From a virus: a stretch of 64,000 nucleotides of DNA. The stretch is taken from IMG/VR virus record IMGVR_UViG_3300034093_002579, positions 1 through 64,000 of that record. One strand, 5' to 3'. Positions 1-64,000 of this stretch are shown here, one piece after another (position 1 is the first letter of the stretch; the number at the start of each line of letters is the position of its first letter). Made by a program: the position numbers and the translations under genes. The notes beneath the pieces were generated by a model that made no database searches, was not told the DNA's origin, and saw only the letters and a program-made list of their open reading frames with translations.

Positions 1-630
1 GCTGAATTATCAGGTAAAGTGAAAGGTTTATTCCCATCTTTCTTACGTAAGACTGATGAGGAAAGAGTTCAAAACTTGACAAAAGAATATGAACAATACA
101 AATCATTAGGTCGTAAATTTTACGTAACAGAAAAATTGGATGGTTCTTCCGCAACGTTCTACTACAATGATGGGGTATTTGGCGTTTGTTCTAGAAATTT
201 GGAATTACTTGAGACTGAAGGTAATACTTTTTGGAAAGTTGCTCGTGAATTAGATTTGGAAAATAAAATGAGAGACTTTGGTGTTAATATCTCACTTCAA
301 GGGGAATTAATTGGTGAAGGTATTCAAGGGAATCCTTACAAAATAAAAGGTCAAACTGTGAAATTTTTTAATTTGTTTGACATTGATTTACAAGTATACC
401 ATTCTTTGGCTCATTTAGATAGAGCTCTCGGTATTATGGGGATTAAAATGGTTCCAATTGTTGATGAGTTTTTCGTATTACCTGACACTATTGAAGAGTT
501 ATTGAAATACGCCGAAGACAAATCTGTGTTGAATTCAAAATTTGATAGAGAAGGGGTTGTTATTCGTTCTAATGATAGAACAATCAGTTTCAAAGTTATC
601 AGTAATAAATTCTTATTAAACGAGAAGTAA
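1..630 (+). CDS. RNA ligase, Rnl2-like family (5' end outside window)
   Basis: Probable ATP-dependent RNA ligase, sealing RNA nicks or breaks through a covalent lysyl-AMP. The reading frame is open from base 1 and no good start is visible, so the N-terminus lies outside the window; a GTG at 19 is only an internal codon. Nucleotidyltransferase motifs appear in order: motif I EKLDGSS (lysine about 39 codons after base 19), motif III LQGELIGEG, IIIa FNLFDID, motif IV REGVVIRS and motif V SFKVISNKF. This order and the Ser-Ser after KxDG fit the Rnl2/DRB0094-type ligases rather than Rnl1. The stop overlaps the start of the next gene by one base (TAATG), so the two are translationally coupled. Phage RNA ligases typically repair tRNAs cut by host defence nucleases; that role is inferred here. 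Confidence 0.85.
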   Translation, partial: AELSGKVKGLFPSFLRKTDEERVQNLTKEYEQYKSLGRKFYVTEKLDGSSATFYYNDGVFGVCSRNLELLETEGNTFWKVARELDLENKMRDFGVNISLQGELIGEGIQGNPYKIKGQTVKFFNLFDIDLQVYHSLAHLDRALGIMGIKMVPIVDEFFVLPDTIEELLKYAEDKSVLNSKFDREGVVIRSNDRTISFKVISNKFLLNEK

Positions 631-848
631 TGGAAGAGAAGAAAATAAGAAAAACTATAATTCACGAGGAACTTAATGAGAAACAACAGGAAATGTATGA
701 TGAATGGTTATTACACATTAAAGCAATTTATGGTGAATATGGTGCATTCACTTGGAAAGTAACCCCAACAGGAATTGGGAGTGGTCTTGTGGTTTATAGT
801 CACAAAACAAAAACAGAATTAGATTTAACCGACGTTGATAGTTGGTAA
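630..848 (+). CDS. Small hypothetical protein, 72 aa
   Basis: Not recognised. The start ATG shares one base with the stop of the upstream RNA ligase gene, so it is almost certainly co-translated with it. The product is charged at its N-terminus (EEKKIRK), followed by a helical segment and a short beta-like stretch (GIGSGLVVYSHKTKTELDL). No signal peptide, membrane segment or metal motif is seen. A host-like promoter for the following ligase starts in its last codons. Position between two RNA ligases suggests, but does not prove, an RNA-repair or infection-stage role. Confidence 0.65.
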   Translation: MEEKKIRKTIIHEELNEKQQEMYDEWLLHIKAIYGEYGAFTWKVTPTGIGSGLVVYSHKTKTELDLTDVDSW

Positions 849-871
849 TTAATAAAAAAGTATTACCTTTG
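842..871 (+). promoter_or_regulatory. Bacteroidota-type promoter, leaderless spacing
   Basis: TTG at 842-844, a 19-base spacer, then TACCTTTG at 864-871. This matches the TTTG-N19/20-TAnnTTTG form used by the primary sigma factor of Bacteroidota. Only four bases separate the -7 box from the ATG at 876, so the mRNA is predicted to be leaderless or nearly so. Confidence 0.8.
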
Positions 872-875
872 TGGT

Positions 876-1958
876 ATGTTAGAAAGATTGAACAAATATT
901 ATGATGAGGGTTTGGTACAAAAACAATCGCACCCAACCCTTCCTTTAACTATATGGAACTACACTCCAAAAGTACAATATGGGGTGACTGGTGACCAATA
1001 TAAGTTATGGGATGATATCACTGTGCAATGCCGAGGTTTAGTTACCGATGATAACGGAGTTGTGGTTGCAAGACCATTTAAAAAATTCTTTAACATAGAA
1101 GAAAACCGACATACCTCAACTTCAGATTTTGAAGTATATGAAAAAATGGACGGTTCTTTAGGAATCCTATTCAACTATAAAGGAGAATGGGTTCTTGCAA
1201 CTCGTGGTTCTTTCACTTCTGACCAGGCGGTTAAAGGTACTGAGTTACTTCAGAAATACGACTATAATAAATTACATTCTGATTACACTTATTTGTTTGA
1301 GATAATCTATCCTGAAAACAGAATAGTTTGTTCTTATGATTTTGAGGATTTAGTTTTATTAGGGATGATACACACTGAAAGTGGTGTTGAGGTTGATATC
1401 CATTTAGGTAATAATAACGATGTTAGGTTTAAAAATTTATTAAATAATCTTGAGTTAAACATTGTTAAAAAATACGACGGTATCAAAGATTATACTTTTT
1501 TGAAACGTATGATAGCAGATTCTAAAGAGGGTTTTGTTGTTAGATTTTCAAATGGTAATAGGATGAAAATAAAAGGTGAAGAATACCTTCGTCTTCATAA
1601 AATAATGACTAACGTATCTACAACTGCGGTTTGGGAAGTTTTAAGTTCTGGTGGTGATATGGAGGAAATAATAAAAGATGTTCCTGATGAGTTCTACAAG
1701 AAAATAAAAATGTATGTTCAGGAACTGAATTATCAGTTTTATCGTTATTCAGAATATGCTGGTAAGACTCATGATTATTTCCGATACGGTAAGTATGGTG
1801 ATAACGAAAAAGAATATAGTAAAAAAGAATTTGCAGAACATTTGGTAAAATGTGATGTTCATCCTAAAGTAAAATCTATCTGTTTTGCTATGTGGGACCA
1901 AAAACCATATGACCATATCATATGGAATTTACTCAAACCAAAGTTTGAAAAACTATAA
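876..1958 (+). CDS. rnlA: RNA ligase, T4 Rnl1-like
   Basis: Probable ATP-dependent RNA ligase of the T4 Rnl1 family, which joins 3'-OH and 5'-phosphate RNA ends, classically in tRNA anticodon-loop repair. Length is 360 aa against 374 for T4 Rnl1. Motif I is YEKMDGSLG with the adenylated lysine near residue 90 (99 in T4). An upstream CRGLV/ARPFKKFFN block, ATRGSF, YLFEIIYPENRIV, EGFVVRF and the motif V-like MKIKGEEYLRLH follow in the family order. It has its own host-like promoter four bases before the ATG and a strong terminator directly after the stop, so it can be expressed alone. A second ligase of another family lies just upstream. No polynucleotide kinase/phosphatase partner is visible in the window. 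Confidence 0.88.
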   Translation: MLERLNKYYDEGLVQKQSHPTLPLTIWNYTPKVQYGVTGDQYKLWDDITVQCRGLVTDDNGVVVARPFKKFFNIEENRHTSTSDFEVYEKMDGSLGILFNYKGEWVLATRGSFTSDQAVKGTELLQKYDYNKLHSDYTYLFEIIYPENRIVCSYDFEDLVLLGMIHTESGVEVDIHLGNNNDVRFKNLLNNLELNIVKKYDGIKDYTFLKRMIADSKEGFVVRFSNGNRMKIKGEEYLRLHKIMTNVSTTAVWEVLSSGGDMEEIIKDVPDEFYKKIKMYVQELNYQFYRYSEYAGKTHDYFRYGKYGDNEKEYSKKEFAEHLVKCDVHPKVKSICFAMWDQKPYDHIIWNLLKPKFEKL

Positions 1959-1986
1959 AACACGACATAAAGTCGTGTTTTTTTTT
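1959..1986 (+). terminator. Rho-independent terminator after rnlA
   Basis: An 8-bp stem AACACGAC/GTCGTGTT with loop ATAAA is followed by a run of T to 1986. It starts at the stop codon of the Rnl1-like gene. Confidence 0.88.
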
Positions 1987-1994
1987 GTTATCAT

Positions 1995-2003
1995 TATATT
2001 TAT
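1995..2003 (+). promoter_or_regulatory. Late-type promoter motif TATATTTAT
   Basis: TATATTTATTA lies 18 bases before the ATG at 2022, right after the rnlA terminator. It is one copy of the motif found before most virion genes of this window. Confidence 0.6.
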
Positions 2004-2021
2004 TATAAAAAATTATTGCTA

Positions 2022-2627
2022 ATGTCAACAGAAGTTATTGTAGCGTTTATAACAGGTGTATTAGGTCCAGTTATTCTTCTATACGCAAAAAACAAATTTG
2101 AGAAGAACAAAGAAAAACCTGATATGGTTAAAGAAGCACTACAAGTTAGTGAATTGATTACCTCAAAGATTGAACACATCAAAGAAGAATTCAAAGCCGA
2201 TAGAGTTTGGATTACTCAATTCCATAATGGAGGTCACTTTTACCCCACGGGTAAATCAATGGCAAAATTCAGTGTTATTTATGAATCTGTCGCACCATCA
2301 GTAAATTCAATCCAATTAAATTTTCAAAATATCCCTGTTAATTTATTTAGTAAGTCTATTAATCAATTATATGAAAATGATGTAATTGAAATTTCTGACT
2401 TTAAAGACGATACAATCTCAACATTTGGTTTAAAATATATTGCTGAAGATACAGGATGCAAATCAGGTTTCTTATTTGCAATTAAAACCATTGACGATAA
2501 ATTCATTGGTACTTTAGGTATTGATTATACTAAAAGAAAAACAAAACTTGATATGGAATCTATAAATCACCTACAAGTTCATGCAACCGCAATCGGTGGA
2601 GTTCTTATGGGTCACCTAAACGGGTAA
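2022..2627 (+). CDS. Membrane-anchored GAF-like protein
   Basis: Function unknown. The first roughly 20 residues (EVIVAFITGVLGPVILLYA) form one membrane segment, followed by a Lys/Glu-rich linker (KNKFEKNKEKPD), a helix, and a domain with WITQFHNGGHFYPTGKSMAKFSV and a later SGFLFAIKTIDDKFIGTLGIDY block. That layout, ending in a helix, resembles a GAF sensor domain. The start is placed at ATG 2022 rather than the in-frame TTG six bases upstream. The late-type motif 18 bases upstream and the following peptidase genes suggest late expression. A GAF-like domain held at the inner membrane could act in lysis timing or signalling; this is speculation. Confidence 0.6.
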   Translation: MSTEVIVAFITGVLGPVILLYAKNKFEKNKEKPDMVKEALQVSELITSKIEHIKEEFKADRVWITQFHNGGHFYPTGKSMAKFSVIYESVAPSVNSIQLNFQNIPVNLFSKSINQLYENDVIEISDFKDDTISTFGLKYIAEDTGCKSGFLFAIKTIDDKFIGTLGIDYTKRKTKLDMESINHLQVHATAIGGVLMGHLNG

Positions 2628-2643
2628 CAATTCCGAATCTCAT

Positions 2644-2652
2644 TATATTTAT
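2644..2652 (+). promoter_or_regulatory. Late-type promoter motif TATATTTAT
   Basis: TATATTTATTA ends only four bases before the ATG at 2657, implying a leaderless or very short-leader transcript if it acts as a promoter. Confidence 0.6.
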
Positions 2653-2656
2653 TAAG

Positions 2657-3325
2657 ATGAGACGATTCCTAAACGAAACTTTACAAACACCAAACCCTTC
2701 AGATTATACTAATACTGACTTCAAACCATTTGTTGTTGGTAGAAGTAATCCGTTATCGGATAAGATAAATCCATCCTTATTGAAGGATGTTGATACCGCA
2801 GCCAAAAAAGCCAATGTTAAGGTTAGTATTACAACCGCAGTTAGTGGCCACGATAAAGGTTCTCGACATGAAAAAGGTTTAGCCGTTGATATTGCGATGG
2901 TTAATGGACAAGGTTTTGGTAGTGAAAAAGCCGCAAAACAAAAAGGTATTTACGATGATATTATGAGATTTGTCTCTGAATTAGAGAGTCTTGGGTATGT
3001 TAAGAATAGTGAATCAGGTAATGATAAAGCGGTTTTAACTTTCGGATTCCCAAACCATCATCACCATGTACACGTCTCAAGAAATTCAGATACAGGGGTA
3101 TCAGATAGTAACGGTAAGGTTTCACCCGAGGTTAAACCCGATTCTCAAAAAACACCTGACTCTGGTGAAAATTATGATAATATTGATTTTGAAAGCTCAT
3201 CAGAGAGTAATAATGTTATTCAAAGTTTTTTAAACCCATTATTAAACACATTAGGTTTTAAAGAAGGAGAAGAACCTACAAATAAATTGGTTGAGGATAT
3301 TAAAAGAATTAAAAATTTATTATAA
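2657..3325 (+). CDS. M15-like peptidase (cell-wall endopeptidase)
   Basis: Likely zinc D,D-peptidase of the M15 type that cuts peptidoglycan peptides, as an endolysin or virion lysin. The zinc signature is SRHEKGLAVDIA (His about 71, Asp about 78) and HHHHVHVS (His about 137-139), matching the SxHxxGxAxD...HxH pattern. The catalytic domain spans about residues 25-145, followed by a low-complexity linker and a C-terminal tail FLNPLLNTLGFK plus a basic helix. That tail recurs at the end of the 11417-12712 product. The N-terminus MRRFLNETL resembles a short capsid-targeting peptide with an LNE cleavage site. No signal peptide is visible. The stop overlaps the next start by one base. Confidence 0.75.
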   Translation: MRRFLNETLQTPNPSDYTNTDFKPFVVGRSNPLSDKINPSLLKDVDTAAKKANVKVSITTAVSGHDKGSRHEKGLAVDIAMVNGQGFGSEKAAKQKGIYDDIMRFVSELESLGYVKNSESGNDKAVLTFGFPNHHHHVHVSRNSDTGVSDSNGKVSPEVKPDSQKTPDSGENYDNIDFESSSESNNVIQSFLNPLLNTLGFKEGEEPTNKLVEDIKRIKNLL

Positions 3326-3948
3326 TGGAAAGATTTATTAATCCAGCACCATACGGTAATATGAAATCATCAATAATGTCAAAATCTGTTGATTTAATTT
3401 CATACCCAAATTCAAAATTAATAAATCCATATGATGGTGTTATTGTTTTTGACAGAACTCCTTCTTGTGAAAACTTAATTAAAATTAAACATGAGTTTAA
3501 TGGTGATAATGTATATTCTGAATTTTGTAATGTTGGTAAGTCATTTGTTTCACCAGGAGATAGAATAAAACAAGGTCAAATTATTGGACATTTCACTGAC
3601 GATAGAATTGGGTACTCAATTAAAAACGATGATGATAAAAAATTAGACGTGTCAAAATATATGGAAGGGTTTAAACCTAAAAAAGAAGACTCTAAAAAAG
3701 AGGGACCAAAAAAAGAAGACCCTAAAAAAGAAGACCCTAAAAAAGAGATTAATAAAATTGATGTCGGTAATAAAGACGTTGGTTCTGGTAATATATTCTT
3801 AGATACTTTACTATCCCCATTTTCAATCGCAAATGATATTACAAGTGGTGTTGGTAAAGAGATTAAGAAATCCTTTAAAGAAGATTACGGTGGTAATAAA
3901 AGACTTACAGAACAAATAGATAAGATTAAAAAAATTATAAAGCATTAA
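3325..3948 (+). CDS. M23-like (degenerate) protein with Lys-rich linker
   Basis: The first 115 residues resemble the beta-sheet core of M23/lysostaphin-type peptidases: PYDGVIVFD, LIKIKHEF, VSPGDRIKQGQIIGHF. However, the HxxxD zinc motif is absent, and the usual terminal HxH strand is replaced by RIGYSIKN. It is therefore probably catalytically dead and may bind cell wall or be structural. A linker with repeated KKEDPKKEDP follows, then an amphipathic C-terminal region (FLDTLLSPFSI...KIKKIIKH) related to the tails of the M15 and M23 proteins of this phage. It is coupled to the upstream M15 gene by a one-base overlap and closed by a terminator. Confidence 0.55.
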   Translation: MERFINPAPYGNMKSSIMSKSVDLISYPNSKLINPYDGVIVFDRTPSCENLIKIKHEFNGDNVYSEFCNVGKSFVSPGDRIKQGQIIGHFTDDRIGYSIKNDDDKKLDVSKYMEGFKPKKEDSKKEGPKKEDPKKEDPKKEINKIDVGNKDVGSGNIFLDTLLSPFSIANDITSGVGKEIKKSFKEDYGGNKRLTEQIDKIKKIIKH

Positions 3949-3950
3949 AA

Positions 3951-3974
3951 AACCCCCTTTTCAGGGGGTTTTGT
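3951..3974. terminator. Bidirectional terminator
   Basis: AACCCCC/GGGGGTT stem with a 6-base loop, A-run upstream and T-run downstream. It can end the plus-strand 3325-3948 gene and the minus-strand lipoprotein gene. Confidence 0.85.
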
Positions 3975-3977
3975 TTT

Positions 3978-4160
3978 TTACTTAACAGATTGAACTGAAG
4001 TGGTGTCTACTAAAGTAGAGTCTACACTGATTTTAGTTGAGTCTGTGGCTACAGATGTACTGTCTGCCGTTGTTAGAGTTTCCTCAGTTTGAGTTGATTG
4101 TCCACAAGATACCATCATCATTGTTCCTGTAACCAACATAGCGAAAATTACTTTTTTCAT
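3978..4160 (-). CDS. Small putative lipoprotein, 60 aa
   Basis: Short secreted lipoprotein. The N-terminus MKKVIFAMLVTGTMMMVSC is a typical lipoprotein signal ending in a lipobox with Cys about 19. The mature part is only about 40 residues, very rich in Thr/Ser/Asp (TTADSTSVATDSTKIS), and looks like an unstructured stalk. Phage lipoproteins of this size often act in superinfection exclusion by blocking receptors or DNA entry; that role is inferred only from size and topology. A CTATTTAT motif lies 23 bases upstream on the same strand. It is transcribed away from the large RNA locus. Confidence 0.65.
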   Translation of the reverse strand: MKKVIFAMLVTGTMMMVSCGQSTQTEETLTTADSTSVATDSTKISVDSTLVDTTSVQSVK

Positions 4161-4183
4161 GTTATATTTGTTTTTATTGATAA

Positions 4184-4191
4184 ATAAATAG
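4184..4191 (-). promoter_or_regulatory. Possible late-type motif before lipoprotein gene
   Basis: On the minus strand CTATTTATTTATC stands 23 bases upstream of the lipoprotein start. It fits the late-type consensus loosely. Confidence 0.35.
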
Positions 4192-4253
4192 GTGATTGTT
4201 GACGTAAAATCAACTTATACTTTAAAATAATTCAGATTTTCTTAACAAAGTAC

Positions 4254-4262
4254 AATATTTAT
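4254..4262 (+). promoter_or_regulatory. Late-type motif upstream of giant RNA
   Basis: AATATTTATATAA lies on the plus strand ahead of the three host-like promoters of the large RNA. It would allow late transcription of the same RNA. Confidence 0.45.
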
Positions 4263-4293
4263 ATAAAAAATAAAAAAATATACTGTTTAGGTA

Positions 4294-4323
4294 TTGTCAG
4301 AACAGTTTTTTTTATTATCTTTG
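4294..4323 (+). promoter_or_regulatory. Promoter P1 of giant RNA locus
   Basis: TTG at 4294-4296, a 19-base spacer, and TATCTTTG at 4316-4323: a full Bacteroidota-type promoter. No open reading frame follows. Confidence 0.75.
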
Positions 4324-4400
4324 TAAAACAATTCGGGGTTAGGTTGACAATCTGTTATAAAATCGTGGTTTCCTAAGACTGAAAAAAAAAACAAAAAAAA

Positions 4401-4443
4401 GATTTGGTAAATCGAAAAACTTTACCTACCTTTGTACAACAAA
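4401..4443 (+). repeat. Promoter-bearing direct repeat, copy 1 (P2)
   Basis: A 43-base unit repeated at 4492-4534 with about three mismatches, offset 91 bases. It contains TTTG at 4403-4406, a 20-base spacer and TACCTTTG at 4427-4434, i.e. promoter P2. Duplication of a strong promoter is typical of highly expressed stable RNAs. Confidence 0.8.
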
Positions 4444-4475
4444 AGAGATAGACAACGATTCAGATACAAATCTCT
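4444..4475 (+). ncRNA. Leader hairpin with ACGATTCAGATAC loop
   Basis: AGAGAT (4444-4449) pairs with ATCTCT (4470-4475), leaving a 20-base loop with ACGATTCAGATAC at 4455-4467. The same 13 bases occur in a hairpin loop of the small RNA at 27147-27259 on the minus strand. It lies in transcripts from P1 and P2 but not P3. Confidence 0.5.
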
Positions 4476-4491
4476 AAAAAAAATAAAAAAA

Positions 4492-4534
4492 GATTTGGTA
4501 AATCAAAAAAGTTTACCTACCTTTGTAAAACAAA
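4492..4534 (+). repeat. Promoter-bearing direct repeat, copy 2 (P3)
   Basis: Second copy of the 43-base unit, with TTTG at 4494-4497, a 20-base spacer and TACCTTTG at 4518-4525, i.e. promoter P3. The transcript would start near 4530 and run into the giant RNA. Confidence 0.8.
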
Positions 4535-4552
4535 TCGGAAACGTCCGAAGAA

Positions 4553-4563
4553 GTTCTTTGACA
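4553..4563 (+). promoter_or_regulatory. boxA-like antitermination element
   Basis: AGTTCTTTGACA (4552-4563) matches E. coli rrn boxA TGCTCTTTAACA at 9 of 12 positions, and resembles the leader found before Bacteroidota rRNA genes. Its place about 25 bases after the start of a long untranslated RNA is what NusB/S10-type antitermination would need. Confidence 0.5.
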
Positions 4564-5829
4564 TATTATTATCCATTATAACACTTCGGTGTTGTATAAA
4601 CGATAATCGGCCGTATATGGTCGTTAAATAAACCTCGAAAGGGGGATAAAGTGAAATCATAAGTGTTAATGGTTTTGCGGTTCGGGTAACCGAACTCGAG
4701 TATACAAGTGGGATATCAGTGAGCCTGTAGTACCGAGGATAACTTCGTAGGGAAATGGAAAACTGAACGGGCAATGTGGATTGTCAGTTTGAGGTGGGAA
4801 CACCAATAAGAATAACCCATAGGAATCAAGTGAGAAGTGTACTCCAAATACACAATTGCGGGTTCCAATATAAGAGGTGACTTAAAACCGAAGGGATTAA
4901 CCTGAAGGTAAGATAGAGAACGAATGGTGTCGCTACTATCCTTACCACAGACCCACCAAGGTCTTGGTACGAAGTAATCTTAAAATATGAGAGTGGGGAC
5001 ACTCTACCGAGTAGACAAGTATCTTGTTGTTCAAAAGATAACGAGGCTTAAGACGGACCTCTACTTGGAATCATCCACAACACAAAACTTATACTAAATT
5101 TAAGTAAAACTAAAAGACATATAAGCAAAAGTGTTCGTCAGGTTTTGATGAAAGTCGCCTACATAGTCATGAGTTGTTCATGGCATACTGAGACCGCAAG
5201 TCGATGTATATTGTTACCAAAAACCTCCAAGGAGTCGAATCCTGAGTCAGTTCGCAAGATTGAAGAGAGTAGAGTAGTAATAGAGTAGTTAAAACCTTAA
5301 GGAGTGATTGGTCTAACCAATCGGCGATGAGAGTTACCATTCAAAAGATGGTGGAAATGAAGGGAACCAAATAATCCTTCTAAAGATTCTCACAAAACGG
5401 TGTATTCTCAGCCTTTAGCCAACCAAAACTATGAAAACAGTGACTCCAATACAGAGAAAAGAGGTAATTACGGTATATTCCTCAAGGTAATGAGTTTAAA
5501 CTTTCCCTTAAAAAAGTCCCATAGAGTGTGTGTTTTTGGTTTTATACTATGTTACAACCTTTATCTGCTCTGATTGATAAATACAAAAAACTAGTGTGTT
5601 TGTGTCAAGACAAGACATCTTCGCTAAAAGATAAAAAACGTCAACACCGATATTCTTAGGTTGTGGATTTTTGTGATAACCACAGGTTTTTTATAGGTGT
5701 CTAAATAAGTAAAAAACCAAAAAACATAGACGTTTAGGTCGCGGATATTCACCTCACGATAGAAGGTCCCATTCGGTGTCACAAACTGATGGAGTGGTTA
5801 AGGTTGTACCACTGAGTAAAAAGCCCAAC

Positions 5830-5862
5830 GGGAATAACATGACGATGTTATTCCCTTTTTTT
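5830..5862 (+). terminator. Terminator of giant RNA
   Basis: GGGAATAACAT, loop GACG, ATGTTATTCCC, then seven T. A perfect 11-bp stem with U-tract that defines the RNA 3' end. Confidence 0.92.
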
Positions 5863-5913
5863 ATGCACTAAAATATAATAATCATACAACACTAATCTAT
5901 AATTTTAACGCAT

Positions 5914-5940
5914 AAAAAAACCCCATCCGAAGATGAGGTT
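5914..5940 (-). terminator. Terminator after tmRNA
   Basis: On the minus strand AACCTCATC, loop TTCG, GATGGGGTT, then a T-run, immediately after the tmRNA 3' end. Confidence 0.85.
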
Positions 5941-5947
5941 TAATGAG

Positions 5948-6333
5948 TGGAGGTAGAGGGGTTCGAACCCTCGTGTTGTACACCTTACCTATTAAGGACT
6001 ACACGCTTAGGATAACATTTTCTAATGTTCCAAAAATAGTTAGTTCGTTCTTCACCATCGTAAACTAACAACCAATGGATGACTCGATTTTGGGTTCAGT
6101 CATTTTTCCACCTTTGTATAGACTTCTGTTCCTAGGTTGTATGTCCACCGACCCGTATGGTGTTTCCTATATGTTAGGCAACAACCGCAGCTTCTTCACG
6201 GATTAATCCGATGGTCGCCATTTTGTCTAAAACGTTTCCGTTTACAGTTTACATCCGTAGATTTAAGTGATAGGATACATCTCACTGCGTGCCCCGAATA
6301 ACTAACAATGCCAGTCAATTCCAAGTTACCCCC
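5948..6333 (-). ncRNA. ssrA: tmRNA (SsrA RNA), phage-encoded
   Basis: Transfer-messenger RNA for rescue of stalled ribosomes, about 386 nt. The 5' end GGGGGTAACTTGGAATTGAC matches the tmRNA start consensus. Its first seven bases pair with TACCTCC before the discriminator A at 5948 (one G-U). The T arm is GAGGG-TTCGAAC-CCCTC. CCA is not encoded. A tag frame begins near tmRNA position 89 (GTA AAC GGA AAC...), as in E. coli where it begins at 90, and ends with GAA GAA GCT GCG GTT GTT GCC TAA. The tag is about 21-22 residues, ending IREEAAVVA, much longer than the roughly 10-residue host tags. Downstream sequence can form several hairpins or pseudoknots. It has its own promoter and terminator. 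Confidence 0.9.
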
Positions 6334-6359
6334 ATATGTTAAAGAACTTATTTCTTTTA

Positions 6360-6390
6360 CAAAGATAGTAAAGTTTTACCAATTACCAAA
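6360..6390 (-). promoter_or_regulatory. Promoter of tmRNA
   Basis: On the minus strand TTTG (6387-6390), a 19-base spacer and TATCTTTG (6360-6367), 26 bases ahead of the mature tmRNA 5' end. A textbook Bacteroidota promoter. Confidence 0.82.
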
Positions 6391-6396
6391 CTATTT

Positions 6397-6405
6397 TATA
6401 TTTAT
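6397..6405 (+). promoter_or_regulatory. Late-type promoter motif TATATTTAT
   Basis: TATATTTATATG, 16 bases before the GTG start at 6422, divergent from the tmRNA promoter. Confidence 0.55.
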
Positions 6406-6421
6406 ATGTAAATAAATATTT

Positions 6422-7786
6422 GTGGAGGAATCAAAAAACGCTAAGATAATATTTGAGAACGAGTATGTCGTATTGGTACAGGTGTTCAATAAGAACGCAG
6501 CGACCTATTACGGACCCCCCAAGGTTACTGAATTGTATGACCGAGATTTTAGTCATGGTGATTTATATTTTGCCGTGAGTAAATACAATCCTGGCCCTGA
6601 GTATATATACACACTATACAAACCTACCGATGGTGAGCTTGAATATTATTCAGGTATCGAATTAAAACTTGAAAGTTACGACAACATCACATTTAAGTAT
6701 CCGTACCTAAAACCCTACGTCCAAGATATTATGGGGAATAGTGAGATATACGATTTATTATTAAAAATTAAAAACGGTCAAAAGGTTAATAACTGGGATG
6801 CTAATAGATTTGACCCAATTGTATATGATATTAAGTTTAATGAACAAACACCTGGTAAAAGTAGAGTTAAATTAAAGTTTGATGATTATGAGGATTATTG
6901 GAAATTATTTGAGTTAACTGAAGGAGATATTTGGTTTGGAAATTACGTATATTCTAATTATGATTCCTACCAATTTGAAAGTGAAGATTTCGCTGATGAG
7001 GATTGGAAACAGGGTTATTTGTTACGGGAATTAAATGACGAAAACCAAATTAAACTAAAAGAAATTTTAAAATTATTATCGCCAGAACTATCTCAGTTAC
7101 GAAATGATGAAGAATGGGAAAAAGCGTCTAATTTACTATTATCAACATTTGAACGTGAATGTGAGGGAATTAAATCTGAATGGTTGTCAGAAAAAAATAA
7201 CTGTAAAGAACGAGGTGCCCGTAAGATGATTGAAGACGACTGTTGTAATTTCTTCCAAAATTATGGAATATTCAATATGGGTAATTGTTTTTATAGTTAT
7301 GTGACAACAGTGTCGGTATTATTATCTTTATATAAAATGGTTGATGAAAGACATTTCACGGTTAGTGAGGTTTTAAGTGATATTGGTCATAAATCAGGAA
7401 ATCTTGGTGGATGGGAAGAATATTCTTATGAACAGGATTGTATTGATTTTGATGATGAATCGTTCAATCGTAGTTGTGGTTGGCAATTAGATAAGATGTT
7501 TACTAAACTTGAGGATTCTGACGAATTTGAGGATATTAAAAAATTCTCAGATAATGCTTCGAAAATTTTAAGTAAGTACGACATGGAAACTAATTACAAA
7601 TTACCCAAAGACGAAACAAAAACATTTAGTATAATTAAAATGGACCCAAAAACTAATAAAGTCCATGTTGTTGTTTCAGTTAAGAATTCATATCAAGGCG
7701 AACAAAGAAGTTATGATTTTGAAGATTTTGACCAATTTTTACATCATCCCGAATTATTTGAAAATAGATTTGTCAAAGTAAAGTAA
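6422..7786 (+). CDS. Hypothetical acidic protein, 454 aa
   Basis: Not recognised. The likely start is GTG 6422 followed by EESKNAKIIFENEYVVLVQ; no in-frame ATG lies close upstream. The N-terminal roughly 100 residues are beta-rich with many Tyr (YYGPPKVTELYDRDFSHGDLYF). The middle is acidic and helical. The C-terminal third has a Cys pair DDCCNFFQNYG, a hydrophobic stretch around FYSYVTTVSVLLSLYKM, and ends in a beta segment TNKVHVVVSVKNSY. No known catalytic motif was seen. The middle hydrophobic stretch is not clearly transmembrane. It lies between tmRNA and a peptidase gene and has a late-type motif upstream. Confidence 0.6.
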   Translation: MEESKNAKIIFENEYVVLVQVFNKNAATYYGPPKVTELYDRDFSHGDLYFAVSKYNPGPEYIYTLYKPTDGELEYYSGIELKLESYDNITFKYPYLKPYVQDIMGNSEIYDLLLKIKNGQKVNNWDANRFDPIVYDIKFNEQTPGKSRVKLKFDDYEDYWKLFELTEGDIWFGNYVYSNYDSYQFESEDFADEDWKQGYLLRELNDENQIKLKEILKLLSPELSQLRNDEEWEKASNLLLSTFERECEGIKSEWLSEKNNCKERGARKMIEDDCCNFFQNYGIFNMGNCFYSYVTTVSVLLSLYKMVDERHFTVSEVLSDIGHKSGNLGGWEEYSYEQDCIDFDDESFNRSCGWQLDKMFTKLEDSDEFEDIKKFSDNASKILSKYDMETNYKLPKDETKTFSIIKMDPKTNKVHVVVSVKNSYQGEQRSYDFEDFDQFLHHPELFENRFVKVK

Positions 7787-7800
7787 TTTACTTATCTTTG
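7769..7800 (+). promoter_or_regulatory. Bacteroidota-type promoter, leaderless spacing
   Basis: TTTG at 7769-7772, a 20-base spacer and TATCTTTG at 7793-7800, then four bases to the ATG at 7805. It lies inside the end of the preceding gene. Confidence 0.78.
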
Positions 7801-7804
7801 GCCT

Positions 7805-8635
7805 ATGGAAAGAAACTATCAATTACTAAAGGACGTTTTGTCGGTCCCAACAAAGACATATAAGGAAGACCGAATGATTGAGTTTTTAGTTAATTGGTTA
7901 ACCGAAAACCAAATACCATTTCAGGTAGACGAACATCGAAACATTTATGCTACTAAGACATCTCAGGATATTACTGAAGATTTCTATTTCCCGTGTGTTA
8001 TTGCTCATACTGATACCGTACATCAATTAGACGTAATTAACGTTAGAGAAATGGAATTACCTAACGCTCAGGGAGTAATTAAACCATCATTAAAAGCATT
8101 CAACGATTTTGGTGAACCAACAGGAATTGGTGGTGATGATAAATGCGGTGTTTACGCATGTTTAGAATTATTAAAAGAATTACCAAATCTTAAAGCCGCA
8201 TTCTTTGTTTCAGAAGAAACAGGTTGCCACGGTTCAAAACAAGCGGATAAAAATTTCTTCGAGAATGTTGGATACGGAATTCAATTTGATGCTCCTGAAA
8301 ACTGGATGGTTAGTGAGTTCTGTATGGGAGTTCAATTATTTGGTAGAGAAACCGAGTTCTTTAAATCATGTGATGAGGTTTTAACAGAAACATTCAATCC
8401 TGATAGAAAATATCAATCTCACCCATACACAGACGTGTACGCTTTGAAGAACACATTTGACTTCTCATGTATTAACTTCTCGATTGGGTACTACGACTAC
8501 CACACTAGAGAAGAATACGTTGTAATCGAAGATGTTTATAATGGAATCAAAACGGGTAAAGAATTAATTGAGAAATTGGGTAATGTGAAATACCCATTCA
8601 AATCGAAACCACGATACAGTTATTTATTTGACTAA
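7805..8635 (+). CDS. M20-family metallopeptidase (PepT-like)
   Basis: Probable di-zinc exopeptidase of the M20/PepT type, cutting short peptides. The complete ligand set is visible: AHTDTVH (His68), GGDDKCG (Asp111/112), SEETGCHGS (Glu137, Glu138), QFDAP (Asp162) and DYHTREEYV (His233). At 276 aa it is shorter than cellular PepT (about 410), apparently because the dimerisation lid domain is reduced. The protein is cytoplasmic, with no signal peptide. It has its own host-like promoter four bases before ATG and a terminator after the stop, so it is an independent unit, probably early. Possible roles are recycling tmRNA/protease-derived peptides or destroying a peptide signal; neither is shown by the sequence. 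Confidence 0.85.
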   Translation: MERNYQLLKDVLSVPTKTYKEDRMIEFLVNWLTENQIPFQVDEHRNIYATKTSQDITEDFYFPCVIAHTDTVHQLDVINVREMELPNAQGVIKPSLKAFNDFGEPTGIGGDDKCGVYACLELLKELPNLKAAFFVSEETGCHGSKQADKNFFENVGYGIQFDAPENWMVSEFCMGVQLFGRETEFFKSCDEVLTETFNPDRKYQSHPYTDVYALKNTFDFSCINFSIGYYDYHTREEYVVIEDVYNGIKTGKELIEKLGNVKYPFKSKPRYSYLFD

Positions 8636-8640
8636 TAAAA

Positions 8641-8669
8641 AACCCCTCCGTAAGGTGGGGTTATTTTTT
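8641..8669 (+). terminator. Terminator after M20 peptidase gene
   Basis: AACCCC-T-CC, loop GTAA, GG-T-GGGGTT followed by ATTTTTT. Sits six bases after the stop. Confidence 0.8.
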
Positions 8670-8685
8670 GCTTATTAATGAACAT

Positions 8686-8710
8686 AAAAAAAGGGGGTTA
8701 TTCAACCCCT
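8686..8710 (-). terminator. Terminator overlapping clpC-like stop
   Basis: On the minus strand AGGGGTT, loop GAA, TAACCCCC, then seven T. The stem includes the last codons of the ClpC-like gene. Confidence 0.75.
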
Positions 8711-10740
8711 TTTCTTTTTCTTGTGACTTTCTTTTCCTCTTTAAACTTAACATCACCATTTTCACTTATTAACGTGTACTCAGTATTCTCTTGAATGTTA
8801 CTCTTAAGAACCTCTTCAGATATAAAATCTTCAACTTTATCCTGAATAGCTCTTTTCAATGGACGAGCACCATACATTTCATCAAACCCAACCTCAGAAA
8901 TCATATCTAAAATAGAATCGTCAAATTTAATATTATATTTAAGACCTGTCAATCTTTCAGATAAAATACTCAACTCAAGCTTAACAATTTTTTTAACATC
9001 TTCTTTCACTAGTGAATTAAAAATAATAACCTCATCAATACGGTTTAAAAATTCAGGGGCGAAAAACTTCTTAAGTTCCTTCTTCAAAACTTCTCTTTTT
9101 TGTTCTTCTTCAACGTAAGAACTCGAGTTAGTTTTAAATCCTACACCCGCACCAAACTCCTGTAGTTTTTTAACTCCAACGTTTGATGTCATGATAATGA
9201 CACAGTTTTTGAAGTTAATTTTTCTTCCCATACCATCTGTAAGGTGACCGTCATCCAACACTTGTAATAATGTTGAAAATATGTCTTTGTTTGCCTTTTC
9301 AATCTCATCAAATAAAATTACTGAGTAAGGTTTGTTTTTAACTTGTTCAGTTAATTGACCACCTTCGTCATAACCTACATATCCTGGAGGGGCTCCAATT
9401 AATCTTGAGATACTATGTTTTTCTTGGTATTCAGACATGTCCACACGAATCATATTCTCCTCACTACCAAACATTTGTTTTGCCAATTGTTTTGCTAAGT
9501 AAGTTTTACCTACACCTGTTGAACCAAGGAAAATAAATGAACCAATTGGTTTATTAGGGTCTTTAATACCTAATCTGTTTCGTCTGATTGACTTAGCAAT
9601 TTTCATAACCGCTTCAGATTGGCCAATTACTTTGTCAGATAAACTACCCTCTAATTGAGATAGTAACATCGTCTCATTAGCATTCAATTTACTAATAGGA
9701 ATTTTAGTCATGTTTGAAACGACCTCATAAACCAATTCGATAGAAACTTCTTTTTTCTTAATCTGAAGTTCCTCCTCAAATTTTTTCTTCTCAATATCTA
9801 ATTTATTGAGAATACGTTTTTCCTTGTCACGTAGATTTGCCGCCTCTTCGTAATTTTGTTTTTTAACAACCTCAAGTTTTTCAATTTTAACGTCGGCAGC
9901 TTCTTGTTTTAATTTTTCAATAATGTCAGGCATTTTAATCTCAACTTGACATCTCGCACCTACCTCATCAATAATGTCGAATGCCTTATCAGGAAACTCT
10001 CTGTCGGTGATATATCTTGCCGCCAAATCAACACATACTGAAAGTATTTCATCAGTATAAGATACCTTGTGGAATGATTCGTATTTATCTTTAACATTCT
10101 TAAGAATCTCCAAAGTCTCTTCTTTAGTCGCCGCGTCAACAATTACCTTTTGAAAACGTCTTTCTAATGCTCCGTCTTTCTCAAAGTTCTTACGATACTC
10201 ATCAAGAGTTGTTGCACCAACACATTGAATTTCTCCACGGGCAAGTGCTGGTTTGAAGATGTTTGATGCGTCTAACGAACCTGATGAATTACCTGCACCA
10301 ACTATTGTGTGAATTTCGTCAATAAAGACAATGATATTTGGTGCGTTTTGTAACTCCTCGATAATTACTTTCATACGTTCCTCAAACTGACCACGGTATT
10401 TTGTACCCGCAACAATCGATGTCATGTCTAACGAAACAATTCTTTTATCCATTAAATTTCTTGGACATTCACCGTTAAAAATTTTAATTGCTAATCCTTC
10501 TACGATTGCGGTTTTACCACAACCAGGTTCACCAATAATAATAGGGTTATTTTTCTTTCTACGAGAAAGGATTTGAGCAATCCTTGTAATTTCTCTTTCT
10601 CTACCAACAACAGGGTCTAATTTACCTTGTTCGGCCAATTTGATTAAATCTCGGCTGAAGTTATCCAACACAGGTGTTGATGAGTCAGATGTTGATTTAG
10701 GTGGGTTATTCTTTCCCCCATTATCCATGGATTCTATCAT
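8698..10740 (-). CDS. ClpC-like AAA+ unfoldase lacking N domain
   Basis: Hsp100/Clp ATPase with two AAA+ modules, 680 aa against about 810 for ClpC. D1 has Walker A GEPGCGKT (residues 70-77) and Walker B VFIDEIHT. The middle segment has a UVR-like NYEEAANLRDKEK, which marks ClpC rather than ClpB. D2 has GSTGVGKT and ILFDEIEKA, plus a GAGVGFKT loop where the ClpP-docking VGF tripeptide of ClpC lies. The N-terminal Clp repeat domain that binds adaptors is missing; D1 starts after about 35 residues of Ser/Asn/Pro-rich linker. It may therefore couple to host ClpP with altered substrate choice, and could degrade or spare tmRNA-tagged proteins. It has a TACCTTTG promoter box 54 bases upstream. Confidence 0.92.
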   Translation of the reverse strand: MIESMDNGGKNNPPKSTSDSSTPVLDNFSRDLIKLAEQGKLDPVVGREREITRIAQILSRRKKNNPIIIGEPGCGKTAIVEGLAIKIFNGECPRNLMDKRIVSLDMTSIVAGTKYRGQFEERMKVIIEELQNAPNIIVFIDEIHTIVGAGNSSGSLDASNIFKPALARGEIQCVGATTLDEYRKNFEKDGALERRFQKVIVDAATKEETLEILKNVKDKYESFHKVSYTDEILSVCVDLAARYITDREFPDKAFDIIDEVGARCQVEIKMPDIIEKLKQEAADVKIEKLEVVKKQNYEEAANLRDKEKRILNKLDIEKKKFEEELQIKKKEVSIELVYEVVSNMTKIPISKLNANETMLLSQLEGSLSDKVIGQSEAVMKIAKSIRRNRLGIKDPNKPIGSFIFLGSTGVGKTYLAKQLAKQMFGSEENMIRVDMSEYQEKHSISRLIGAPPGYVGYDEGGQLTEQVKNKPYSVILFDEIEKANKDIFSTLLQVLDDGHLTDGMGRKINFKNCVIIMTSNVGVKKLQEFGAGVGFKTNSSSYVEEEQKREVLKKELKKFFAPEFLNRIDEVIIFNSLVKEDVKKIVKLELSILSERLTGLKYNIKFDDSILDMISEVGFDEMYGARPLKRAIQDKVEDFISEEVLKSNIQENTEYTLISENGDVKFKEEKKVTRKRKGVE

Positions 10741-10794
10741 ATTTTGTTTTTTAGTTAATTATAAGGATTAATTTTGTATTTTCAACAACAGGTA

Positions 10795-10802
10795 CAAAGG
10801 TA
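10795..10802 (-). promoter_or_regulatory. Host-like -7 box for clpC-like gene
   Basis: TACCTTTG on the minus strand, 54 bases before the ATG. No good TTTG at the -33 position is seen. Confidence 0.5.
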
Positions 10803-10838
10803 AGTAAAATATCTAAATTAAAAAATTTAATTTTTGGT

Positions 10839-10847
10839 TATATTTAT
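10839..10847 (+). promoter_or_regulatory. Late-type promoter motif TATATTTAT
   Basis: TATATTTATGAATATG: the motif ends four bases before the ATG at 10852 and overlaps an earlier ATG at 10846. Confidence 0.55.
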
Positions 10848-10851
10848 GAAT

Positions 10852-11187
10852 ATGATAAAACACTACACCAAATATATTGAGACCTTAGGTGCTGATAAAG
10901 ATATCTTAGAAACATATAGAAATCTTAGACAATCATTCCAAAGAGAAGGTTGGTCCGAAAAGGATTTGGAGAAACCACCATATTATCCCCAAGATATTAT
11001 GAGAAACTTCCAAAGGTTTAGTAGTTTACATTCAAAATTATTCCAAGAACTAAAAAGTTTTTTCCCTGATGTTGACCACAATGAGTTTGTTGATTATCTT
11101 AAAGGTAAATTACAAATAATAGATTCAGAAACACCTTTACAAAATGGCAGTAAAAAAAGAAGAGATAATCGGGACGAAGATTATTAA
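10852..11187 (+). CDS. Hypothetical protein, about 111 aa
   Basis: Not recognised. Mostly helical and charged (HYTKYIETLGADKDILETYRN), with a very basic/acidic C-terminus KKRRDNRDED. ATG 10852 is chosen because it has the four-base spacing to the late-type motif seen at other genes; ATG 10846 is possible but overlaps the motif. Its last 44 bases overlap the KTSC-domain gene in another frame. Confidence 0.55.
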   Translation: MIKHYTKYIETLGADKDILETYRNLRQSFQREGWSEKDLEKPPYYPQDIMRNFQRFSSLHSKLFQELKSFFPDVDHNEFVDYLKGKLQIIDSETPLQNGSKKRRDNRDEDY

Positions 11188-11386
11188 CGAGATAGATTCA
11201 AGTAACTTAGTAAAAACTGAGTATGATACCGAAACCAAATTAATGGTGGTGGAATTTAAAAACGGTATGAAATACCAATATGACGCGGTTCCTCATGAGG
11301 TTTACACTAGATTTAGAATGAATGAGTCTCAAGGTAAATTCTTTAACACAGAAATCTCTAAAAAATTCAAATATACTAAACTTTAA
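11144..11386 (+). CDS. KTSC-domain protein, 80 aa
   Basis: Matches the small KTSC domain: EIDSSNLVKTEYDTETKLMV, an FKNGMKYQYDAVPHEVYTRF core, and a SQGKFFNTEI end. This fold is common in phage and bacterial proteins; its biochemical role is unknown, with RNA or nucleic-acid binding suggested in the literature. The start overlaps the end of the previous gene by 44 bases, implying coupling. The N-terminus MAVKKEEIIGTKIIN is an extra lead before the domain. Confidence 0.75.
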   Translation: MAVKKEEIIGTKIINEIDSSNLVKTEYDTETKLMVVEFKNGMKYQYDAVPHEVYTRFRMNESQGKFFNTEISKKFKYTKL

Positions 11387-11402
11387 TTATTATCAATACT
11401 CG

Positions 11403-11411
11403 ACTATTTAT
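11403..11411 (+). promoter_or_regulatory. Late-type promoter motif ACTATTTAT
   Basis: ACTATTTATTAGTA ends five bases before ATG 11417. Confidence 0.5.
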
Positions 11412-11416
11412 TAGTA

Positions 11417-12712
11417 ATGAGTGATTTAAAAAGTATATTAACTAGTTTTCACGTACAAGACGAATTAAATCCTAAGATTTGGGATGGGTCAATGGAAAAG
11501 ATGTCACCTAAAGTTAGGTCACGTCTACTTGAGATTGCTTATGAGTTTATAGAATTTTTAAACGTTGATATTTTTGTGTCAGACGTTATAATGACAGGTT
11601 CATTAGCCAATTATAACTGGTCAAAATTTTCAGACATTGATTTACACATCTTAGTTGACTTTAATCAATTCTCAAAAACTGAATTACCTTTATACGAAGA
11701 ATTATTCCAATTAAAAAAAACCATATATAACGACAAACACGATATCACCATCTACGGATATGAAGTTGAGTTATATGTTCAAAATGAAATTGAGTCTCAC
11801 TTTAGTAGTGGAGTGTATTCTGTTTTATTTGATACATGGGAAAATGAACCTAAAAAAGAAAATGTTAAAATTGACCTTGAACTGATTAAAAACAAATCAA
11901 AACAATGGATGGACATTATTGACGGTGTTATTGAAAGTGTTAAGGATGAATCTATTGATGACACTAAAAAAATTATCGACAAGTATAAGAAAAAACTTAA
12001 AAAATATAGAACTTGCGGATTAGAAGAAGGTGGAGAATATTCTGATGAAAACTTAGTATTTAAAGTATTGAGAAGAAATGGATATATTGAAAAATTATAT
12101 CAATATCAAGATAATCGTATTGATAAAGAATTATCCTTGAAAGAATCTACAACAACTATTGGTGGTAATTTTAAAACTGATTTAGAGAACGGTCCAAAAA
12201 ATCATGGTAGTAGAAAATTAGGTAATTGGCAATCAGATAATGCTTGGGATATTTTTGCCCCTCCGAATACAGTTGTTAATTCATATACTAACGGTACTGT
12301 AACTAAAATAAGAGATACTGGTAAAAATTCTGGAAAAATTTATGGAACACAAGTATCGATTAAAGGGTCTGACGGATTTCCTGATATTTTTTACACTCAC
12401 GTTAAAAATGTAAAATTAAAGAACGGAGATACAATTAAAGTTGGTGATTACATTGGAGTTGTTTCTGAATGGGTTGGACATGACACAATGACTCATGTGC
12501 ACATAGGATTACCTTATGGGGAACATATTAGAGAATTGTTAAAAAATTCTGGAAAAATTTTCACTAATAAATTGGGTACTGATTATAAAGATGATAGTAA
12601 TAATGACGAAACTGATTACGACGAGACTGTTATCACCAAAGGTATCGAAGGAAGTAATAAAGAAGTTAGTAATTGGTTAGAACCATTATTATCGACATTA
12701 GGATTTAAATAA
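11417..12712 (+). CDS. Nucleotidyltransferase-M23 peptidase fusion protein
   Basis: Two unrelated domains in one 431-aa product. Residues 1-230 are a nucleotidyltransferase-like fold with TGSLANYNWSKFSDIDLHI (GS at 61-62, DID at 73-75) and a Lys-rich helical extension. Residues about 245-390 are an M23/lysostaphin-type peptidase: NHGSRKLGNWQSDNAWDIFAPP, FYTHVKNVKLKNGD, VGDYIG and the second zinc motif THVHIGL. The first histidine is probably the one in NHGSR, as in phage M23 proteins with a WQSDNA motif. The C-terminus WLEPLLSTLGFK recalls the tail of the M15 protein at 2657. A virion lysin that also modifies nucleic acid or protein would be unusual; the NTase half could instead be structural. 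Confidence 0.75.
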   Translation: MSDLKSILTSFHVQDELNPKIWDGSMEKMSPKVRSRLLEIAYEFIEFLNVDIFVSDVIMTGSLANYNWSKFSDIDLHILVDFNQFSKTELPLYEELFQLKKTIYNDKHDITIYGYEVELYVQNEIESHFSSGVYSVLFDTWENEPKKENVKIDLELIKNKSKQWMDIIDGVIESVKDESIDDTKKIIDKYKKKLKKYRTCGLEEGGEYSDENLVFKVLRRNGYIEKLYQYQDNRIDKELSLKESTTTIGGNFKTDLENGPKNHGSRKLGNWQSDNAWDIFAPPNTVVNSYTNGTVTKIRDTGKNSGKIYGTQVSIKGSDGFPDIFYTHVKNVKLKNGDTIKVGDYIGVVSEWVGHDTMTHVHIGLPYGEHIRELLKNSGKIFTNKLGTDYKDDSNNDETDYDETVITKGIEGSNKEVSNWLEPLLSTLGFK

Positions 12713-12754
12713 ATGATTCAATTACGTTAGAACGATAACATTTTTGATTCTGAA

Positions 12755-12763
12755 TATATTTAT
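12755..12763 (+). promoter_or_regulatory. Late-type promoter motif TATATTTAT
   Basis: TATATTTATATATAAAA, 32 bases before ATG 12796; the leader between them is almost pure A. Confidence 0.6.
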
Positions 12764-12795
12764 ATATAAAATAATTTTAAAAAAAAAACAAAATA

Positions 12796-14136
12796 ATGGG
12801 AAACTTAAAACCAATTGGAAGTGAAAAATTACAAGGTATGGATAAAATCAACCGTATCATTGAAATTTCTAGATATAATGAAAATACTCCGACGCCTATA
12901 AATGAAGATAAATCAATCGAATATAGAAAGACTTTATCTGACGGAAACAATTATCAAATTGTTAAAGAAAAAAATGGGTACGTAATTAAAAAATCACTAA
13001 CTGAATCTGTTGGTGAAAATGATTACTTAGAACCAATGAAAAATAGAAAATACTATTCTTCTTATTCGCAAGCGTTCAAACGTCTTAACTTAATTGCTAA
13101 AGAGGTTAATATTAATGAAGGATATGAATCAAATGTTTCATTATTTGGTGAGAGCGATATTGATGAAAAAGCGGCGACAAAATACATTTTGAAAATGGGG
13201 GAAACTAAGGAACAAGCGGCACCCGCTCCTGCACCCGCTCCCGCTCCTGCACCCGCTCCCGCTCCTGCACCCTCACCCGCTCCTGCACCGACAGACGATT
13301 TAGGTATGGAAGATGATATGAGTATGGAAGAACCTGAAGGTGAAGAAATGGAACAACCTGAAGAAGATGAAGTTATTACATTAAAAGTTATTCAAAAATT
13401 AACAGGTAAATTAGCTCAGAAATTAAGAGCTTTCCAAGACACTCAAGAAGATGAGGAACCAATGACATCTAAAGACATTAAATATGTTATTAATTCTATC
13501 TTATCAGCATTGAATTTAGAATCATTGGATGAAGAAGATAAAGAAGATATTTTAAATAAACTTGAGGGTATTGAATCTGAGGAAGAATTTGGTGGTGAAG
13601 AAATGGATATGGAAGAACCTGAGGGTGACGAAATGGGTATGGAAGAACCTGAAGGTGAAATGGCTGAGGGTGATTCTGGCATGTTTGATGATGAAGACGA
13701 AGCACTTTCTGCGGGTAAAAAATTAGCAGATAATATTTTTGGTGAAGGTCATGATGAAGAAGATGGTGAAGAATATCGTTCAAAAATTAAAGGTGTTAAC
13801 CCAAAACATGGTAAACACATGGAAGATGTTATCGAAGGACTTTTTACCGAATCTAAAGTTGATGACATATTAAAAAAATACTTCAAGGTTGAGGAAAACG
13901 AACGTAATTTAATCGAAGCTAAAAAACAAAAACTTAATTTAATTAAAGAAAACAAATCAAAAACGATTAGTAAAATTAAGATTGTTTCTGAAAGTATTTC
14001 TCAAGAAGTTGCATCAACTAAATTGGTTTCCAAATACCCTAACGCTAAATTAGTGGGTAAAACAAATCACAAAAATTTAGTTTTTGAAATGAATAATAAA
14101 CAACTTAGAGTTACGGTTAAAGGTCAGATACTATAA
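12796..14136 (+). CDS. Acidic virion protein with Ala-Pro linker
   Basis: Probable structural or internal virion protein of unknown role. The N-terminal 130 residues are mixed. There follows a rigid Ala-Pro linker (about residues 140-168, repeated PA dipeptides) and a strongly acidic Met/Glu/Asp-rich region (SMEEPEGEEMEQPEEDE, EEMDMEEPEGDEMGM), interrupted by two helical segments around 195-215 and 225-255. The C-terminal 70 residues are basic. Acidic Met-rich composition like this is typical of capsid core/scaffold proteins. It overlaps the next start by one base and opens a run of virion genes. The Ala-Pro stretch is encoded by a near-perfect short tandem repeat (13219-13290), so its length may vary. 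Confidence 0.6.
   Translation: MGNLKPIGSEKLQGMDKINRIIEISRYNENTPTPINEDKSIEYRKTLSDGNNYQIVKEKNGYVIKKSLTESVGENDYLEPMKNRKYYSSYSQAFKRLNLIAKEVNINEGYESNVSLFGESDIDEKAATKYILKMGETKEQAAPAPAPAPAPAPAPAPAPSPAPAPTDDLGMEDDMSMEEPEGEEMEQPEEDEVITLKVIQKLTGKLAQKLRAFQDTQEDEEPMTSKDIKYVINSILSALNLESLDEEDKEDILNKLEGIESEEEFGGEEMDMEEPEGDEMGMEEPEGEMAEGDSGMFDDEDEALSAGKKLADNIFGEGHDEEDGEEYRSKIKGVNPKHGKHMEDVIEGLFTESKVDDILKKYFKVEENERNLIEAKKQKLNLIKENKSKTISKIKIVSESISQEVASTKLVSKYPNAKLVGKTNHKNLVFEMNNKQLRVTVKGQIL
13219..13290 (+). repeat. Ala-Pro coding tandem repeat
   Basis: Repeats of GCTCCTGCACCC and GCTCCC units encode alternating Ala and Pro in frame. Changes in copy number would lengthen or shorten the linker without frameshift. 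Confidence 0.75.
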
Positions 14137-14546
14137 TGAGTTATTTAATATATGTTAATGAATTAGGCCCTAATTATAAGGGAGATAACATATATGAATT
14201 CATATTTTCTGATACTTTAGAAAAAATATGGGGGGATAATTGGGAGTCAAAACCATCAAATGGTTACCCACTACCACCTGATTTAGAATTTATACGAAAA
14301 GTAGGAACTCTAAAAGATGACCAAGTTACATTATCAGTTATCCAAAATTCTGATTACTTCTCAATGATGGATTCTATGGATGGAGTAATTGCGATGGCTT
14401 GGGAGAACGAAAGTGATGATGTCGATTTTGACCATCAAAAAAGATTAGTGTTTAGATTCGGTGACGAAGAAACCACAGTCAAAGATAAATTATATGAACG
14501 TGATATCGTTTTAGAATTTGAAAAAAAGGTTGTCTATGAAAACTAA
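14136..14546 (+). CDS. Hypothetical protein, 136 aa
   Basis: Not recognised. Begins MSYLIYVNELGPNYKGDNIYEF, with several aromatic residues and a central WGDNWESKPSNGYPLPPDLEF. It ends in a charged segment (KLYERDIVLEFEKK). Its small globular, Trp-rich character and one-base overlap with the upstream virion gene suggest a co-produced virion or assembly protein. The end overlaps the next gene by 11 bases. Confidence 0.6.
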   Translation: MSYLIYVNELGPNYKGDNIYEFIFSDTLEKIWGDNWESKPSNGYPLPPDLEFIRKVGTLKDDQVTLSVIQNSDYFSMMDSMDGVIAMAWENESDDVDFDHQKRLVFRFGDEETTVKDKLYERDIVLEFEKKVVYEN

Positions 14547-15465
14547 CCAAAAACAATTAAAATTAATACAACACGGGTTGAAGGCTTCCACTGTCACTAA
14601 ATTAAGTGAATCACAAGTGGATATTTTGTTTAACAGACTGAATGAGTCTAAAAAAGAAAATAAAGAACAAGTTACCAAAACTACTGAGCCCGCTAAAGAA
14701 ATTGTTAATATAGGAACTCAAGGAGGTGAATTACCAAATAACCCAACAGGAAAGGGATATAAGGTTGAGAAAAAACCTGATGGTACTATGAAAGCAACAC
14801 CTATGGAGACTGAAATGACCGAAGACACTGATTCTGAAATGAATTGGTTAATGAAAGGTGATACACAAGACCCAGTTCAAAAAGGACCTACAGGTGACGG
14901 TGACCCTGATTCATTACAAGAGTATAAAAATCTTGCGGAAAAATTTGAGTCTAAAAAACAACAAAAATATTTCTTCGCCAAATGCGGTGATGGTAAAACA
15001 AAAGAACAAAAAAAATGGTGTAAAATGGCTGAAGAATTTGCCGATAAAACAAACTTTAAAAAGTTACCTGAAAAGAAAAAAACTGAAGCTAAAGAAAGCG
15101 GTTTAAATAATTTAGTTAATAAAGTTTCTGCGGCATATGCTGGTGGAGTAAAAAATAAGTTGAATTCCATCTCCCCAAGCGTTACATTTGGTGAGAACGA
15201 AATAGAGAAAAAAATTATGAAGTTAGTGGAAAAACATATCACACCAAAAATGACTAAGCAGGAATTCCTTAATTTAGTTAAAGAACAAGGTACTAAAACG
15301 GCGCCATCAAGACCAGGGGTTAAACCTGATGTTGATACCCCAACAAGACCCTCAAAACCTGCAACACCGTACCAACCTAAGCCAGGAGTTAAACCAGCCC
15401 CTAAAGCGAAAACAAAGGTACCAAGTTGGTTATCATTTAAATCATTAGGAATTAAATTAAAGTAA
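14536..15465 (+). CDS. Virion-associated protein, Lys/Pro-rich
   Basis: Function unknown, 309 aa from ATG 14536 (MKTNQKQLKLIQHGLKAS). An upstream in-frame TTG exists but lies further inside the preceding gene. The N-terminal helix resembles those of other virion proteins here. The centre has KKQQKYFFAKCGDGKTKEQKKWCKMAEEF with two Cys. The C-terminal third is Pro/Lys rich (APSRPGVKPDVDTPTRPSKP). It sits between other structural genes ahead of terminase. Confidence 0.6.
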   Translation: MKTNQKQLKLIQHGLKASTVTKLSESQVDILFNRLNESKKENKEQVTKTTEPAKEIVNIGTQGGELPNNPTGKGYKVEKKPDGTMKATPMETEMTEDTDSEMNWLMKGDTQDPVQKGPTGDGDPDSLQEYKNLAEKFESKKQQKYFFAKCGDGKTKEQKKWCKMAEEFADKTNFKKLPEKKKTEAKESGLNNLVNKVSAAYAGGVKNKLNSISPSVTFGENEIEKKIMKLVEKHITPKMTKQEFLNLVKEQGTKTAPSRPGVKPDVDTPTRPSKPATPYQPKPGVKPAPKAKTKVPSWLSFKSLGIKLK

Positions 15466-15469
15466 GAAA

Positions 15470-16795
15470 ATGAGTCTAAATCCAAATACAGAAAAAAATC
15501 TAAAAGTTAAAAAATTTTTAGAAAAAAAATTAGTTAGTGAAGGTTTAACTAATAGTGAACGTAGTCTTTTAAGTGAGTTAAAAAATAACTTAAAAGAAGC
15601 TCCTATTGATTATGAAGGCCCTGAAAGAATGGAACCTGGTATTGAAAGAAAAATTACATCCAAAGGGACTCCTTATAATAACTTTCCAGCAATCCCTAAT
15701 ATGGATATGGATAAGGATTATATTGAATTAATCTCCTCAAAAAGATTTAAAGATTCTGTAGATAAAGTTAGAAGAGCCATGGGTGATACCAGAGCAATCC
15801 AAGGAGCGAATCCATTAAATTCATTAATGATGACCGCAATGCAATCGCTACAAACAGTTGTGTCGATTCAAATGCAAAACAAAGAAGTTTTAGAACAACT
15901 TGCGGTTGATTTAGTTATTAAAGAAATGGGTATTCCTGAAGGAGCGATGCAGTTTGATGCTAAATTGGTTATGCAACCAATGGGAGCGTCTCAAGGAATG
16001 CAAGAAGAACCTGAAATGCCAAGTGAAGAAGAAATCGAAGAGTTTATGGGTGATGCCGAAACATTTGATTTGGAGAGAGCGAAAAGAAGATTTATTAACT
16101 CACTTATTCAAGGGGCCGCCTTCAAAGGGGGACATATGTTTAATTTAGTTTCAAGAGAACTTAATGACGTTGACCCTAGATTAATGAATTTATACACCGT
16201 GTCGCAATCTTTAATGGAACACGCATATTGGTTATTCCCTGATATGGAAGGAATGGCTGGCGGTGGCGGTGGTCAAATGGGACAATCAGAAGTTGATACC
16301 GAAACAGACCCACCAACAGTAAAAGCGAGGGCAATGACGTTCCCACTTTTAGTTCATGAATTGGTTAAAGGTGTTTATGAAATATTTGGTACTCACGGTT
16401 TACCTGATGACCCAAGACAACAAGAAATGATTATGAAGGCTGAGGATACTTTACCAGCTGAGATTTGGGATTCTCGTTTAGGACCAATTTTTTGGGAAAA
16501 ATTCTTAGAGGCTTACCCGATGGAATTGTTTGATGAGGATATGAAACATATCCAACACTACTTATTTATGAGATTTTCTAAATTAAATGCTGAAGAATTT
16601 TTCAGAGTTGCTAAACTTATACTTTCAGGTAACCCACAAGGAACTCAATTTATTCAGAGAATGGTTAATGAAATCGTTACTGAACTGAAACAATATGATG
16701 CTGAAGAAGCGTTAAGTGGTGGTGATGATGAAGAAGATGACGATGATGGATTAGATGATTTCTTAAGTGGTTTAGGTATATCAAGACCAAAATAA
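15470..16795 (+). CDS. Structural protein upstream of terminase, 441 aa
   Basis: Not assigned to a known family. N-terminal basic helix, then Met/Gln-rich helical segments (SLMMTAMQSLQTVVSIQMQNK), a Gly-rich break (GMAGGGGGQMG) near residue 265, and a well-folded helical part (FPLLVHELVKGVYEIFG, YLFMRFSKLNAEEFFRVAKLIL). The end is acidic, DDEEDDDDGLDDFL. Position directly before terL is where phages often place the small terminase or head-completion genes, but the sequence gives no direct support for either. Only five bases separate it from the previous stop and six from terL. Confidence 0.55.
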   Translation: MSLNPNTEKNLKVKKFLEKKLVSEGLTNSERSLLSELKNNLKEAPIDYEGPERMEPGIERKITSKGTPYNNFPAIPNMDMDKDYIELISSKRFKDSVDKVRRAMGDTRAIQGANPLNSLMMTAMQSLQTVVSIQMQNKEVLEQLAVDLVIKEMGIPEGAMQFDAKLVMQPMGASQGMQEEPEMPSEEEIEEFMGDAETFDLERAKRRFINSLIQGAAFKGGHMFNLVSRELNDVDPRLMNLYTVSQSLMEHAYWLFPDMEGMAGGGGGQMGQSEVDTETDPPTVKARAMTFPLLVHELVKGVYEIFGTHGLPDDPRQQEMIMKAEDTLPAEIWDSRLGPIFWEKFLEAYPMELFDEDMKHIQHYLFMRFSKLNAEEFFRVAKLILSGNPQGTQFIQRMVNEIVTELKQYDAEEALSGGDDEEDDDDGLDDFLSGLGISRPK

Positions 16796-16801
16796 TGAAA
16801 C

Positions 16802-18571
16802 ATGTCAAATTTAACCAGAGAACAGGTACTAATAGAGTACGTAAAATGTCATAAGGACGTACAATATGCGTTAAAAACATATCTACAAACATACGATAAC
16901 ACAGTTTCTAAATACGTACCGTTAGAATTATTTCCTGACCAAGTATCATTACTTGAGGATTACGAAAATTACAACGAAAATATTGCCTTAAAATATCGAC
17001 AAGCGGGTGTATCTACGGTTACCGCAGCTTGGGCTTCGATGAAACTTTCTTTTGCTAAGAAAAACAAACCCGAAAAAATCCTTATAATAGCCAATAAACT
17101 TGATACGTCATTAGAGATGGCTAACAAGATTAGAGCTTTTATCAGTCAATGGCCAAGTTGGGTCGGTATTGATTTTGCGGTAGAAAAAAACTCACAAAAA
17201 CATTATAAACTAAATAACGGTAGTGAGGTTAAAGCCGTTGCAACATCTAAAGATGCCTTACGTGGATTTACACCAACAATACTTGTATTTGATGAGGCGG
17301 CATTTATCGAGGCCGACAGTGATTTTTGGGCAGCTTGTATGGCGTCCTTATCTACAGGTGGTAAAGTAATCGTAGTCTCAACACCAAATGGTTATGACCG
17401 AATTTATTATGAGATATACGACCAAGCGTTAAGGAATATGAATGACTTCAGGATTTCTGAAATGTATTGGTACCGTGACCCTCGTTACACAAAAGATTTA
17501 TATTTGGTTAAAACCGACGATATGATTCACTATCTTTTAAATAAAGAAGAATACAGTGAAAAAGATATACTCAGTTGGTCCCATATACCCGCACACGAAA
17601 GAGATTATAAAGAACTGAGAGAATTAATGAATCAAGGTTATAAACCTTGCTCGTCTTGGTTTGAAGCGATGGTTAAGAAATTAAAATATGATAAACGTAA
17701 AGTATCTCAGGAGTTGGAATGTAACTTCTTAGGTTCAGGTGATAACGTATTTGATTCTAAAATGTTACAAACAATTAGAGAAAATTCTATTGTAGAACCC
17801 AAGAATAAAATGATGGGTAATGCTTTGTGGATTTGGAAAGAACCTGTCGTTGGACATAAATACATTATGGGGGTCGACGTTTCTCGTGGGGATAGTGAAG
17901 ACTTTAGTTCGTTCCAAATCATTGATTTTGACGAAAGAGAACAAGTTGCGGAATATGTTGGTAAATTACCTCCTGATACTATGGCGGAAATTTGTTATAA
18001 ATGGGCCAACATGTATTCATGTTTTATTGTGATTGATATCACAGGTGGAATGGGAGTTTCCACCTCAAGAAAATTACAGGAAATGGGTTATAAAGACTTA
18101 TATGTTGATGGTGTTGACACCGCTAATAAGTGGAAATACGATTCTAAGTCCCATGAAAAAATACCAGGAATTAATTTTAATAATAAAAGAGTTCAAATTA
18201 TTGCTTCATTTGAAGAAGGGATGAGACATGGGTTTAAAATCTACAGTTCAAGACTTTTCAATGAAATGAATACTTTCATTTACATTAATGGTCGTCCTGA
18301 CCACCAAAAAGGACATCATGATGACTTAATTATGTCAGTCGCCATGGCAACTTATGTTGCTGAGTCGTCATTTAGTAATTTAACTAAAGTTGTCGAACAT
18401 ACTAAGGCAATGATTGAGTCTTGGGCGGTTAGCAATAATGACCAAGTTGCGAAAAATTTAGAATTTAATCCTGTTATACCACACATGTCAGAAAGAATAG
18501 GTCAATATAATAATCAGAACATGTCTAAAGAAGATTATCAAAAGTACGGTTGGTTATTTGGTATTAGATAA
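16802..18571 (+). CDS. terL: Terminase large subunit (gp17-like)
   Basis: Packaging motor ATPase and headful nuclease, 589 aa (T4 gp17 is 610). ATPase motifs: Walker A-like YRQAGVST (65-72), Walker B ILVFDEAAF (Asp164, Glu165), and coupling motif VSTPNG (about 192-197). The RNase H-like nuclease has GVDVSRGDSEDFS (about 357-369), VIDITGGMG and HHDDLIMSVAMA (about 517), giving the three-Asp active site. It assembles on the portal and drives DNA into the prohead. It starts six bases after the previous gene. A small gene and then portal follow. Confidence 0.95.
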   Translation: MSNLTREQVLIEYVKCHKDVQYALKTYLQTYDNTVSKYVPLELFPDQVSLLEDYENYNENIALKYRQAGVSTVTAAWASMKLSFAKKNKPEKILIIANKLDTSLEMANKIRAFISQWPSWVGIDFAVEKNSQKHYKLNNGSEVKAVATSKDALRGFTPTILVFDEAAFIEADSDFWAACMASLSTGGKVIVVSTPNGYDRIYYEIYDQALRNMNDFRISEMYWYRDPRYTKDLYLVKTDDMIHYLLNKEEYSEKDILSWSHIPAHERDYKELRELMNQGYKPCSSWFEAMVKKLKYDKRKVSQELECNFLGSGDNVFDSKMLQTIRENSIVEPKNKMMGNALWIWKEPVVGHKYIMGVDVSRGDSEDFSSFQIIDFDEREQVAEYVGKLPPDTMAEICYKWANMYSCFIVIDITGGMGVSTSRKLQEMGYKDLYVDGVDTANKWKYDSKSHEKIPGINFNNKRVQIIASFEEGMRHGFKIYSSRLFNEMNTFIYINGRPDHQKGHHDDLIMSVAMATYVAESSFSNLTKVVEHTKAMIESWAVSNNDQVAKNLEFNPVIPHMSERIGQYNNQNMSKEDYQKYGWLFGIR

Positions 18572-18578
18572 TATTTAT
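18570..18578 (+). promoter_or_regulatory. Late-type promoter motif AATATTTAT
   Basis: AATATTTATTAATAAAA, 14 bases before the small ORF at 18593 and overlapping the terL stop. Confidence 0.6.
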
Positions 18579-18592
18579 TAATAAAATATCAC

Positions 18593-18748
18593 ATGGGACT
18601 AACTTCTAGAAAAAAATCGGGGAACAAACTTAATGGTAGTAAATTAAACGTACCTGGTCAGGGTATTAGTAATGTTAGACCTGGTGGTGATAATAAAATA
18701 AACCAACAAAAGGGTGACCCTAATGGAAAGAAAGGTAAACAAAATTAA
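18593..18748 (+). CDS. Small basic protein, 51 aa
   Basis: Begins MGLTSRKKSGNKLNG and ends GDPNGKKGKQN. Gly, Asn and Lys rich, with no hydrophobic core, hence probably disordered. Support comes from an ATG with a late-type motif just upstream, uninterrupted codons with the local codon usage, and its place between terL and portal. It may be a small head or DNA-binding protein; this is inference. Confidence 0.5.
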   Translation: MGLTSRKKSGNKLNGSKLNVPGQGISNVRPGGDNKINQQKGDPNGKKGKQN

Positions 18749-18785
18749 CTATTTAATTATAGATAATTAGAATTAAATTTATTAC

Positions 18786-20630
18786 ATGGAAAACAATCAA
18801 AATAATCAATTTACAGTTTGGCAGAGGCTATCTCAAGCCTTCGGTCCTAACGCCCTGTTAAATCAAGATTATCCAACATATAAGTTAGACAAGACTGAGT
18901 TATTAAAAACGACATCAAAACAGGAATACGATAAAGAAAAATTACAAGCTCAACAAACGTATTACTTAGCCAATCAATGGACTAAAATTGAGAGTAACTT
19001 ATACACTCAAGCGGTTTATTATGAACCAACAAGATTAGCATCATTCTATGATTATGAATCAATGGAATATACTCCTGAAATTTCGGCGGCTTTAGATATC
19101 TACGGTGAAGAATCAACAACTGTTGACCAAAATGGTTACATGTTACAAATATATTCAGAATCTAAACGTATTAAATCAATCTTAATTGACTTGTTTAATA
19201 ATGTTTTAGATATCAATACTAATTTACCGATGTGGACAAGAAATACCGCAAAATACGGTGATAATTTTGTTTATTTAAAATTAGATGCTGAAAAAGGTAT
19301 TGTTGGATGTATGCAATTACCAAATATTGAGATTGAACGACTTGAAAGAGGTATGGCGGCAAAATCGGCAAACGTCGAGGAACCCGCAGAAAATAAAGGT
19401 TTAAGATTTAAGTGGAAGGCTAAAGACATGGAATTTAATTCATGGGAAATTGCCCACTTTAGATTATTAGGTGATGATAGAAAATTACCTTATGGTACTT
19501 CTATGTTAGAAAAAGCGAGACGTATTTGGAAACAATTATTATTATCGGAAGACGCAATGTTAATCTATCGTACCTCAAGAGCCCCTGAAAGACGTGTCTT
19601 TAAAGTCTTTGTAGGTAATATGGACGATAAAGATGTTGAGTCGTATGTACAACGTGTTGCGAACAAATTCAAACGTAGTCAGGTTGTTGATAGTCAATCA
19701 GGTAATGTTGATATGAGATTTAATCAAATGGCGGTTGACCAAGATTATTTTATTCCTGTACGTGACCCTGCTCAAGCATCTCCAATTGAGACTCTACCAG
19801 GTGCACAGAATTTAGCGGAGATTGCCGATATTGAATACATCCAAAAGAAATTATTAACCGCCCTTAGAGTTCCTAAAGCGTTTTTAGGGTTTGAGGAAGT
19901 TGTTGGTGATGGTAAGAATTTATCATTACAAGATATCCGTTTCGCAAGAACAATTAATAGAATTCAAAAATCTATGATTGCGGAAATGAATAAAATAGCT
20001 ATCATCCATTTATTCTTATTAGGGTTTGAAGATGAATTGTCAAACTTTACATTAGGTTTAACTAACCCATCAACACAGGCCGATTTATTAAAAATTGATG
20101 TTTGGAAAGAAAAAGTTTTATTATATAAAGATGCAGTAACGGCAATCGAAGGTATTGCACCAGTTTCTGTAACTTGGGCTAAGAAACACGTATTAGGATT
20201 CTCTGATGAAGAAATTAAATTAGATTTACAACAACAACGTATTGAAAAAGCGGTTGGTGCTGAATTAACTAACACGGCGACTATTATCAGTCATACAGGT
20301 GTATTTGACAATATTGATAAACTATATGGTGTTAAATCAGGCGCAACTCAAACTGTGGGAGCAACCCCACCACCTCCAGGAGGTGAATCAAGTGGTGGAG
20401 GATTAGGAGCACCTGAAGATATGGGTGGAGGGGCTCCAATACCACCACCACCAGGACCTGAACCAGGAGGTGAAGCGGAGATAACACCTGAATCATATAA
20501 ACGTGATAACTTAACAATTTTATTAGAAAGTGATAACTTAACAGATTCGGATTCATTTATTGATTTGTCTAAAGCAAGAAATTCTTTAGGTGAAATGGAA
20601 AAAGAGTTAAACAAACTTCTAAAAGACTGA
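18786..20630 (+). CDS. Portal vertex protein (gp20-like)
   Basis: Dodecameric portal that nucleates prohead assembly and binds TerL. At 614 aa it is slightly longer than T4 gp20 (524). Family landmarks: YEPTRLASFYDYESMEYTPEI, NTAKYGDNFVYLKLD, a KLPYGTSMLEKARRIWKQL motif, PAPERRVFKVF-like RAPERRVFKVFVGNM, and GKNLSLQDIRFARTINRIQ near the C-terminal helices. The last about 100 residues add a Pro/Gly-rich tail (PPPPGGESSGGG, PIPPPPGPEPG) not typical of gp20. An imperfect motif TAAATTTAT ends three bases before ATG. Confidence 0.92.
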   Translation: MENNQNNQFTVWQRLSQAFGPNALLNQDYPTYKLDKTELLKTTSKQEYDKEKLQAQQTYYLANQWTKIESNLYTQAVYYEPTRLASFYDYESMEYTPEISAALDIYGEESTTVDQNGYMLQIYSESKRIKSILIDLFNNVLDINTNLPMWTRNTAKYGDNFVYLKLDAEKGIVGCMQLPNIEIERLERGMAAKSANVEEPAENKGLRFKWKAKDMEFNSWEIAHFRLLGDDRKLPYGTSMLEKARRIWKQLLLSEDAMLIYRTSRAPERRVFKVFVGNMDDKDVESYVQRVANKFKRSQVVDSQSGNVDMRFNQMAVDQDYFIPVRDPAQASPIETLPGAQNLAEIADIEYIQKKLLTALRVPKAFLGFEEVVGDGKNLSLQDIRFARTINRIQKSMIAEMNKIAIIHLFLLGFEDELSNFTLGLTNPSTQADLLKIDVWKEKVLLYKDAVTAIEGIAPVSVTWAKKHVLGFSDEEIKLDLQQQRIEKAVGAELTNTATIISHTGVFDNIDKLYGVKSGATQTVGATPPPPGGESSGGGLGAPEDMGGGAPIPPPPGPEPGGEAEITPESYKRDNLTILLESDNLTDSDSFIDLSKARNSLGEMEKELNKLLKD

Positions 20631-20637
20631 TATTTAT
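20629..20637 (+). promoter_or_regulatory. Late-type promoter motif GATATTTAT
   Basis: GATATTTATAAATAAA overlaps the portal stop and lies 13 bases before ATG 20651. Confidence 0.62.
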
Positions 20638-20650
20638 AAATAAAAAAGAG

Positions 20651-21370
20651 ATGACAAATTTTGGAATAATTAAATCGAAGATAGAAGATGTGTTATTAGA
20701 ATCATATAAAAACAACACATTTAAACAAGAATTCAAAAACTTTAAAAAGTTAGTTTTAGAAAATAAAAAAATATGCAAACTTTTTTATTTATATGATGAT
20801 TTATCTTCTAATAAAGGATTATCGGAATCTATCGTTAATGAATATGTGAATGAATGTATAACCATTTATGAAAATACCATTAATAAAATACAAGAGTCGG
20901 ATATTACACCATTAAAGTCTTGGATTAAAAATTCTAAGGTTGACAATCAGTATAATAATATTGATAATTTATTCTCGAGAGATGTCCTAACAATCGAATC
21001 AAGAATAACTAGTAAAAAATACATTTCAGAATCTCTTAAGAAATTACCTATCAAGAAAGCAGATACTGTTCAAATATCGCTAACTTCTATGGTTAATGTT
21101 GCAAATAAAACAATCACAAATTTTATTGATTCATTAACTGAGTCAGATAAAAAAGAATTAACAAAACTTTTATCTGAAGATGACGTTACTTTAAACCAAA
21201 AATTTGATGATGTTAAAAAAAGTGTTGTAACTAAATTAACTGAAATGAAAAATAATAATGAAGATAACTCAACTCAAACAAGAATTGATGAAACTCTTGA
21301 TAAAGTAATTTCAGAAAAATACGACAAGTTAACTTATTTCAAACTTAAAAGTTTGAATGAGAATCTTTAA
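20651..21370 (+). CDS. Helical protein between portal and protease, 239 aa
   Basis: Not recognised by sequence. Predicted almost all helix, rich in Lys, Asn, Ser and Glu. The N-terminus MTNFGIIKSKIEDVLLESYK has an LLE-S that fits the T4 prohead-protease cleavage rule (L/I/V-x-E before a small residue). In T4 the genes between portal and protease encode prohead core proteins 67 and 68; position and composition suggest an analogous internal core protein. Its stop overlaps the stop of the convergent bS21 gene by four bases. Confidence 0.55.
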   Translation: MTNFGIIKSKIEDVLLESYKNNTFKQEFKNFKKLVLENKKICKLFYLYDDLSSNKGLSESIVNEYVNECITIYENTINKIQESDITPLKSWIKNSKVDNQYNNIDNLFSRDVLTIESRITSKKYISESLKKLPIKKADTVQISLTSMVNVANKTITNFIDSLTESDKKELTKLLSEDDVTLNQKFDDVKKSVVTKLTEMKNNNEDNSTQTRIDETLDKVISEKYDKLTYFKLKSLNENL

Positions 21371-21561
21371 TCGTTATTTGATTTATATTTTTTCTGAACG
21401 TATTTCGCTTTTGAAATCATATTCCTATTTTTAACAGATTTTTTTTGGAATTCTTTTCGTTCATTTAATTCCTTACTTTGCCTTGTCTTTATGACTTTGC
21501 TTTTGTAAATTTTTAACGCTTTTTCAAGAGTTACATTTTTTTCTACCTTTATGATTAACAT
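21367..21561 (-). CDS. rpsU: Ribosomal protein bS21, phage-encoded
   Basis: Small-subunit ribosomal protein S21 homologue, 64 aa. The start MLIIKVEKNVTLEKALKIYK and the basic helix KTRQSKELNERKEFQKKSVKNR follow the bS21 pattern, especially that of Bacteroidota. In Flavobacteriia bS21 sits by the 16S 3' end and helps hide the anti-Shine-Dalgarno. A phage copy could replace the host protein and shift ribosomes towards phage mRNAs. It is the only minus-strand gene inside the head module, convergent with 20651-21370. No SD is seen before its ATG (ACTCACAAAAACATG). The C-terminus KYVQKKYKSNND may be phage-specific. Confidence 0.82.
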   Translation of the reverse strand: MLIIKVEKNVTLEKALKIYKSKVIKTRQSKELNERKEFQKKSVKNRNMISKAKYVQKKYKSNND

Positions 21562-21574
21562 GTTTTTGTGAGTT

Positions 21575-21583
21575 TATATTTAT
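21575..21583 (+). promoter_or_regulatory. Late-type promoter motif TATATTTAT
   Basis: TATATTTATTTTGAC on the plus strand between the divergent bS21 gene and the gene at 21649, leaving a leader of about 60 bases. Confidence 0.45.
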
Positions 21584-21648
21584 TTTGACTATTGCAGTAA
21601 ATATACCTATTTTTATTAAAACAATAAACTTAGAAATTATGAAATTTA

Positions 21649-22119
21649 ATGAAAAAGGGTAAAACCTCACACATTCACGGATTCAACACTGCCAAGGTAG
21701 TATATGGAACAGTTGATTCGATGAATTTAAAGTCACTCTATCTTAACATCCAAACATGGGTAGAACCAACTACAGAGTGCGAAAATTGGACAAGGACAGT
21801 TCTCAATATGAGCAGAGCCATAAAACATTCGGTCTACGAATCCTTAGATAAAGAGTTATTTGATGATAAATTTATAGTAGATTTAGATTTAAGGTCCAGC
21901 GGATTAAATCAAGGTAAAAAATCTTTTATGAACTTAGAGATTAATTTCTTTTTAAATCATGAAGGACATGACTTTAAATCAAAAGAAATTAAAGATTCAC
22001 TTAAAGATATTACTAATAGAATTTTTTACGAAAACTTTATCGGTAACGATTACTTCAACTTTTATCTAACTAAAAAAATCAAAACAAACGATGATACGCT
22101 ACAATTAGAGAATGTTTAA
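21649..22119 (+). CDS. Hypothetical protein upstream of protease, 156 aa
   Basis: Not recognised. Begins MKKGKTSHIHGFNTAKVVYG; contains WVEPTTECENWTRTVLNMSRAIK and a beta-rich centre (FIVDLDLRSSGLNQGKKSFMNLEINFFL). An ATG ten bases upstream opens only a 7-codon reading frame, so 21649 is the start. It looks globular, unlike the neighbouring core proteins. Its end overlaps a possible early start of the protease gene. Confidence 0.6.
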   Translation: MKKGKTSHIHGFNTAKVVYGTVDSMNLKSLYLNIQTWVEPTTECENWTRTVLNMSRAIKHSVYESLDKELFDDKFIVDLDLRSSGLNQGKKSFMNLEINFFLNHEGHDFKSKEIKDSLKDITNRIFYENFIGNDYFNFYLTKKIKTNDDTLQLENV

Positions 22120-22126
22120 TATTTAT
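22118..22126 (+). promoter_or_regulatory. Late-type promoter motif AATATTTAT
   Basis: AATATTTATAATAAAA, overlapping the end of the previous gene and 15 bases before ATG 22142. Its presence favours 22142 over the in-frame ATG 22112 as the protease start. Confidence 0.55.
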
Positions 22127-22141
22127 AATAAAACATTTGAG

Positions 22142-22870
22142 ATGAATTTAAGAATTTTACAACCAACTGAAATAGGTAAAGGTATATTAATAGAATACGA
22201 TGCGGGTTACGTATCACCAACAGATACACATAATGCTAAGGTTATTAAAGAATCTAAAGGTAATATGTTAGACCACTCTAAACCATTTGAATTTTATGCG
22301 GTATTACAGAAATATAATACCCCAAACAGAAATGGTAGAATATACCCTGAACGTATTTTAAAAAGAGAATCAGAAAACTATAAAAAAATGATAGAAAAGG
22401 GCACCGCTCTTTCAGAGTTAAATCACCCTGAATCGTCATTAATTGATTTAGATAGAGTTTCTCATGCAATAACTGAAATATGGTGGGAAGGTCCTGTACT
22501 AATGGGTAAGATACAATTACTTACATCACCAGGATTCCACGAAAGAGGTATTGTATCAACTAAAGGAGATTTAGCCGCTAATTACCTAAGACAAGGAGTT
22601 ACGTTAGGAATCTCTTCAAGAGGAGTTGGTTCCCTTAAAAAAGTTGGTGAACAGAATGAGGTCCAAGAAGATTTTGAATTAATCTGTTTTGACTTAGTAT
22701 CCTCACCATCAACACCAGGAGCGTATTTATTCCAAAATCCTGAAGATAGATTTAACTTTGAGGAGAACTTGGAAGAGGAGAAAAAAATGAAAGTCGAAAG
22801 ACAAGTTGGGGAAAGTGGAAATAAATCACTTGACTTAATGAAAAAATTGAACGATTATTTAGGATATTAA
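22142..22870 (+). CDS. Prohead maturation protease (gp21-like)
   Basis: Serine protease that cleaves scaffold and capsid proteins after L/I/V-x-E during head maturation. 242 aa from ATG 22142 (MNLRILQPTEIGKG). Catalytic histidine in SELNHPES (about 95) and serine in LGISSRGVGS (about 158-159), followed by the conserved FDLVSSPSTPGA. The C-terminal 35 residues are charged and may be self-cleaved. The neighbours portal, scaffold and capsid give the T4 gene order 20-21-22-23. Confidence 0.9.
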   Translation: MNLRILQPTEIGKGILIEYDAGYVSPTDTHNAKVIKESKGNMLDHSKPFEFYAVLQKYNTPNRNGRIYPERILKRESENYKKMIEKGTALSELNHPESSLIDLDRVSHAITEIWWEGPVLMGKIQLLTSPGFHERGIVSTKGDLAANYLRQGVTLGISSRGVGSLKKVGEQNEVQEDFELICFDLVSSPSTPGAYLFQNPEDRFNFEENLEEEKKMKVERQVGESGNKSLDLMKKLNDYLGY

Positions 22871-22884
22871 AAAAAAATTATAAC

Positions 22885-23094
22885 ATGGACGAAAAGTATT
22901 TTATTGCAAAAATCACAACCGATATGATTGATGAAAAATCGGGAAAACTTAAAAAATTAAGAGAAGAAAAATTAGTAAAAGGTTATAACCCTACTGATGT
23001 TGAGGCCAAAGTAACGAAAGTTTTTGAGAACTACACACAGGATTGGAGACTAACTGCAATTGTTGAAAGTAAAATAGATGAAGTGATAGAATAA
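22885..23094 (+). CDS. Small protein, 69 aa (DUF4494-like?)
   Basis: Begins MDEKYFIAKITTDMIDEKSGKLKK, then a helix with GYNPTDVEAKVTKVFENY, and ends in a strand-helix. The aromatic-strand/charged-turn/VEA-helix layout recalls the small DUF4494 proteins of Bacteroidota; this resemblance is weak and from memory. It lies between protease and scaffold and is closed by a terminator. Confidence 0.55.
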   Translation: MDEKYFIAKITTDMIDEKSGKLKKLREEKLVKGYNPTDVEAKVTKVFENYTQDWRLTAIVESKIDEVIE

Positions 23095-23118
23095 AATCTT
23101 TACATTTCAATAATAATA

Positions 23119-23146
23119 AAAGGGGGACATTTGTCCCCTTTTTTGT
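23119..23146 (+). terminator. Terminator after protease block
   Basis: AAGGGGGACA/TGTCCCCTT with a 2-4 base loop and T-run, 25 bases after the 22885-23094 gene. Confidence 0.85.
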
Positions 23147-23162
23147 TTTTTATCAAAATGGT

Positions 23163-23171
23163 AATATTTAT
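23163..23171 (+). promoter_or_regulatory. Late-type promoter motif AATATTTAT (distal)
   Basis: AATATTTATAATAAATAAA, about 88 bases before the scaffold gene, in addition to the proximal copy. Confidence 0.45.
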
Positions 23172-23228
23172 AATAAATAAAAAACCAATTATCAAATTAG
23201 TTTAATTAAAACTTTTTTGATATTGGGA

Positions 23229-23237
23229 GATATTTAT
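23229..23237 (+). promoter_or_regulatory. Late-type promoter motif GATATTTAT (proximal)
   Basis: GATATTTATATAG, 22 bases before ATG 23260. Two tandem motifs fit the high demand for scaffold and capsid. Confidence 0.6.
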
Positions 23238-23259
23238 ATAGTAAATTAAAAACATACAA

Positions 23260-24759
23260 ATGGCGAAAGAAAAATCTTTAGTGGAAGAAGCAATCATCCA
23301 AATGAAAAATTTGGAAGAAGCGGTTGCGGAAAATGCAAAAGGAATACTTGCTTCAACTATGAAGGAAGAAATCAAAGAACTAGTAAAAGAATCTCTAACT
23401 GAACAAGAAGACGAGATTGAAACGGATGTTGAAATGGACGAGCCTGAAATGGAAGACGATATGTCTGACGACGAAGGAATGGAAATGGATACTGATAATT
23501 TAGATATGGATATGGATGATGAAGATTCTATGGAGGATGACTTTATGGATGACGATGAAACTATTGACCTTACCGACGTTGACGACGAAGATGAAATCTT
23601 ACGTGTATTTAGTTTAATGGGACCTGAAGATAATATCGTGGTTACCAAAGATAATTCAGGTAATATCAATCTTAAAGATTCTGAAAAAGAATATATGATT
23701 GTTGGTGAAGGTGAAGAATTTATGGATGATTCTGAAGAAATGTTTGAAATGGATGATATGTCAGATTTTGGTATGGAAGACGATGAAGACGAAGACATCA
23801 ATAGCATCATTGATAGAGTATTTAAAAAAGATAACGACGAATTAGAAGAAATGGATTTTGAAAAAGATGAATTAGAGTTCGGAGAAGAAGAAGGAATGGA
23901 CAGTGAAGAAATTGTTTATGAAATTGAATTCAACGAAGAAGAAGGTGAAGAAGATATGGGTCTATCTGAAGAAGATGAAGTAGAAGAAGAAATGTACGAA
24001 TCTTACGAAGAAGAAGACGAGGATATGGAAGAAGAACCTGTTATGGAATCTAAAAAGATGTCAATCAAACCTAAGGGTGTTGGCATGGGAAATCCAAATA
24101 AGAAAAAAGTATACTCAAACAAACCTAACCAAGAAGGTGGTTTCAAAACTGTGAAAAAAACAGTTAATAAAACTATGGGTACTGGTAAAGCGAAATTTGA
24201 ATACAAAGACGGTGAAAATCTTGACGGTGATATGAAAACTGTTAAAAAGGTTGAAACCAAAGAAGCATCAAGAACTTTAGGAAACGGTTCTAACTTTAGA
24301 AAGGGTGGTTTATCAAAACCAAGAGCTCACTCTAAATTTAATACCGCAATCCAAAAAGAGAGTGTTGATAACAAAGAATTACAAGTTCTTAGAGAAAAAA
24401 ATGAAGAGTACAGAAAAGCACTTAACGTTTTCAGAAATAAATTAAACGAAGTTGCAGTGTTTAATTCAAACTTAGCTTATGCTACACGTTTGTTTACAGA
24501 ACATTCGACATCAAAACAAGAGAAGATTAATATCTTAAGACGTTTTGATAGTGTTGAAACTATTAAAGAATCTAAAAACTTGTATAAGACATTAAAAGAT
24601 GACCTTTCGGCTACGACAAGTCAACCAATGAATGAATCAATGGAAAGAACCATTCAAAGTTCTCCATCAACAGGTTCTTCGGCTAACTTGATTGAGTCTA
24701 AAACATACGAAAATCCTCAGTTCTTAAGAATGAAAGATTTAATGTCAAAATTAAAATAA
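23260..24759 (+). CDS. Prohead scaffold/core protein (gp22-like by position)
   Basis: 499 aa, extremely acidic in residues 45-260 (runs such as DEPEMEDDMSDDEGMEM and EEDEDMEEEPVMES). The N-terminal helix is MAKEKSLVEEAIIQMKNLEEAV. A basic Gly/Lys-rich centre (270-370) and a C-terminal helical region (ELQVLREKNEEYRKALNVFRNKLNEV) that looks like a coiled coil follow. Located between the gp21-like protease and the capsid gene, exactly where T4 places scaffold gene 22. Expected to form the prohead core and be cut by the protease. Homology to gp22 is not visible at sequence level; the call rests on order and composition. Confidence 0.72.
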   Translation: MAKEKSLVEEAIIQMKNLEEAVAENAKGILASTMKEEIKELVKESLTEQEDEIETDVEMDEPEMEDDMSDDEGMEMDTDNLDMDMDDEDSMEDDFMDDDETIDLTDVDDEDEILRVFSLMGPEDNIVVTKDNSGNINLKDSEKEYMIVGEGEEFMDDSEEMFEMDDMSDFGMEDDEDEDINSIIDRVFKKDNDELEEMDFEKDELEFGEEEGMDSEEIVYEIEFNEEEGEEDMGLSEEDEVEEEMYESYEEEDEDMEEEPVMESKKMSIKPKGVGMGNPNKKKVYSNKPNQEGGFKTVKKTVNKTMGTGKAKFEYKDGENLDGDMKTVKKVETKEASRTLGNGSNFRKGGLSKPRAHSKFNTAIQKESVDNKELQVLREKNEEYRKALNVFRNKLNEVAVFNSNLAYATRLFTEHSTSKQEKINILRRFDSVETIKESKNLYKTLKDDLSATTSQPMNESMERTIQSSPSTGSSANLIESKTYENPQFLRMKDLMSKLK

Positions 24760-24791
24760 AATAAACTAAAAAATTAATAAAAACCAAAAAA

Positions 24792-26663
24792 ATGGGAGCA
24801 TTATTAGAATCAGGTCTTGTTGGTAACATCGGGTTAAAACACCTTAAAGTTATCAAAGAAGATACTATCAACAAATGGGATAAATTAGGATTCCTAGAAG
24901 GCCTTAAAGGTCACCTAAAAGAAAACGTAGCTCAGTTATATGAGAACCAAGCGTCTTTCTTAATTAACGAAGCAACGTCTGACGGGTCTTCAGGTTCATT
25001 TGAAACTGTTGTATTCCCTATCGTAAGACGTGTATTCTCTAAATTATTAGCGAATGACATCGTATCAGTACAAGCGATGAATTTACCAATCGGTAAATTA
25101 TTCTTCTTTGTACCTAAAATTCAAGGGTATTCAGGTGGTACTAACACTCCATGGAGTGATGTATCTTCAGGAGACCACTACGCACCACTAGGAGCACCAA
25201 ACGGACCAACATCTCAAAATGCAGGTTACACAGGAACTGGAGCGGTTGCTAAAAACCTTTATGACTTATTCTACGAAGGAACTGAACCAGGTTTAGACCC
25301 AGCAGGTTTATTCGATTATTCAAAAGGTCGTTGGTCAGCAATCACTGCAAGTACGTTGATTCAAGCATGGTCAAATGGGTCATTAGTTGATGCAACTATT
25401 AATGATGGTGCACCAGCAAATGGTATTGAAATTGCTTCAGGTAACACAAGAAAAGTTATTGTTAAAATGTGTGGTTTCGCTGATACAGGAGCTGGTAAAT
25501 TAATCGGACCTGACGGTAATGAAATGGATACAGAATCTTTCTTATCTGATTTAGTTATCTTTACAGGTGCTGGTTTAACAGTTGCTGAAGGTTCTCCATG
25601 TACAGTTTCAACAGGAGCATTATTGTTCAGAGTTGTTACTCAACAATATGGTAAAGGAATCGTTTCTTACGGTAATACAGTTCAAACTAATTGGCCAGCG
25701 GCATCAGGTAATAACCCTGCAGGTAACGGTGGTTCGTTTAAAACCGTATGTGACGCTAACGGATGTATCTACTTAGAAGTTGATTTATCTTGTCCAGTAT
25801 GTGCTGATTGTGATTCTACATCTTTAGATGGTTACACAGGTACTACTATTACTGAAGCGTCTTCAGGAACATCATTCTACGCAGCGTTCAGACGTTACGA
25901 ACAATTAGAATTTGAAGATAAAATCGGTGAGGTTTCTTTCGACTTAGATTCAGTTACTGTATCTGTTACAGAAAGAAAATTAAGAGCACAATGGTCTCCT
26001 GAGTTAGCTCAAGACGTTGCTGCATTCCACAACATCGATGCTGAAGCTGAATTAACGGCTTTATTATCTGAACAAGTTGCTGCTGAAATCGACCGTGAAA
26101 TCTTAAGAGATTTACGTAAAGGTGCGGCATGGAACTTACGTTGGGATTACAACGGATGGAGAAGAATTTCTCAAACTACATCTTATACTCAAAAAGATTG
26201 GAATCAAACATTAATTACTGCAATTAACCAATTGTCAGCACAAATCCACAAATCTACATTAAGAGGTGGAGCTAACTGGATTGTAGTTTCTTCTGAGATT
26301 TCGGCTATTTTTGATGATTTAGAGTACTTCCACGTATCTAACGCGTCTCCAGAGCAAGACCAATACAACATGGGTATTGAAAGAGTTGGAACATTAGCAG
26401 GTCGTTACCAAGTTTACCGTGACCCTTACTTCCCAGCTAACACAGTGTTAGTAGGACATAAAGGAACGTCATTGTTAGACACAGGTTACATCTACGCACC
26501 GTATGTACCATTACAATTAACACCTACAATGTATAACCCATTCAACTTCACACCTATTAAAGGTATTATGACACGTTACGCTAAGAAAATGGTTAACAAC
26601 CGTTTCTACGGACGTATCACAGTTGATGGAGTTAGAACATTCGACTTAAGAGAATTGAGATAA
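24792..26663 (+). CDS. Major capsid protein (gp23-like)
   Basis: HK97-fold capsid subunit, 623 aa against 521 for T4 gp23. The N-terminus carries a pro-segment ending SFLINE (Glu60) before ATSDG, a correct gp21-type cleavage site. FPIVRRVFSKLLANDIVSVQAMNLPIGKLFF matches the gp23 E-loop/N-arm region. SVTERKLRAQWSPELAQD and RGGANWIVVSSEI match the P- and A-domain segments. An extra Gly/Cys-containing region (about 110-370, with CPVCADCDS) enlarges the protein and may be an outward insertion domain. The SD-less A-rich leader (AAAACCAAAAAAATG) follows the scaffold gene by 32 bases. Confidence 0.93.
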   Translation: MGALLESGLVGNIGLKHLKVIKEDTINKWDKLGFLEGLKGHLKENVAQLYENQASFLINEATSDGSSGSFETVVFPIVRRVFSKLLANDIVSVQAMNLPIGKLFFFVPKIQGYSGGTNTPWSDVSSGDHYAPLGAPNGPTSQNAGYTGTGAVAKNLYDLFYEGTEPGLDPAGLFDYSKGRWSAITASTLIQAWSNGSLVDATINDGAPANGIEIASGNTRKVIVKMCGFADTGAGKLIGPDGNEMDTESFLSDLVIFTGAGLTVAEGSPCTVSTGALLFRVVTQQYGKGIVSYGNTVQTNWPAASGNNPAGNGGSFKTVCDANGCIYLEVDLSCPVCADCDSTSLDGYTGTTITEASSGTSFYAAFRRYEQLEFEDKIGEVSFDLDSVTVSVTERKLRAQWSPELAQDVAAFHNIDAEAELTALLSEQVAAEIDREILRDLRKGAAWNLRWDYNGWRRISQTTSYTQKDWNQTLITAINQLSAQIHKSTLRGGANWIVVSSEISAIFDDLEYFHVSNASPEQDQYNMGIERVGTLAGRYQVYRDPYFPANTVLVGHKGTSLLDTGYIYAPYVPLQLTPTMYNPFNFTPIKGIMTRYAKKMVNNRFYGRITVDGVRTFDLRELR

Positions 26664-26683
26664 TCAACATCTTAAATAATATG

Positions 26684-26712
26684 AAAAGGGACGAGTAATC
26701 GTCCCTTTTTTT
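26684..26712 (+). terminator. Terminator after major capsid gene
   Basis: AAAAGGGACGA, loop GTA, ATCGTCCCTTTT with T-run, 20 bases after the stop. Confidence 0.88.
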
Positions 26713-26720
26713 GTTTTACA

Positions 26721-26729
26721 AGTATTTAT
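26721..26729 (+). promoter_or_regulatory. Late-type promoter motif AGTATTTAT
   Basis: AGTATTTATATTAT ends five bases before ATG 26735. Confidence 0.55.
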
Positions 26730-26734
26730 ATTAT

Positions 26735-27148
26735 ATGAGCGAATTACGTAGATTAATCAAAGAACATTTATTATTAGAAAAGAAAATTGGGCATATTATG
26801 GCCAAAATAGAAATTGCCTTTGGTTTTGAGATTGATAGAACTACCCACGCATATGAAAGAAAAAACAGAACTGATATTCCTGATTATAATGATAGAGAAA
26901 TATCTAACGGTGAATTAAAATATATAATTGAGAGTTGTAGACGAGAAATTGCGGAAGGAATTACCACAGGAGAGATTAAAGATGATGTAGCATTTGTTAT
27001 TAAATCAAAAGAAAAAGAAATCGCTATGGTCATAGTACCAAAACATGGTGGTGGCTCCTATTGGAAATTACTTATAATTACCGTTTTTAGAGAATCGTAT
27101 GATTTATCTTTTAGAGTTGGTAAAGACCAATTTGTTATTTGGATTTAA
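26735..27148 (+). CDS. Hypothetical protein, 137 aa
   Basis: Not recognised. Start ATG 26735 (MSELRRLIKEHLLLEKKIG). The amphipathic N-terminal helix ending LLLE resembles a capsid-targeting segment. The rest has EIDRTTHAYERKNR, a helical segment, and a beta-rich end (SYWKLLIITVFRESYDLSFRVG) that recalls small RNase-toxin-like folds, though no active site can be argued. Its stop codon overlaps the terminator T-run of the antisense small RNA. Confidence 0.6.
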   Translation: MSELRRLIKEHLLLEKKIGHIMAKIEIAFGFEIDRTTHAYERKNRTDIPDYNDREISNGELKYIIESCRREIAEGITTGEIKDDVAFVIKSKEKEIAMVIVPKHGGGSYWKLLIITVFRESYDLSFRVGKDQFVIWI

Positions 27149-27259
27149 AAAAGAACGGGACTTAGTATCTAAATCGTTTCTATCCCGTTCAAATTAGGAG
27201 GTTTTCGTCCTAACCATTATGATTGATTTAGTTGTATCTGAATCGTTTCCCTCAACCAC
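27147..27259 (-). ncRNA. Small structured RNA, about 113 nt, terminator-linked
   Basis: A complete promoter upstream, no reading frame, and an intrinsic terminator define it. The terminator stem GAACGGGA (27190-27183)/TCCCGTTC (27160-27153) precedes six T. Inside are GTTG...CAAC with loop GGGAAACGATTCAGATA, a hairpin TTAGGA-CGAAAACC-TCCTAA exposing CCTCCT, and the terminator loop with GAAACGATTTAGATAC. The motif ACGATTYAGATAC thus occurs in two loops here and again at 4455-4467 in the giant-RNA leader. CCUCCU equals the core anti-Shine-Dalgarno of 16S rRNA. Function unknown. Confidence 0.7.
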
Positions 27260-27263
27260 ATTA

Positions 27264-27293
27264 CAAAGATAAGTAAATATACTGAATCCACAA
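27264..27293 (-). promoter_or_regulatory. Promoter of small RNA
   Basis: On the minus strand TTG (27291-27293), a 19-base spacer and TATCTTTG (27264-27271). Same form as the tmRNA promoter. Confidence 0.8.
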
Positions 27294-27312
27294 CTTTTTT
27301 TTCGAAAAAACA

Positions 27313-27321
27313 GATATTTAT
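27313..27321 (+). promoter_or_regulatory. Late-type promoter motif GATATTTAT
   Basis: GATATTTATATATTAAA, 19 bases before ATG 27341. Confidence 0.6.
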
Positions 27322-27340
27322 ATATTAAACAGAAATAGGT

Positions 27341-28216
27341 ATGAAAAAATTATATTTTTTAAATGAAGAAGAATCTAAAAGAATTCTAAATCTTCATAAA
27401 GAAGCAACTAAAAAACAATATCTTAAAGAAGACGACACTATGATGTCATCTGAAAATGAGTTAGCCGAAGATGGTGTAATGGCGTCAATGGCAACAGGTG
27501 CTGCAATTGGTGGAGCCGTTGGTTTAGTTCCAGGAGCAATTATCGGTGGAGCGATTGGATTAATTAACGGATTAATTAATGGTGGGAATTATTCTTACAA
27601 AGGTGCCGAAAAAATTTTACAAGCTTGTGGAAATTTAAAAGAAGTTGGTAAATCAACACTGAGTAGAGCCACATTAAATGGTATTGCCGATGGTATTAAC
27701 GCAGCGGTTGATGGTATGGGTACTGATGAGGATGCAATTAAAAGTAATCTACAAAAAATCACAACAATTCCTGATTTATGTGCGATGTCAAACATATATA
27801 ATACAAGACATGGTGAAAGTTTATTCGCAGCAATTGATGGGGACATCGATTCTGAGGGTGAATGGAAACAATATGTTTTTTTACCATTATTAGACGCATA
27901 TGAAAACAGTGTTGACCTTGGTAAAAAATTGGCGGCACAAAAGGAATCAAGTGTCGTAAAGGGATTTGAAAAATTTCCTTGTATTCCAAGTAACCCAAAA
28001 GCGAAATCATCAAAATTGAGTGACGGTAGTATTGCTTACATAATTGATGGGGTGGTTTATTACGGGAATGGTAGAAAAAAATTGGTCGACGGAACTATGG
28101 CCAGTTATTCTTGTGGTAAAGAATCGTCTAATACTAAGACAAATACTAAGACAAAAGTTAAACAACCAACAATACCTTCAGATACAGATTTAGATATGGT
28201 ATTGACTAAACTTTAA
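27341..28216 (+). CDS. Glycine-zipper protein with annexin-like repeat
   Basis: Likely virion or membrane-active protein, 291 aa. Residues 1-30 (MKKLYFLNEEESKRILNLHKE) match the N-terminus of the next gene product. Residues about 48-80 form a Gly-zipper membrane segment (GAAIGGAVGLVPGAIIGGAIG). Residues about 118-185 contain VDGMGTDEDAIKSNLQKI and later YNTRHGESLFAAIDGDID, similar to an annexin repeat with its GxGTDE calcium loop. A short disordered NTKTNTKTK tail follows. A Gly-zipper plus annexin-like repeat suggests membrane interaction during DNA entry; that is inference. The late-type motif upstream fits a virion protein. Confidence 0.6.
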   Translation: MKKLYFLNEEESKRILNLHKEATKKQYLKEDDTMMSSENELAEDGVMASMATGAAIGGAVGLVPGAIIGGAIGLINGLINGGNYSYKGAEKILQACGNLKEVGKSTLSRATLNGIADGINAAVDGMGTDEDAIKSNLQKITTIPDLCAMSNIYNTRHGESLFAAIDGDIDSEGEWKQYVFLPLLDAYENSVDLGKKLAAQKESSVVKGFEKFPCIPSNPKAKSSKLSDGSIAYIIDGVVYYGNGRKKLVDGTMASYSCGKESSNTKTNTKTKVKQPTIPSDTDLDMVLTKL

Positions 28217-28232
28217 ATTATTAATTATTAAA

Positions 28233-28715
28233 ATGAAGAAAATTATAAAAATAACTGAATCTGAAAAAGAGTCTATTTTAAATTTACATAACACGTATAA
28301 AAATAGATTAATGGAACAAACACCAGCTCCTGTAACTGCAGCTCCTGCAACCGCAACTCCTGCAACCGCAGCTCCTGCAACCGCAGCTCCTGCATCCCAA
28401 GATAGAAAAGTAGATTGTACAACAACTAAAAATCCTACAAGATGTAAACAAAAAGTTTTAGATGTACAAGTTAAAATTAACGATAAATGTACTAAGATAT
28501 CTAAAAAATTAGTTGAGGATGGTATATACGGTACTAATACTATGAACGCAATTAATGCTTGTACGGGTATTGATTTGAGTAAAAGTTCGGGAACTCAAAC
28601 ACCCGCAGGAGTACAAACACCTGCAGGAGTACAAACACCCGCAGGAGTACAAACACCCGCTGGAACTACAGTTGCGTCAGCAACAGATGAACCTGTTGAT
28701 AGCTTAACGGTTTAA
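28233..28715 (+). CDS. Peptidoglycan-binding-domain protein with repeats
   Basis: 160 aa. N-terminus MKKIIKITESEKESILNLHNTYK resembles that of the preceding gene. It then has an Ala/Pro/Thr repeat (APATATPATAAPATAA), a compact region CKQKVLDVQVKINDKCTKI...LVEDGIYGTNTMNAINAC that fits the PG_binding_1 fold (DGIYGxxT motif), and four copies of QTPAG(V). Two or more Cys pairs may form disulfides, suggesting exposure outside the cytoplasm. Probably a virion protein touching the cell wall. Confidence 0.6.
   Translation: MKKIIKITESEKESILNLHNTYKNRLMEQTPAPVTAAPATATPATAAPATAAPASQDRKVDCTTTKNPTRCKQKVLDVQVKINDKCTKISKKLVEDGIYGTNTMNAINACTGIDLSKSSGTQTPAGVQTPAGVQTPAGVQTPAGTTVASATDEPVDSLTV
28595..28664 (+). 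repeat. 18-bp in-frame tandem repeat (QTPAGV)
   Basis: About four copies of an 18-bp unit, CAAACACCCGCAGGAGTA, near the end of the PG-binding gene. Confidence 0.8.
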
Positions 28716-29095
28716 TCTTCTAAGGGACTGATTAATCTACTAGCGGTAGAATAATTCGTAGCGATTGCAATGTCATGGACATTACAAATTCTTAATAACA
28801 TACTAACATCTACTTGATGTGGATGAACTTCTAAGGGGTCGATAAAGAATATAACTATATCGACTTCTTTGTTTACAATCATTGACGCAATCTGAGCGTC
28901 ACCACCCATAGGACCACTTAACATCGTCTCAACCTTAGTTAATCCAGCATGTTTTAAATGTTTTCCTGTTGTACCTGTGGCAACTACTTCAACATTATCT
29001 GAAGTGAAGAAAGGTAGTCGTTTCATTACGAATGATACCATATCGGCCTTCTTACCGTCGTGAGCGATTAACGCTAATTTAATCTTCTGTTTCAT
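28712..29095 (-). CDS. mgsA: Methylglyoxal synthase
   Basis: Converts dihydroxyacetone phosphate to methylglyoxal plus phosphate, a bypass of lower glycolysis that frees phosphate. 127 aa from ATG 29095 (MKQKIKLALIAHDGKK), the length of compact MgsA enzymes. The signature is complete: AHDGKK (His12, Asp13), ATGTTG, MLSGPMGGDAQIA (catalytic Asp66), FFIDPLEVHPHQVD (His91, His93) and LLRICNVHDIAIATN. The gene overlaps the upstream 77-aa gene by 17 bases and its stop overlaps the stop of the convergent plus-strand gene. As a phage auxiliary metabolic gene it could raise free phosphate or produce a toxic/regulatory aldehyde. No partner pathway gene is nearby. Confidence 0.9.
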   Translation of the reverse strand: MKQKIKLALIAHDGKKADMVSFVMKRLPFFTSDNVEVVATGTTGKHLKHAGLTKVETMLSGPMGGDAQIASMIVNKEVDIVIFFIDPLEVHPHQVDVSMLLRICNVHDIAIATNYSTASRLISPLED

Positions 29096-29312
29096 TTTTA
29101 ATTTCCTGTTTTGACATAACTCTAATTGCTCTTGATACAACCTCTGCCTCACCTAAAGAATAAACCCCCTCGTGGTATGCCTTCTTAACCGCTTGTATTA
29201 ATAGGTATGAAGCATTGTCTTTATCCATAGATTGTAGTAGCACGTCTAAATGGTCCTCAGTTAGTAGAGGTATTGTGTCGAATAGTTTTCCAAATAATTG
29301 TTGTTCTTCCAT
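29079..29312 (-). CDS. Small hypothetical protein, 77 aa, upstream of mgsA
   Basis: Not recognised. Starts MEEQQLFGKLFDTIPLLTEDH, helical throughout, ending KQEIKNETED. The 17-base overlap with mgsA implies co-translation. No metal or nucleotide motif. It could be a regulator or unrelated passenger. Confidence 0.55.
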   Translation of the reverse strand: MEEQQLFGKLFDTIPLLTEDHLDVLLQSMDKDNASYLLIQAVKKAYHEGVYSLGEAEVVSRAIRVMSKQEIKNETED

Positions 29313-29333
29313 TGTGAAAATATCTTTTTTTGA

Positions 29334-29342
29334 TATATTTAT
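29334..29342 (+). promoter_or_regulatory. Late-type promoter motif TATATTTAT
   Basis: TATATTTATAAG, 18 bases before ATG 29361. Confidence 0.6.
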
Positions 29343-29360
29343 AAGTATACTAAAATATCT

Positions 29361-30806
29361 ATGCTAAATCAATTAATAAAGAAAGTATTACTCGAGGCAA
29401 CTTCTGACAGTAATGGGGGTAGAGGGTCCTATGTTTCTCCTTTACAACCTGGTGTTAGAGAATTTAGTAAAGAGTCGTTACAACCATTTATAACACCCGT
29501 ATCAAAGTATGTCAATACTGAGTTGGGATACGACAGTTATGACGGTAAAATGAGTACCCCTAAAAAGAAAATTAAAAAGATGGAAAATAAAGCAAAAAAC
29601 ATCTCCAATTATATTAAGAATCACCCTACTTTAACATCTGGTGATGATGAAGGTAATAATATAAACCAAACACCTGGAGGTAAAAAAAGTATTGTACCAA
29701 TCACAACTCTAAAAGAGTGGATTGAAATAAAAAAAGACACTGTAGTTGTTGGTGAAAAGAAAGTAATTAAACTTAACGAAGGTGATATTATTCGAATGGT
29801 AAAAAGAATTTTATCTGAACAAGATGATGAAAAAACTTATTATAAGTTAGGTGCAACAGGTTTAGGATTTAAAATTATTGATGGAAAATTATACACGGTA
29901 TTATTTAATAAATCAACAGGTGAAGTAAAACCAGACTACGCATTAAACGGGGAGTTATACGACTTCAAAGTAGATGTTAAAACAGGTGAAGTACTTGACG
30001 AGGACTATAGAACAAATATCGAATTCACAGAGTTTTATTGGAATGATATAGTTCGTTCTGATATACAACCTGGACAATATAATAATGTAAGATACAAATT
30101 TATTGCCGTGGCACCTGAAGGTGTTCCTAATAAGGCCTCAATCGGTAAACCAGTTGTTTACACGGGTAATATTGTTGCAGAGGACATAAGTGTCTTAAAA
30201 TCAATCGGAATGACCGAATCTAAAGATACTACCATTTCACCTATGATGTATTATAAGAAGGGTGGAAAAGGGTATTATGTGATGTTATATCCTGGCGCAA
30301 GACCTGGTACTGAAGTTACAATTGGTGGGTCATCAAAAAAAACAACACCAACACCGACTAATATTAGTTTGGATATTACAGAACCGTTCGTATTTGACAA
30401 AACAGAATTAAAACCTGAAGCTCAAGATAAGATTGATAAATTTATTTCTAATTTAAATGGTTACTTGAAAACATATCCTAAGTATGGTAAATTCTTATTA
30501 CAAAACGTCCCATTAATTATCGGATATTCATCAAGAGATAAAGACCCTAACGATAGAATAATTGGTAAATTACCTGCATGTCAATCATCTAAAACTATTG
30601 GTGAGTATAATCAATGTTTATCACAACAAAGAGCAAATACAATCGCTAATATGATTAAAGAGAAAACGGGTATTGTTATGACCCCTATTGGTAAAGGTGA
30701 AACGACTGAGTTCGGGCCAGGATGGACAAAAGAAAAATCAACTACTACTGACCAAACACAACCTAATAGAAGGTTTGTAATTAAAATTAAAGATTATACA
30801 GAATAA
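29361..30806 (+). CDS. OmpA-like domain virion protein
   Basis: 481 aa. The N-terminus MLNQLIKKVLLEATSDS looks like a capsid-targeting peptide (LLE followed by A). The middle (about 140-310) is a beta-rich domain of unknown type. The C-terminal 160 residues are an OmpA/MotB-type peptidoglycan-binding domain: ITEPFVFDKTELKPEAQDKI, then IGYSSRDKDPNDR, SQQRANTIANMI and PNRRFVIKIK. It carries no signal peptide, so it is more likely packed in the virion than exported as a host outer-membrane protein. Binding peptidoglycan at infection is a reasonable role. Confidence 0.75.
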   Translation: MLNQLIKKVLLEATSDSNGGRGSYVSPLQPGVREFSKESLQPFITPVSKYVNTELGYDSYDGKMSTPKKKIKKMENKAKNISNYIKNHPTLTSGDDEGNNINQTPGGKKSIVPITTLKEWIEIKKDTVVVGEKKVIKLNEGDIIRMVKRILSEQDDEKTYYKLGATGLGFKIIDGKLYTVLFNKSTGEVKPDYALNGELYDFKVDVKTGEVLDEDYRTNIEFTEFYWNDIVRSDIQPGQYNNVRYKFIAVAPEGVPNKASIGKPVVYTGNIVAEDISVLKSIGMTESKDTTISPMMYYKKGGKGYYVMLYPGARPGTEVTIGGSSKKTTPTPTNISLDITEPFVFDKTELKPEAQDKIDKFISNLNGYLKTYPKYGKFLLQNVPLIIGYSSRDKDPNDRIIGKLPACQSSKTIGEYNQCLSQQRANTIANMIKEKTGIVMTPIGKGETTEFGPGWTKEKSTTTDQTQPNRRFVIKIKDYTE

Positions 30807-30808
30807 AA

Positions 30809-30836
30809 AAAAAAGAGGTCATTAGACCTCTTTTTT
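30809..30836. terminator. Bidirectional terminator
   Basis: AAGAGGTC, loop ATTA, GACCTCTT flanked by A- and T-runs, between convergent genes at 30806 and 30839. Confidence 0.88.
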
Positions 30837-30838
30837 AT

Positions 30839-31234
30839 TTAGAACACTTTGATGTTGATAATTTTCTTATCAGTGTAGTCATCAAAGCAGTAGATTAAAA
30901 CATACTTACCTAACTTAGGATGAGTATTAGTATGTGGAATACTATCTAATGTGACAACCCCTGTTTTCTTATCTTGGATATATACGTATGAATCGTATGT
31001 GAATTCATTATGTAACGTTTGATTAAGTTTGAAGTCCTTGAAAAATCTAACTGAATCAAGATTAGTGATATCAATCTTGTATGTGTTAAGTAACAACTTA
31101 ACGGATACGGAATCTTTAACCCATAAATCACTTAACTCATAGAAGTTCCCCGCCTTCTTAATAGAGGATTCAACCTGAGCGAAACCAACACATGTGGTTA
31201 AGACTAAAACGATGAGTGTGATTAATTTTTTCAT
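30839..31234 (-). CDS. Exported hypothetical protein, 131 aa
   Basis: The N-terminus MKKLITLIVLVLTTCVGFAQ is a Sec signal peptide with likely cleavage after GFA-Q. The mature part is beta-rich (YVYIQDKKTGVVTLDSIPH) and unrecognised. The Cys in the hydrophobic core is too far inside to be a convincing lipobox. Exported phage proteins may protect the host envelope or block superinfection; nothing here selects a role. A TAnnTTTG box stands four bases before the ATG. Confidence 0.65.
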   Translation of the reverse strand: MKKLITLIVLVLTTCVGFAQVESSIKKAGNFYELSDLWVKDSVSVKLLLNTYKIDITNLDSVRFFKDFKLNQTLHNEFTYDSYVYIQDKKTGVVTLDSIPHTNTHPKLGKYVLIYCFDDYTDKKIINIKVF

Positions 31235-31238
31235 ATTA

Positions 31239-31246
31239 CAAAGTTA
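31239..31246 (-). promoter_or_regulatory. Host-like -7 box, leaderless spacing
   Basis: TAACTTTG on the minus strand, then TAAT and ATG of the exported-protein gene. The four-base gap equals that at 871/876 and 7800/7805; the -33 element is poor. Confidence 0.5.
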
Positions 31247-31654
31247 AGCAATTTTTTCTAATATTGATGATAAAGAATGAACTATTTGTGATTTTATTTC
31301 ATCTTCGTACCCTTGTCTCATAATCTCTGTTTTGTTATCATACAAAACATTTAATTTTTCCCAATCTCTCTGAGACAAAACTATATCATAATGGTATACG
31401 TGATTGGTAATACTAATTTTTCTATCGTCCATAAGGATAAATAAACCTAACGTAACATTCTTGATATATTTCTTACCTGATAGTGGAGCAATTAAAAATT
31501 TAGAATCAGGATGATTAATAAGTCTACGACAAATTGCGGTACAAATCTTTTCATTTTCCGATAGTCGACTTTTTTCTGTGAAAAATCGATACTTGTGCCA
31601 AAGAGTAAATTTAGTGTACCATCTCTTTAGAACCCTCTTTAAATATATTTTCAT
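31244..31654 (-). CDS. Hypothetical protein, 136 aa
   Basis: Not recognised. Very basic N-terminus (MKIYLKRVLKRWYTKFTLWHKYRFF), then a mixed alpha/beta part with NEKICTAICRRLINHPDSKFL and TLGLFILMDDRKISITNHVYHY, and a C-terminal helix. No signal peptide. Its stop overlaps the -7 box of the downstream gene. A TATCTTTG box 35 bases upstream suggests independent, host-like expression. Confidence 0.6.
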   Translation of the reverse strand: MKIYLKRVLKRWYTKFTLWHKYRFFTEKSRLSENEKICTAICRRLINHPDSKFLIAPLSGKKYIKNVTLGLFILMDDRKISITNHVYHYDIVLSQRDWEKLNVLYDNKTEIMRQGYEDEIKSQIVHSLSSILEKIA

Positions 31655-31689
31655 TTTTTTGTTGTATGTTGATTACATTATCTTAAGTA

Positions 31690-31697
31690 CAAAGATA
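31690..31697 (-). promoter_or_regulatory. Host-like -7 box
   Basis: TATCTTTG on the minus strand 35 bases before the 31654 start. A TTTG lies only 13 bases upstream, so the -33 element is not ideal. Confidence 0.45.
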
Positions 31698-31711
31698 GTA
31701 AAAATATTGAC

Positions 31712-31745
31712 AAAAAAAAATAACCTTAAAATAATTAAGGTTATT
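31712..31745 (-). terminator. Terminator after 31776-32378 gene
   Basis: AATAACCTTAA/TTAAGGTTATT stem (11 bp), 5-base loop, then a run of T on the minus strand. Confidence 0.82.
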
Positions 31746-31775
31746 TCTTGTATTTTTTATTATTAGTCTTACTAA

Positions 31776-32378
31776 TTACCCGTTTAATCCGTTACCACCA
31801 ATAAGAACCGCGTTCATTTGAACAACTTCTCTACCAGCACTATTTGTATAGGTTGGATGTGGAGGAATTATTGTAATTACCGAATTGTCGCATATTTCCT
31901 GGCATATGGTGGTTTCAGTGTTAGACGATAATGGTGGTAGATTTTTACAATCTTCACAATCTAAAAATGGCCCTGAACTGTAATGATAATTTGTTTCACC
32001 CGTTAGTGATAACTCATCAAAAGTAGCACAAAATGGTGTTTCAGAACCAAATTGTATTTCATAAGTAATACCTGTTGTAGGAGTACCATATTCACGACAA
32101 AAATTAGTTGCTTCAATATTAAACACTTCTAAGTCATTACATCCTATAAATTTAAAATTTAAAGACTCTGTAAGACCACTTAAACACGTACAACAATCGT
32201 CGTGTAATTGAACAAAGGATATATTTAGAGTTTCCGCGCTTTCTGTTACTGCCCCAACAGTACCACAAAATCGAGCCTCGCTAATATCGAACTCTACTGT
32301 GGCCCCCAAAGTTAACGTTGCTGCAGAAAGAATGTATACATCATTAGTTAAACATTCATTTATAATATAATTTGCCAT
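31776..32378 (-). CDS. Cys-rich hypothetical virion protein, 200 aa
   Basis: Not recognised. No signal peptide. Beta-rich with at least a dozen Cys (HDDCCTCLSG, FLDCEDCKN, TICQEICDN), comparable to the Cys-rich part of the 52704 adhesin. It ends EVVQMNAVLIGGNGLNG. It may be a disulfide- or metal-stabilised tail decoration. The late-type motif for this gene sits about 87 bases upstream, giving an A/T-rich leader. Confidence 0.6.
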   Translation of the reverse strand: MANYIINECLTNDVYILSAATLTLGATVEFDISEARFCGTVGAVTESAETLNISFVQLHDDCCTCLSGLTESLNFKFIGCNDLEVFNIEATNFCREYGTPTTGITYEIQFGSETPFCATFDELSLTGETNYHYSSGPFLDCEDCKNLPPLSSNTETTICQEICDNSVITIIPPHPTYTNSAGREVVQMNAVLIGGNGLNG

Positions 32379-32464
32379 ATCTTTTGTGTTATTTTTTTTT
32401 TAATTTTTATAGGTTATAATGTAAAATTTAATAATTTTATATTATTTAACATTTTGTTTTTATT

Positions 32465-32473
32465 ATAAATATC
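32465..32473 (-). promoter_or_regulatory. Late-type promoter motif GATATTTAT
   Basis: GATATTTATAATAAAA on the minus strand, about 87 bases before the 32378 start and just past the stop of the upstream gene. Confidence 0.5.
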
Positions 32474-32476
32474 TTA

Positions 32477-33952
32477 TTAATCTAAATACTTCATATTAAC
32501 GATTTGAAATTTAACTTGTCGTTTGTATGTATTTATCTCTCCACTACTATCCACCTTAATATCTATATAATACTCGTTAGGTATTTTATCCCTAGTGTCA
32601 AACATAAAATAATATTCGTTTGGCGTCCTGTTGATTTTGGTCCAACCTTGAACCTCAACCTCAGTCTGGCCTTCTCTAACATATACTCTGTAGTGAGCGT
32701 CAACATTTTGTAAAAGTTTTTGAGTTGTGTAAGCTTGTTTAATGACAACACCAACTTTTCTAATATCAGTATTGTATATTTTTTCATCTTGTTTAATACC
32801 ATAAAAGTCAAACCCATATAATTTAGGGTCGACTGAATTAGTACCAATCTGAATTGAATTTTTTAATGGTTGTATTGTAAACTCATTAAACGATTGGGGT
32901 AATGGGAAACCATTGTAATTTAAGTTGTACCATTTATCAGTAAACATACATGGTGTTTTATAACCAATTATTGGTGGTATAACAATTTCATAAACACCTT
33001 TAGTTCTTTGACAAGCGGTTAACCCTGTTAATCCAGGAATGTCATTTCCCGATGAATCCATAATAGTAACACTTGGATTATTGTCTAAATTGATTGGGTT
33101 ACCGTTATCAAACAAGTACAAATAAAGTTTGTTTGTTCTACCTAAAGAAAATAAGTTTCTATCATCTTCAATAAGGTCATTATAGTTTGTTTCTAAAAAT
33201 GGTTCGTAAAATGTTTGAGTATGTCTTGTAAAAAATTGAGTTTCATAGGTATCAGTAAGACCTGATAAGTTTTCGACCTGAGGTTTGTAAGCAATTCCCC
33301 ATCCTGTGACATTAGTTAATGAACCATCAATAATTGAATTAATTTCACTAGTCATGTCAAAACTAACGTTCTCATTACCAAATTCAAAATGTTGTGTGTC
33401 AACGATAGTTAATGAGCTAAAAGGAACAACCCCACTGTTTAAGTTATTGTAGACACCAGGCTCAGTCCAAACACCAATTGTCGTTGTTTGAAACCAATTC
33501 GAGGGTCTATCAGAAAAAGATTTGTCCGTATCACTATATTCATAAACTAAATCAGCAAAATCATAACCAACACCTTCATCCCAAATCTGTGGGTTTAGTG
33601 GGTTGTTATTAATGTATGGGATTCTGAATAAAATTAAATCAAATGACGTGGCTCTTTTTCTACCTTGAGATGTTGAGGTGTTTAATAACTCAATATCAAA
33701 GGTTGAGGTATTCACCATTCTTAAAGTGTGAACAATTGTGTCGTTACAAGTTGTAGAAATTGTACCGTCATTTATCTTCTGAAATAGTAATGAAAGGTCT
33801 AAATCGAATATGAATCTACTATACCCACTAGGATATTGAGACACTGCGGTAGAACCATAAAACAATTCCGTAACTGGGTTTCTACCAGTATTGGTGAAAC
33901 TGTTGGATATGATAGTATTGTTCTTACTAAAGTAGGAGTTATTAATTGACAT
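32477..33952 (-). CDS. Large beta-rich tail/virion protein, 491 aa
   Basis: Not assigned to a family. The N-terminal 230 residues read as a beta-sandwich (YSRFIFDLDLSLLFQKI, TGWGIAYKP). The middle has EDDRNLFSLGRTNKLYLYLFDNG, like an Ig/FN3 start. The C-terminal part (YRVYVREGQTEVEVQGWTKI, PNEYYIDIKVDSSGEI) forms another beta domain. No enzymatic motif. Neighbours are baseplate-like proteins and its own late-type motif lies 15 bases upstream, so a tail or baseplate role is likely. Confidence 0.6.
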   Translation of the reverse strand: MSINNSYFSKNNTIISNSFTNTGRNPVTELFYGSTAVSQYPSGYSRFIFDLDLSLLFQKINDGTISTTCNDTIVHTLRMVNTSTFDIELLNTSTSQGRKRATSFDLILFRIPYINNNPLNPQIWDEGVGYDFADLVYEYSDTDKSFSDRPSNWFQTTTIGVWTEPGVYNNLNSGVVPFSSLTIVDTQHFEFGNENVSFDMTSEINSIIDGSLTNVTGWGIAYKPQVENLSGLTDTYETQFFTRHTQTFYEPFLETNYNDLIEDDRNLFSLGRTNKLYLYLFDNGNPINLDNNPSVTIMDSSGNDIPGLTGLTACQRTKGVYEIVIPPIIGYKTPCMFTDKWYNLNYNGFPLPQSFNEFTIQPLKNSIQIGTNSVDPKLYGFDFYGIKQDEKIYNTDIRKVGVVIKQAYTTQKLLQNVDAHYRVYVREGQTEVEVQGWTKINRTPNEYYFMFDTRDKIPNEYYIDIKVDSSGEINTYKRQVKFQIVNMKYLD

Positions 33953-33967
33953 TTAAGTGTTTTACTT

Positions 33968-33976
33968 ATAAATATC
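33968..33976 (-). promoter_or_regulatory. Late-type promoter motif GATATTTAT
   Basis: GATATTTATAAGTAAAA on the minus strand, 15 bases before ATG at 33952. Confidence 0.6.
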
Positions 33977-35555
33977 AATTAATTCGGATATTTTGATTTA
34001 GGATGGTATTTTCTGCGTCAGCAAGAATTGCATTAATTTCTGCGGAGGTTTGTCCGTTACCTGCGGCAACAGGAATAGGTGGTGCCGTAGCCACAGGATG
34101 TACGTGACCAGTAACAAATGAAAATATTTTTCTAAGTAGTTTCATTAACTCATCACCTCTTGTTGTTGGGTATGTCTTATTAAAAATACTACTTTCGTCA
34201 CCAATAAATTTATCTTGTGGTATACCATATAAAGTTTGACTTAAACTAATCTTACCTTTAGGTCCTGTAGAGTCTTGAGATAGTAAATAAATTTTTTGAG
34301 CTCCTAAGACACCATAAGTGACATCTGAAGGTACAAACTCGGATGGAGTAACTGTTTCAGTTTTAATATCCCCTTGAGGTCCAATAAGTGCAGTTCCATT
34401 TTTGTTTTCCCAAACTAAAAACCACCCACTATTAACTAACCCCATATTTAATTTAATTTTACTATAAAAATTAACATAATTAGTTAGTTCCGCAACATCA
34501 TTTACAACTTGTGATGGTGAGAATTTAACACCTTTTTCATAAGTTAATTTTGATGGGGTAACAACAAATGGAAATATTTGGTCTTGAGGTATATTACGTA
34601 ATTGGTTGTTAACAACATAATTAGGTAAATCAATAAATTTTTTAAAAACTCCATCACTAAATTTATTAATTAAAGTTAATGATTCGTTAAAACTTTTGGC
34701 GGTAAATTTTACTTCCTCAATAGGGCCACTATAATCGGTACCAACACTTAAGTTAAGGATAGTGTCGGACTTAAAATTTTTACTGTTAACTTTCTGACTT
34801 GGTATTACATTGTATAATCCAACAGACCCATTAAAAACATTTTGAGTGTTTTCTAAATTTTCAATATCCCAGATTATTATTTTTTTAACTACCTTTACAT
34901 TTTCAACTAATCTAGCTTGACTTTCTTGGGGTAATAAAACTTTTTGTTGGGTAAAATTTGAAAGTTGTAAGAATGACCTCATCGCATTTCCAACAGGTAA
35001 TTGTGTTGTACTTAATACTTTTGTTTTACCCGCTCTAATTAAAACCTCATTTTCTTTAACAACTACATCGGCGGAACCACGTCCTAACAATGCGTTATCA
35101 CCAGGTTCGGGAAATACACCATAACTATCTTTGTTACGATATTGCCCATCACTATTTTTAATCGAAATACCTTGTTTAATTCTATCTCCCGCAGCTAAAA
35201 ATTTCTTAGCGCCTTGATAATACTCAAAAGGTGTTGTCATTGGTGACGAAAACGGTCCTTGAATATAAAATTGACTTTGGAAATTAAATTTTTTATTTTG
35301 ATATATAATATGTACGTACTCGTCTTTTTTCGGTACTTGGCTAAAATAAAAAGGTAGTAATGGTAAAAAAATTAACGGGTCTTTAGAAGTCCATTTATCT
35401 ATTTCCTCATTCCAATCAGGAACTGAAGCTAAAATATCACTATATGTTTGTGTTTCAGGTATTACTCTAAGTCTACCTAACATCATCGGGTCTTGGTTAT
35501 CGTAAACGATACCAGGAAATATAATTTGATACTTATTAGATTGGTCTATTTTCAT
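33975..35555 (-). CDS. Baseplate hub/spike protein (gp5 OB-fold-like)
   Basis: 526 aa. The N-terminus [20 protein letters not shown] followed by LRVIPETQ and [18 protein letters not shown] fits the OB-fold of T4 gp5-type baseplate hub proteins. Residues 105-190 ([20 protein letters not shown]) resemble the beta-helix entry. The centre is mixed alpha/beta. The C-terminus [15 protein letters not shown] recalls the HVHP motif of spike-tip or PAAR-adjacent proteins. It has no lysozyme domain like that in T4 gp5. Probably membrane puncture during contraction. It overlaps the 70-aa gene upstream by one base. Confidence 0.62.
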
Positions 35556-35767
35556 TATTTAATAGTTCTGTTTTGATATTCTTTAAGAATAGTATTGTAA
35601 GTTAATTCTAATTTATCTAAATGTTCGGTCATTTTAATGACCGCATCTTTGGTAAATTTAAAATCTTCCTGAATAAAATCCATAACAAAAGTCAAATCTT
35701 TATTTGAGTGTGATTTGTAGTCTTTTATTATTTTTACGGCTTTTTCCGATTGTTCTTTTTTTGTCAT
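35555..35767 (-). CDS. Small helical protein, 70 aa
   Basis: Not recognised. Charged and helical ([35 protein letters not shown]), plausible coiled coil. One-base overlap with the hub gene and a 2-base gap to the 635-aa gene show it is part of the same operon; likely a small baseplate chaperone or wedge component. Confidence 0.58.
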
Positions 35768-35769
35768 AA

Positions 35770-37677
35770 TTACATTTTTTTACCGAAAGCACTCGAAGGA
35801 ACTGTCAGACCTGCTGGTGTCATTGTTAATGGTGGTATTGCAATTTGTACCTTACCATTTTCAGCCTCTTCCGATGACATAGATTTCATTTGCCCTAACA
35901 TTTTTAGAACATCTAAATTAGGACTTCCATCTGGCATTGTACCTGTTGGGATACCAAGTTTTTGCATTTCCTCAATAGCTCCAATAAACGCACGAGATTC
36001 AGAATATCCATCCATAAATTGAGATGCAAATAATAGAGGTAATGGTATTTCACCACCCCATCCAGAAGTCGCAATCTTTAACAATGATAGAATTTCATCA
36101 ATAACACTCTTACATTTACGCCAATCCGATATAAACTGAGCCACAACAATTATAAGTTGGATTAACTTTAAAATCATAATAATTCTTTTATCCATTTTTT
36201 CTCTAGCAACATCTTGAATTACTGATTGGATTAAATTTAAAATATCTTTTTTAATTATTTCAAAAAGTTCCTTAACAAATAAAGCTCCTATTTTTGACAT
36301 TAAGTTTATAAAAAACTTTTTAAATGTTTTCATGAAAGCGACGAATGAGTTAACACCATCAACAAATGTTTGACCTAATGATTTTAACATTACAAATATT
36401 GGTAATAATACTTTTGGAGATAGTAACGACGCGGCAATTCCTTGAACGATTAATTTAAGGAAGTTTAAATCTACCGTGGCTTTAATATTCCCCTCAATAG
36501 CAAAACCTTGCCATTCAGGATTGTTAATTAATGTTTGAGTTAATGCGTCAGCAGCATCGACTAAATCCTTATCCTCAATAAAATTTAATGTACCTAAATC
36601 ATTTAGAATGTCATCATAATTAACGGGTAATTTAACATTACCACAATCCTCAAATTCAATCACACCATTTTTAATGTTAGTTACTCTTTGGTCAATATTA
36701 CGTAAATCAATATCTGTGAATTCAAAAAACGACTCATCAATATCATCGAGTTCGGCTAATTTTGCAATACCACTAACATCGATTTCTTTTTTATTATCAA
36801 AACATAAACCTAAAACCCTTTGGATGATTAACATAAGTTTATTAGTGTCTTCGGCTTGAGCTACTCCAACATTTGCACTAATAGATATGGCTCCACTTAA
36901 TGACTCCATAATATTTGCCATAATATTTGTGAACTCAACAACTTTAGTTGTTCTATAATAATCGGCTAAAAAAGTACCAACTTTATTAATATTGTTTGCT
37001 CTATTAGGTAGAGTTACCTTAAACCACGGACCAGTTTCTCCTAAGTTATTTGTGTCAACGTATTGAATATCAAATAACGCTTGTCCTGATTGACCAATAT
37101 ATTGTTGACCGTTGTCAGTTGAGTAAGGTTGACCACTTTGAATTCTTTGATACAACTCTTTGTTCATTGAGAATGGATAAAGTTGTACGTTAACAGGATT
37201 TCTTTCGTATAAGACTTTACCTTCTTTACTTGACGGGTCTTTTTTTAATAGGTTAATCAAGTCTATTGAACTTACTTTAACATACACCACCTGAGCCGCA
37301 TATGTTTGTTGTTGGTCACAACCAACCGCATTTATTGCTTCTTCCATAAGAAGCTCAATAATTTTAGGTTCAATATTCTTAATAACCCTAATTAATGTTT
37401 TTTTAACGTAACTAATTGAACTACCTCCCTTACCACCAGTAAGATTATTAATATCTAGTAATTGTTCAAATTGATTTTTGATTTCCCTTTGAAATCTTTT
37501 AGTCTGTTCTTTGACTTTATCTATAGACTCAGTAACGTTTTGTTTGGCAGTATCAAAAGACTCTCCAGCTTTTTTAGAAGTGTCATCATATTGAGTTTTT
37601 AAATCCTTATATGTGGTGGTCGCCGCAATCTTTTTTTGTGCGTCTTTATAATCAAGACCTAAATCTAATGATGCCAT
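35770..37677 (-). CDS. Large helical tail/baseplate protein, 635 aa
   Basis: Not assigned. Residues 1-75 are a charged coiled coil (KEQTKRFQREIKNQFEQLL). The middle contains NQLYPFS-type beta segments and GQPYSTDNGQQYIGQSG. Residues about 420-560 are strongly hydrophobic helices (LLSPKVLLPIFVMLKSLG, IIMILKLIQLIIVVAQFI) that could insert in membrane or pack in the tail. Size and neighbours suggest a tape-measure or baseplate-hub-associated protein, but 635 aa is short for a tape measure of a myovirus. Confidence 0.58.
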   Translation of the reverse strand: MASLDLGLDYKDAQKKIAATTTYKDLKTQYDDTSKKAGESFDTAKQNVTESIDKVKEQTKRFQREIKNQFEQLLDINNLTGGKGGSSISYVKKTLIRVIKNIEPKIIELLMEEAINAVGCDQQQTYAAQVVYVKVSSIDLINLLKKDPSSKEGKVLYERNPVNVQLYPFSMNKELYQRIQSGQPYSTDNGQQYIGQSGQALFDIQYVDTNNLGETGPWFKVTLPNRANNINKVGTFLADYYRTTKVVEFTNIMANIMESLSGAISISANVGVAQAEDTNKLMLIIQRVLGLCFDNKKEIDVSGIAKLAELDDIDESFFEFTDIDLRNIDQRVTNIKNGVIEFEDCGNVKLPVNYDDILNDLGTLNFIEDKDLVDAADALTQTLINNPEWQGFAIEGNIKATVDLNFLKLIVQGIAASLLSPKVLLPIFVMLKSLGQTFVDGVNSFVAFMKTFKKFFINLMSKIGALFVKELFEIIKKDILNLIQSVIQDVAREKMDKRIIMILKLIQLIIVVAQFISDWRKCKSVIDEILSLLKIATSGWGGEIPLPLLFASQFMDGYSESRAFIGAIEEMQKLGIPTGTMPDGSPNLDVLKMLGQMKSMSSEEAENGKVQIAIPPLTMTPAGLTVPSSAFGKKM

Positions 37678-37682
37678 TTTAG

Positions 37683-38060
37683 TTAGTTTTTCATTTTGTA
37701 AGACCCGTCAGGTTTAGACGCGTCTTTTAGTATTAAATTTTCTAATAAATCATCATCCACACCTAAATCAGTAATTGAGAAACTACCACTTCCTGCGGTA
37801 TTAGATTTTTCCCACATAGTAGATTGCAGTTTAGATAATGTTAATTTCTTTTCAACACAATCGTTAATGATTTTTTGTTGCTTTTCAATAACAGGACCTA
37901 TTAGAGTCATATCTTCAGGTTCTTTCATCATTGTCAACATTTTATTTTGTATTCTAATCGCAGTGTTTCTTTGTTCAACAAGTTCATTATAGATTTCTTG
38001 CATCAAAGATAACATCGACTCTTTAGTTAAATTAATTTCTTTTTTTTGTGGTCTTCCCAT
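37683..38060 (-). CDS. Hypothetical protein, 125 aa
   Basis: Not recognised. Basic N-terminus MGRPQKKEINLTKESML, helices rich in Met/Gln (RIQNKMLTMMKEPEDM), and an acidic C-terminal VDDDLLENLILKD. It leads a tail-gene operon with a late-type motif four bases before its ATG. Possibly a tail assembly protein. Confidence 0.6.
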   Translation of the reverse strand: MGRPQKKEINLTKESMLSLMQEIYNELVEQRNTAIRIQNKMLTMMKEPEDMTLIGPVIEKQQKIINDCVEKKLTLSKLQSTMWEKSNTAGSGSFSITDLGVDDDLLENLILKDASKPDGSYKMKN

Positions 38061-38064
38061 TACA

Positions 38065-38073
38065 ATAAATATT
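38065..38073 (-). promoter_or_regulatory. Late-type promoter motif AATATTTAT
   Basis: AATATTTATTGTA ends four bases before the ATG at 38060 on the minus strand. Confidence 0.6.
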
Positions 38074-38085
38074 AACTATAAAATT

Positions 38086-38835
38086 TTATTTAACCATATT
38101 CTCCACTAAAGTATAATACATTGTTTTGTATTTCTTCATTGACCCCCTAATTTCTTTGGTTGACAAATTAGTCATTTCCCTTAATGAGAGTAGTATAATA
38201 TTTTTATTAAATTTATTATTATCGTTACCGATAAAAATAGATTCATAATTCTCAAAAAGGTCATGTAACGCATGACCTAGTTTGATTTCGTTTTCCGATA
38301 AACTCTCATTTTCTAGCAAATTATCTAACTCAAGTAAAAAGTTTTTAATTACTTTTTCTGAATCAATACCTTCTTTTTCTATACTGTAAGAAAAGTTAGG
38401 GTTATTTTCTATACTCGTTGAGATATCTTCATATGATATTTTTCGGTTAGTTTCTTTTTGGTCCTTAATAATTTGACCCATAAGATAATTCTTACAGATT
38501 GTACCAAAATATGAATAAGCTTTTTTCTCTCTAGAGGGTTTAAACTTTTCAATTTTTGTCATTAAGAATGAGTGAGTGTCTACATGTATCTCCGTAAAGT
38601 CCATGTCTTTTCTATATAATTTGTATCTTCGAATTATCGAAGATATCATCTTATCTAAAGGTTTTTTTAAAAAATCATTATAAATTTTATTTCGTTCTTC
38701 GTAGGAGGTTGATTCTAAAAATCTAACAACGGCCTGCTCTTCGGGAACATCAAAATAATTTAATTGTGTTGGTTTTCTACCTTTCTTTTTTAACTCAACA
38801 TTGGTGTTTCCTGTTAAATTAATAATTTCTGTCAT
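38086..38835 (-). CDS. Late-transcription sigma factor (gp55-like)
   Basis: Probable sigma factor for virion gene transcription, 249 aa (T4 gp55 is 185). The sigma region-2-like core is KPLDKMISSIIRRYKLYRKD followed by DTHSFLMTKIEKFKPSREKKAYSYFGTICKNYLMGQIIKDQKETNR, the layout of gp55 homologues in T4-like phages (AYSYF-x-I then a basic helix). The C-terminal part (LSLREMTNLSTKEIRGSMKKYK) looks like a helix-turn-helix that could act as region 4 or as clamp-binding tail. The recurring RATATTTATWA motif before virion genes is its best candidate target. It overlaps the next gene downstream by one base, in front of glycosyltransferases. Confidence 0.72.
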   Translation of the reverse strand: MTEIINLTGNTNVELKKKGRKPTQLNYFDVPEEQAVVRFLESTSYEERNKIYNDFLKKPLDKMISSIIRRYKLYRKDMDFTEIHVDTHSFLMTKIEKFKPSREKKAYSYFGTICKNYLMGQIIKDQKETNRKISYEDISTSIENNPNFSYSIEKEGIDSEKVIKNFLLELDNLLENESLSENEIKLGHALHDLFENYESIFIGNDNNKFNKNIILLSLREMTNLSTKEIRGSMKKYKTMYYTLVENMVK

Positions 38836-39647
38836 TAAACTGTTTGGGGTTCATACTTTATGGCCCTGTCGTTAATAAAAAAGTATTCTTTTTTGGCCGA
38901 GTCAATCCAAAATCTTACTTCACCTTCCGTTAATCTATCGTCACCATTTTTATAATTCCAAAAAATAGACCCGTCTCTCAAGTTAACATGTTTATACCCA
39001 ATCTTAGGTATTGACATAATCTTAACTGAGTTATGTGTCATTCTTAAGAAAAATTCATATCCAAATGTTAATTTGAATGATGGTTTAATTAAACCAAAAT
39101 CAATAAAAGATGATGTTTTAATAACCATACCTGAAGTTTGAAAATTCTGATATTCTAATAAAGTTTCATGAGTTAAAATACCCATTTCTGGTGTGAAGTT
39201 TGCTGCGAATGTTGCCTCATTTGTAAATCCTGCAAATTTACCTGTTTGGTCTGTATCAACAACGATAGGTAAGAATGCGTCAACATCAGGATATGAGTTA
39301 GCGTAGACCTCAACGTTTTTAAACCAAATACTTGAATACTCATCGTCAAACTCAAATAGAGAAACCCATTTAGATTTTGCCGACCTCACACCATGATTTA
39401 TTTGTGATGCGTAGTTAGCGTCTTTTGTCCACGCAACTTTAACTACATTTAAAGTACCAAAATCAAATTGATTTAAGTAATCTACAATATGTGTTTCGTT
39501 AGTGTGAACTATAATTAATTCATTGATACCAACTTTTTGATTTTTTAATGACTCAATACATTTTTCAAAATATTCAGTAAATCCGTTTGCTTTTCCTGAC
39601 TTAATTGGTAAAATAACCGATACGTCAAATTTTTGTGTGTTTTCCAT
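38835..39647 (-). CDS. Glycosyltransferase, family 2-like
   Basis: GT-A fold sugar transferase, 270 aa. FDVSVILPIKSGKANGFTEYF opens the nucleotide-binding Rossmann-like half. GINELIIVHTNETH and NHGVRSAKSKWVSLFEFDDEY carry the FxFDDE metal/UDP motif in place of DxD. The C-terminal acceptor half has FGYEFFLRM. Cytosolic. Gene ends overlap the sigma gene by one base. First of at least five transferases in the cluster. Confidence 0.75.
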   Translation of the reverse strand: MENTQKFDVSVILPIKSGKANGFTEYFEKCIESLKNQKVGINELIIVHTNETHIVDYLNQFDFGTLNVVKVAWTKDANYASQINHGVRSAKSKWVSLFEFDDEYSSIWFKNVEVYANSYPDVDAFLPIVVDTDQTGKFAGFTNEATFAANFTPEMGILTHETLLEYQNFQTSGMVIKTSSFIDFGLIKPSFKLTFGYEFFLRMTHNSVKIMSIPKIGYKHVNLRDGSIFWNYKNGDDRLTEGEVRFWIDSAKKEYFFINDRAIKYEPQTV

Positions 39648-39648
39648 A

Positions 39649-40713
39649 TTACTCTTCGATAGTTTCTAGTTTAGTTAATTGTTCTTGAAATGAGGCAAAT
39701 CTTGTGTTAATATAATCAGTAAATAATTTTACCGAAACCTCATTGAATTCTTTTTTTGTTGGTAAATTCTCAACTGTTTTAATCATTTCCTCATATAAAT
39801 TAGGGTTAACATTGTCCTCCAACCAATTTTGTAAGAAGTCAGCAACAAAATCAACCATTTGATTTTTATTGTTAATCCATATACCATTATCCTCTGACAT
39901 CCAAGATGGTAGTAAGTTTGGTGTTAAACCTAAAACAGGTACCCCGCAAGTCATTGATTCTAATGGGAATGTACCATAAGCACTTGTTTCATCAATCCAT
40001 ACAGATAAGAAACTTTCTTTTAATGATTTAGAAAATTCTTCTTCGGATAAACCTCTCATATCTCTAAAAGTGACCCATCTATATTGAGGGAATTTTATGT
40101 AGAAAGATTTAATTAAATTAACCGAATCTCTTTGGTCTCTTGAATGGACTGCAACAATTGGTTTTGGTGGTAATGTTTGTTTGGTGAATGATTCCGAAAT
40201 GAATGGTTTTAAAACATCATAAGAAATACCTTTCATTAAGTTTTCTAAAAACTCCATTTGGGTTTCTGATGTAGTAATACATTTGTAAAACCCTAATTGT
40301 GACCAAGATTGACCTGGTTGTAATGTTTCCAATACGTGGTCATAAGCTTGACATAACACAATTTTACCACAAGGTAATTTAGCGATTTGACTCATTACAA
40401 ATCCGTATAATTCAGGGATAACAATAAAATCTTCAGGTGAAACCTCTAAGTTTTGACCTTCGATAGATTTATGAGGTAATGATGTCATGTATGATTCACC
40501 TAACCATCCTGATACTCCTGTATAATCAGGTTTCTCATGTAAAATGATTGGGTTATATCCTTCGTTTAATAATGCCATTCCTAAATTATAAATGTAGGCG
40601 ATTGATGCTTTGGCATTACCCTTAGTATCCTGAACTAAAAGATAGATTCTTGATTTCTTATCTTTCATGTTTTGAACTGACTGTTCTAATTTTGAAATTT
40701 GTTCTTTATTCAT
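39649..40713 (-). CDS. Glycosyltransferase, GT-B-like, 354 aa
   Basis: Resembles GT-B enzymes. It has an N-terminal Rossmann half (SRIYLLVQDTKGNAKASIAYIYNLGMALL, PIILHEKPDY). Its C-terminal half is FKKCITTSE-like YKCITTSETQMEFL, then IVAVHSRDQRD and TSAYGTFPLESMTCGVPVLG. The last segment corresponds to the E-x7-E/GxPVIA sugar-nucleotide site. Cytosolic. It lies one base from the family-2 transferase downstream, so both are likely translated together. Confidence 0.72.
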   Translation of the reverse strand: MNKEQISKLEQSVQNMKDKKSRIYLLVQDTKGNAKASIAYIYNLGMALLNEGYNPIILHEKPDYTGVSGWLGESYMTSLPHKSIEGQNLEVSPEDFIVIPELYGFVMSQIAKLPCGKIVLCQAYDHVLETLQPGQSWSQLGFYKCITTSETQMEFLENLMKGISYDVLKPFISESFTKQTLPPKPIVAVHSRDQRDSVNLIKSFYIKFPQYRWVTFRDMRGLSEEEFSKSLKESFLSVWIDETSAYGTFPLESMTCGVPVLGLTPNLLPSWMSEDNGIWINNKNQMVDFVADFLQNWLEDNVNPNLYEEMIKTVENLPTKKEFNEVSVKLFTDYINTRFASFQEQLTKLETIEE

Positions 40714-40717
40714 TGTA

Positions 40718-40993
40718 TTAGTATTTATTTAGTAATTTTTTATTTAAAAGTGTGTTAAAGGCTAATTTAAATGGAATTGTAATCTCTGACCCTTTACCTG
40801 CTAAAGTTTCGTCGACTTCATCTCCATCATCCATAATAACATCTAACATGAGTTTAATCGTTTCGTATTTTACGATATTAATTTGTGTACTATCGGTTTC
40901 ACCCGAAGAAGATGACGGCTCTTGTTTTATTTGGATATATTCGTCAATCTTATCTAAATCCAAATAGTAATGTTCTCCTAATATTTTTAACAT
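40718..40993 (-). CDS. Small acidic protein, 91 aa
   Basis: Not recognised. Starts MLKILGEHYYLDLDKIDEYIQ, then a Ser/Asp/Glu linker (EPSSSSGETDSTQ) and a helical end. It shares one base with the HAD-like gene upstream. The LDLDKIDEYI start resembles small phage proteins of unknown role. Confidence 0.55.
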   Translation of the reverse strand: MLKILGEHYYLDLDKIDEYIQIKQEPSSSSGETDSTQINIVKYETIKLMLDVIMDDGDEVDETLAGKGSEITIPFKLAFNTLLNKKLLNKY

Positions 40994-41589
40994 TATAAAA
41001 TAATTTTTAATTTATCTTCCAATTCTTTGATTGTGTTTATTGTGTATTCCGATTCAACATTATTGTTATAAATTGTTTCATATTTAATTAATGTTTTATC
41101 TGATGGATGGTCTAATAATAGTGCGGGATTTGCGGTAAGTAAAACATCAATTTCATCCCACATAGAGTTAATTGTTAAATTACTATAGAATTTTACCTTT
41201 TCAAATTCGCATCCAAATTTAGATAAGAAAAATAATGAAGCGGGTTTTGATTTATTAATTTCGTCAGAAATAATAATTAAATCATGTTCATTTCTTAATT
41301 TTAAGTAGATTTCATTTAAATCGTTAAATGTTGAGTATTCTGCTGATTGAGCATGTCCAAAAATTTCCATAGGAAATTCTTCATACAAGAATGAGTATAA
41401 CTCCTCATCATTTTCAAAACTAAAATGTTTTTTTAAATCAAGACTATCAACAGGTGTTGTTATCTCGTAATTGAAGGTGTTTTCTTCCTCAATACCGTCA
41501 GTCTTATCAATCATGAATTTTTGATAAGTTTGTTCTATTTTGTCTAAAGTGTTTCGTAGAACACCATTAATTTCTATACCTATTCTCAT
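40993..41589 (-). CDS. HAD-like protein with altered nucleophile
   Basis: Looks like a HAD-fold phosphatase/5'-nucleotidase without the key aspartates. The first strand reads MRIGIEINGVLRN, where catalytic HADs have DxDGV; both Asp are replaced by Glu and Asn. The second motif LIIISDEINKSKPASLFFLSKFG and a third DVLLTANPALLLDHP follow in HAD order. 198 aa, cytosolic. Most likely a non-catalytic relative, perhaps a binding or regulatory protein. Fold assignment is by motif order only. Confidence 0.55.
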   Translation of the reverse strand: MRIGIEINGVLRNTLDKIEQTYQKFMIDKTDGIEEENTFNYEITTPVDSLDLKKHFSFENDEELYSFLYEEFPMEIFGHAQSAEYSTFNDLNEIYLKLRNEHDLIIISDEINKSKPASLFFLSKFGCEFEKVKFYSNLTINSMWDEIDVLLTANPALLLDHPSDKTLIKYETIYNNNVESEYTINTIKELEDKLKIIL

Positions 41590-41608
41590 ATACGTAAAAA
41601 AATATGTA

Positions 41609-41652
41609 AAAAACCCAATAAGTAAATTAAATTGAATTTATACTTATTGGGT
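41609..41652 (-). terminator. Terminator after phoH
   Basis: On the minus strand AACCCAATAAGTA pairs with TACTTATTGGGTT (13 bp) and a T-run follows, about 12 bases past the PhoH stop. Confidence 0.8.
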
Positions 41653-41663
41653 TCGTAATTATT

Positions 41664-42401
41664 TTAGTTTTCGTATCTTTTTAGGATTTTACTAATTAAT
41701 GGGTTTCTAACCACATCTTCAGGTTTGAATTCGAATGTTCCAATATCATCCATATTTTGAAACTTTTGTAGTGCGTCCCACAACCCTGTCTGAGTTTTAT
41801 CTTTATGTCGGTCAAATTGTTCTAAGTCACCTGAAAGGAAGAATTTAGAATTAAACCCAATCCTTGTTAATAATAATTTCATTTGACTTGGTGTTGAGTT
41901 CTGAGCCTCCTCGAATAGTAGAATTGAATTGTCGATGTTCATACCTCTCATGTAGGCCAATGCAAAAACTTCGATAGCTTCAATCTCTTTTAATTTTTCT
42001 CTCGCTTCTTTACCAATAATCTTATTTAATAAATAATACGATGGGAAAATGTAAGGGTCTAATTTCTCTTCAACATTACCAGGGAGTGAACCTAATTTTT
42101 CTTCGGCCTCAACTGCGGGTCTTACAATAATGATTTTTTCATAAGGTGTTGTAGGGTCTGCGAGTAAATCTACCGCCGCTTTCATCGCTATGTAACTTTT
42201 ACCAACACCTGCAGGTCCTGAACAAATGGTAATTTGACTATTAGTTAAAATGTCATAATACTTTCTTTGACTTTCCGAAAGAAACTTCTCTTTAGATTTT
42301 TTCTTTATGATTTGTGATATTAATTCTTTTTTTGTTAGTCTTGGTTTGTACTCATCAACTGGTTTTGGTGGTACTGTACTTCTTTTTTTTCTTTCTGTCA
42401 T
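41664..42401 (-). CDS. phoH: PhoH-like ATPase
   Basis: P-loop ATPase of the PhoH family, common in large phages and linked to RNA metabolism and phosphate stress. 245 aa. Walker A SGPAGVGKSYIAMKAA, then IIIVRPAVEAEEKLG (PhoH VRP motif), Walker B NSILLFEEAQN and GDLEQFDRHKDK. The first about 40 residues are a basic leader (MTERKKRSTVPPKPVD). Closed by its own terminator. Confidence 0.9.
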   Translation of the reverse strand: MTERKKRSTVPPKPVDEYKPRLTKKELISQIIKKKSKEKFLSESQRKYYDILTNSQITICSGPAGVGKSYIAMKAAVDLLADPTTPYEKIIIVRPAVEAEEKLGSLPGNVEEKLDPYIFPSYYLLNKIIGKEAREKLKEIEAIEVFALAYMRGMNIDNSILLFEEAQNSTPSQMKLLLTRIGFNSKFFLSGDLEQFDRHKDKTQTGLWDALQKFQNMDDIGTFEFKPEDVVRNPLISKILKRYEN

Positions 42402-42460
42402 GTTAAAAACTTAAATGTTAATTGTTTTTTAAAATATACTTTAGTTACTGTTTATGTAAA

Positions 42461-43171
42461 TCAATTTCTTTCAAATCCTTCTTCATCATGGTGACAGGTT
42501 ATTGAGTTAATTAAATAACTTTTTAAGTTATTTTTTAATATATGTTCTCTACATCTATTCCATAATTCACCATCAGAGGGTAACCCAACAACCCCTGTTT
42601 CATCAAATAAATCACGATATTTAAATGGTATTGTATTAAAATTCATACATACTGAAGAATGGATTAATGTCGCATAACTTGGTAGAAAATTAATATAATG
42701 ATTTTCGATACCAATTATTTTTGGCATAGTTTTTTCTGGTGACAAGTAAGTTGACTTAGTACAAACCCAATCGGCGTTTGTATTTAATAGACATTTATTA
42801 ATTACTTCTAAATGATTTGGTTCCCATACGTCGTCATGGTCCAAATGACAAATATAATAGTTTCCATCGTCTAATGATTTATCAATTCCGTAGTTAACCG
42901 CGTTAACACCACCGTAAGACCAAAGAGCATACCCTTTACCATAACGGTCCCTTTCTTTAGCAAACGGGAGGTTTTCAAAATAGAGTTTATCTTTATCGTA
43001 ACTTTTACATATGTTAATAAACTCTTCATTATCTTCGTACTTGTCTCCAATAACGTAAACTTTAAAATCTTCATGAGTTTGATTAAAAACACAATCTAAC
43101 GCTCTTTTTAAGTAAAAAGGTGTTGAGTTATCTGTTCTTTGGTATGTTGATATTATAATTGATAGTTTCAT
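42461..43171 (-). CDS. Glycosyltransferase, family 2
   Basis: GT-A enzyme, 236 aa. LSIIISTYQRTDNSTPFYLKR is the start of the nucleotide-binding strand. GDKYEDNEEF matches the acidic second motif. YICHLDHDDVWEPNHLE holds the HxDxDD metal site. It ends with a HDEEGF near the acceptor side. Cytosolic. Part of the surface-glycan cluster. Confidence 0.82.
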   Translation of the reverse strand: MKLSIIISTYQRTDNSTPFYLKRALDCVFNQTHEDFKVYVIGDKYEDNEEFINICKSYDKDKLYFENLPFAKERDRYGKGYALWSYGGVNAVNYGIDKSLDDGNYYICHLDHDDVWEPNHLEVINKCLLNTNADWVCTKSTYLSPEKTMPKIIGIENHYINFLPSYATLIHSSVCMNFNTIPFKYRDLFDETGVVGLPSDGELWNRCREHILKNNLKSYLINSITCHHDEEGFERN

Positions 43172-43189
43172 GATTATTTAGTTTTTACT

Positions 43190-43558
43190 TTATTTTTTTA
43201 AAACTATCGCATTACCATCAATAATTTCTACATCGTCTCTTATTATTTTTGTTTTTAAAAAATACTTATTATTTTCTTTTTTGTCTAACTCAATCACAAT
43301 TTCAATCTCATCATTAATGTAACAAGGGTTTTTAAAATTTAAATCTTGTTTTAAATATATTGAACCTTCACCAGGGTAATAGGTTGCAATTATCTTAGAA
43401 AAAAAGGAAGATAATAACATTCCATGTGCAATTCTTTTTCCAAATATACTATTTTTGGAATACTCATCATCTAAGTGGATTGGATTTTTATCTCCAGACA
43501 GTTCGGAAAAATCCCTCACCATTTTATCTGTTATAGTTATTTTTTCAGAAACTCGCAT
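43190..43558 (-). CDS. MaoC-like hot-dog dehydratase domain protein
   Basis: Single hot-dog domain, 122 aa, similar to (R)-specific enoyl-CoA hydratases. Signature DFSELSGDKNPIHLDDEYSK plus FGKRIAHGMLLSSFFSKI contains the catalytic Asp and His (D-x-NPIH). Rare in phages. The start overlaps the end of the hexapeptide acyltransferase gene by 22 bases, so both are one unit. Together they could supply and transfer an acyl group (for example a hydroxyacyl) to an amino sugar; this pairing is inference. Confidence 0.8.
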   Translation of the reverse strand: MRVSEKITITDKMVRDFSELSGDKNPIHLDDEYSKNSIFGKRIAHGMLLSSFFSKIIATYYPGEGSIYLKQDLNFKNPCYINDEIEIVIELDKKENNKYFLKTKIIRDDVEIIDGNAIVLKK

Positions 43559-44094
43559 TCTAAACTGTATAAATTATTTTCTCTATTTTTTATGACCTTA
43601 GATGGTATACCAACAACAATTTTAGACTTTTCAACATCTTTAGTCACTAATGATAACGAACCAACAGAACTATGGTCATCAATATTAACATTTGGTAATA
43701 TCACACTCCCCGCACCAACAATAACGTGTTTACCTAACCTAACATCACCTGATATAACATTAGTGTATTCTTTACTTACTGTTGGATTTGTTAAAAAATT
43801 ACCACTATAATCATCAGTTGAACTGTATATTGATACTCTTGATGATAATCCTGAAAAATCGTCAAGTGTTATTTTACCGTTCCCGATTAAACTACAAAAA
43901 ACGGCAATGTGAACATAGTTACCTATTTTAATTCCACCTTCACCAGCGCTAATCACACAAAAATCATCAATTCTAACATTGTTACCTATCGATATGTTCC
44001 GTGGATTGTAAATTGAACATTTGTTTGAAATCAAAACATTTTCCCCAATTGATTTAAATCCAATTAATTTTAATTCTTCTTTAGTATAAAACAT
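43537..44094 (-). CDS. Hexapeptide-repeat acyltransferase
   Basis: Left-handed beta-helix acyl- or acetyltransferase, 185 aa. Repeats such as ISIGNNVRIDDFCVIS, IKIGNYVHIAVFCSLIG, VRLGKHVIVGAGSVILP and a terminal VVGIPSKVIK, as in sugar O/N-acetyltransferases. The usual catalytic His may be that in GNYVHIAVF. It overlaps the MaoC-like gene by 22 bases. Likely acylates an amino sugar of the phage glycan. Confidence 0.82.
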   Translation of the reverse strand: MFYTKEELKLIGFKSIGENVLISNKCSIYNPRNISIGNNVRIDDFCVISAGEGGIKIGNYVHIAVFCSLIGNGKITLDDFSGLSSRVSIYSSTDDYSGNFLTNPTVSKEYTNVISGDVRLGKHVIVGAGSVILPNVNIDDHSSVGSLSLVTKDVEKSKIVVGIPSKVIKNRENNLYSLECEFLKK

Positions 44095-44181
44095 AGTTAT
44101 TTTAATTAATTTTTATAGACAGTAAAGAAAGATTATTACTCACTTTCCTTCCAAACTCACCTGTACCTATTCTCGATTTTT

Positions 44182-44799
44182 TTATTTTATTTTTTTAATT
44201 ATTTTACGGTAATTTGAATGTAATTCGGTAATATAGTCAGAAAAGGTTAACATAAAATAGTCTACAGATTCTTTCGGTCTTAAGTTTGTTGGCCGACTCA
44301 TTTCCCATAAGTAATCGTCAAAAATAATAATACCATTATCATTTAATAATTCCCATGACATAATCGCATCCATCATAACATATGGTGCGGTATGATTACC
44401 GTCAATAAAAATTATATCGTACATTTTTCCTTCAGTAATTAAAAATGGTAAGACTTTATTTGAAAGACCTTCCCTAACGATTACCTTATTGGCGTTTGTA
44501 CTTTCATTAATATTATGTAAAAACATTTCTTTAGTTTTTCTTTCACTTAATAACCATTCAGCGTTATCTTTAAAGTAAGAATTTAAACTATTATTATCTT
44601 GACTAAAATTAGTCCATGGGTCGACACAAGTTATCGTTGATTTGTCGTTTTGTAAAATATTATCTAAAAACCAAATAGTGGATTTACCCTCAAAACAACC
44701 TATCTCAAGGATATGAATTTCTTTTGTTGGGTCTAAATTATTTAATACGGATAACCCATCGTTGGTAAACCATTCTTCTGTAAATTTGTAATTTTTCAT
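44182..44799 (-). CDS. SAM-dependent methyltransferase
   Basis: Class I methyltransferase, 205 aa. SAM-binding motif I HILEIGCFEGKSTIWFL, then ITCVDPWTNF, IIFIDGNHTAPYV and GIIIFDDYLWEM. The IFIDGNHxxxxV block is typical of Methyltransf_24-type enzymes in glycan clusters. It overlaps the DegT-like gene by four bases, so the pair is coupled; methylation of the same sugar product is plausible. Confidence 0.85.
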   Translation of the reverse strand: MKNYKFTEEWFTNDGLSVLNNLDPTKEIHILEIGCFEGKSTIWFLDNILQNDKSTITCVDPWTNFSQDNNSLNSYFKDNAEWLLSERKTKEMFLHNINESTNANKVIVREGLSNKVLPFLITEGKMYDIIFIDGNHTAPYVMMDAIMSWELLNDNGIIIFDDYLWEMSRPTNLRPKESVDYFMLTFSDYITELHSNYRKIIKKIK

Positions 44800-45425
44800 T
44801 GTTGATATATTTTAAAATTTGATAAATCTGGATAAGGTAATTCTAAATCCTCATTATGTTTTGGAGTCCCATCCATATTATAGAACTGATTCATTAATAA
44901 ATAACCTCTCGCGGCTAATTCGGGCATCATATAAAAATTCCAACCTAACATATCAAAATGGTCGTCATGGTATGAACATTCTCTTCTCCCACTATATCTT
45001 GCTCGTTTGAACCAAAGATACGCATCATAGTCGTCTGTTAAAATTGCACCACCCTTAGACAGTTTAAAGTGTTTGTATGGTCCTGTGAATGAGATACACA
45101 TATGAGTGTTAGGTATGTACATATTACTAGTAAACCTAAGTGCCGAATCCCAAACTTTTGTTGGGGACAACTGGTACGCACCTTTTATAGTTTTACCCTC
45201 AACAGGGGTAAATTTAACCTTACCTCCCGCATGAATAATCTCACATGGTACCGATGGGTATGTTCTGGATGGAATCTCAATTTCCATACCTTTAATATTC
45301 TCATACATTAGTGATAAGAATAATGCGTTACTTTGATTATCCACTGTTACAACGTACTTCGCACCTGTATATTCGGATAGTTTAGTTTCAAAATTTTCTG
45401 TTATTTGGTAAATTCCTTGTGCCAT
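44796..45425 (-). CDS. DegT/DnrJ-like PLP protein (short)
   Basis: Resembles the N-terminal, PLP-binding half of DegT/DnrJ/EryC1 sugar aminotransferases: TGAKYVVTVDNQSNALFLSL, IEIPSRTYPSVPCEIIHAGG, VWDSALRF and SFTGPYKHFKLSKGGAI, with a Lys that could bind PLP in GPYKHFKLSKGG. At 209 aa it lacks most of the usual C-terminal domain (family about 370 aa). No frameshift is evident; it simply ends at LSNFKIYQQ. It may be inactive alone or a minimal form. Overlaps flanking genes by one and four bases. Confidence 0.72.
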   Translation of the reverse strand: MAQGIYQITENFETKLSEYTGAKYVVTVDNQSNALFLSLMYENIKGMEIEIPSRTYPSVPCEIIHAGGKVKFTPVEGKTIKGAYQLSPTKVWDSALRFTSNMYIPNTHMCISFTGPYKHFKLSKGGAILTDDYDAYLWFKRARYSGRRECSYHDDHFDMLGWNFYMMPELAARGYLLMNQFYNMDGTPKHNEDLELPYPDLSNFKIYQQ

Positions 45426-46924
45426 TAGTTTAATTTAAATATAAAAGGTTTAATATTGTTTTCGTTTTTAATCATAAAAGGATAAAAAGTGTTAATGTAA
45501 TCTTGACGGTAATTATCATCATTATCTCCTCTGGTTTGACTCTCATAGTGATAAGCAACTAAATTACCGTCATAATAATTATTTAGACCTAATGAAAGAC
45601 ATTTGATGTTTAATTCCGCATCCTCTAAACAAGTTTGATAATTTTCGTTAAAATAACCACACTTTTCAAATATGGTTTTATTAATCATTAATAGAGCTGC
45701 AGTAGACCCCAATACTTTTTTTATTGATGGTGTATAAGTATAATATCCTTTTAATCCCGAATGTGTTAATTGTATTATATTGTTATGAATATAAATTACC
45801 ATACCATCATGTTGTACGGTATTATCTAAATAATGTAGACGACAACCGACAGTACCAACTTTTGGAGTTGTTTTGAATATTTTTAACATACCATAAATAA
45901 CGTTGTTTAATAATTTAATATCATTATTACAAAATAACAAATATTCGTGAGTGTTATTTAGATGGTTTTTAACCACATCATTATTAATTTTTGCAAAATT
46001 ATAATAATCATATTCAATTAATTTAATATTATTATAATCAGAAATAAATGATTTAAGTTTTTCTTTATTTTCATCAGTTGACCCAGTGTCGGCGATAAAA
46101 ATGTCAAATAAATTAGGGTTACAATGTTCGTAAAAAGATAGAATACATTCACTTATTAATTCGAACTTATCTTTTGTTGGTATAATTACCGAAACTTTAC
46201 CAATATTTTTAGTTGGTTTTTCGTTTATTTTAGGAACGTAAATACTGTTTGGTTTTAAGTCTAATGGCAATTTAGACGAGAACTTCTCTAAAAATTTAGT
46301 TTTACTTTCAAAAAATTCCTCATTTGGTCGTCCAACTGATTGGTGGGTAATATCAAAAGAAAATGTAACCCCAATTTTTACCCCGTCTAAATAATTACTT
46401 AAACAGAATGGGTGGTCATAAAAATGAAACTTACCAATAGTCTCATTAAAATTATGTTTTATTTTTGTTTTATCGAATGAAATGAATAAACCATCAATAG
46501 TCACTACTGGTGTTAATTCATCTAATTTTGCGGAATACTTATTAACCCATTTTTTACGACCCTCAGGTTGGTGATATACATGACCAACCATTGTTTGAGC
46601 CATTCGTTCCCAATAGACTCCTGATTCAGGAAAATATGTTGACCCTGCCTTCCCAATGATTCCGTAATCAGGGTTATTTTCGAAATCTTTAAATAATTTC
46701 TTACCCCAATTATTTTCTAATTTGATGTCGTTATGACAACAAACCACAATATCATAAATTGATTGTGATATACCTTTGTTATATACCTCAGCCAAACTGT
46801 ATTGATTATTGTTCTGAAACTCTAAAATCTGAACATGTTTTAATCCAACAGTTTGTAACAAATGTTGTTTAAATTTGTTATTATAAGTTTCGTCTTTATG
46901 GGTTGAATAAATTATTGTTATCAT
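45425..46924 (-). CDS. Two-domain glycosyltransferase
   Basis: 499 aa with two GT-A-like halves. Residues 1-220: MITIIYSTHKDETYNNKF, YDIVVCCHNDIKLE (HND metal site) and a phage/rhamnosyl-like acceptor part. Residues about 240-499: VSVIIPTKDKFELISECILSF, FIADTGSTDENKE, YLLFCNNDIKLLN and a CLEDAELNIKCLSLG acidic base motif. This tandem layout is common in polysaccharide-building enzymes. One-base overlap with DegT-like gene. Confidence 0.82.
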   Translation of the reverse strand: MITIIYSTHKDETYNNKFKQHLLQTVGLKHVQILEFQNNNQYSLAEVYNKGISQSIYDIVVCCHNDIKLENNWGKKLFKDFENNPDYGIIGKAGSTYFPESGVYWERMAQTMVGHVYHQPEGRKKWVNKYSAKLDELTPVVTIDGLFISFDKTKIKHNFNETIGKFHFYDHPFCLSNYLDGVKIGVTFSFDITHQSVGRPNEEFFESKTKFLEKFSSKLPLDLKPNSIYVPKINEKPTKNIGKVSVIIPTKDKFELISECILSFYEHCNPNLFDIFIADTGSTDENKEKLKSFISDYNNIKLIEYDYYNFAKINNDVVKNHLNNTHEYLLFCNNDIKLLNNVIYGMLKIFKTTPKVGTVGCRLHYLDNTVQHDGMVIYIHNNIIQLTHSGLKGYYTYTPSIKKVLGSTAALLMINKTIFEKCGYFNENYQTCLEDAELNIKCLSLGLNNYYDGNLVAYHYESQTRGDNDDNYRQDYINTFYPFMIKNENNIKPFIFKLN

Positions 46925-46925
46925 A

Positions 46926-47528
46926 TTAAATTCCTGTTGAACCGAATCCGTTACTATTACGGTCTTTTTTTGTTACTTCATTTCTCTCATCCAAATAAAC
47001 CCAACCACCATTAACTACGGGACATAAAACTGCTTGAGCAACTTTCATACCTTTAGTAATTGTAAAAGGTTCTTTATTTGTATTAAATATAATTACTTTT
47101 ACTTCACCTGTATATCCATTATCTACCGTTCCTGGAGAGTTTAAACACATTAAACCTTGATTAATGGCTAACCCACTTTTAGACCTAACTTGAATTTCAT
47201 ATCCATCTTTAATGTCAAATGATAATCCTGTCGGAACTAAACCTCTACCAAGTCCCTCAATTGTAATATCTTCAACTGAGTATAAATCAAATCCAGAATC
47301 ACTTGGGTAGTTATAACTTGGGGTTACGGCATCAAGATGTAGTTTATTAAAACCTAATTCTAACTGAGCTTTATAGTTTTTCATATCAACTTCTAATTGT
47401 TTAACATCAACACCAAACTCCTCAAGGATTTGATTATAATCAATATCATTGTTTTCTGACATTGATAGTATTGATTTTAGCTCTTCGGCTTTTTTCTTTA
47501 AAAAATCTAAATCTATTTCTTCTGACAT
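46926..47528 (-). CDS. dut: dUTPase
   Basis: Trimeric dUTP pyrophosphatase that keeps uracil out of phage DNA. 200 aa, with a 65-residue helical extension before the core. The five motifs are present: SDSGFDLYS, RSKSGLA, GTVDNGYTGEVKV, ITKGMKVAQAVLCPV and RNSNGFGSTG. Extension may mediate an interaction. Shares one base with the exonuclease gene. Confidence 0.94.
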   Translation of the reverse strand: MSEEIDLDFLKKKAEELKSILSMSENNDIDYNQILEEFGVDVKQLEVDMKNYKAQLELGFNKLHLDAVTPSYNYPSDSGFDLYSVEDITIEGLGRGLVPTGLSFDIKDGYEIQVRSKSGLAINQGLMCLNSPGTVDNGYTGEVKVIIFNTNKEPFTITKGMKVAQAVLCPVVNGGWVYLDERNEVTKKDRNSNGFGSTGI

Positions 47529-48247
47529 TATTTAAGTTCTTTTAATTTTTTTATCACCTCAATTAATACGTTAACGTCTCGTTCACAGTATTCTGAGATT
47601 TCTTTTAATTTACCATGGTTCCAATATGAATTATGTACTTTATCTCCTGTGATTTCACCTTCTTTTGGTGATGGAATCTCCATTGAGGTACACATTAAAT
47701 CTAATGAACCAATCGCCGTATAAGCACCATATTGCCAAATTTCTTTAGTGTCGATGGCTTTAATTTCCCATGGTTTTGTATCGTATGACGGTAAAATTGA
47801 TGGTGGAAGTAATCCATTAATAATCATTCTTTTAGCCATCATTGGAATATCAAAATTCTTTAGATTATGCCCACACAGAAAGAAATCCAATCTTCCACAA
47901 CGGTCCAATAATTTCTGACAATCACGTAATAATTGTTCCTCATCATCACCAGAAAACGTTTGTTTTTTAACTTCACCATTATCCATAACAAAGGCAACAC
48001 TAACACATACAATCTTTGCAAATTCGGGTACCAGCGCGGTTCTTGTTGAGAATATAATATTTTTTCTTTCATCTTCGTTTTCCCCTTTAATTGCGTCTTC
48101 AGGGAATCGTTTTAAAAACCAATCGAAATACTTATCGAATTGATGTGCAATTTCAGGACGTTTTTCAACACAAGTATCGAAGTCTTTTTCAATCCCAACT
48201 GTTTCTATATCAAGAAACAAAATTTTAGTAATAGGTATTTTAATCAT
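47528..48247 (-). CDS. DnaQ/PolB-like 3'-5' exonuclease
   Basis: Predicted 3'-5' exonuclease, 239 aa. ExoI ILFLDIETVG, ExoII FFLCGHNLKNFDIPMM, ExoIII CERDVNVLIEVIK: an intact DEDD set. The body (SLDLMCTSMEIPSPK) fits the stand-alone PolB-like exonuclease family. Overlaps the cytidylyltransferase-like gene by eight bases. Likely DNA repair or degradation. Confidence 0.85.
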   Translation of the reverse strand: MIKIPITKILFLDIETVGIEKDFDTCVEKRPEIAHQFDKYFDWFLKRFPEDAIKGENEDERKNIIFSTRTALVPEFAKIVCVSVAFVMDNGEVKKQTFSGDDEEQLLRDCQKLLDRCGRLDFFLCGHNLKNFDIPMMAKRMIINGLLPPSILPSYDTKPWEIKAIDTKEIWQYGAYTAIGSLDLMCTSMEIPSPKEGEITGDKVHNSYWNHGKLKEISEYCERDVNVLIEVIKKLKELK

Positions 48248-48698
48248 TTGTCTCTAAATTTTTTAAAATTTCAGGGTTTTGTTTCAATGTTTGTATTGTG
48301 ATTAAATCTTTGATTTTAGTTGTTGACCAATTGTGAGACCTTGTGGTGTAAACTACCTCAATTGGTAGATGGTCTCCAGTAAACCTCTTACCAATATAAT
48401 CGTCACCTAAAATTCTAACATCAGGTTTATAAAACTCAATAAGTTTTATTAAATCCTCTTCAGTTTGATATGTCACAACTTCATCAACATACTTTATTGA
48501 CATTAAAGTTTTATATCTTTCATATAATGGAACGACTGGTTTATACTTTGTAAATCTTGTCTCAGACGGGTCTCTTTGTAAAAAGACCATAAAGTAATCA
48601 CACTTTTCTTTTGCCGCTTCAAAAGTGTAAATATAACCTGGGTGTAATAAATCAAAATTACCTGCGGTGAACCCAACTTTACCTTTTTTATTATACAT
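48240..48698 (-). CDS. Cytidylyltransferase-like protein
   Basis: Nucleotidyltransferase of the TagD/RfaE type, 152 aa, activating a small sugar- or polyol-phosphate with CTP or ATP. Motif VGFTAGNFDLLHPGYI corresponds to HxGH, but the second His is Tyr (HPGY). The terminal WSTTKIKDLI corresponds to the ISSTxIR signature. Together with the flanking glycosyltransferases it probably supplies an activated precursor. Confidence 0.78.
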   Translation of the reverse strand: MYNKKGKVGFTAGNFDLLHPGYIYTFEAAKEKCDYFMVFLQRDPSETRFTKYKPVVPLYERYKTLMSIKYVDEVVTYQTEEDLIKLIEFYKPDVRILGDDYIGKRFTGDHLPIEVVYTTRSHNWSTTKIKDLITIQTLKQNPEILKNLETND

Positions 48699-48699
48699 A

Positions 48700-49920
48700 T
48701 TATTTAATTAATGATTTATAAAATTCTGCTCTATTTTTTGTTACGGTATTTAAATCGTATTTGTCTTTAACCGTTTCATATAATCTTTCTCCCATATCTG
48801 TAATCAAATTAGGGTTTTGAACTAACTTTTTGATGTGTTTCGACCAATCACTATGATTTCTTTGCTCACCGACTAATAAAGCATTACCATCAACAAAGTT
48901 ACCATTCTTCATACAATGTTTCAAGTCGATTGTATATGGACCTATTTCAGACGCGATTAACGCTTTCTTATAAAATCCTGCTTCAATAACTTTTAACTGA
49001 GATTTCATTCTATTAAAGACGTGATTTTTGATTGGAGCTAATGAAATATCAAATTTAGAATAATTCATTGCATATGTGGTAACAGGTTTTGTCCAAACTC
49101 TAAGATAAGGTAATTCTTTATTTGAAACATAATCTTGTTCTTTATATTCCATTAAGAATTTTTTATAATCCTCATCAACTAAATTATAATTGTTTGTAAA
49201 AATCTCTTCATATTTTGCCCACACAGTTTCGTGAGGTAAAATGTCTCTACGTTTTTGTTCCCCCGTTTGTGGATTAATCTCAGTAACAGTACCACGAGTA
49301 TCAAACCCACAAATAACATATTGAATTTTGTCATTAATGTCCTTACCATTTCTTTGAGTGAACCCTTGTAGTAACATTAAATCATGTAAGTGAGATGAGC
49401 CACCTAACCACCCAACTCTAATTCTATCTGATTCAACGGTTGGTTGATTGAATTGAGGTTCTTTTGGGTTAATTGCATTGGGGAATACAACAACATTTTT
49501 ATTAAACCTTCTAATTTCATTTGCAAAAATATCTGTTGTTGTTGTAACATAATCAGCTTCTTTTAAGTTTGCAACAATTTTTTCGTTAATTTTTTGTTGA
49601 ACAATTATTTGATGAATAGGATGTTCTTTTGTTGGTAACCAATAATCATCAATGTCAACAATAACGATAATTCCTAGTGATTTTAACTTTCTAATGATTA
49701 GTGGAGTATTGTCGTAATTACTACCAATATTTCTATGTACGTGAACGATTTGATATTTTTTCCAATAATTTGGGTCATTGATTTTTGGTTCGTAGTCAAT
49801 GTCTAAATGGAAGTCGTCAGGATATAAATTTTGTAAATGTACGTGAGGGTCGATAGAACGAAATTTCCCAACACCACTTTTATCACTTGGTAGTACTAAA
49901 ACATTAATTTTTTCTTTCAT
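48700..49920 (-). CDS. Glycosyltransferase, GT4-like, 406 aa
   Basis: GT-B enzyme. N-terminal half KINVLVLPSDKSGVGKFRSIDP, IVDIDDYWLPTKEHP; C-terminal half RVGWLGGSSHLHDL, then YSKFDISLAPIKNHVFNRMKSQLKVIEAG, the family's donor-binding E motif, and ALIASEIGPY. Cytosolic. First gene of the minus-strand glycan operon as read, preceded by an AT-rich gap and a bidirectional terminator. Confidence 0.85.
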   Translation of the reverse strand: MKEKINVLVLPSDKSGVGKFRSIDPHVHLQNLYPDDFHLDIDYEPKINDPNYWKKYQIVHVHRNIGSNYDNTPLIIRKLKSLGIIVIVDIDDYWLPTKEHPIHQIIVQQKINEKIVANLKEADYVTTTTDIFANEIRRFNKNVVVFPNAINPKEPQFNQPTVESDRIRVGWLGGSSHLHDLMLLQGFTQRNGKDINDKIQYVICGFDTRGTVTEINPQTGEQKRRDILPHETVWAKYEEIFTNNYNLVDEDYKKFLMEYKEQDYVSNKELPYLRVWTKPVTTYAMNYSKFDISLAPIKNHVFNRMKSQLKVIEAGFYKKALIASEIGPYTIDLKHCMKNGNFVDGNALLVGEQRNHSDWSKHIKKLVQNPNLITDMGERLYETVKDKYDLNTVTKNRAEFYKSLIK

Positions 49921-49983
49921 AATATAAAATTGTCTTAGAAAATATAATAAGAAAATAATAGAATATCAACCTTATAAAATAAA

Positions 49984-50014
49984 AAACCCCCACATAGTTA
50001 TGAGGGGGGTTTTC
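49984..50014. terminator. Bidirectional terminator
   Basis: AAACCCCC and GGGGGGTTT stem with CATA/TATG inner pairs and flanking A/T runs. It ends the 50033-52653 minus-strand operon. Confidence 0.82.
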
Positions 50015-50032
50015 TTTAGAGTAAACTTGTTT

Positions 50033-50617
50033 TTAAGATATTTTTTTTATCTTAGTAACCTTACCTTCAAATATATGCTTACCTACCTTAAAAGAAAATA
50101 CTTCATTTGATTTTTGGGTTGATTCGGCGATTAATCCATTTTCTAATAAAACCTCTTCAACAACTTCTCTTAACAATTCTTTTAAACTTGACAAATCTTG
50201 AGTCGGTATTGATTGTTCGGTAACTCTTTTTGGTTGAGGTCCTCTTGGAGTTCCTTTAGCGTCAACATTCATCAATCTTGCGGCTTTATCAATCAAATCA
50301 TTAGATAATGAAGGTCCTGCCATTGAGTTTGGTTGATTGATTGGATGTTCTATCATTAACCTTTTAATCTCATCAGGTAATTTAGATGACATAACCCTAT
50401 CTTTGGTTATTGGTTGTTGTGTTGAAGGAACTGATTGAGTTACAGATTCCTGCATAAATTCTTGTGGTAAGTTATACTTGGCTTGTGGGGCTTCGTAATC
50501 CTGAACCATTGGACTTGTCATATTTAAATTATTACCCGCTCTTGGGGTATTATTATGTTTATCCATAATAGCCTTAGATACCATTAATTTTTGTATTAAG
50601 TCGTTTTCGTTTGTCAT
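50033..50617 (-). CDS. Hypothetical virion-associated protein, 194 aa
   Basis: Not recognised. Gln/Pro/Asn-rich disordered middle (APQAKYNLPQEFMQESVTQS), helical SLKELLREVVEEVLLENGLI and a C-terminal beta hairpin (FSFKVGKHIFEGKVTKI). The VEEVLLENG helix resembles the LxE helices of other virion proteins here. Last gene of a five-gene operon. Confidence 0.55.
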   Translation of the reverse strand: MTNENDLIQKLMVSKAIMDKHNNTPRAGNNLNMTSPMVQDYEAPQAKYNLPQEFMQESVTQSVPSTQQPITKDRVMSSKLPDEIKRLMIEHPINQPNSMAGPSLSNDLIDKAARLMNVDAKGTPRGPQPKRVTEQSIPTQDLSSLKELLREVVEEVLLENGLIAESTQKSNEVFSFKVGKHIFEGKVTKIKKIS

Positions 50618-50624
50618 ATCTTAA

Positions 50625-51059
50625 TTATTGTATTGGTTCCGTTGGTTCCGTTGGTTCCGTTGGTTCCGTTGGTTGTTGATTAAACACTGCGTTAATAATA
50701 ACTCTATTCATACTTTTGTCCCCTGATGGATTATATCCTGGTTTAGATGAATCAAAATTTTCTCCCGTTGGTTTAAATGATAATATTTTATCAACTCTGA
50801 ATAATCTCCACCCAGGTAAAGGTTGTTCGCCTTTATACGCGGTATGAGAAGACCCTTCATTATCCCAAGCTCTTAAAACAGGATTATCTGACTTACTATA
50901 CCCAAGACAAACAGGTTCGATTTCTCTTAACCCTCTACCACCTGGCTCATCACCATCATAGTAAATTACTATCTTATTTCTTTTTTTTATAGCATCAACG
51001 ATTGAGTCAATCGACGCTACTTCTAAAATAAGAGATTTAACTGTGTTGTAAAGTTTCAT
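50625..51059 (-). CDS. WYL-like protein with TEP repeats, 144 aa
   Basis: The core resembles a WYL-type ligand-binding domain: DAIKKRNKIVIYYDGD, RGLREIEPVCLGYSKSDNPVLRAWDN and PGWRLFRVDKILSF. It has no DNA-binding domain. The N-terminus MKLYNTVKSLILEVAS fits a capsid-targeting peptide ending ILE. The C-terminus carries four TEP repeats coded by a 9-bp tandem repeat. One-base overlap with the gene upstream. Probably virion-associated rather than a regulator. Confidence 0.6.
   Translation of the reverse strand: MKLYNTVKSLILEVASIDSIVDAIKKRNKIVIYYDGDEPGGRGLREIEPVCLGYSKSDNPVLRAWDNEGSSHTAYKGEQPLPGWRLFRVDKILSFKPTGENFDSSKPGYNPSGDKSMNRVIINAVFNQQPTEPTEPTEPTEPIQ
50633..50668 (-). repeat. 9-bp in-frame tandem repeat (TEP)
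   Basis: Four copies of TTGGTTCCG (plus-strand view) encode Thr-Glu-Pro repeats. Copy number may vary. Confidence 0.85.
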
Positions 51060-51352
51060 TATGCACTTGGTGTAGTATACGGTGAGTTGGGTTTAAATTC
51101 ATTAATAACTACCTCGGCCTTTCTCTCTAAAATGTCTTGGATTGCTCCCGCACCTTGATTATAAACATCTAAAAATCCTCCAGTACCTTTACCTTGAGCA
51201 TCTCCATCGGCAATAGCGTCAGGATTAACCGCAGAATATTGGTTTGTTGGTTTATAATCATTCTTTGGGAATAATTTTGCTCTCTCCATCTCAGCAATTG
51301 ATGATAAATCATTTTTAGGTTGCTCGAAACTAATTGGTTCTGTTGTTGGCAT
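51059..51352 (-). CDS. Hypothetical protein, 97 aa
   Basis: Not recognised. MPTTEPISFEQPKNDLSS then Asn/Pro/Gly-rich central part (NPDAIADGDAQGKGTGGF) and a helix DILERKAEVVINEF. Looks like a small linker or decoration protein. One-base overlap with WYL-like gene. Confidence 0.55.
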   Translation of the reverse strand: MPTTEPISFEQPKNDLSSIAEMERAKLFPKNDYKPTNQYSAVNPDAIADGDAQGKGTGGFLDVYNQGAGAIQDILERKAEVVINEFKPNSPYTTPSA

Positions 51353-51353
51353 A

Positions 51354-51824
51354 TTATATTATTTTTTTAATTAAATCGTTTATTCTAGTTAAATTTTCCA
51401 TGATAGCAGTGTCATATTTATCAACGGTTGATTTGTGACTTTTACTAGGTCTATTAATCGTTGTCATGTCATTCTTCTCATGTGGCTGAATAAATTGATT
51501 AGGTAAAACCTCAGATTTATTCTTTTTAGTATTGTGTACATTATCTCTCATTGAAGTTAAGGTGTTGTGAACCCAATTTTTAACATAATGACCCCCATTT
51601 AAAATATAAGATAAATCATTTTCGTCACCCTCAAACTTATCAAACCAATTTTTCATTCGTTTTAATTGTTGATATGTAACTTCACGACTATCTCTTAGTT
51701 CTTTGTTTCTCTTATAACCCTCAACACTTTCGTCAGCACCTCCCGCGGCATCATGACACTGTTGTAAATAACTTACAACCTCCTCAGGTAGAGAAAATTT
51801 ATTTCCATATAAATCTTTATTCAT
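51354..51824 (-). CDS. Hypothetical protein, 156 aa
   Basis: Not recognised. Helical with LPEEVVSYLQQCHDAAGG and YQQLKRMKNWFDKFEG, then a basic, disordered part (HNTKKNKSEVLPNQF) and a terminal helix NLTRINDLIKKII. Helix-rich, DNA- or protein-binding in look. It overlaps the 51817 gene by eight bases. Confidence 0.58.
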   Translation of the reverse strand: MNKDLYGNKFSLPEEVVSYLQQCHDAAGGADESVEGYKRNKELRDSREVTYQQLKRMKNWFDKFEGDENDLSYILNGGHYVKNWVHNTLTSMRDNVHNTKKNKSEVLPNQFIQPHEKNDMTTINRPSKSHKSTVDKYDTAIMENLTRINDLIKKII

Positions 51825-52653
51825 TTGATTTTAATATGTTAATTAATTTAGAAATACTGATACCTTCTTTATCTGCTAATTTTTTAATTGATTGTAAATT
51901 TTTAACTAATATCTTACTAACGCTTTCATCACGTTTTACAACGTCTGAACTATCTTTAGATTTCTTAGTTAAGATGTCCTCAACCATTTTAATCATTTTT
52001 TCTTTTTGTTGTTCTTCAATACTATCTTTTTCAGAAAGTCTTTGTTTTAATTTACCACCAACTTTCTTAGCTTTGGGTAATTTACCAAATTCTTTTGCTC
52101 TTTGTACGGGATTCTCAACACCCATCTTTTTTAATATATTTATAGTTTCTTTAAAATCTTTTCCTTCAGTCTCAACATATCCAAAGGCTTCTGAATAGTC
52201 AACTTCTGACACAATATTTTCTTTTTCTTCTTCACTCTCACCATAATAAACACGGTAACCTCTTGTTACAGGGTCATTTGTTGTTCTAGCCATAACAACA
52301 GTTTGGTCCATTGTTTTTCTTGGGGAAAGGGTTAAATTTATCAAAGGAATTCTTGAACTTAACATAGTTCCGTCAGAATCAACTAACTCACCAATCTCAC
52401 CCGAAGATTTTTTTACACCTTTTAATTTATCCTCAATATCAATTGTTGTTTGTTTTTCTTTTGATTTTAAAATATTATTTACAACATCTTTAACTTTTTT
52501 CGAATCTTTTTTATCGAAGTCCATTTTTTTGTCTTTTTTTCTAGATTCGGTTAAAGTGTCAGCAATAGAATAGTATAAGGAGATTTGGTCTCCTCTATCT
52601 TTTAAAAAGAAGTAATAATTATTACTGTAGTATTCTTTGTTAAAATTTATCAT
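51817..52653 (-). CDS. Lys-rich hypothetical protein, 278 aa
   Basis: Not recognised. MINFNKEYYSNNYYFFLKDRG, then strongly basic linkers (RKKDKKMDFDKKDSKKVKD), a central stretch with LINLTLSPRKTMDQTVVMAR and GYRVYYGESEEEKENI, and a Lys/Glu helical C-terminus. A divergent partner of the 52704 adhesin gene across a 50-base gap. High Lys suggests nucleic-acid or scaffold binding. Confidence 0.55.
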   Translation of the reverse strand: MINFNKEYYSNNYYFFLKDRGDQISLYYSIADTLTESRKKDKKMDFDKKDSKKVKDVVNNILKSKEKQTTIDIEDKLKGVKKSSGEIGELVDSDGTMLSSRIPLINLTLSPRKTMDQTVVMARTTNDPVTRGYRVYYGESEEEKENIVSEVDYSEAFGYVETEGKDFKETINILKKMGVENPVQRAKEFGKLPKAKKVGGKLKQRLSEKDSIEEQQKEKMIKMVEDILTKKSKDSSDVVKRDESVSKILVKNLQSIKKLADKEGISISKLINILKSNE

Positions 52654-52684
52654 AACACATTTTCCAATAAATACTTCGATTTAG

Positions 52685-52693
52685 AGTATTTAT
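52685..52693 (+). promoter_or_regulatory. Late-type promoter motif AGTATTTAT
   Basis: AGTATTTATCATAAAA ends ten bases before ATG 52704. Confidence 0.6.
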
Positions 52694-52703
52694 CATAAAA
52701 AAG

Positions 52704-55700
52704 ATGGCAAGTCAAAATATAAATCAATACGTCCGCTCAAATTGGTCTCTAAAACTTAATTTAGATTCCAATGATATGTCTTTGACCTCAGATGAACAAG
52801 ACTACAATCAAGAGGTTGTTTTCTCCCCATATTTGATTGCACAAACATACGGAAACCGACTTCCTGTTTATTTTGACATTAACAATCCTTTAAGTGTTCA
52901 AAACCAAACACTTTCATATAAACAATACAATAATAATAATATTTTTGTATCTCAAAATTATTACAATCCAAATAATGATGATTTGACTTGTTACTCATCA
53001 TCAACATCATGTGATATTGGGTTAACAGGTGTTGACAACGGATTAGTCAACCAAATGACGGGTGAAACGATAACATTCACTAAAGGTTTATATTCTGATT
53101 ATTTAAAATTCAATAGAATGTATTACGACCGAAGATTAAAGTTACATCAAGTTACAGGTCACACCAATTTACCTAACGTAAGATTTTCGGGGTTTAATAA
53201 AACCGTTTTATACGAAGTGGTTAGTAAATCAAGCCCTTTTGAGGGTAGATACCACGAATTATATGGTGGTTTTTATCAAGGGTTTTATAAATTATTTGGT
53301 TTTGATTATGAGATTTTTCCTGAAAGAATGAATAAAGGATGGTCCGTTGAAATGGTTTTGAAACCAAGACTTATCAATGAGTATTCTCCATTACCTAATG
53401 AAACAACTCTTAATGAAATTTATCCAAACAATAAGAATACTTTTTTTTATTTTGGAACTAGAGCTGAAAATAAATTTTATCACCACGCCAGTGGTAGTCC
53501 ATTGTGTTTTTCGGGGTACAATCGAGTAACATCAGGTCTAACTCAACTACAAACATGTGCTTGTTGTAATAGAACAATTACGGATAGTAGATGTGTATTT
53601 GTTTATCCGCCAAGGTCAGTAAATAATATTCATGACCCTCACGTTAATTATGGGTGTAGTAGTTGTAATGGAGACCCAGAAAAGAAAATTACTTGTGGTT
53701 GTGATTGTAATTTAGACCCTTGTGAAACTTGTGGGTGGGAATGTCAAACACACATATGCGACACTATAATTATCCCAACACCAACACCAACACCCCCTCC
53801 AACGCCAATACCTGATTGTGAACTACCACCTGTTTGCACACCATCATGTGATGTTTGTACAACAACCACAACTTGTTATAACTGTAATACAGGATTTACA
53901 TCAATCGAAAATACTTGTGAAACAAATCCAATATATGATTCTATGTCAAACGCATTATCTTTTAGATTATGTGGTGACCCAAAAAATCCTGGTATCGGAG
54001 TTAGAATGTTAAAATTCACAGGAGACTGTGTTACTACGGGTTCTTGTGAAACAAGTGGAATTACGTACACTACAGGACACACTATTGTTGATTATTGTAC
54101 ACCCCCAATTTACCCTACATGTTTATTAGAGAATCCCGCGTGGTTAGAGGAGGAACATTGGTTTCAAGTAGATGCGGTATGGGAAAGATATACATGGTTA
54201 GATACGTGTGATTTATGGTATCGAGGAGGACTTGGTGATATAACTGAAAAACTTTATTTAGAATCATTAGCAAATAATGCAACATCATTAATTACAATAC
54301 CATACACTCAAATTGGTGGTAAAACATCAGAACAAATTGAGTTGGTTAGATTAAATGAAAAATGGTTAATTGATAAATTATATCGAAATGGGAGACTTAA
54401 GATTTACGTTAATGGTAAATTATTTCATACAATTGAAAATTTTGAGGAGATTATCCCAAGAGGGTTAGATACCGACAAAGAAAAACAAGTTGGTGTTCCA
54501 TTTAATATATCGTGGGGTGGAGGTACCCAAGGACTTAGAGAAAATTTAACTTTTTCATCTATGACGCAACCTTACGGACCTTATATTCAAGACCCTGAAA
54601 ATTTCCCAATTAATGATTTATCGGGGACAACATTTAATGGGTTAAAAACTAATATATTAATTGAACAGAATTTTGCGGGAACTTTTGATGGTGCCATTTC
54701 ACAATTTAGAATGTATGTTACCCCATTATCGGCTCCTGAGGTAAAACACAACTTTAATTTATTAAAAAATACTTTCAGAATGTTTAACCCTGATTGTCCT
54801 GACTGCTCGACATCGGTTTGTTTACCTAACGACTTTACATACCAAATATCTGGAGAAACAACAACAACCACCACCACAAATTTAACCACAACGACAACAA
54901 CAACCTCAAATTTAACGACAACAACTACAACCTCAAATTTAACAACAACAACTACAACCTCAAATTTAACAACAACTACAACCACATATTCACCGACCCC
55001 AACACCAACTAACACCCCAACACCAACACCGACTAACACTTCAACACCAACTTCAACACCAACTTCAACACCAACACCTACACCTACACCTACACCTACG
55101 GTTTATACACCTGGAGAGTGTATTCGTTTTATTGATGATTTAACGGATTGTACTGGTACAATTGCATTACCATCAAATATAAGTCCTTCAACTCAGATTA
55201 ATGGTAAATCATCATATTATTTCACTTATTACTCTATCGCCCCACCCACCGTATTAATGAGGATTTCTTGGGATAATATAAATAATTATTGGATTTTAGA
55301 GGATATGTCCACATATTATCCATTACCTAACCCACTCGCATATCTTCCTATAAATAGTCTTACACCAATTGGGGGAATGAATAATTGGGTACCACTACCA
55401 AATATTATAGGTAGTTGTCTATATGGAGGCGGTGCAGGAATACAGCATATAAATTTTCTGACGTATACGGTTATTGGAGATTGTTCATCTTGTTGCAAAA
55501 CATTCCAATTATATAGTGGATTTGGACCTGGAACTGGTTCAACGTATCAAATTTTATATTGTGATAATACTGTCGAAGTTATTGATGTACCATTATATGT
55601 TACCATAACTTATAAATGTGCCATCAATGTAATTAAACTTAATGGTGGAGGAACTGTAACAGTTGTTGATATCAATTGTGATTGTGACCCAAATAATTTA

Positions 55701-55709
55701 AGTATATGA
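52704..55709 (+). CDS. Large adhesin: ConA-like domain, Cys cluster, Thr stalk
   Basis: Probable tail-tip or fibre protein, 1001 aa, no signal peptide. Residues 1-280 are beta-rich and aromatic. Residues about 285-460 form a Cys cluster ([30 protein letters not shown]) with Pro-Thr run [11 protein letters not shown]. About 480-700 includes LamG/ConA-like strands ([36 protein letters not shown]). About 713-800 is a mucin-like stalk of Thr runs with SNL interruptions, then Thr-Pro repeats. The last 200 residues are a second folded, Cys-containing part ([12 protein letters not shown]). Late-type motif upstream. Thr/Pro stalks are likely O-glycosylation targets for the transferases at 38-50 kb; that link is inference. 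Confidence 0.72.
54857..55100 (+). repeat. Thr and Thr-Pro coding repeat tract
   Basis: ACAACAACC-type triplets coding Thr runs broken by AATTTAAC (Asn-Leu), then ACACCAACACC coding Thr-Pro repeats. Confidence 0.85.
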
Positions 55710-56203
55710 ATGAAACAATTGTAATATCTAGTATCAATTATAATGGTCAAATTGCTAATGTTGTTTTTAAACCTGACAACAGTATGGACGCTATTAATTT
55801 AGGTGATGTATTATTACCTTTTTTATTTGAACCTAACTTATTAACTCCCCCAAGAGAGGTTTATGGTGTTTATACTATATTAGTTATTAATTCTGACTGC
55901 CCTAACTTCTTAACTGTTGTTAGACCAATTCCATCACCAACACCTACACCAACACCTACAAGTACCCCAACTCCTATTCCTACAAGTACGCCAACACCAA
56001 CACCAACAGACACTCCTTGCCCCCCACAACCAACTAAAACGCCTAAACCAACCAAAACACCAACTCCAACACTACACCCAACACCAACCCCTACTTTTGA
56101 CCCTTGCGCCACCCCAACACCAACCCCAAAACCAACTCGTGCTCCAAGACCAACACCAACATTAACTCGCACCCCTTGTGTAACACCAACAATTGGTTTA
56201 TAA
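55706..56203 (+). CDS. Thr-Pro stalk protein, 165 aa
   Basis: About 75 residues of folded N-terminus ([21 protein letters not shown]) followed by a Thr-Pro-rich stalk ([17 protein letters not shown], then [12 protein letters not shown]) with a few Cys ([15 protein letters not shown]). The start overlaps the adhesin stop by four bases, so the two are co-translated and may assemble. Likely an extended fibre component. Confidence 0.65.
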
Positions 56204-56234
56204 TATTAAGTTTAAGAATAAAATAAAAATAAAA

Positions 56235-56243
56235 GATATTTAT
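56235..56243 (+). promoter_or_regulatory. Late-type promoter motif GATATTTAT
   Basis: GATATTTATTAAATAAA, 17 bases before ATG 56261. Confidence 0.6.
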
Positions 56244-56260
56244 TAAATAAAAAAAAAACT

Positions 56261-57295
56261 ATGTCAACATCAAGACCATTTGCATATAATCCAACATTAT
56301 CACTAATCAATGGGGCTATCCGAGTATTTAATAGTACATTAACTATTGGGGTTGACGACCAAGACTACACATTACAACCAGGTGGAATTCAATGGTGGAA
56401 CGGACCCGATGAAGACCTTGGGTATGTAATCGCTCACTCAGTTCCAACAGGAACACAACCAAATCCGTTAGGGATTTCTGCGTATGTAGGATTTTGGAGG
56501 TCGTTGTCGTTAAATGAAATTTCATTTGTTGAAAAGGCGGGATTTGTTAGTAGTAAAACTTACACAACAGGTGACGAGGCGTATATTTGGATGAACGGTT
56601 TTGGACATTGGTCTTCTTGGGAAGTAAATCCAGGTTCGTTAATATTTCCAAATAGTTCTAATACGGCAAGGATTATTCCTACTCATATTGGTACAGTTAA
56701 TGAATTCTTTACAATTGAATTTTGGTATTTTGGAAATCCAGTATCAACAGGTAGTAACCAATACATATTTAGTCAAAGTGCTTCATTTGGTGGTGGTGAT
56801 TTAAATTTATATATTGACCCATCAGATAGTTGTCTTCACGGATTATCCACTGGTAATGCGATATCTCTACCATTGTCAACAAATGTTTGGCAACACATTG
56901 CAATTACATGTGACAATGGTCAAGTTAAAGTCTATTTTGATGGTAATGACAAAACTGCCGTTGGAATACCTAACACTCTGATTAGTAACACTATTGGTTT
57001 AATTTATTTTGGCTCTTTACTATCGAGTAGTAATTTTTTAGATGCGAAACTTACTGATATAAGGATATGTAGAAATATTGTATATACAAGTGGGTTTACA
57101 ACCCCCAAAAGTTCATTATTACCAATACAAGGTGCAAATCCTTACGGAGGTGCGTCCACTAATCAAATTAATGATGGTGACTGTGTTCTTTTAATTGACT
57201 CATTAAATTCACCCTCTTTTCAACAAGACCTTAGTAATTTAGGTAGTACCGTTATTGTTGGGGCAATAACACGTAGTTCTGACACTCCTTATTAA
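56261..57295 (+). CDS. LamG/ConA-like receptor-binding protein
   Basis: 344 aa. N-terminal 120 residues are unrecognised (SLINGAIRVFNSTLTIGVDDQDYTLQPG). The C-terminal 200 form a LamG/concanavalin-like jelly roll: FFTIEFWYFGNPVSTGSNQYIF, NVWQHIAITCDNGQVKVYFDGN, and FLDAKLTDIRICRNIVYTSGFT. These domains bind glycans, so receptor binding is plausible. Late-type motif upstream, terminator after. Confidence 0.75.
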   Translation: MSTSRPFAYNPTLSLINGAIRVFNSTLTIGVDDQDYTLQPGGIQWWNGPDEDLGYVIAHSVPTGTQPNPLGISAYVGFWRSLSLNEISFVEKAGFVSSKTYTTGDEAYIWMNGFGHWSSWEVNPGSLIFPNSSNTARIIPTHIGTVNEFFTIEFWYFGNPVSTGSNQYIFSQSASFGGGDLNLYIDPSDSCLHGLSTGNAISLPLSTNVWQHIAITCDNGQVKVYFDGNDKTAVGIPNTLISNTIGLIYFGSLLSSSNFLDAKLTDIRICRNIVYTSGFTTPKSSLLPIQGANPYGGASTNQINDGDCVLLIDSLNSPSFQQDLSNLGSTVIVGAITRSSDTPY

Positions 57296-57318
57296 TAACT
57301 ATAAAAACATAAATAAAG

Positions 57319-57343
57319 TCCTCCAACCCTTGGGGGATTTTTT
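57319..57343 (+). terminator. Terminator after LamG-like gene
   Basis: TCCTCCAA, loop CCC, TTGGGGGA, then TTTTT. Confidence 0.78.
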
Positions 57344-57372
57344 GTTTTAAAAAAGAGTTAAAGTAAATACTA

Positions 57373-57381
57373 ACTATTTAT
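57373..57381 (+). promoter_or_regulatory. Late-type promoter motif ACTATTTAT
   Basis: ACTATTTATTCAAT ends five bases before ATG 57387; the same spacing as at 11417. Confidence 0.52.
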
Positions 57382-57386
57382 TCAAT

Positions 57387-57689
57387 ATGACACAAATTGA
57401 GATTACTGGAGTTTCTGGAGTTACATTACCGTATGATTTATATGCGTGTGATGTGTATGGGAATCAATGTGTTTTAATTTCAACTATTAACACTCAAGTA
57501 CCTCCATCAATATCTATTGTACTACCAACCACATTCAATTCAGCCCCCGCCGTTGGAATAAAAATCATAGACTCTTTGGGGTGCGAAAAGTTCGGAATAA
57601 TTTATTGTGACGAGAAAGGTAAGATTTATCAAGACGGAGAAATCTTTATTTTCATGGATGCAAATATTTATATATTCGAAGACCAATAA
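57387..57689 (+). CDS. Hypothetical protein, 100 aa
   Basis: Not recognised. Beta-rich (MTQIEITGVSGVTLPYDLYA; ISIVLPTTFNSAPAVGIKI) with several Cys and a C-terminal YQDGEIFIFMDANIYIF. Compact, no signal. Located between receptor-binding and fibre genes; likely a small tail-tip part. Confidence 0.6.
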   Translation: MTQIEITGVSGVTLPYDLYACDVYGNQCVLISTINTQVPPSISIVLPTTFNSAPAVGIKIIDSLGCEKFGIIYCDEKGKIYQDGEIFIFMDANIYIFEDQ

Positions 57690-57710
57690 AAACCAAATTA
57701 TGAAAAGATT

Positions 57711-57719
57711 CATATTTAT
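57711..57719 (+). promoter_or_regulatory. Late-type promoter motif CATATTTAT
   Basis: CATATTTATACATATAG, 17 bases before ATG 57737 of the fibre gene. Confidence 0.58.
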
Positions 57720-57736
57720 ACATATAGACTAAAAAG

Positions 57737-60700
57737 ATGCCGAATTATCAAAGACTGACCGACAGAACCCAAGCTCCGATAGTATCTCCAGATGACATTG
57801 TACACATTGTCATTACGGGTGATACATCACAAAACCCCGCAGGTTCATCATATAAAGCAAGTATCCAACAAATTGCGGATGCTCTATCCCTTGCTGGTAC
57901 TTCAGGTACTGCAGGAACAAGTGGTGTTAATGGTTCATCAGGAACAAGTGGTGTTAATGGTTCGTCAGGTTCAAGTGGTCAAAATGGTACTTCAGGTTTA
58001 AGTGGTTCTTCAGGAAGTAGTGGAACATCAGGAAGTAGCGGTTCTTCGGGTAGTTCAGGAACTAAAGGAACATCAGGTTCAAGTGGTACTTCAGGAATAT
58101 CAGGTTCTAGTGGAACAAGTGGTTCATCAGGAAGTTCAGGTTCAAGTGGTTCATCAGGAAGTTCAGGTTCAAGTGGTTCTTCTGGTAGTAGTGGTTCTTC
58201 AGGAACTAACGGTTCTTCAGGAACTAACGGTTCTTCAGGAACTAACGGTTCATCGGGTTCATCGGGTTCTTCGGGTGAAAGTGGTTCATCAGGAACATCG
58301 GGTACGTCAGGTAGTAGTGGTTCTTCTGGTAGTAGTGGTTCTTCAGGAACTAACGGCTCTTCAGGGACTAACGGCTCTTCAGGGACTAACGGCTCTTCAG
58401 GGACTAGTGGAAGTTCGGGTACTGATGGTTCATCAGGTACTTCAGGTACTGATGGTAGTTCAGGAACAAGTGGGACTGACGGTTCTTCAGGAACGTCAGG
58501 TTCTTCAGGAACAAGTGGGATTGACGGTTCTTCAGGAACTTCAGGAACTGACGGTAGTTCGGGAACTTCAGGTGCTGATGGTTCTTCGGGAACTTCAGGG
58601 TCTAGTGGTATAAGTGGTGTTAATGGTTCTTCAGGGACTTCAGGTATTAGTGGGACCGATGGTAGTTCAGGTACGTCAGGAAATAGTGGGTCTTCAGGAA
58701 CATCAGGAACAGATGGTTCTTCAGGAACATCGGGCTCAAGCGGAACAAGTGGTACCAATGGTAGTTCAGGTACAAGTGGAACTGACGGTAGTTCAGGTAC
58801 AAGTGGAACTGACGGTAGTTCAGGAACTAGTGGTATTGACGGTTCTTCAGGAACAAGCGGTACTGACGGTAGTTCAGGAACAGATGGTTCATCAGGAACT
58901 AGTGGAACAGATGGTTCTTCAGGAACATCGGGCTCAAGTGGTACAGATGGTAGTTCAGGTACAAGCGGAACTGACGGTAGTTCAGGAACTTCAGGAACAG
59001 ATGGTTCATCAGGAACTAGCGGAAGTTCAGGAACAGATGGTTCATCAGGAACAAGTGGAACTGACGGAAGTTCAGGCACTTCGGGTTCAAGCGGATTAAG
59101 TGGTGTTGATGGTTCTTCAGGAACAAGTGGAACTGACGGTAGTTCAGGAACAGATGGTTCATCAGGAACTAGCGGAACTGACGGTAGTTCAGGAACAAGC
59201 GGAAGTTCAGGAACAGATGGTTCTTCAGGAACAAGTGGAACGGATGGTTCTTCAGGGACTAGCGGTTCTTCAGGAACAAGTGGGAGTTCAGGTACTTCAG
59301 GAACTGATGGTTCTTCAGGAACAAGTGGAACTGACGGTAGTTCAGGAACAAGTGGTACCGATGGTTCAAGTGGTACCTCGGGTTCAAGTGGAATTAGTGG
59401 TGTTAACGGAACTAATGGTACGTCAGGTTCTTCAGGAACAAGCGGAACAGATGGTTCATCAGGGACAAGCGGTAGTTCAGGAACAGATGGTTCATCAGGA
59501 ACTAGTGGTACTAACGGTTCTTCAGGAACTAGCGGAACAGATGGTTCATCAGGAACAAGTGGAACTAGCGGAACAGATGGGTCATCGGGAACAAGTGGAA
59601 CATCAGGTTCAAGTGGATTAAGTGGTGTTGACGGTTCTTCAGGAACAAGCGGAACAGACGGTTCTTCAGGAACTAGCGGTACTGATGGTTCTTCAGGAAC
59701 AAGCGGAACTGATGGTTCTTCAGGTACTAGTGGAACAAGCGGAACAGATGGTTCTTCAGGAACAAGTGGAACATCAGGTTCAAGTGGATTAAGTGGTGTT
59801 GATGGTTCTTCAGGTACTTCAGGAACAGATGGTTCTTCAGGAACAAGTGGAAGTTCAGGTACTTCAGGAACAGATGGTTCATCAGGAACTAGCGGTACTG
59901 ACGGTAGTTCAGGTACTTCAGGAACATCGGGGTCAAGTGGTTCTTCAGGAACTAGCGGTACTGATGGTTCTTCAGGAACAAGCGGAACTGATGGTTCTTC
60001 AGGTACAAGTGGAAGTTCGGGTACTGATGGTTCTTCAGGTACAAGTGGAAGTTCTGGTACAAGCGGTTCTTCAGGTTCAGGCGGTTCCTCAGGAACAAGT
60101 GGAACAGATGGTAGTTCAGGTACTAGTGGAACAGATGGTTCTTCAGGTACTTCAGGGACAGATGGTTCATCAGGTACTTCAGGAACAGATGGGTCATCGG
60201 GAACAAGTGGAAGTTCGGGTACTGACGGTAGTTCAGGAACTAGCGGAACTGATGGTTCTTCAGGAACATCGGGGTCAAGCGGATTAAGCGGTGTTGATGG
60301 TTCTTCAGGTACAAGCGGAACTGACGGTTCTTCAGGGACTAGTGGGAGTTCAGGAACTGATGGTTCTTCAGGAACTAGTGGTACATCAGGTACAGACGGC
60401 TCTTCAGGAACTAGCGGTACATCAGGTACAAGTGGGACAGATGGTAGTTCAGGAACCTCGGGTTCAAGTGGATTAAGTGGTGTTGATGGTTCTTCAGGAA
60501 CTAGCGGAACTGACGGTAGTTCAGGAACAGATGGTTCTTCAGGAACTAGTGGAAGTTCAGGAACTAGTGGAAGTTCAGGTACAGATGGTTCTTCAGGAAC
60601 AAGTGGAACGGATGGTTCTTCAGGGACTAGCGGTTCTTCAGGAAGTTCAGGAACAAGTGGTACTGACGGTTCTTCAGGAACTAGCGGGACAGATGGCTCG

Positions 60701-63700
60701 TCAGGTTCAAGTGGTATTAGTGGTGTGAATGGTTCATCAGGAACAAGCGGTACTAACGGTTCATCGGGGACCAGTGGTTCTTCAGGAACAGATGGTTCAT
60801 CAGGAACAAGTGGTTCGTCAGGAACAAGTGGGACTGATGGTAGTTCAGGAACAAGCGGTACGGATGGTAGTTCAGGAACAAGCGGAACTGACGGTTCTTC
60901 AGGCACTAGCGGAACAGATGGTTCATCAGGTACTTCAGGTACTAGTGGAACAGATGGTTCATCAGGAACTAGCGGAACAGATGGTTCATCAGGAACAGAT
61001 GGTTCTTCAGGAACTTCGGGAACAGATGGCTCTTCAGGTACTAGTGGAACTTCAGGAACAGATGGTAGTTCAGGAACAAGTGGAACTAATGGGAGTAGTG
61101 GAACATCAGGTTCAAGTGGATTAAGTGGTGTTGACGGTTCTTCAGGAACAAGCGGAACAGATGGTTCTTCAGGAACAAGTGGAAGTTCAGGTACTTCAGG
61201 AACAGATGGTTCTTCAGGAACAAGCGGAACAGATGGTTCTTCAGGGACTAGTGGGAGTTCAGGAACTGATGGTTCTTCAGGAACTAGTGGTACATCAGGT
61301 ACAGACGGCTCTTCAGGAACTAGCGGTACATCAGGTACAGACGGCTCTTCAGGAACTAGCGGAAGTTCGGGAACTGATGGTTCTTCAGGAAGTAGTGGTA
61401 CTTCAGGTACAGACGGCTCTTCAGGAACATCAGGTACTAGTGGAACCGATGGTTCTTCAGGAACAAGTGGAACCGATGGTTCTTCAGGAACAAGTGGAAC
61501 TTCAGGAACAGACGGTTCTTCAGGAACATCAGGAACAGACGGTTCTTCAGGAACTTCAGGTACAGACGGCTCTTCAGGAACATCAGGTACTAGTGGAACC
61601 GATGGTTCATCAGGAACAAGCGGAACTGATGGTTCTTCAGGAACATCGGGTTCAAGCGGATTAAGTGGTGTTGATGGTTCTTCAGGAACTTCAGGAATAG
61701 ATGGTTCTTCGGGAACTAGTGGTACTTCAGGTACTGATGGTTCATCGGGAACAAGTGGAAGTTCAGGTTCATCAGGAACTAGCGGTAGTTCAGGTACTTC
61801 AGGAACATCAGGTTCAAGTGGATTAAGTGGTGTTGATGGTAGTTCAGGTACAAGTGGAACTGATGGTTCTTCAGGAACTAGCGGAACTGATGGTTCTTCA
61901 GGAACTAGCGGAACAAGTGGTACAGATGGTTCTTCAGGAACTAGTGGTACTTCAGGTACGGATGGCTCATCAGGAACATCAGGTACTAGTGGAACAGATG
62001 GTTCATCAGGAACATCAGGTACTAGTGGAACAGATGGTTCATCAGGAACAGATGGGTCAAGTGGAACTTCAGGAACAAGCGGAACTGACGGTAGTTCAGG
62101 TACAAGTGGAACAGATGGTTCATCAGGAACGGATGGTAGTAGCGGAACTTCAGGCTCAAGTGGTATTAGTGGTGTAAATGGTTCATCAGGAACAAGTGGT
62201 ACATCTGGTTCAAGCGGAACAAGTGGCTCATCAGGAACTTCAGGGTCAAGTGGGACATCAGGTTCTAGTGGAACAAGTGGGTCTTCAGGTACAAGCGGGT
62301 CATCAGGTTCAAGTGGTTCGTCAGGAACAAGTGGTAGCTCGGGTACATCAGGCACTAGCGGTAGTTCAGGTTCATCGGGGACATCAGGTTCAAGTGGTTC
62401 GTCAGGAACTAGCGGAACAGATGGTTCTTCAGGAACATCGGGTTCTTCAGGAACATCAGGTTCAAGTGGTACTTCAGGTTCGTCAGGAACTAGTGGTTCA
62501 TCAGGAACTAGCGGAACATCGGGGTCAAGCGGTTCTTCAGGGTCTAGCGGAACAAGTGGAACATCAGGAAGTTCAGGTTCATCAGGAAGTTCAGGGTCTA
62601 GTGGTTCGTCAGGTACTGCGGGTACAAGCGGAACGTCAGGAAGTTCAGGTTCATCAGGAACTAGCGGTAGTTCAGGTACAAGTGGTTCATCGGGAACAAG
62701 TGGAACGTCAGGTTCTTCGGGTACTTCAGGAACTAATGGTTCATCAGGAACATCGGGTTCAAGTGGTTCATCGGGAACAAGTGGAACGTCAGGTTCTTCG
62801 GGTACTTCAGGAACAAGCGGTTCATCAGGAACAAGTGGTTCATCAGGAACAAGTGGTTCATCAGGAACAAGTGGTTCATCAGGAACTAACGGAAGTTCAG
62901 GAACTAGCGGAACTTCAGGTTCAAGTGGTACTTCAGGAACTAGTGGAAGTTCAGGGTCATCAGGTTCAAGTGGTTCTTCAGGAACTAGCGGAAGTTCAGG
63001 TACGTCAGGGACAAGTGGTTCTTCAGGAACATCAGGTACTAGCGGAACATCAGGTACAAGTGGTTCATCAGGAACTAGCGGAAGTTCAGGTACGTCAGGG
63101 ACAAGTGGTTCTTCAGGAACTAGCGGAACTTCAGGTTCAAGTGGTTCATCAGGAACTAACGGGTCATCAGGAACTTCAGGTTCTGCGGGTACAAGTGGGA
63201 CTAGCGGAACATCAGGTACTAGCGGAAGTTCAGGTACATCAGGAAGTTCAGGTTCTAGTGGTAGTTCAGGTTCATCAGGGTCTAGTGGGACAAGCGGTTC
63301 ATCGGGGTCAAGCGGTTCTTCAGGTACTGCAGGTACAAGTGGAAGTAGTGGAACATCAGGGTCAAGCGGTTCTTCAGGTACAAGTGGAACATCAGGTTCT
63401 AGTGGTAGTTCAGGTTCTAGTGGAAGTAGTGGAACATCGGGAACGTCAGGTAGTTCAGGTTCAAGTGGTACATCGGGTAGTTCAGGAACGTCGGGGACAA
63501 GTGGTTCTTCAGGAACTAGTGGAACTTCAGGTTCTTCAGGAACTAGCGGTTCTTCAGGTACGAGTGGCTCATCAGGTTCTTCAGGAACTAGCGGAACTTC
63601 AGGTACGAGTGGCTCATCAGGAACATCAGGTTCATCAGGTAGTTCGGGCTCAAGTGGAACAAGTGGTTCGTCAGGAACAAGTGGTAGCTCGGGTACATCA

Positions 63701-64000
63701 GGCACTAGCGGTAGTTCAGGTTCAAGTGGCTCATCAGGTTCATCAGGGTCTAGTGGGACAAGTGGTTCTTCAGGAACTGCAGGTACATCAGGTTCATCAG
63801 GAACTTCAGGTACGTCTGGCTCAAGTGGTAGTAGCGGTTCATCAGGTTCAAGTGGTTCATCAGGAACTTCAGGTAGTTCAGGTTCAAGCGGTAGTAGCGG
63901 CTCTTCAGGAACTGCGGGTACTAGTGGAACGTCAGGAAGTTCAGGTTCGTCGGGGTCAAGTGGTTCTTCAGGAACTAGCGGAACTTCAGGTTCAAGTGGT
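57737..64000 (+). CDS. Giant collagen-like Gly-X-Y fibre (3' end outside window)
   Basis: The frame is open from ATG 57737 to the last base: 2088 codons so far. The first about 52 residues (MPNYQRLTDRTQAPIVSPDD, VHIVITGDTSQNPAG, SIQQIADALSL) look like a virion-attachment head. From about residue 53 onward every third residue is Gly. The triplets are almost only GTS, GSS, GTD, GTN and GTA, with essentially no Pro. That is a collagen-like pattern without the usual stabilising Pro. The block (L/I)SGV(N/D)GSSG recurs about 12 times between 58.6 and 62.2 kb. GTD dominates 58.4-62.2 kb and is almost absent after. Long trimeric tail fibre is the likely role. Ser/Thr content near two thirds offers many possible O-glycan sites. 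Confidence 0.88.
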   Translation, partial: MPNYQRLTDRTQAPIVSPDDIVHIVITGDTSQNPAGSSYKASIQQIADALSLAGTSGTAGTSGVNGSSGTSGVNGSSGSSGQNGTSGLSGSSGSSGTSGSSGSSGSSGTKGTSGSSGTSGISGSSGTSGSSGSSGSSGSSGSSGSSGSSGSSGSSGTNGSSGTNGSSGTNGSSGSSGSSGESGSSGTSGTSGSSGSSGSSGSSGTNGSSGTNGSSGTNGSSGTSGSSGTDGSSGTSGTDGSSGTSGTDGSSGTSGSSGTSGIDGSSGTSGTDGSSGTSGADGSSGTSGSSGISGVNGSSGTSGISGTDGSSGTSGNSGSSGTSGTDGSSGTSGSSGTSGTNGSSGTSGTDGSSGTSGTDGSSGTSGIDGSSGTSGTDGSSGTDGSSGTSGTDGSSGTSGSSGTDGSSGTSGTDGSSGTSGTDGSSGTSGSSGTDGSSGTSGTDGSSGTSGSSGLSGVDGSSGTSGTDGSSGTDGSSGTSGTDGSSGTSGSSGTDGSSGTSGTDGSSGTSGSSGTSGSSGTSGTDGSSGTSGTDGSSGTSGTDGSSGTSGSSGISGVNGTNGTSGSSGTSGTDGSSGTSGSSGTDGSSGTSGTNGSSGTSGTDGSSGTSGTSGTDGSSGTSGTSGSSGLSGVDGSSGTSGTDGSSGTSGTDGSSGTSGTDGSSGTSGTSGTDGSSGTSGTSGSSGLSGVDGSSGTSGTDGSSGTSGSSGTSGTDGSSGTSGTDGSSGTSGTSGSSGSSGTSGTDGSSGTSGTDGSSGTSGSSGTDGSSGTSGSSGTSGSSGSGGSSGTSGTDGSSGTSGTDGSSGTSGTDGSSGTSGTDGSSGTSGSSGTDGSSGTSGTDGSSGTSGSSGLSGVDGSSGTSGTDGSSGTSGSSGTDGSSGTSGTSGTDGSSGTSGTSGTSGTDGSSGTSGSSGLSGVDGSSGTSGTDGSSGTDGSSGTSGSSGTSGSSGTDGSSGTSGTDGSSGTSGSSGSSGTSGTDGSSGTSGTDGSSGSSGISGVNGSSGTSGTNGSSGTSGSSGTDGSSGTSGSSGTSGTDGSSGTSGTDGSSGTSGTDGSSGTSGTDGSSGTSGTSGTDGSSGTSGTDGSSGTDGSSGTSGTDGSSGTSGTSGTDGSSGTSGTNGSSGTSGSSGLSGVDGSSGTSGTDGSSGTSGSSGTSGTDGSSGTSGTDGSSGTSGSSGTDGSSGTSGTSGTDGSSGTSGTSGTDGSSGTSGSSGTDGSSGSSGTSGTDGSSGTSGTSGTDGSSGTSGTDGSSGTSGTSGTDGSSGTSGTDGSSGTSGTDGSSGTSGTSGTDGSSGTSGTDGSSGTSGSSGLSGVDGSSGTSGIDGSSGTSGTSGTDGSSGTSGSSGSSGTSGSSGTSGTSGSSGLSGVDGSSGTSGTDGSSGTSGTDGSSGTSGTSGTDGSSGTSGTSGTDGSSGTSGTSGTDGSSGTSGTSGTDGSSGTDGSSGTSGTSGTDGSSGTSGTDGSSGTDGSSGTSGSSGISGVNGSSGTSGTSGSSGTSGSSGTSGSSGTSGSSGTSGSSGTSGSSGSSGSSGTSGSSGTSGTSGSSGSSGTSGSSGSSGTSGTDGSSGTSGSSGTSGSSGTSGSSGTSGSSGTSGTSGSSGSSGSSGTSGTSGSSGSSGSSGSSGSSGTAGTSGTSGSSGSSGTSGSSGTSGSSGTSGTSGSSGTSGTNGSSGTSGSSGSSGTSGTSGSSGTSGTSGSSGTSGSSGTSGSSGTSGSSGTNGSSGTSGTSGSSGTSGTSGSSGSSGSSGSSGTSGSSGTSGTSGSSGTSGTSGTSGTSGSSGTSGSSGTSGTSGSSGTSGTSGSSGSSGTNGSSGTSGSAGTSGTSGTSGTSGSSGTSGSSGSSGSSGSSGSSGTSGSSGSSGSSGTAGTSGSSGTSGSSGSSGTSGTSGSSGSSGSSGSSGTSGTSGSSGSSGTSGSSGTSGTSGSSGTSGTSGSSGTSGSSGTSGSSGSSGTSGTSGTSGSSGTSGSSGSSGSSGTSGSSGTSGSSGTSGTSGSSGSSGSSGSSGSSGTSGSSGTAGTSGSSGTSGTSGSSGSSGSSGSSGSSGTSGSSGSSGSSGSSGTAGTSGTSGSSGSSGSSGSSGTSGTSGSSG
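57893..64000 (+). repeat. 9-bp-phased Gly-Ser/Thr coding repeat, over 6 kb
   Basis: Continuous repeats of GGTTCTTCAGGAACAAGT-like units, period 9 and 18 bp with varied synonymous codons. Not a CRISPR: no constant repeat with unique spacers. The mixed synonymous codons suggest selection against perfect repeats. Confidence 0.9.

Follow-up and report, generated by a model that had tools for sequence, protein, structure and literature searches.

A GOLLD RNA with a boxA-like leader element beside a tmRNA gene in a Bacteroidota phage

GOLLD and ROOL are giant phage RNAs which form cages, and the role of GOLLD has been a long-standing question since its discovery. Nearness to tRNA genes is usual for GOLLD, although it does not define the class. 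The solved env-38 GOLLD RNA is 833 nt long and forms a 14-mer hollow cage, the interior of which is empty except for a disordered linker; the expression of GOLLD rises at lysis, and ribosomes bound GOLLD in pull-downs (PMC12286853). For the antitermination complex of rRNA operons, boxA is both necessary and sufficient; the complex may also aid RNA folding, and E. coli has one of its boxA sets upstream of 23S as well (PMC10250234). It has also been described that huge phages encode tmRNA and SmpB, in a report which does not mention GOLLD (PMC7162821); both genes likewise occur in the phage genomes studied here, but as a recurring module with GOLLD. In the literature that we searched, which does not include the founding 2009 paper, we did not find a boxA leader, a tmRNA neighbour or an smpB neighbour described for GOLLD, and in the papers examined that name both GOLLD and tmRNA, the latter is mentioned as just one more expressed RNA.

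In this work we have analysed a 64-kb stretch of an IMG/VR record (the window), which belongs to a Bacteroidota phage and contains the genes for terminase, portal and the major head protein. Taken as a whole, the explanation which we consider likely from the sequence is that positions 4533-5862 are the transcription unit, about 1.33 kb long, of a Bacteroidota-phage GOLLD RNA. That the giant RNA at this locus is GOLLD appears close to certain, because a match to the Rfam family is joined by held-out covariation in both domains. The parts of the RNA are as follows:

4609 to 5006, plus strand: GOLLD 5' domain, recognized by held-out covariation; the cap domain by analogy with env-38
5007 to 5414, plus strand: GOLLD 3' domain, a complete match to positions 1-416 of Rfam RF02032 (326.8 bits, E 7.3e-93)
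5069 to 5133, plus strand: linker of variable sequence and length, unpaired in the consensus and variable in the alignment

The gathering score of RF02032 is 150 bits, and in an Rfam scan of the whole window only two matches exceeded the cut-off, one to GOLLD at 5007-5414 and one to tmRNA at 6333-5945 of the minus strand; ROOL, which this RNA resembles as a giant phage RNA predicted to form a cage, was not matched. The initial annotation had proposed either a giant RNA in the style of GOLLD or ROOL or a new class, and had suggested a search with the Rfam models. The first of these stands, since the RNA is GOLLD itself by Rfam, whereas a new class is ruled out by the full-length match. The same annotation saw no plausible protein gene over 1.3 kb, and we agree: in a scan of all six frames of 4526-5862 the longest stop-free run was 87 codons, and alignment with the nearest relatives revealed indels of 2, 4 and 9 nt, not all of them multiples of three, so a protein gene is ruled out. 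Its remark that GOLLD is shorter than this RNA was mistaken and confused the length of the unit with that of the core. The GOLLD core, 4609-5414, measures 806 nt, which is ordinary for GOLLD when set against the 833 nt of env-38, and the unit exceeds it because a lineage-specific stretch at 5415-5829 adds length. The likeness to env-38 thus comprises a full-length 3' domain, a covarying 5' domain, an unpaired linker, the phage location and the core length. The unit differs from known GOLLDs in its boxA leader, its tandem Bacteroidota promoters and, in this lineage, a 415-nt 3' extension, and its neighbourhood is one of tmRNA and smpB, not of tRNA.

A search of IMG/VR with a GOLLD 3'-domain motif yielded 91 stretches. 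About 30 distinct relatives align across the whole of 4596-5422, with identity down to 61%, and homology to related GOLLDs stops sharply at about 5414-5422. RNAalifold predicted 201 pairs from 31 sequences, with two-sided changes in 147 of them. To avoid circularity, 15 sequences, that of the window among them, served to derive the structure, and the remaining 16 to test it. In these held-out sequences the 5' domain was 97.4% paired, with two-sided changes in 70 of 97 pairs (shuffle mean 39, maximum 48), and the 3' domain was 97.2% paired, with such changes in 63 of 91 pairs (shuffle mean 36, maximum 45); when the partner was slid by 1-3 columns, pairing fell from 97% to 33-48%. The predicted fold of 4533-5414 was also better than that of shuffled sequences (z -2.9, none of 20 as good). 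The covariation among homologues which had been put forward as a check on the structure was thus found in both GOLLD domains, and on this evidence from 31 related phage RNAs 4609-5006 is the GOLLD 5' domain. The stretch 5069-5133 is the counterpart of the disordered linker in the solved GOLLD (PMC12286853), and homology makes it plausible that the RNA of the window forms a multi-subunit cage. The clade also provides both domains at full length in dozens of sequences, and so covers the 5' domain, which is absent from the Rfam model. Two huge phages of 634-642 kb, LR756502 and LR745206 (loci L093 and L094), whose records were deposited unannotated, carry GOLLD-like RNAs related to that of the window.

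The unit is bounded by the following elements:

4403 to 4434, plus strand: promoter P1 (TTTG-N20-TACCTTTG), Bacteroidota-type, first of two tandem copies
4494 to 4525, plus strand: promoter P2 (TTTG-N20-TACCTTTG), Bacteroidota-type, with a predicted transcription start near 4533
5830 to 5862, plus strand: intrinsic terminator with an 11-bp stem, a GACG loop and T7

It is well known that TTTG/TAnnTTTG is the housekeeping promoter consensus of Bacteroidota. The pattern TTTG-N20-TAnnTTTG occurs 11 times in the 64 kb, against 4.2 expected, and the two copies before GOLLD each lie in one copy of a 59-nt direct repeat (4385-4443 and 4476-4534, 92% identical). The tandem layout is also present in relatives L004, L005, L014, L015 and L042. 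The terminator stem, 5830-5840 with 5845-5855, is perfect over 11 bp and is followed by seven T, and one of its pairs shows a compensatory change from A-U to G-C between the window and L015. Tandem strong promoters at the 5' end and a perfect 11-bp terminator at the 3' end, both claimed earlier, are therefore borne out, the promoters lying just upstream of the start of 4526 which was then given. Separately, we observed the palindrome GGTAAA-N9-TTTACC in the spacers of both GOLLD promoters (4406-4426 and 4497-4517) and nowhere else in the window; it is a possible operator. As a wider promoter feature it was rejected, since outside the window only the nearest relatives share it.

The GOLLD 3' end is separated from the terminator by a segment which most relatives lack:

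5415 to 5829, plus strand: 3' extension of about 415 nt, non-coding and lineage-specific

It was seen only in near-identical contigs and, at 93% identity, in L015, L029 and L058, and none of the other GOLLDs examined has it. The GOLLD of the sister phage L040 runs into a terminator after at most about 70 nt, with smpB behind it; elsewhere among the relatives, GOLLD is soon succeeded by a terminator, either directly or after a tRNA. Could the extension be a separate small RNA or recombination debris, and not a part of the GOLLD RNA? We regard this as nearly an even question. Besides its absence from the sister phage and the other GOLLDs, the neighbouring DNA lends it some weight: the spacer between terminator and tmRNA, together with the 3' part of the tmRNA, is more alike between L007 (1575-1905) and the window (5848-6154) than the adjacent GOLLD, and this points to a recombination junction where GOLLD ends. 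However, no terminator was seen where GOLLD passes into the extension, the 93% identity of the latter to the L015 copy is the conservation level of GOLLD itself, and its substitutions tend to spare pairs. Of the 15 substitutions within it, 3 pairs were broken versus 6.4 expected (P 0.04), with no compensatory change inside the extension; as a positive control, the 3' domain compared between the same two phages showed 5 compensatory pairs and 1 broken pair versus 14 expected. The fold of 5415-5862 was matched by 1 of 100 shuffles (z -2.8). Fewer broken pairs and a better-than-shuffle fold, yet without compensatory change, only suggest that the extension is structured. The structured RNA of about 1.3 kb in the initial annotation is accordingly upheld by homology and covariation as far as about 5414-5422, and beyond this point its structure is no more than suggested. 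The extension was not found elsewhere when phage records, genome contigs (with one 20-mer) and viral contigs (with three patterns) were searched; three further matches to the last pattern in viral contigs were chance matches. It showed no meaningful similarity that would make it a decayed smpB, a duplicated tmRNA, a piece of rRNA or a GOLLD duplicate.

The leader of GOLLD and that of the neighbouring tmRNA both contain an element which resembles boxA:

4553 to 4563, plus strand: boxA-like element GTTCTTTGACA in the GOLLD leader
4580 to 4594, plus strand: variable leader hairpin with a UUCG loop, a predicted fold which is replaced or varied in relatives
6337 to 6347, minus strand: boxA-like element GTTCTTTAACA immediately ahead of the tmRNA 5' end

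The boxA of rRNA operons is the site of NusB/S10 in antitermination. The motif GTTCTT[TA][GA]A, chosen after the alignment was seen, stands between promoter and first helix in 31 of 31 clade leaders and in none of 35 sequences on the opposite strand, with a background of 2.7% per 200 nt. The exact 16-mer of the window, AGTTCTTTGACATATT, occurs at 118 or more loci in bacterial genome contigs, and among the matches listed 49 of 118 lie at most 600 nt upstream of 23S rRNA. When 13 of the loci, selected for their resemblance to rRNA operons, were scanned with Rfam, most proved to contain rRNA genes, and the complete operons read 16S, tRNAs, box and 23S. The 16-mer of the GOLLD leader is thus identical to an element of Bacteroidota rRNA operons which lies just before 23S, and the idea that it precedes 16S rRNA was ruled out, as it sits in the 16S-23S spacer. 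It shares with the rRNA-operon boxA this match and a position in an untranslated leader, and differs in preceding a phage non-coding RNA. The tmRNA element GTTCTTTAACA matches exactly the published boxA consensus GYTCTTTAANA, which is gammaproteobacterial (PMC5725501). From these comparisons we judge it likely that the GOLLD leader box is a functional boxA. It is not a general GOLLD feature: in Lactobacillales-type GOLLDs no boxA was found within 2.5 kb upstream, and of the two huge-phage GOLLDs examined one (L094) has it. Since a terminator directly follows the RNA, antitermination, if any, does not override that terminator. The box could instead be a decoy, in which an abundant phage RNA draws NusB/S10 off the rRNA operons of the host and thereby lowers host ribosome synthesis, the GOLLD fold serving for stability. 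The retention of boxA in every clade leader would fit such a role, and competition for NusB/S10 could be expected of an RNA which is abundant and bears a boxA; we nevertheless find it improbable, given that the tmRNA bears the same box, as expected for ordinary transcription of non-coding RNA, and that a decoy has no need of a conserved 806-nt fold.

The tmRNA gene comprises the following features:

5914 to 5939, minus strand: terminator of the tmRNA gene, stem-UUCG-stem with T7 on the minus strand
5945 to 6333, minus strand: phage tmRNA, Rfam RF00023 (65.9 bits, gathering 47), convergent with GOLLD
6360 to 6390, minus strand: tmRNA promoter (TTTG-N19-TATCTTTG), a sequence pattern

The adjacent tmRNA noted in the initial annotation is thus recovered by Rfam, and its arrangement is conserved in relatives. 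ARAGORN reported neither tRNA nor tmRNA in the window and so missed the latter; the usual proximity of GOLLD to tRNA is not seen here, and a tmRNA is found instead. The predicted tag ends ...ATIGLIREEAAVVA-stop, and a stop also closes the tag frame in every aligned relative but L113, a divergent one. We also observed that the window and loci L097-L112 keep an unusual tag, ...G-L-[ILV]-R-...-V-x-V/T-A-stop, which does not have the LAA ending. As this peptide is kept while its codons vary, the tagged phage proteins may have a special fate. Thirty GOLLD-bearing records were searched, with tmRNA found in 21 and SmpB in 10. Where at least 3 kb of downstream sequence was available (24 records including the window), a convergent tmRNA lay at most 2.7 kb downstream of GOLLD in 20 and smpB within 125 nt of GOLLD in 2 others, counts which are not independent, because records share descent and three L015-type records form one lineage with the window. 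Where smpB is present, it lies 85-1276 nt downstream of GOLLD; it was not found in the window's own record, a fragment of 88.9 kb. No tmRNA above the cut-off was found in records with Lactobacillales-type GOLLDs, which rules it out as a general GOLLD neighbour. In five loci (L004, L018, L072, L076 and L006) a tRNA-like sequence lies directly 3' of GOLLD and before the terminator, so that GOLLD and tRNA seem to be co-transcribed there.

Does GOLLD then act in translation? It is possible, though somewhat doubtful, that its function lies in translation or ribosome rescue, as could be expected from the conserved linkage to tmRNA and smpB, the rRNA-type leader element and the ribosome binding reported for GOLLD. 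It may, to an equal degree, serve as a capsule or as a cage for storage with no relation to translation, with the proximity of tmRNA, smpB and tRNA reflecting the clustering of phage RNA genes. Phage genes for tRNA, tmRNA and GOLLD do gather in shared RNA regions, Lactobacillales-type GOLLDs have tRNAs before or after them instead, and the cage interior is empty but for the linker (PMC12286853). Against this, the arrangement is more than proximity: in all 20 close cases whose downstream sequence was long enough the tmRNA is convergent, all 10 smpB genes share the strand of GOLLD, and the pattern holds for GOLLDs with identity as low as 61%. We favour a cage RNA expressed in the style of rRNA because of the boxA work (PMC10250234) and the data on the GOLLD cage, lysis and ribosomes (PMC12286853). 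A host-type polymerase would start at the two tandem promoters, and boxA would probably give a processive polymerase, modified by Nus factors, which aids the folding of the long RNA. The transcript would fold into two GOLLD domains joined by the unpaired linker, as covariation indicates, and by homology may assemble into a multi-subunit hollow cage like that of env-38; synthesis would end at the terminator beyond the lineage-specific tail. The abundant cage would act on the translation apparatus in infection, in concert with the phage tmRNA and often SmpB, which are encoded just downstream. Neither boxA nor tmRNA can be needed for GOLLD function in general, since Lactobacillales-type GOLLDs show neither. 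It is a more speculative and rather unlikely proposal that in Bacteroidota phages GOLLD, tmRNA and SmpB are one functional module, in which the boxA-expressed cage stores, protects or recycles ribosomes, tmRNA or tRNAs, and the 415-nt structured tail adds cargo or a new function in this lineage. The control by boxA together with ribosome-rescue neighbours would be a clue to the role of giant phage RNAs. If it is a true one, experiments could ask whether the cage binds ribosomes, tmRNA-SmpB or tRNAs, and whether GOLLD folding needs Nus factors.

Some other genes of the window deserve mention. The GOLLD gene is closely preceded, at 19-630 and 876-1958 on the plus strand, by genes for two RNA ligases of different kinds (Pfam RNA_ligase and RNA_lig_T4_1), enzymes which are known from phages that repair cleaved tRNAs; we count them among the signs of a link to translation. 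Near the tmRNA, at 8698-10740 on the minus strand, is a phage double AAA+ Clp ATPase of the ClpC/ClpB type with 680 aa, which could act on tmRNA-tagged proteins. Finally, a reading frame of 1908 aa at 57979-63705 on the minus strand, faced by long open frames on the plus strand, is probably a repetitive protein.

Follow-up and report, generated by a model that had tools for sequence, protein, structure and literature searches.

The heptamer TATTTAT, which recurs in front of genes in the 64-kb stretch of DNA analyzed here (the window, taken out of the 88,869-base virus record IMGVR_UViG_3300034093_002579), is likely to act as the -7/-10 element in the late promoters of T4-like phages that form a large lineage, with hosts mostly among the Bacteroidota. 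It would correspond to the T4 late word with AA changed to TT at positions -10/-9, a gp55-like sigma factor encoded in the window would read it, and transcription would start 5 nt 3' of it; the other genes would be served by the Bacteroidota primary-sigma promoter TTG-N19/20-TAnnTTTG. The basis of this explanation, which we consider likely as a whole, is computational and consists of the enrichment, orientation and footprint of the motif, its gene-class bias, the lack of a -33 box, the spacing shared with the host box and the homology of the sigma factor; from these we infer the start points, the late timing and the host phylum. For these phages, an abundant T4-like lineage, the outcome is a predicted late-promoter code.

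The genes of the window that serve as landmarks, including the putative sigma gene and its neighbor, are the following.

876-1958, plus strand: RNA-ligase/tail-fibre-attachment protein
16802-18571: T4-like terminase
18786-20630: T4-like portal
22112-22870: T4-like prohead protease
24792-26663: T4-like major capsid protein
37683..38060, minus strand: 125-aa gene, next after the sigma gene, carrying the late motif
38086..38835, minus strand: putative gp55-like late sigma factor of 249 aa, with sigma region 2 at residues ~26-143 and an extra helical C-terminal domain at ~159-248

By capsid and terminase, the nearest cultured phages are Flavobacterium phage immuto (NC_055915) and Microcystis phage Mel-JY01 (PP395634), and the uncultured 484-kb phage LR756508 is also among the closest; relatives in IMG/VR reach 322 kb (G001). 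Although Mel-JY01 is a Microcystis phage by its record, its capsid, terminase and sigma factor group it with the Flavobacterium phage immuto. Two scans of IMG/VR for relatives of the sigma factor each yielded more than 400 contigs, and no match was obtained when the Mel-JY01 sigma was used as a query against viral contigs. The sigma factor is present in only six GenBank phage records, in which the product, where annotated, is named hypothetical.

Upstream regions were counted as gaps of at least 12 nt before genes, which gave 41 regions with a total of 1,980 nt in the 88.9-kb record. They contain TATTTAT 22 times in the sense and 5 times in the antisense orientation, and the coding DNA (82 kb) contains 13 sense and 10 antisense copies. 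Dinucleotide shuffles of the same upstream regions produced a mean of 2.65 and a maximum of 8 copies, and none of the 300 shuffles reached 22. A preliminary description of this DNA had claimed that copies of the motif stand before genes in gene orientation; both the orientation and the excess over the shuffles bear this out. Its example sites are present (2645, 18571, 20630, 23230, 56236 and 57712, as well as 33968 and 38065 on the minus strand), and the site that it placed at 52685 is found as TATTTAT at 52687. From its proposed consensus RATATTTATWA the TATTTAT core was retained, while the full consensus was replaced by (A/C)TATTTAT(A/T), which describes the sites better, the base 5' of the heptamer being mostly A or C; the ACTATTTAT variants fall into this class too. 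Matches to ATATTTAT number 23 in the window against 11.3 expected from dinucleotide shuffles, and 0 of 100 shuffles reached 23. The TATTTAT sites of the window are located as follows.

1997..2003, plus: 18 nt before gene 2022-2627
2646..2652, plus: 4 nt before gene 2657-3325
11405..11411, plus: 5 nt before gene 11417-12712 (metallo-endopeptidase/endolysin-like)
12757..12763, plus: 32 nt before gene 12796-14136
18572..18578, plus: 14 nt before small ORF 18593-18748, directly 5' of the portal gene
20631..20637, plus: 13 nt before gene 20651-21370, 3' of the portal gene
23231..23237, plus: 22 nt before gene 23260-24759, itself ahead of the major capsid gene
26723..26729, plus: 5 nt before gene 26735-27148
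27315..27321, plus: 19 nt before gene 27341-28216
29336..29342, plus: 18 nt before gene 29361-30806
33968..33974, minus: 15 nt before gene 32477-33952
38065..38071, minus: 4 nt before the ATG of 37683-38060, predicted leaderless
52667..52673, minus: 13 nt before gene 51817-52653
52687..52693, plus: 10 nt before gene 52704-55709
56237..56243, plus: 17 nt before gene 56261-57295 (structural-protein-like)
57375..57381, plus: 5 nt before gene 57387-57689
57713..57719, plus: 17 nt before the 2,550-aa collagen-like gene (start 57737)

With a single pipeline, TATTTAT ranked first among the upstream 7-mers of the window phage (22 vs 3.9 expected), of G001 (86 vs 18.1) and of immuto (34 vs 4.9), and was strongly enriched upstream in Mel-JY01 (21 vs 4.2); in the T4 control ATAAATA/TATAAATA were among the top words. 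The heptamer likewise leads the upstream 7-mers of hundreds of IMG/VR contigs. Once the loci are dereplicated, it heads the ranking of clade 1 (60 vs 15.4) as well as that of clade 2 (54 vs 12.1). A literature search found no paper on TATTTAT as a late promoter, and none of the papers listed for Flavobacterium phage, sigma factor and late genes was relevant.

The motif also leaves a footprint beside the sigma gene. The 125-aa gene occupies the same position in immuto and Mel-JY01, with weak homology across the clades, and TATTTAT is found in the intergenic sequence between the sigma gene and this neighbor in 34 of 35 distinct sequences from clade 1 and in 61 of 61 from clade 2. In these 95 of 96 sequences it is the single invariant block, around which flanking bases and spacing diverge while the heptamer stays; clade-1 sequences usually have it 4 nt from the ATG of the neighbor, and 9-18 nt separate the two in most clade-2 sequences. 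That TATTTAT is a chance product of AT-rich intergenic DNA, as the composition of the upstream regions (~80% AT) could suggest, has a practically negligible probability: the reading is refuted by the shuffles together with the 22:5 strand asymmetry, and the conservation beside the sigma gene also stands against it.

The motif behaves as a promoter element, as is seen in G001. The expected TTG lies 22-23 nt upstream of 21 of 44 host-type TAnnTTTG boxes in this genome, compared with 4 of 90 TATTTAT elements, and the TATTTAT sites of G001 and clade 1 showed neither a TTG peak nor another strongly conserved block upstream. The genes preceded by the two motifs hardly overlap (85 with the late motif, 42 with the host motif and 4 with both), and those for tail sheath, tail tube, portal, prohead protease and baseplate are on the late-motif side. 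In immuto, TATTTAT occurs in 20 of 35 upstream regions of structural modules versus 13 of the 77 remaining ones (Fisher p 2.7e-5). Non-structural genes carrying the motif, such as those for DnaB helicase in G001 and PhoH in immuto, were counted against the late-promoter reading. The candidate late element differs from the Bacteroidota primary-sigma promoter (TTTG/TAnnTTTG) in its gene set and in lacking the TTG at -33 as well as the final G, but has the same preferred 4-nt spacing to the ATG. Sites ending exactly 4 nt before the ATG form a sharp excess in G001 for TATTTAT (19/91) and TAnnTTTG (10/45) alike, and account for 32 of 148 and 40 of 166 TATTTAT sites in the two clades. The common spacing probably reflects the same start-site geometry of the host polymerase.

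Transcription starts 4-5 nt past the -7 box in F. johnsoniae (PMC6847099), and the promoter box of F. psychrophilum lies at -12 to -5 (PMC9723704). Since a start is predicted 5 nt downstream of the element, an element ending 4 nt before the ATG would give a leaderless mRNA beginning with the A of the ATG. Such mRNAs are predicted for the 4-nt class, i.e., for ~20-25% of the TATTTAT promoters, in hosts with few leaderless messages (5.5% in F. psychrophilum). Three boxes of the other, host-type promoter class were located in the window. As they end exactly 4 nt 5' of the ATG, leaderless non-late mRNAs are predicted as well.

864..871, plus: host-type -7 box TACCTTTG, 4 nt before gene 876-1958
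7793..7800, plus: host-type -7 box TATCTTTG, 4 nt before gene 7805-8635
31239..31246, minus: host-type -7 box TAACTTTG, 4 nt before gene 30839-31234

In immuto, a repeat, TATATTTAGGTA, often extended as TCAATAATTAA, was found mainly at 60-77 kb ahead of 13 mostly small genes; it is likely an early promoter element in its own right.

The fixed 4-nt spacing in ~20-25% of cases would also suit a translation-initiation or mRNA-leader signal, the hosts being without Shine-Dalgarno sequences. We regard this reading as very improbable. The remaining TATTTAT sites lie 9-40 nt from the ATG, the spacing shifts between the clades while the heptamer is constant, and the host and late motifs stand on nearly disjoint gene sets; the signal was rejected because the 4-nt spike is common to the host promoter box and because the largest group of sites in Mel-JY01, whose recorded host is a cyanobacterium, lies 41-70 nt upstream, which argues against a role in translation. 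Reading of TATTTAT by the host primary sigma factor, or by a phage RpoD-like second sigma in the large clade-1 relatives, is unlikely, if less so. A second, SigA-like sigma is encoded in G001 (L119:16026-16889, minus strand, equivalent to G001 96026-96889), in G009 and in several other large clade-1 records, and TATTTAT stands at the same spacing from the ATG as the host box. However, the element lacks a -33 element, departs from the TAnnTTTG consensus and is not one of the six sigma motifs that are described for F. psychrophilum (PMC9723704). Moreover, the motif is common to phages whose recorded hosts are Flavobacterium and a cyanobacterium. Both immuto and Mel-JY01 have the motif, yet the RpoD-like sigma of G001 and G009 was detected in neither, which makes this sigma the less likely reader. 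A multisubunit phage RNA polymerase was rejected as reader because a search for its beta subunit found none.

The gp55-like sigma factor is the probable reader of TATTTAT. Alone, the 249-aa protein gave no strong or useful match to Pfam or, at the default threshold, to PHROGs; it matched the late sigma family PHROG_234 with an E of 0.003 and NCBIfam sigma70-ECF with an E of 4.5e-4, below the model cut-off. Pfam Sigma70_r2 was found in 32 of 64 relatives with sub-threshold scores. The top PDB matches of its AlphaFold model in Foldseek were sigma factors (best E ~0.01, with low whole-chain TM-scores), and among viral models it matched the sigma-like factor of Klebsiella phage KPV15 (target TM 0.64). 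A profile built from the two clades had T4 gp55 as its sole match among 177,635 PDB sequences, at a non-significant E of 0.57, and the sigma-family profile had gene 55 as its sole match in the genomes of T4 (E 0.015) and Va3 (E 0.003). Alignment with hhalign gave an E of 6e-6 against gp55 and 0.6 against the phage RpoD-like sigma, the comparison being of low depth. By these criteria the protein is a sigma factor with T4 gp55 as its nearest known relative, and the PHROG_234, NCBIfam and Foldseek matches confirm 38086-38835 (minus strand), called gp55-like in the preliminary description, as a divergent sigma-70-family gene. Two-domain sigma factors (SigD, SigH, WhiG, ECF) are matched over the whole chain by Foldseek, but the best PDB E is only 0.01 and the C-terminal domain has no sequence match to sigma region 4.

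The predicted pairing of this sigma with a new late word, also proposed earlier, is strengthened by the sole matches to gene 55 and by the covariation of motif and sigma subtype. Phages with an ordinary gp55 (T4, Va3 and S-RIM8) show TATAAAT and no TATTTAT signal, whereas the window phage, G001, immuto and Mel-JY01 show TATTTAT, with TATAAAT not enriched; Moby gave almost no counts in this comparison. LR756508 departs from this pattern: its two-domain gp55-like sigma is of the immuto type (40% identical), yet TATTTAT is not enriched (7 sense and 6 antisense copies). In this phage CTACTTA and ATATTTA are mildly enriched in its place.

In the same orientation, TATTTATA equals TATAAATA with AA replaced by TT at positions 4-5 (-10/-9), while the bases -13 to -11 and -8 to -6 stay the same. 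The suggestion that the sigma reads an inverted element was dropped, since this alignment explains TATTTATA and makes an inversion unnecessary. In the T4 structure, A-12 lies against Y97, A-9 against N13 and H95, and A-8 near T99 of gp55 (PMC7892883). TATTTATA keeps A-12 and A-8 and has T instead of A-9. In the alignment of the sigma family to gp55, Y97 corresponds to the invariant Y109 and the acidic E70 to E82 or D, whereas Y or F takes the place of H95, T99 is mostly replaced by G and N13 is not conserved. These changes would fit a recoded promoter pocket, without proving one. The argument is not decisive, as cyanophage gp55 also has F at the H95 position and the phages that carry it use TATAAAT. 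The two-base change from TATAAATA to TATTTATA may represent a natural experiment in promoter re-coding by sigma region 2.

Both the T4 late promoter and the proposed element are single -10-like elements without a -35/-33 element ahead of structural genes, and the sigma family shares region 2 homology with T4 gp55 (PHROG_234; PDB 7D7C), including pocket residue Y97 as Y109. The families differ in length (226-249 aa compared with 155-196 aa for gp55) and in a ~90-residue helical C-terminal domain in place of the linker and clamp-binding tail of T4 gp55. A T4-like clamp-binding tail was found in 0 of 64 members; since cyanophage gp55 is also without it, the tail does not define the whole gp55 family. 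In G001, G009, immuto, Mel-JY01 and LR756508, searches for gp33 (PF16805), the gp45 clamp (PF02916, PF09116) and the beta clamp gave nothing above the cut-off, although T4 gp33 and gp45 were found as controls. A canonical T4 late system, in which gp55 acts with a diverged gp33 and gp45 clamp and only the promoter word is altered, would agree with the gp55 homology and with the clamp-loader homologues of Mel-JY01 (E 6e-77) and LR756508 (E 1.7e-49), in which a diverged clamp may accordingly exist. Given the results of these searches, the missing tail and the lack of a clamp-loader match in immuto, we consider such a system rather doubtful.

Geiduschek and Kassavetis (2010), reviewing T4 late transcription, asked why no fused late sigma has been met with in nature (PMC2988020). 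We tentatively suggest, as a possibility somewhat short of even, that the sigma family is such a natural single-chain late sigma, in which a gp55-type region 2 would be joined to a region-4/gp33-like flap-binding domain and which would work without a T4-type clamp and on its own word. A region-4-like C-terminal domain is suggested by whole-chain Foldseek only, and sequence comparisons give no support for region 4 or gp33 in this domain. Should the domain be region-4-like, the long-standing question of why the T4 late sigma is split would be answered, with a bearing on how the replication clamp became tied to late transcription.

Further features were observed in the window. A GOLLD RNA (Rfam RF02032, 327 bits; 5007-5414, plus strand) and a tmRNA (RF00023, 66 bits; 5945-6333, minus strand), the latter not reported by ARAGORN, sit in the otherwise gene-poor 3.9-6.4 kb. 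The 2,550-aa collagen-like protein, with Gly-Thr-Ser-Gly-type repeats and preceded by the late motif, is encoded at 57737-64000 and on to 65389, and the opposite strand of this gene is also open over 1,908 codons.
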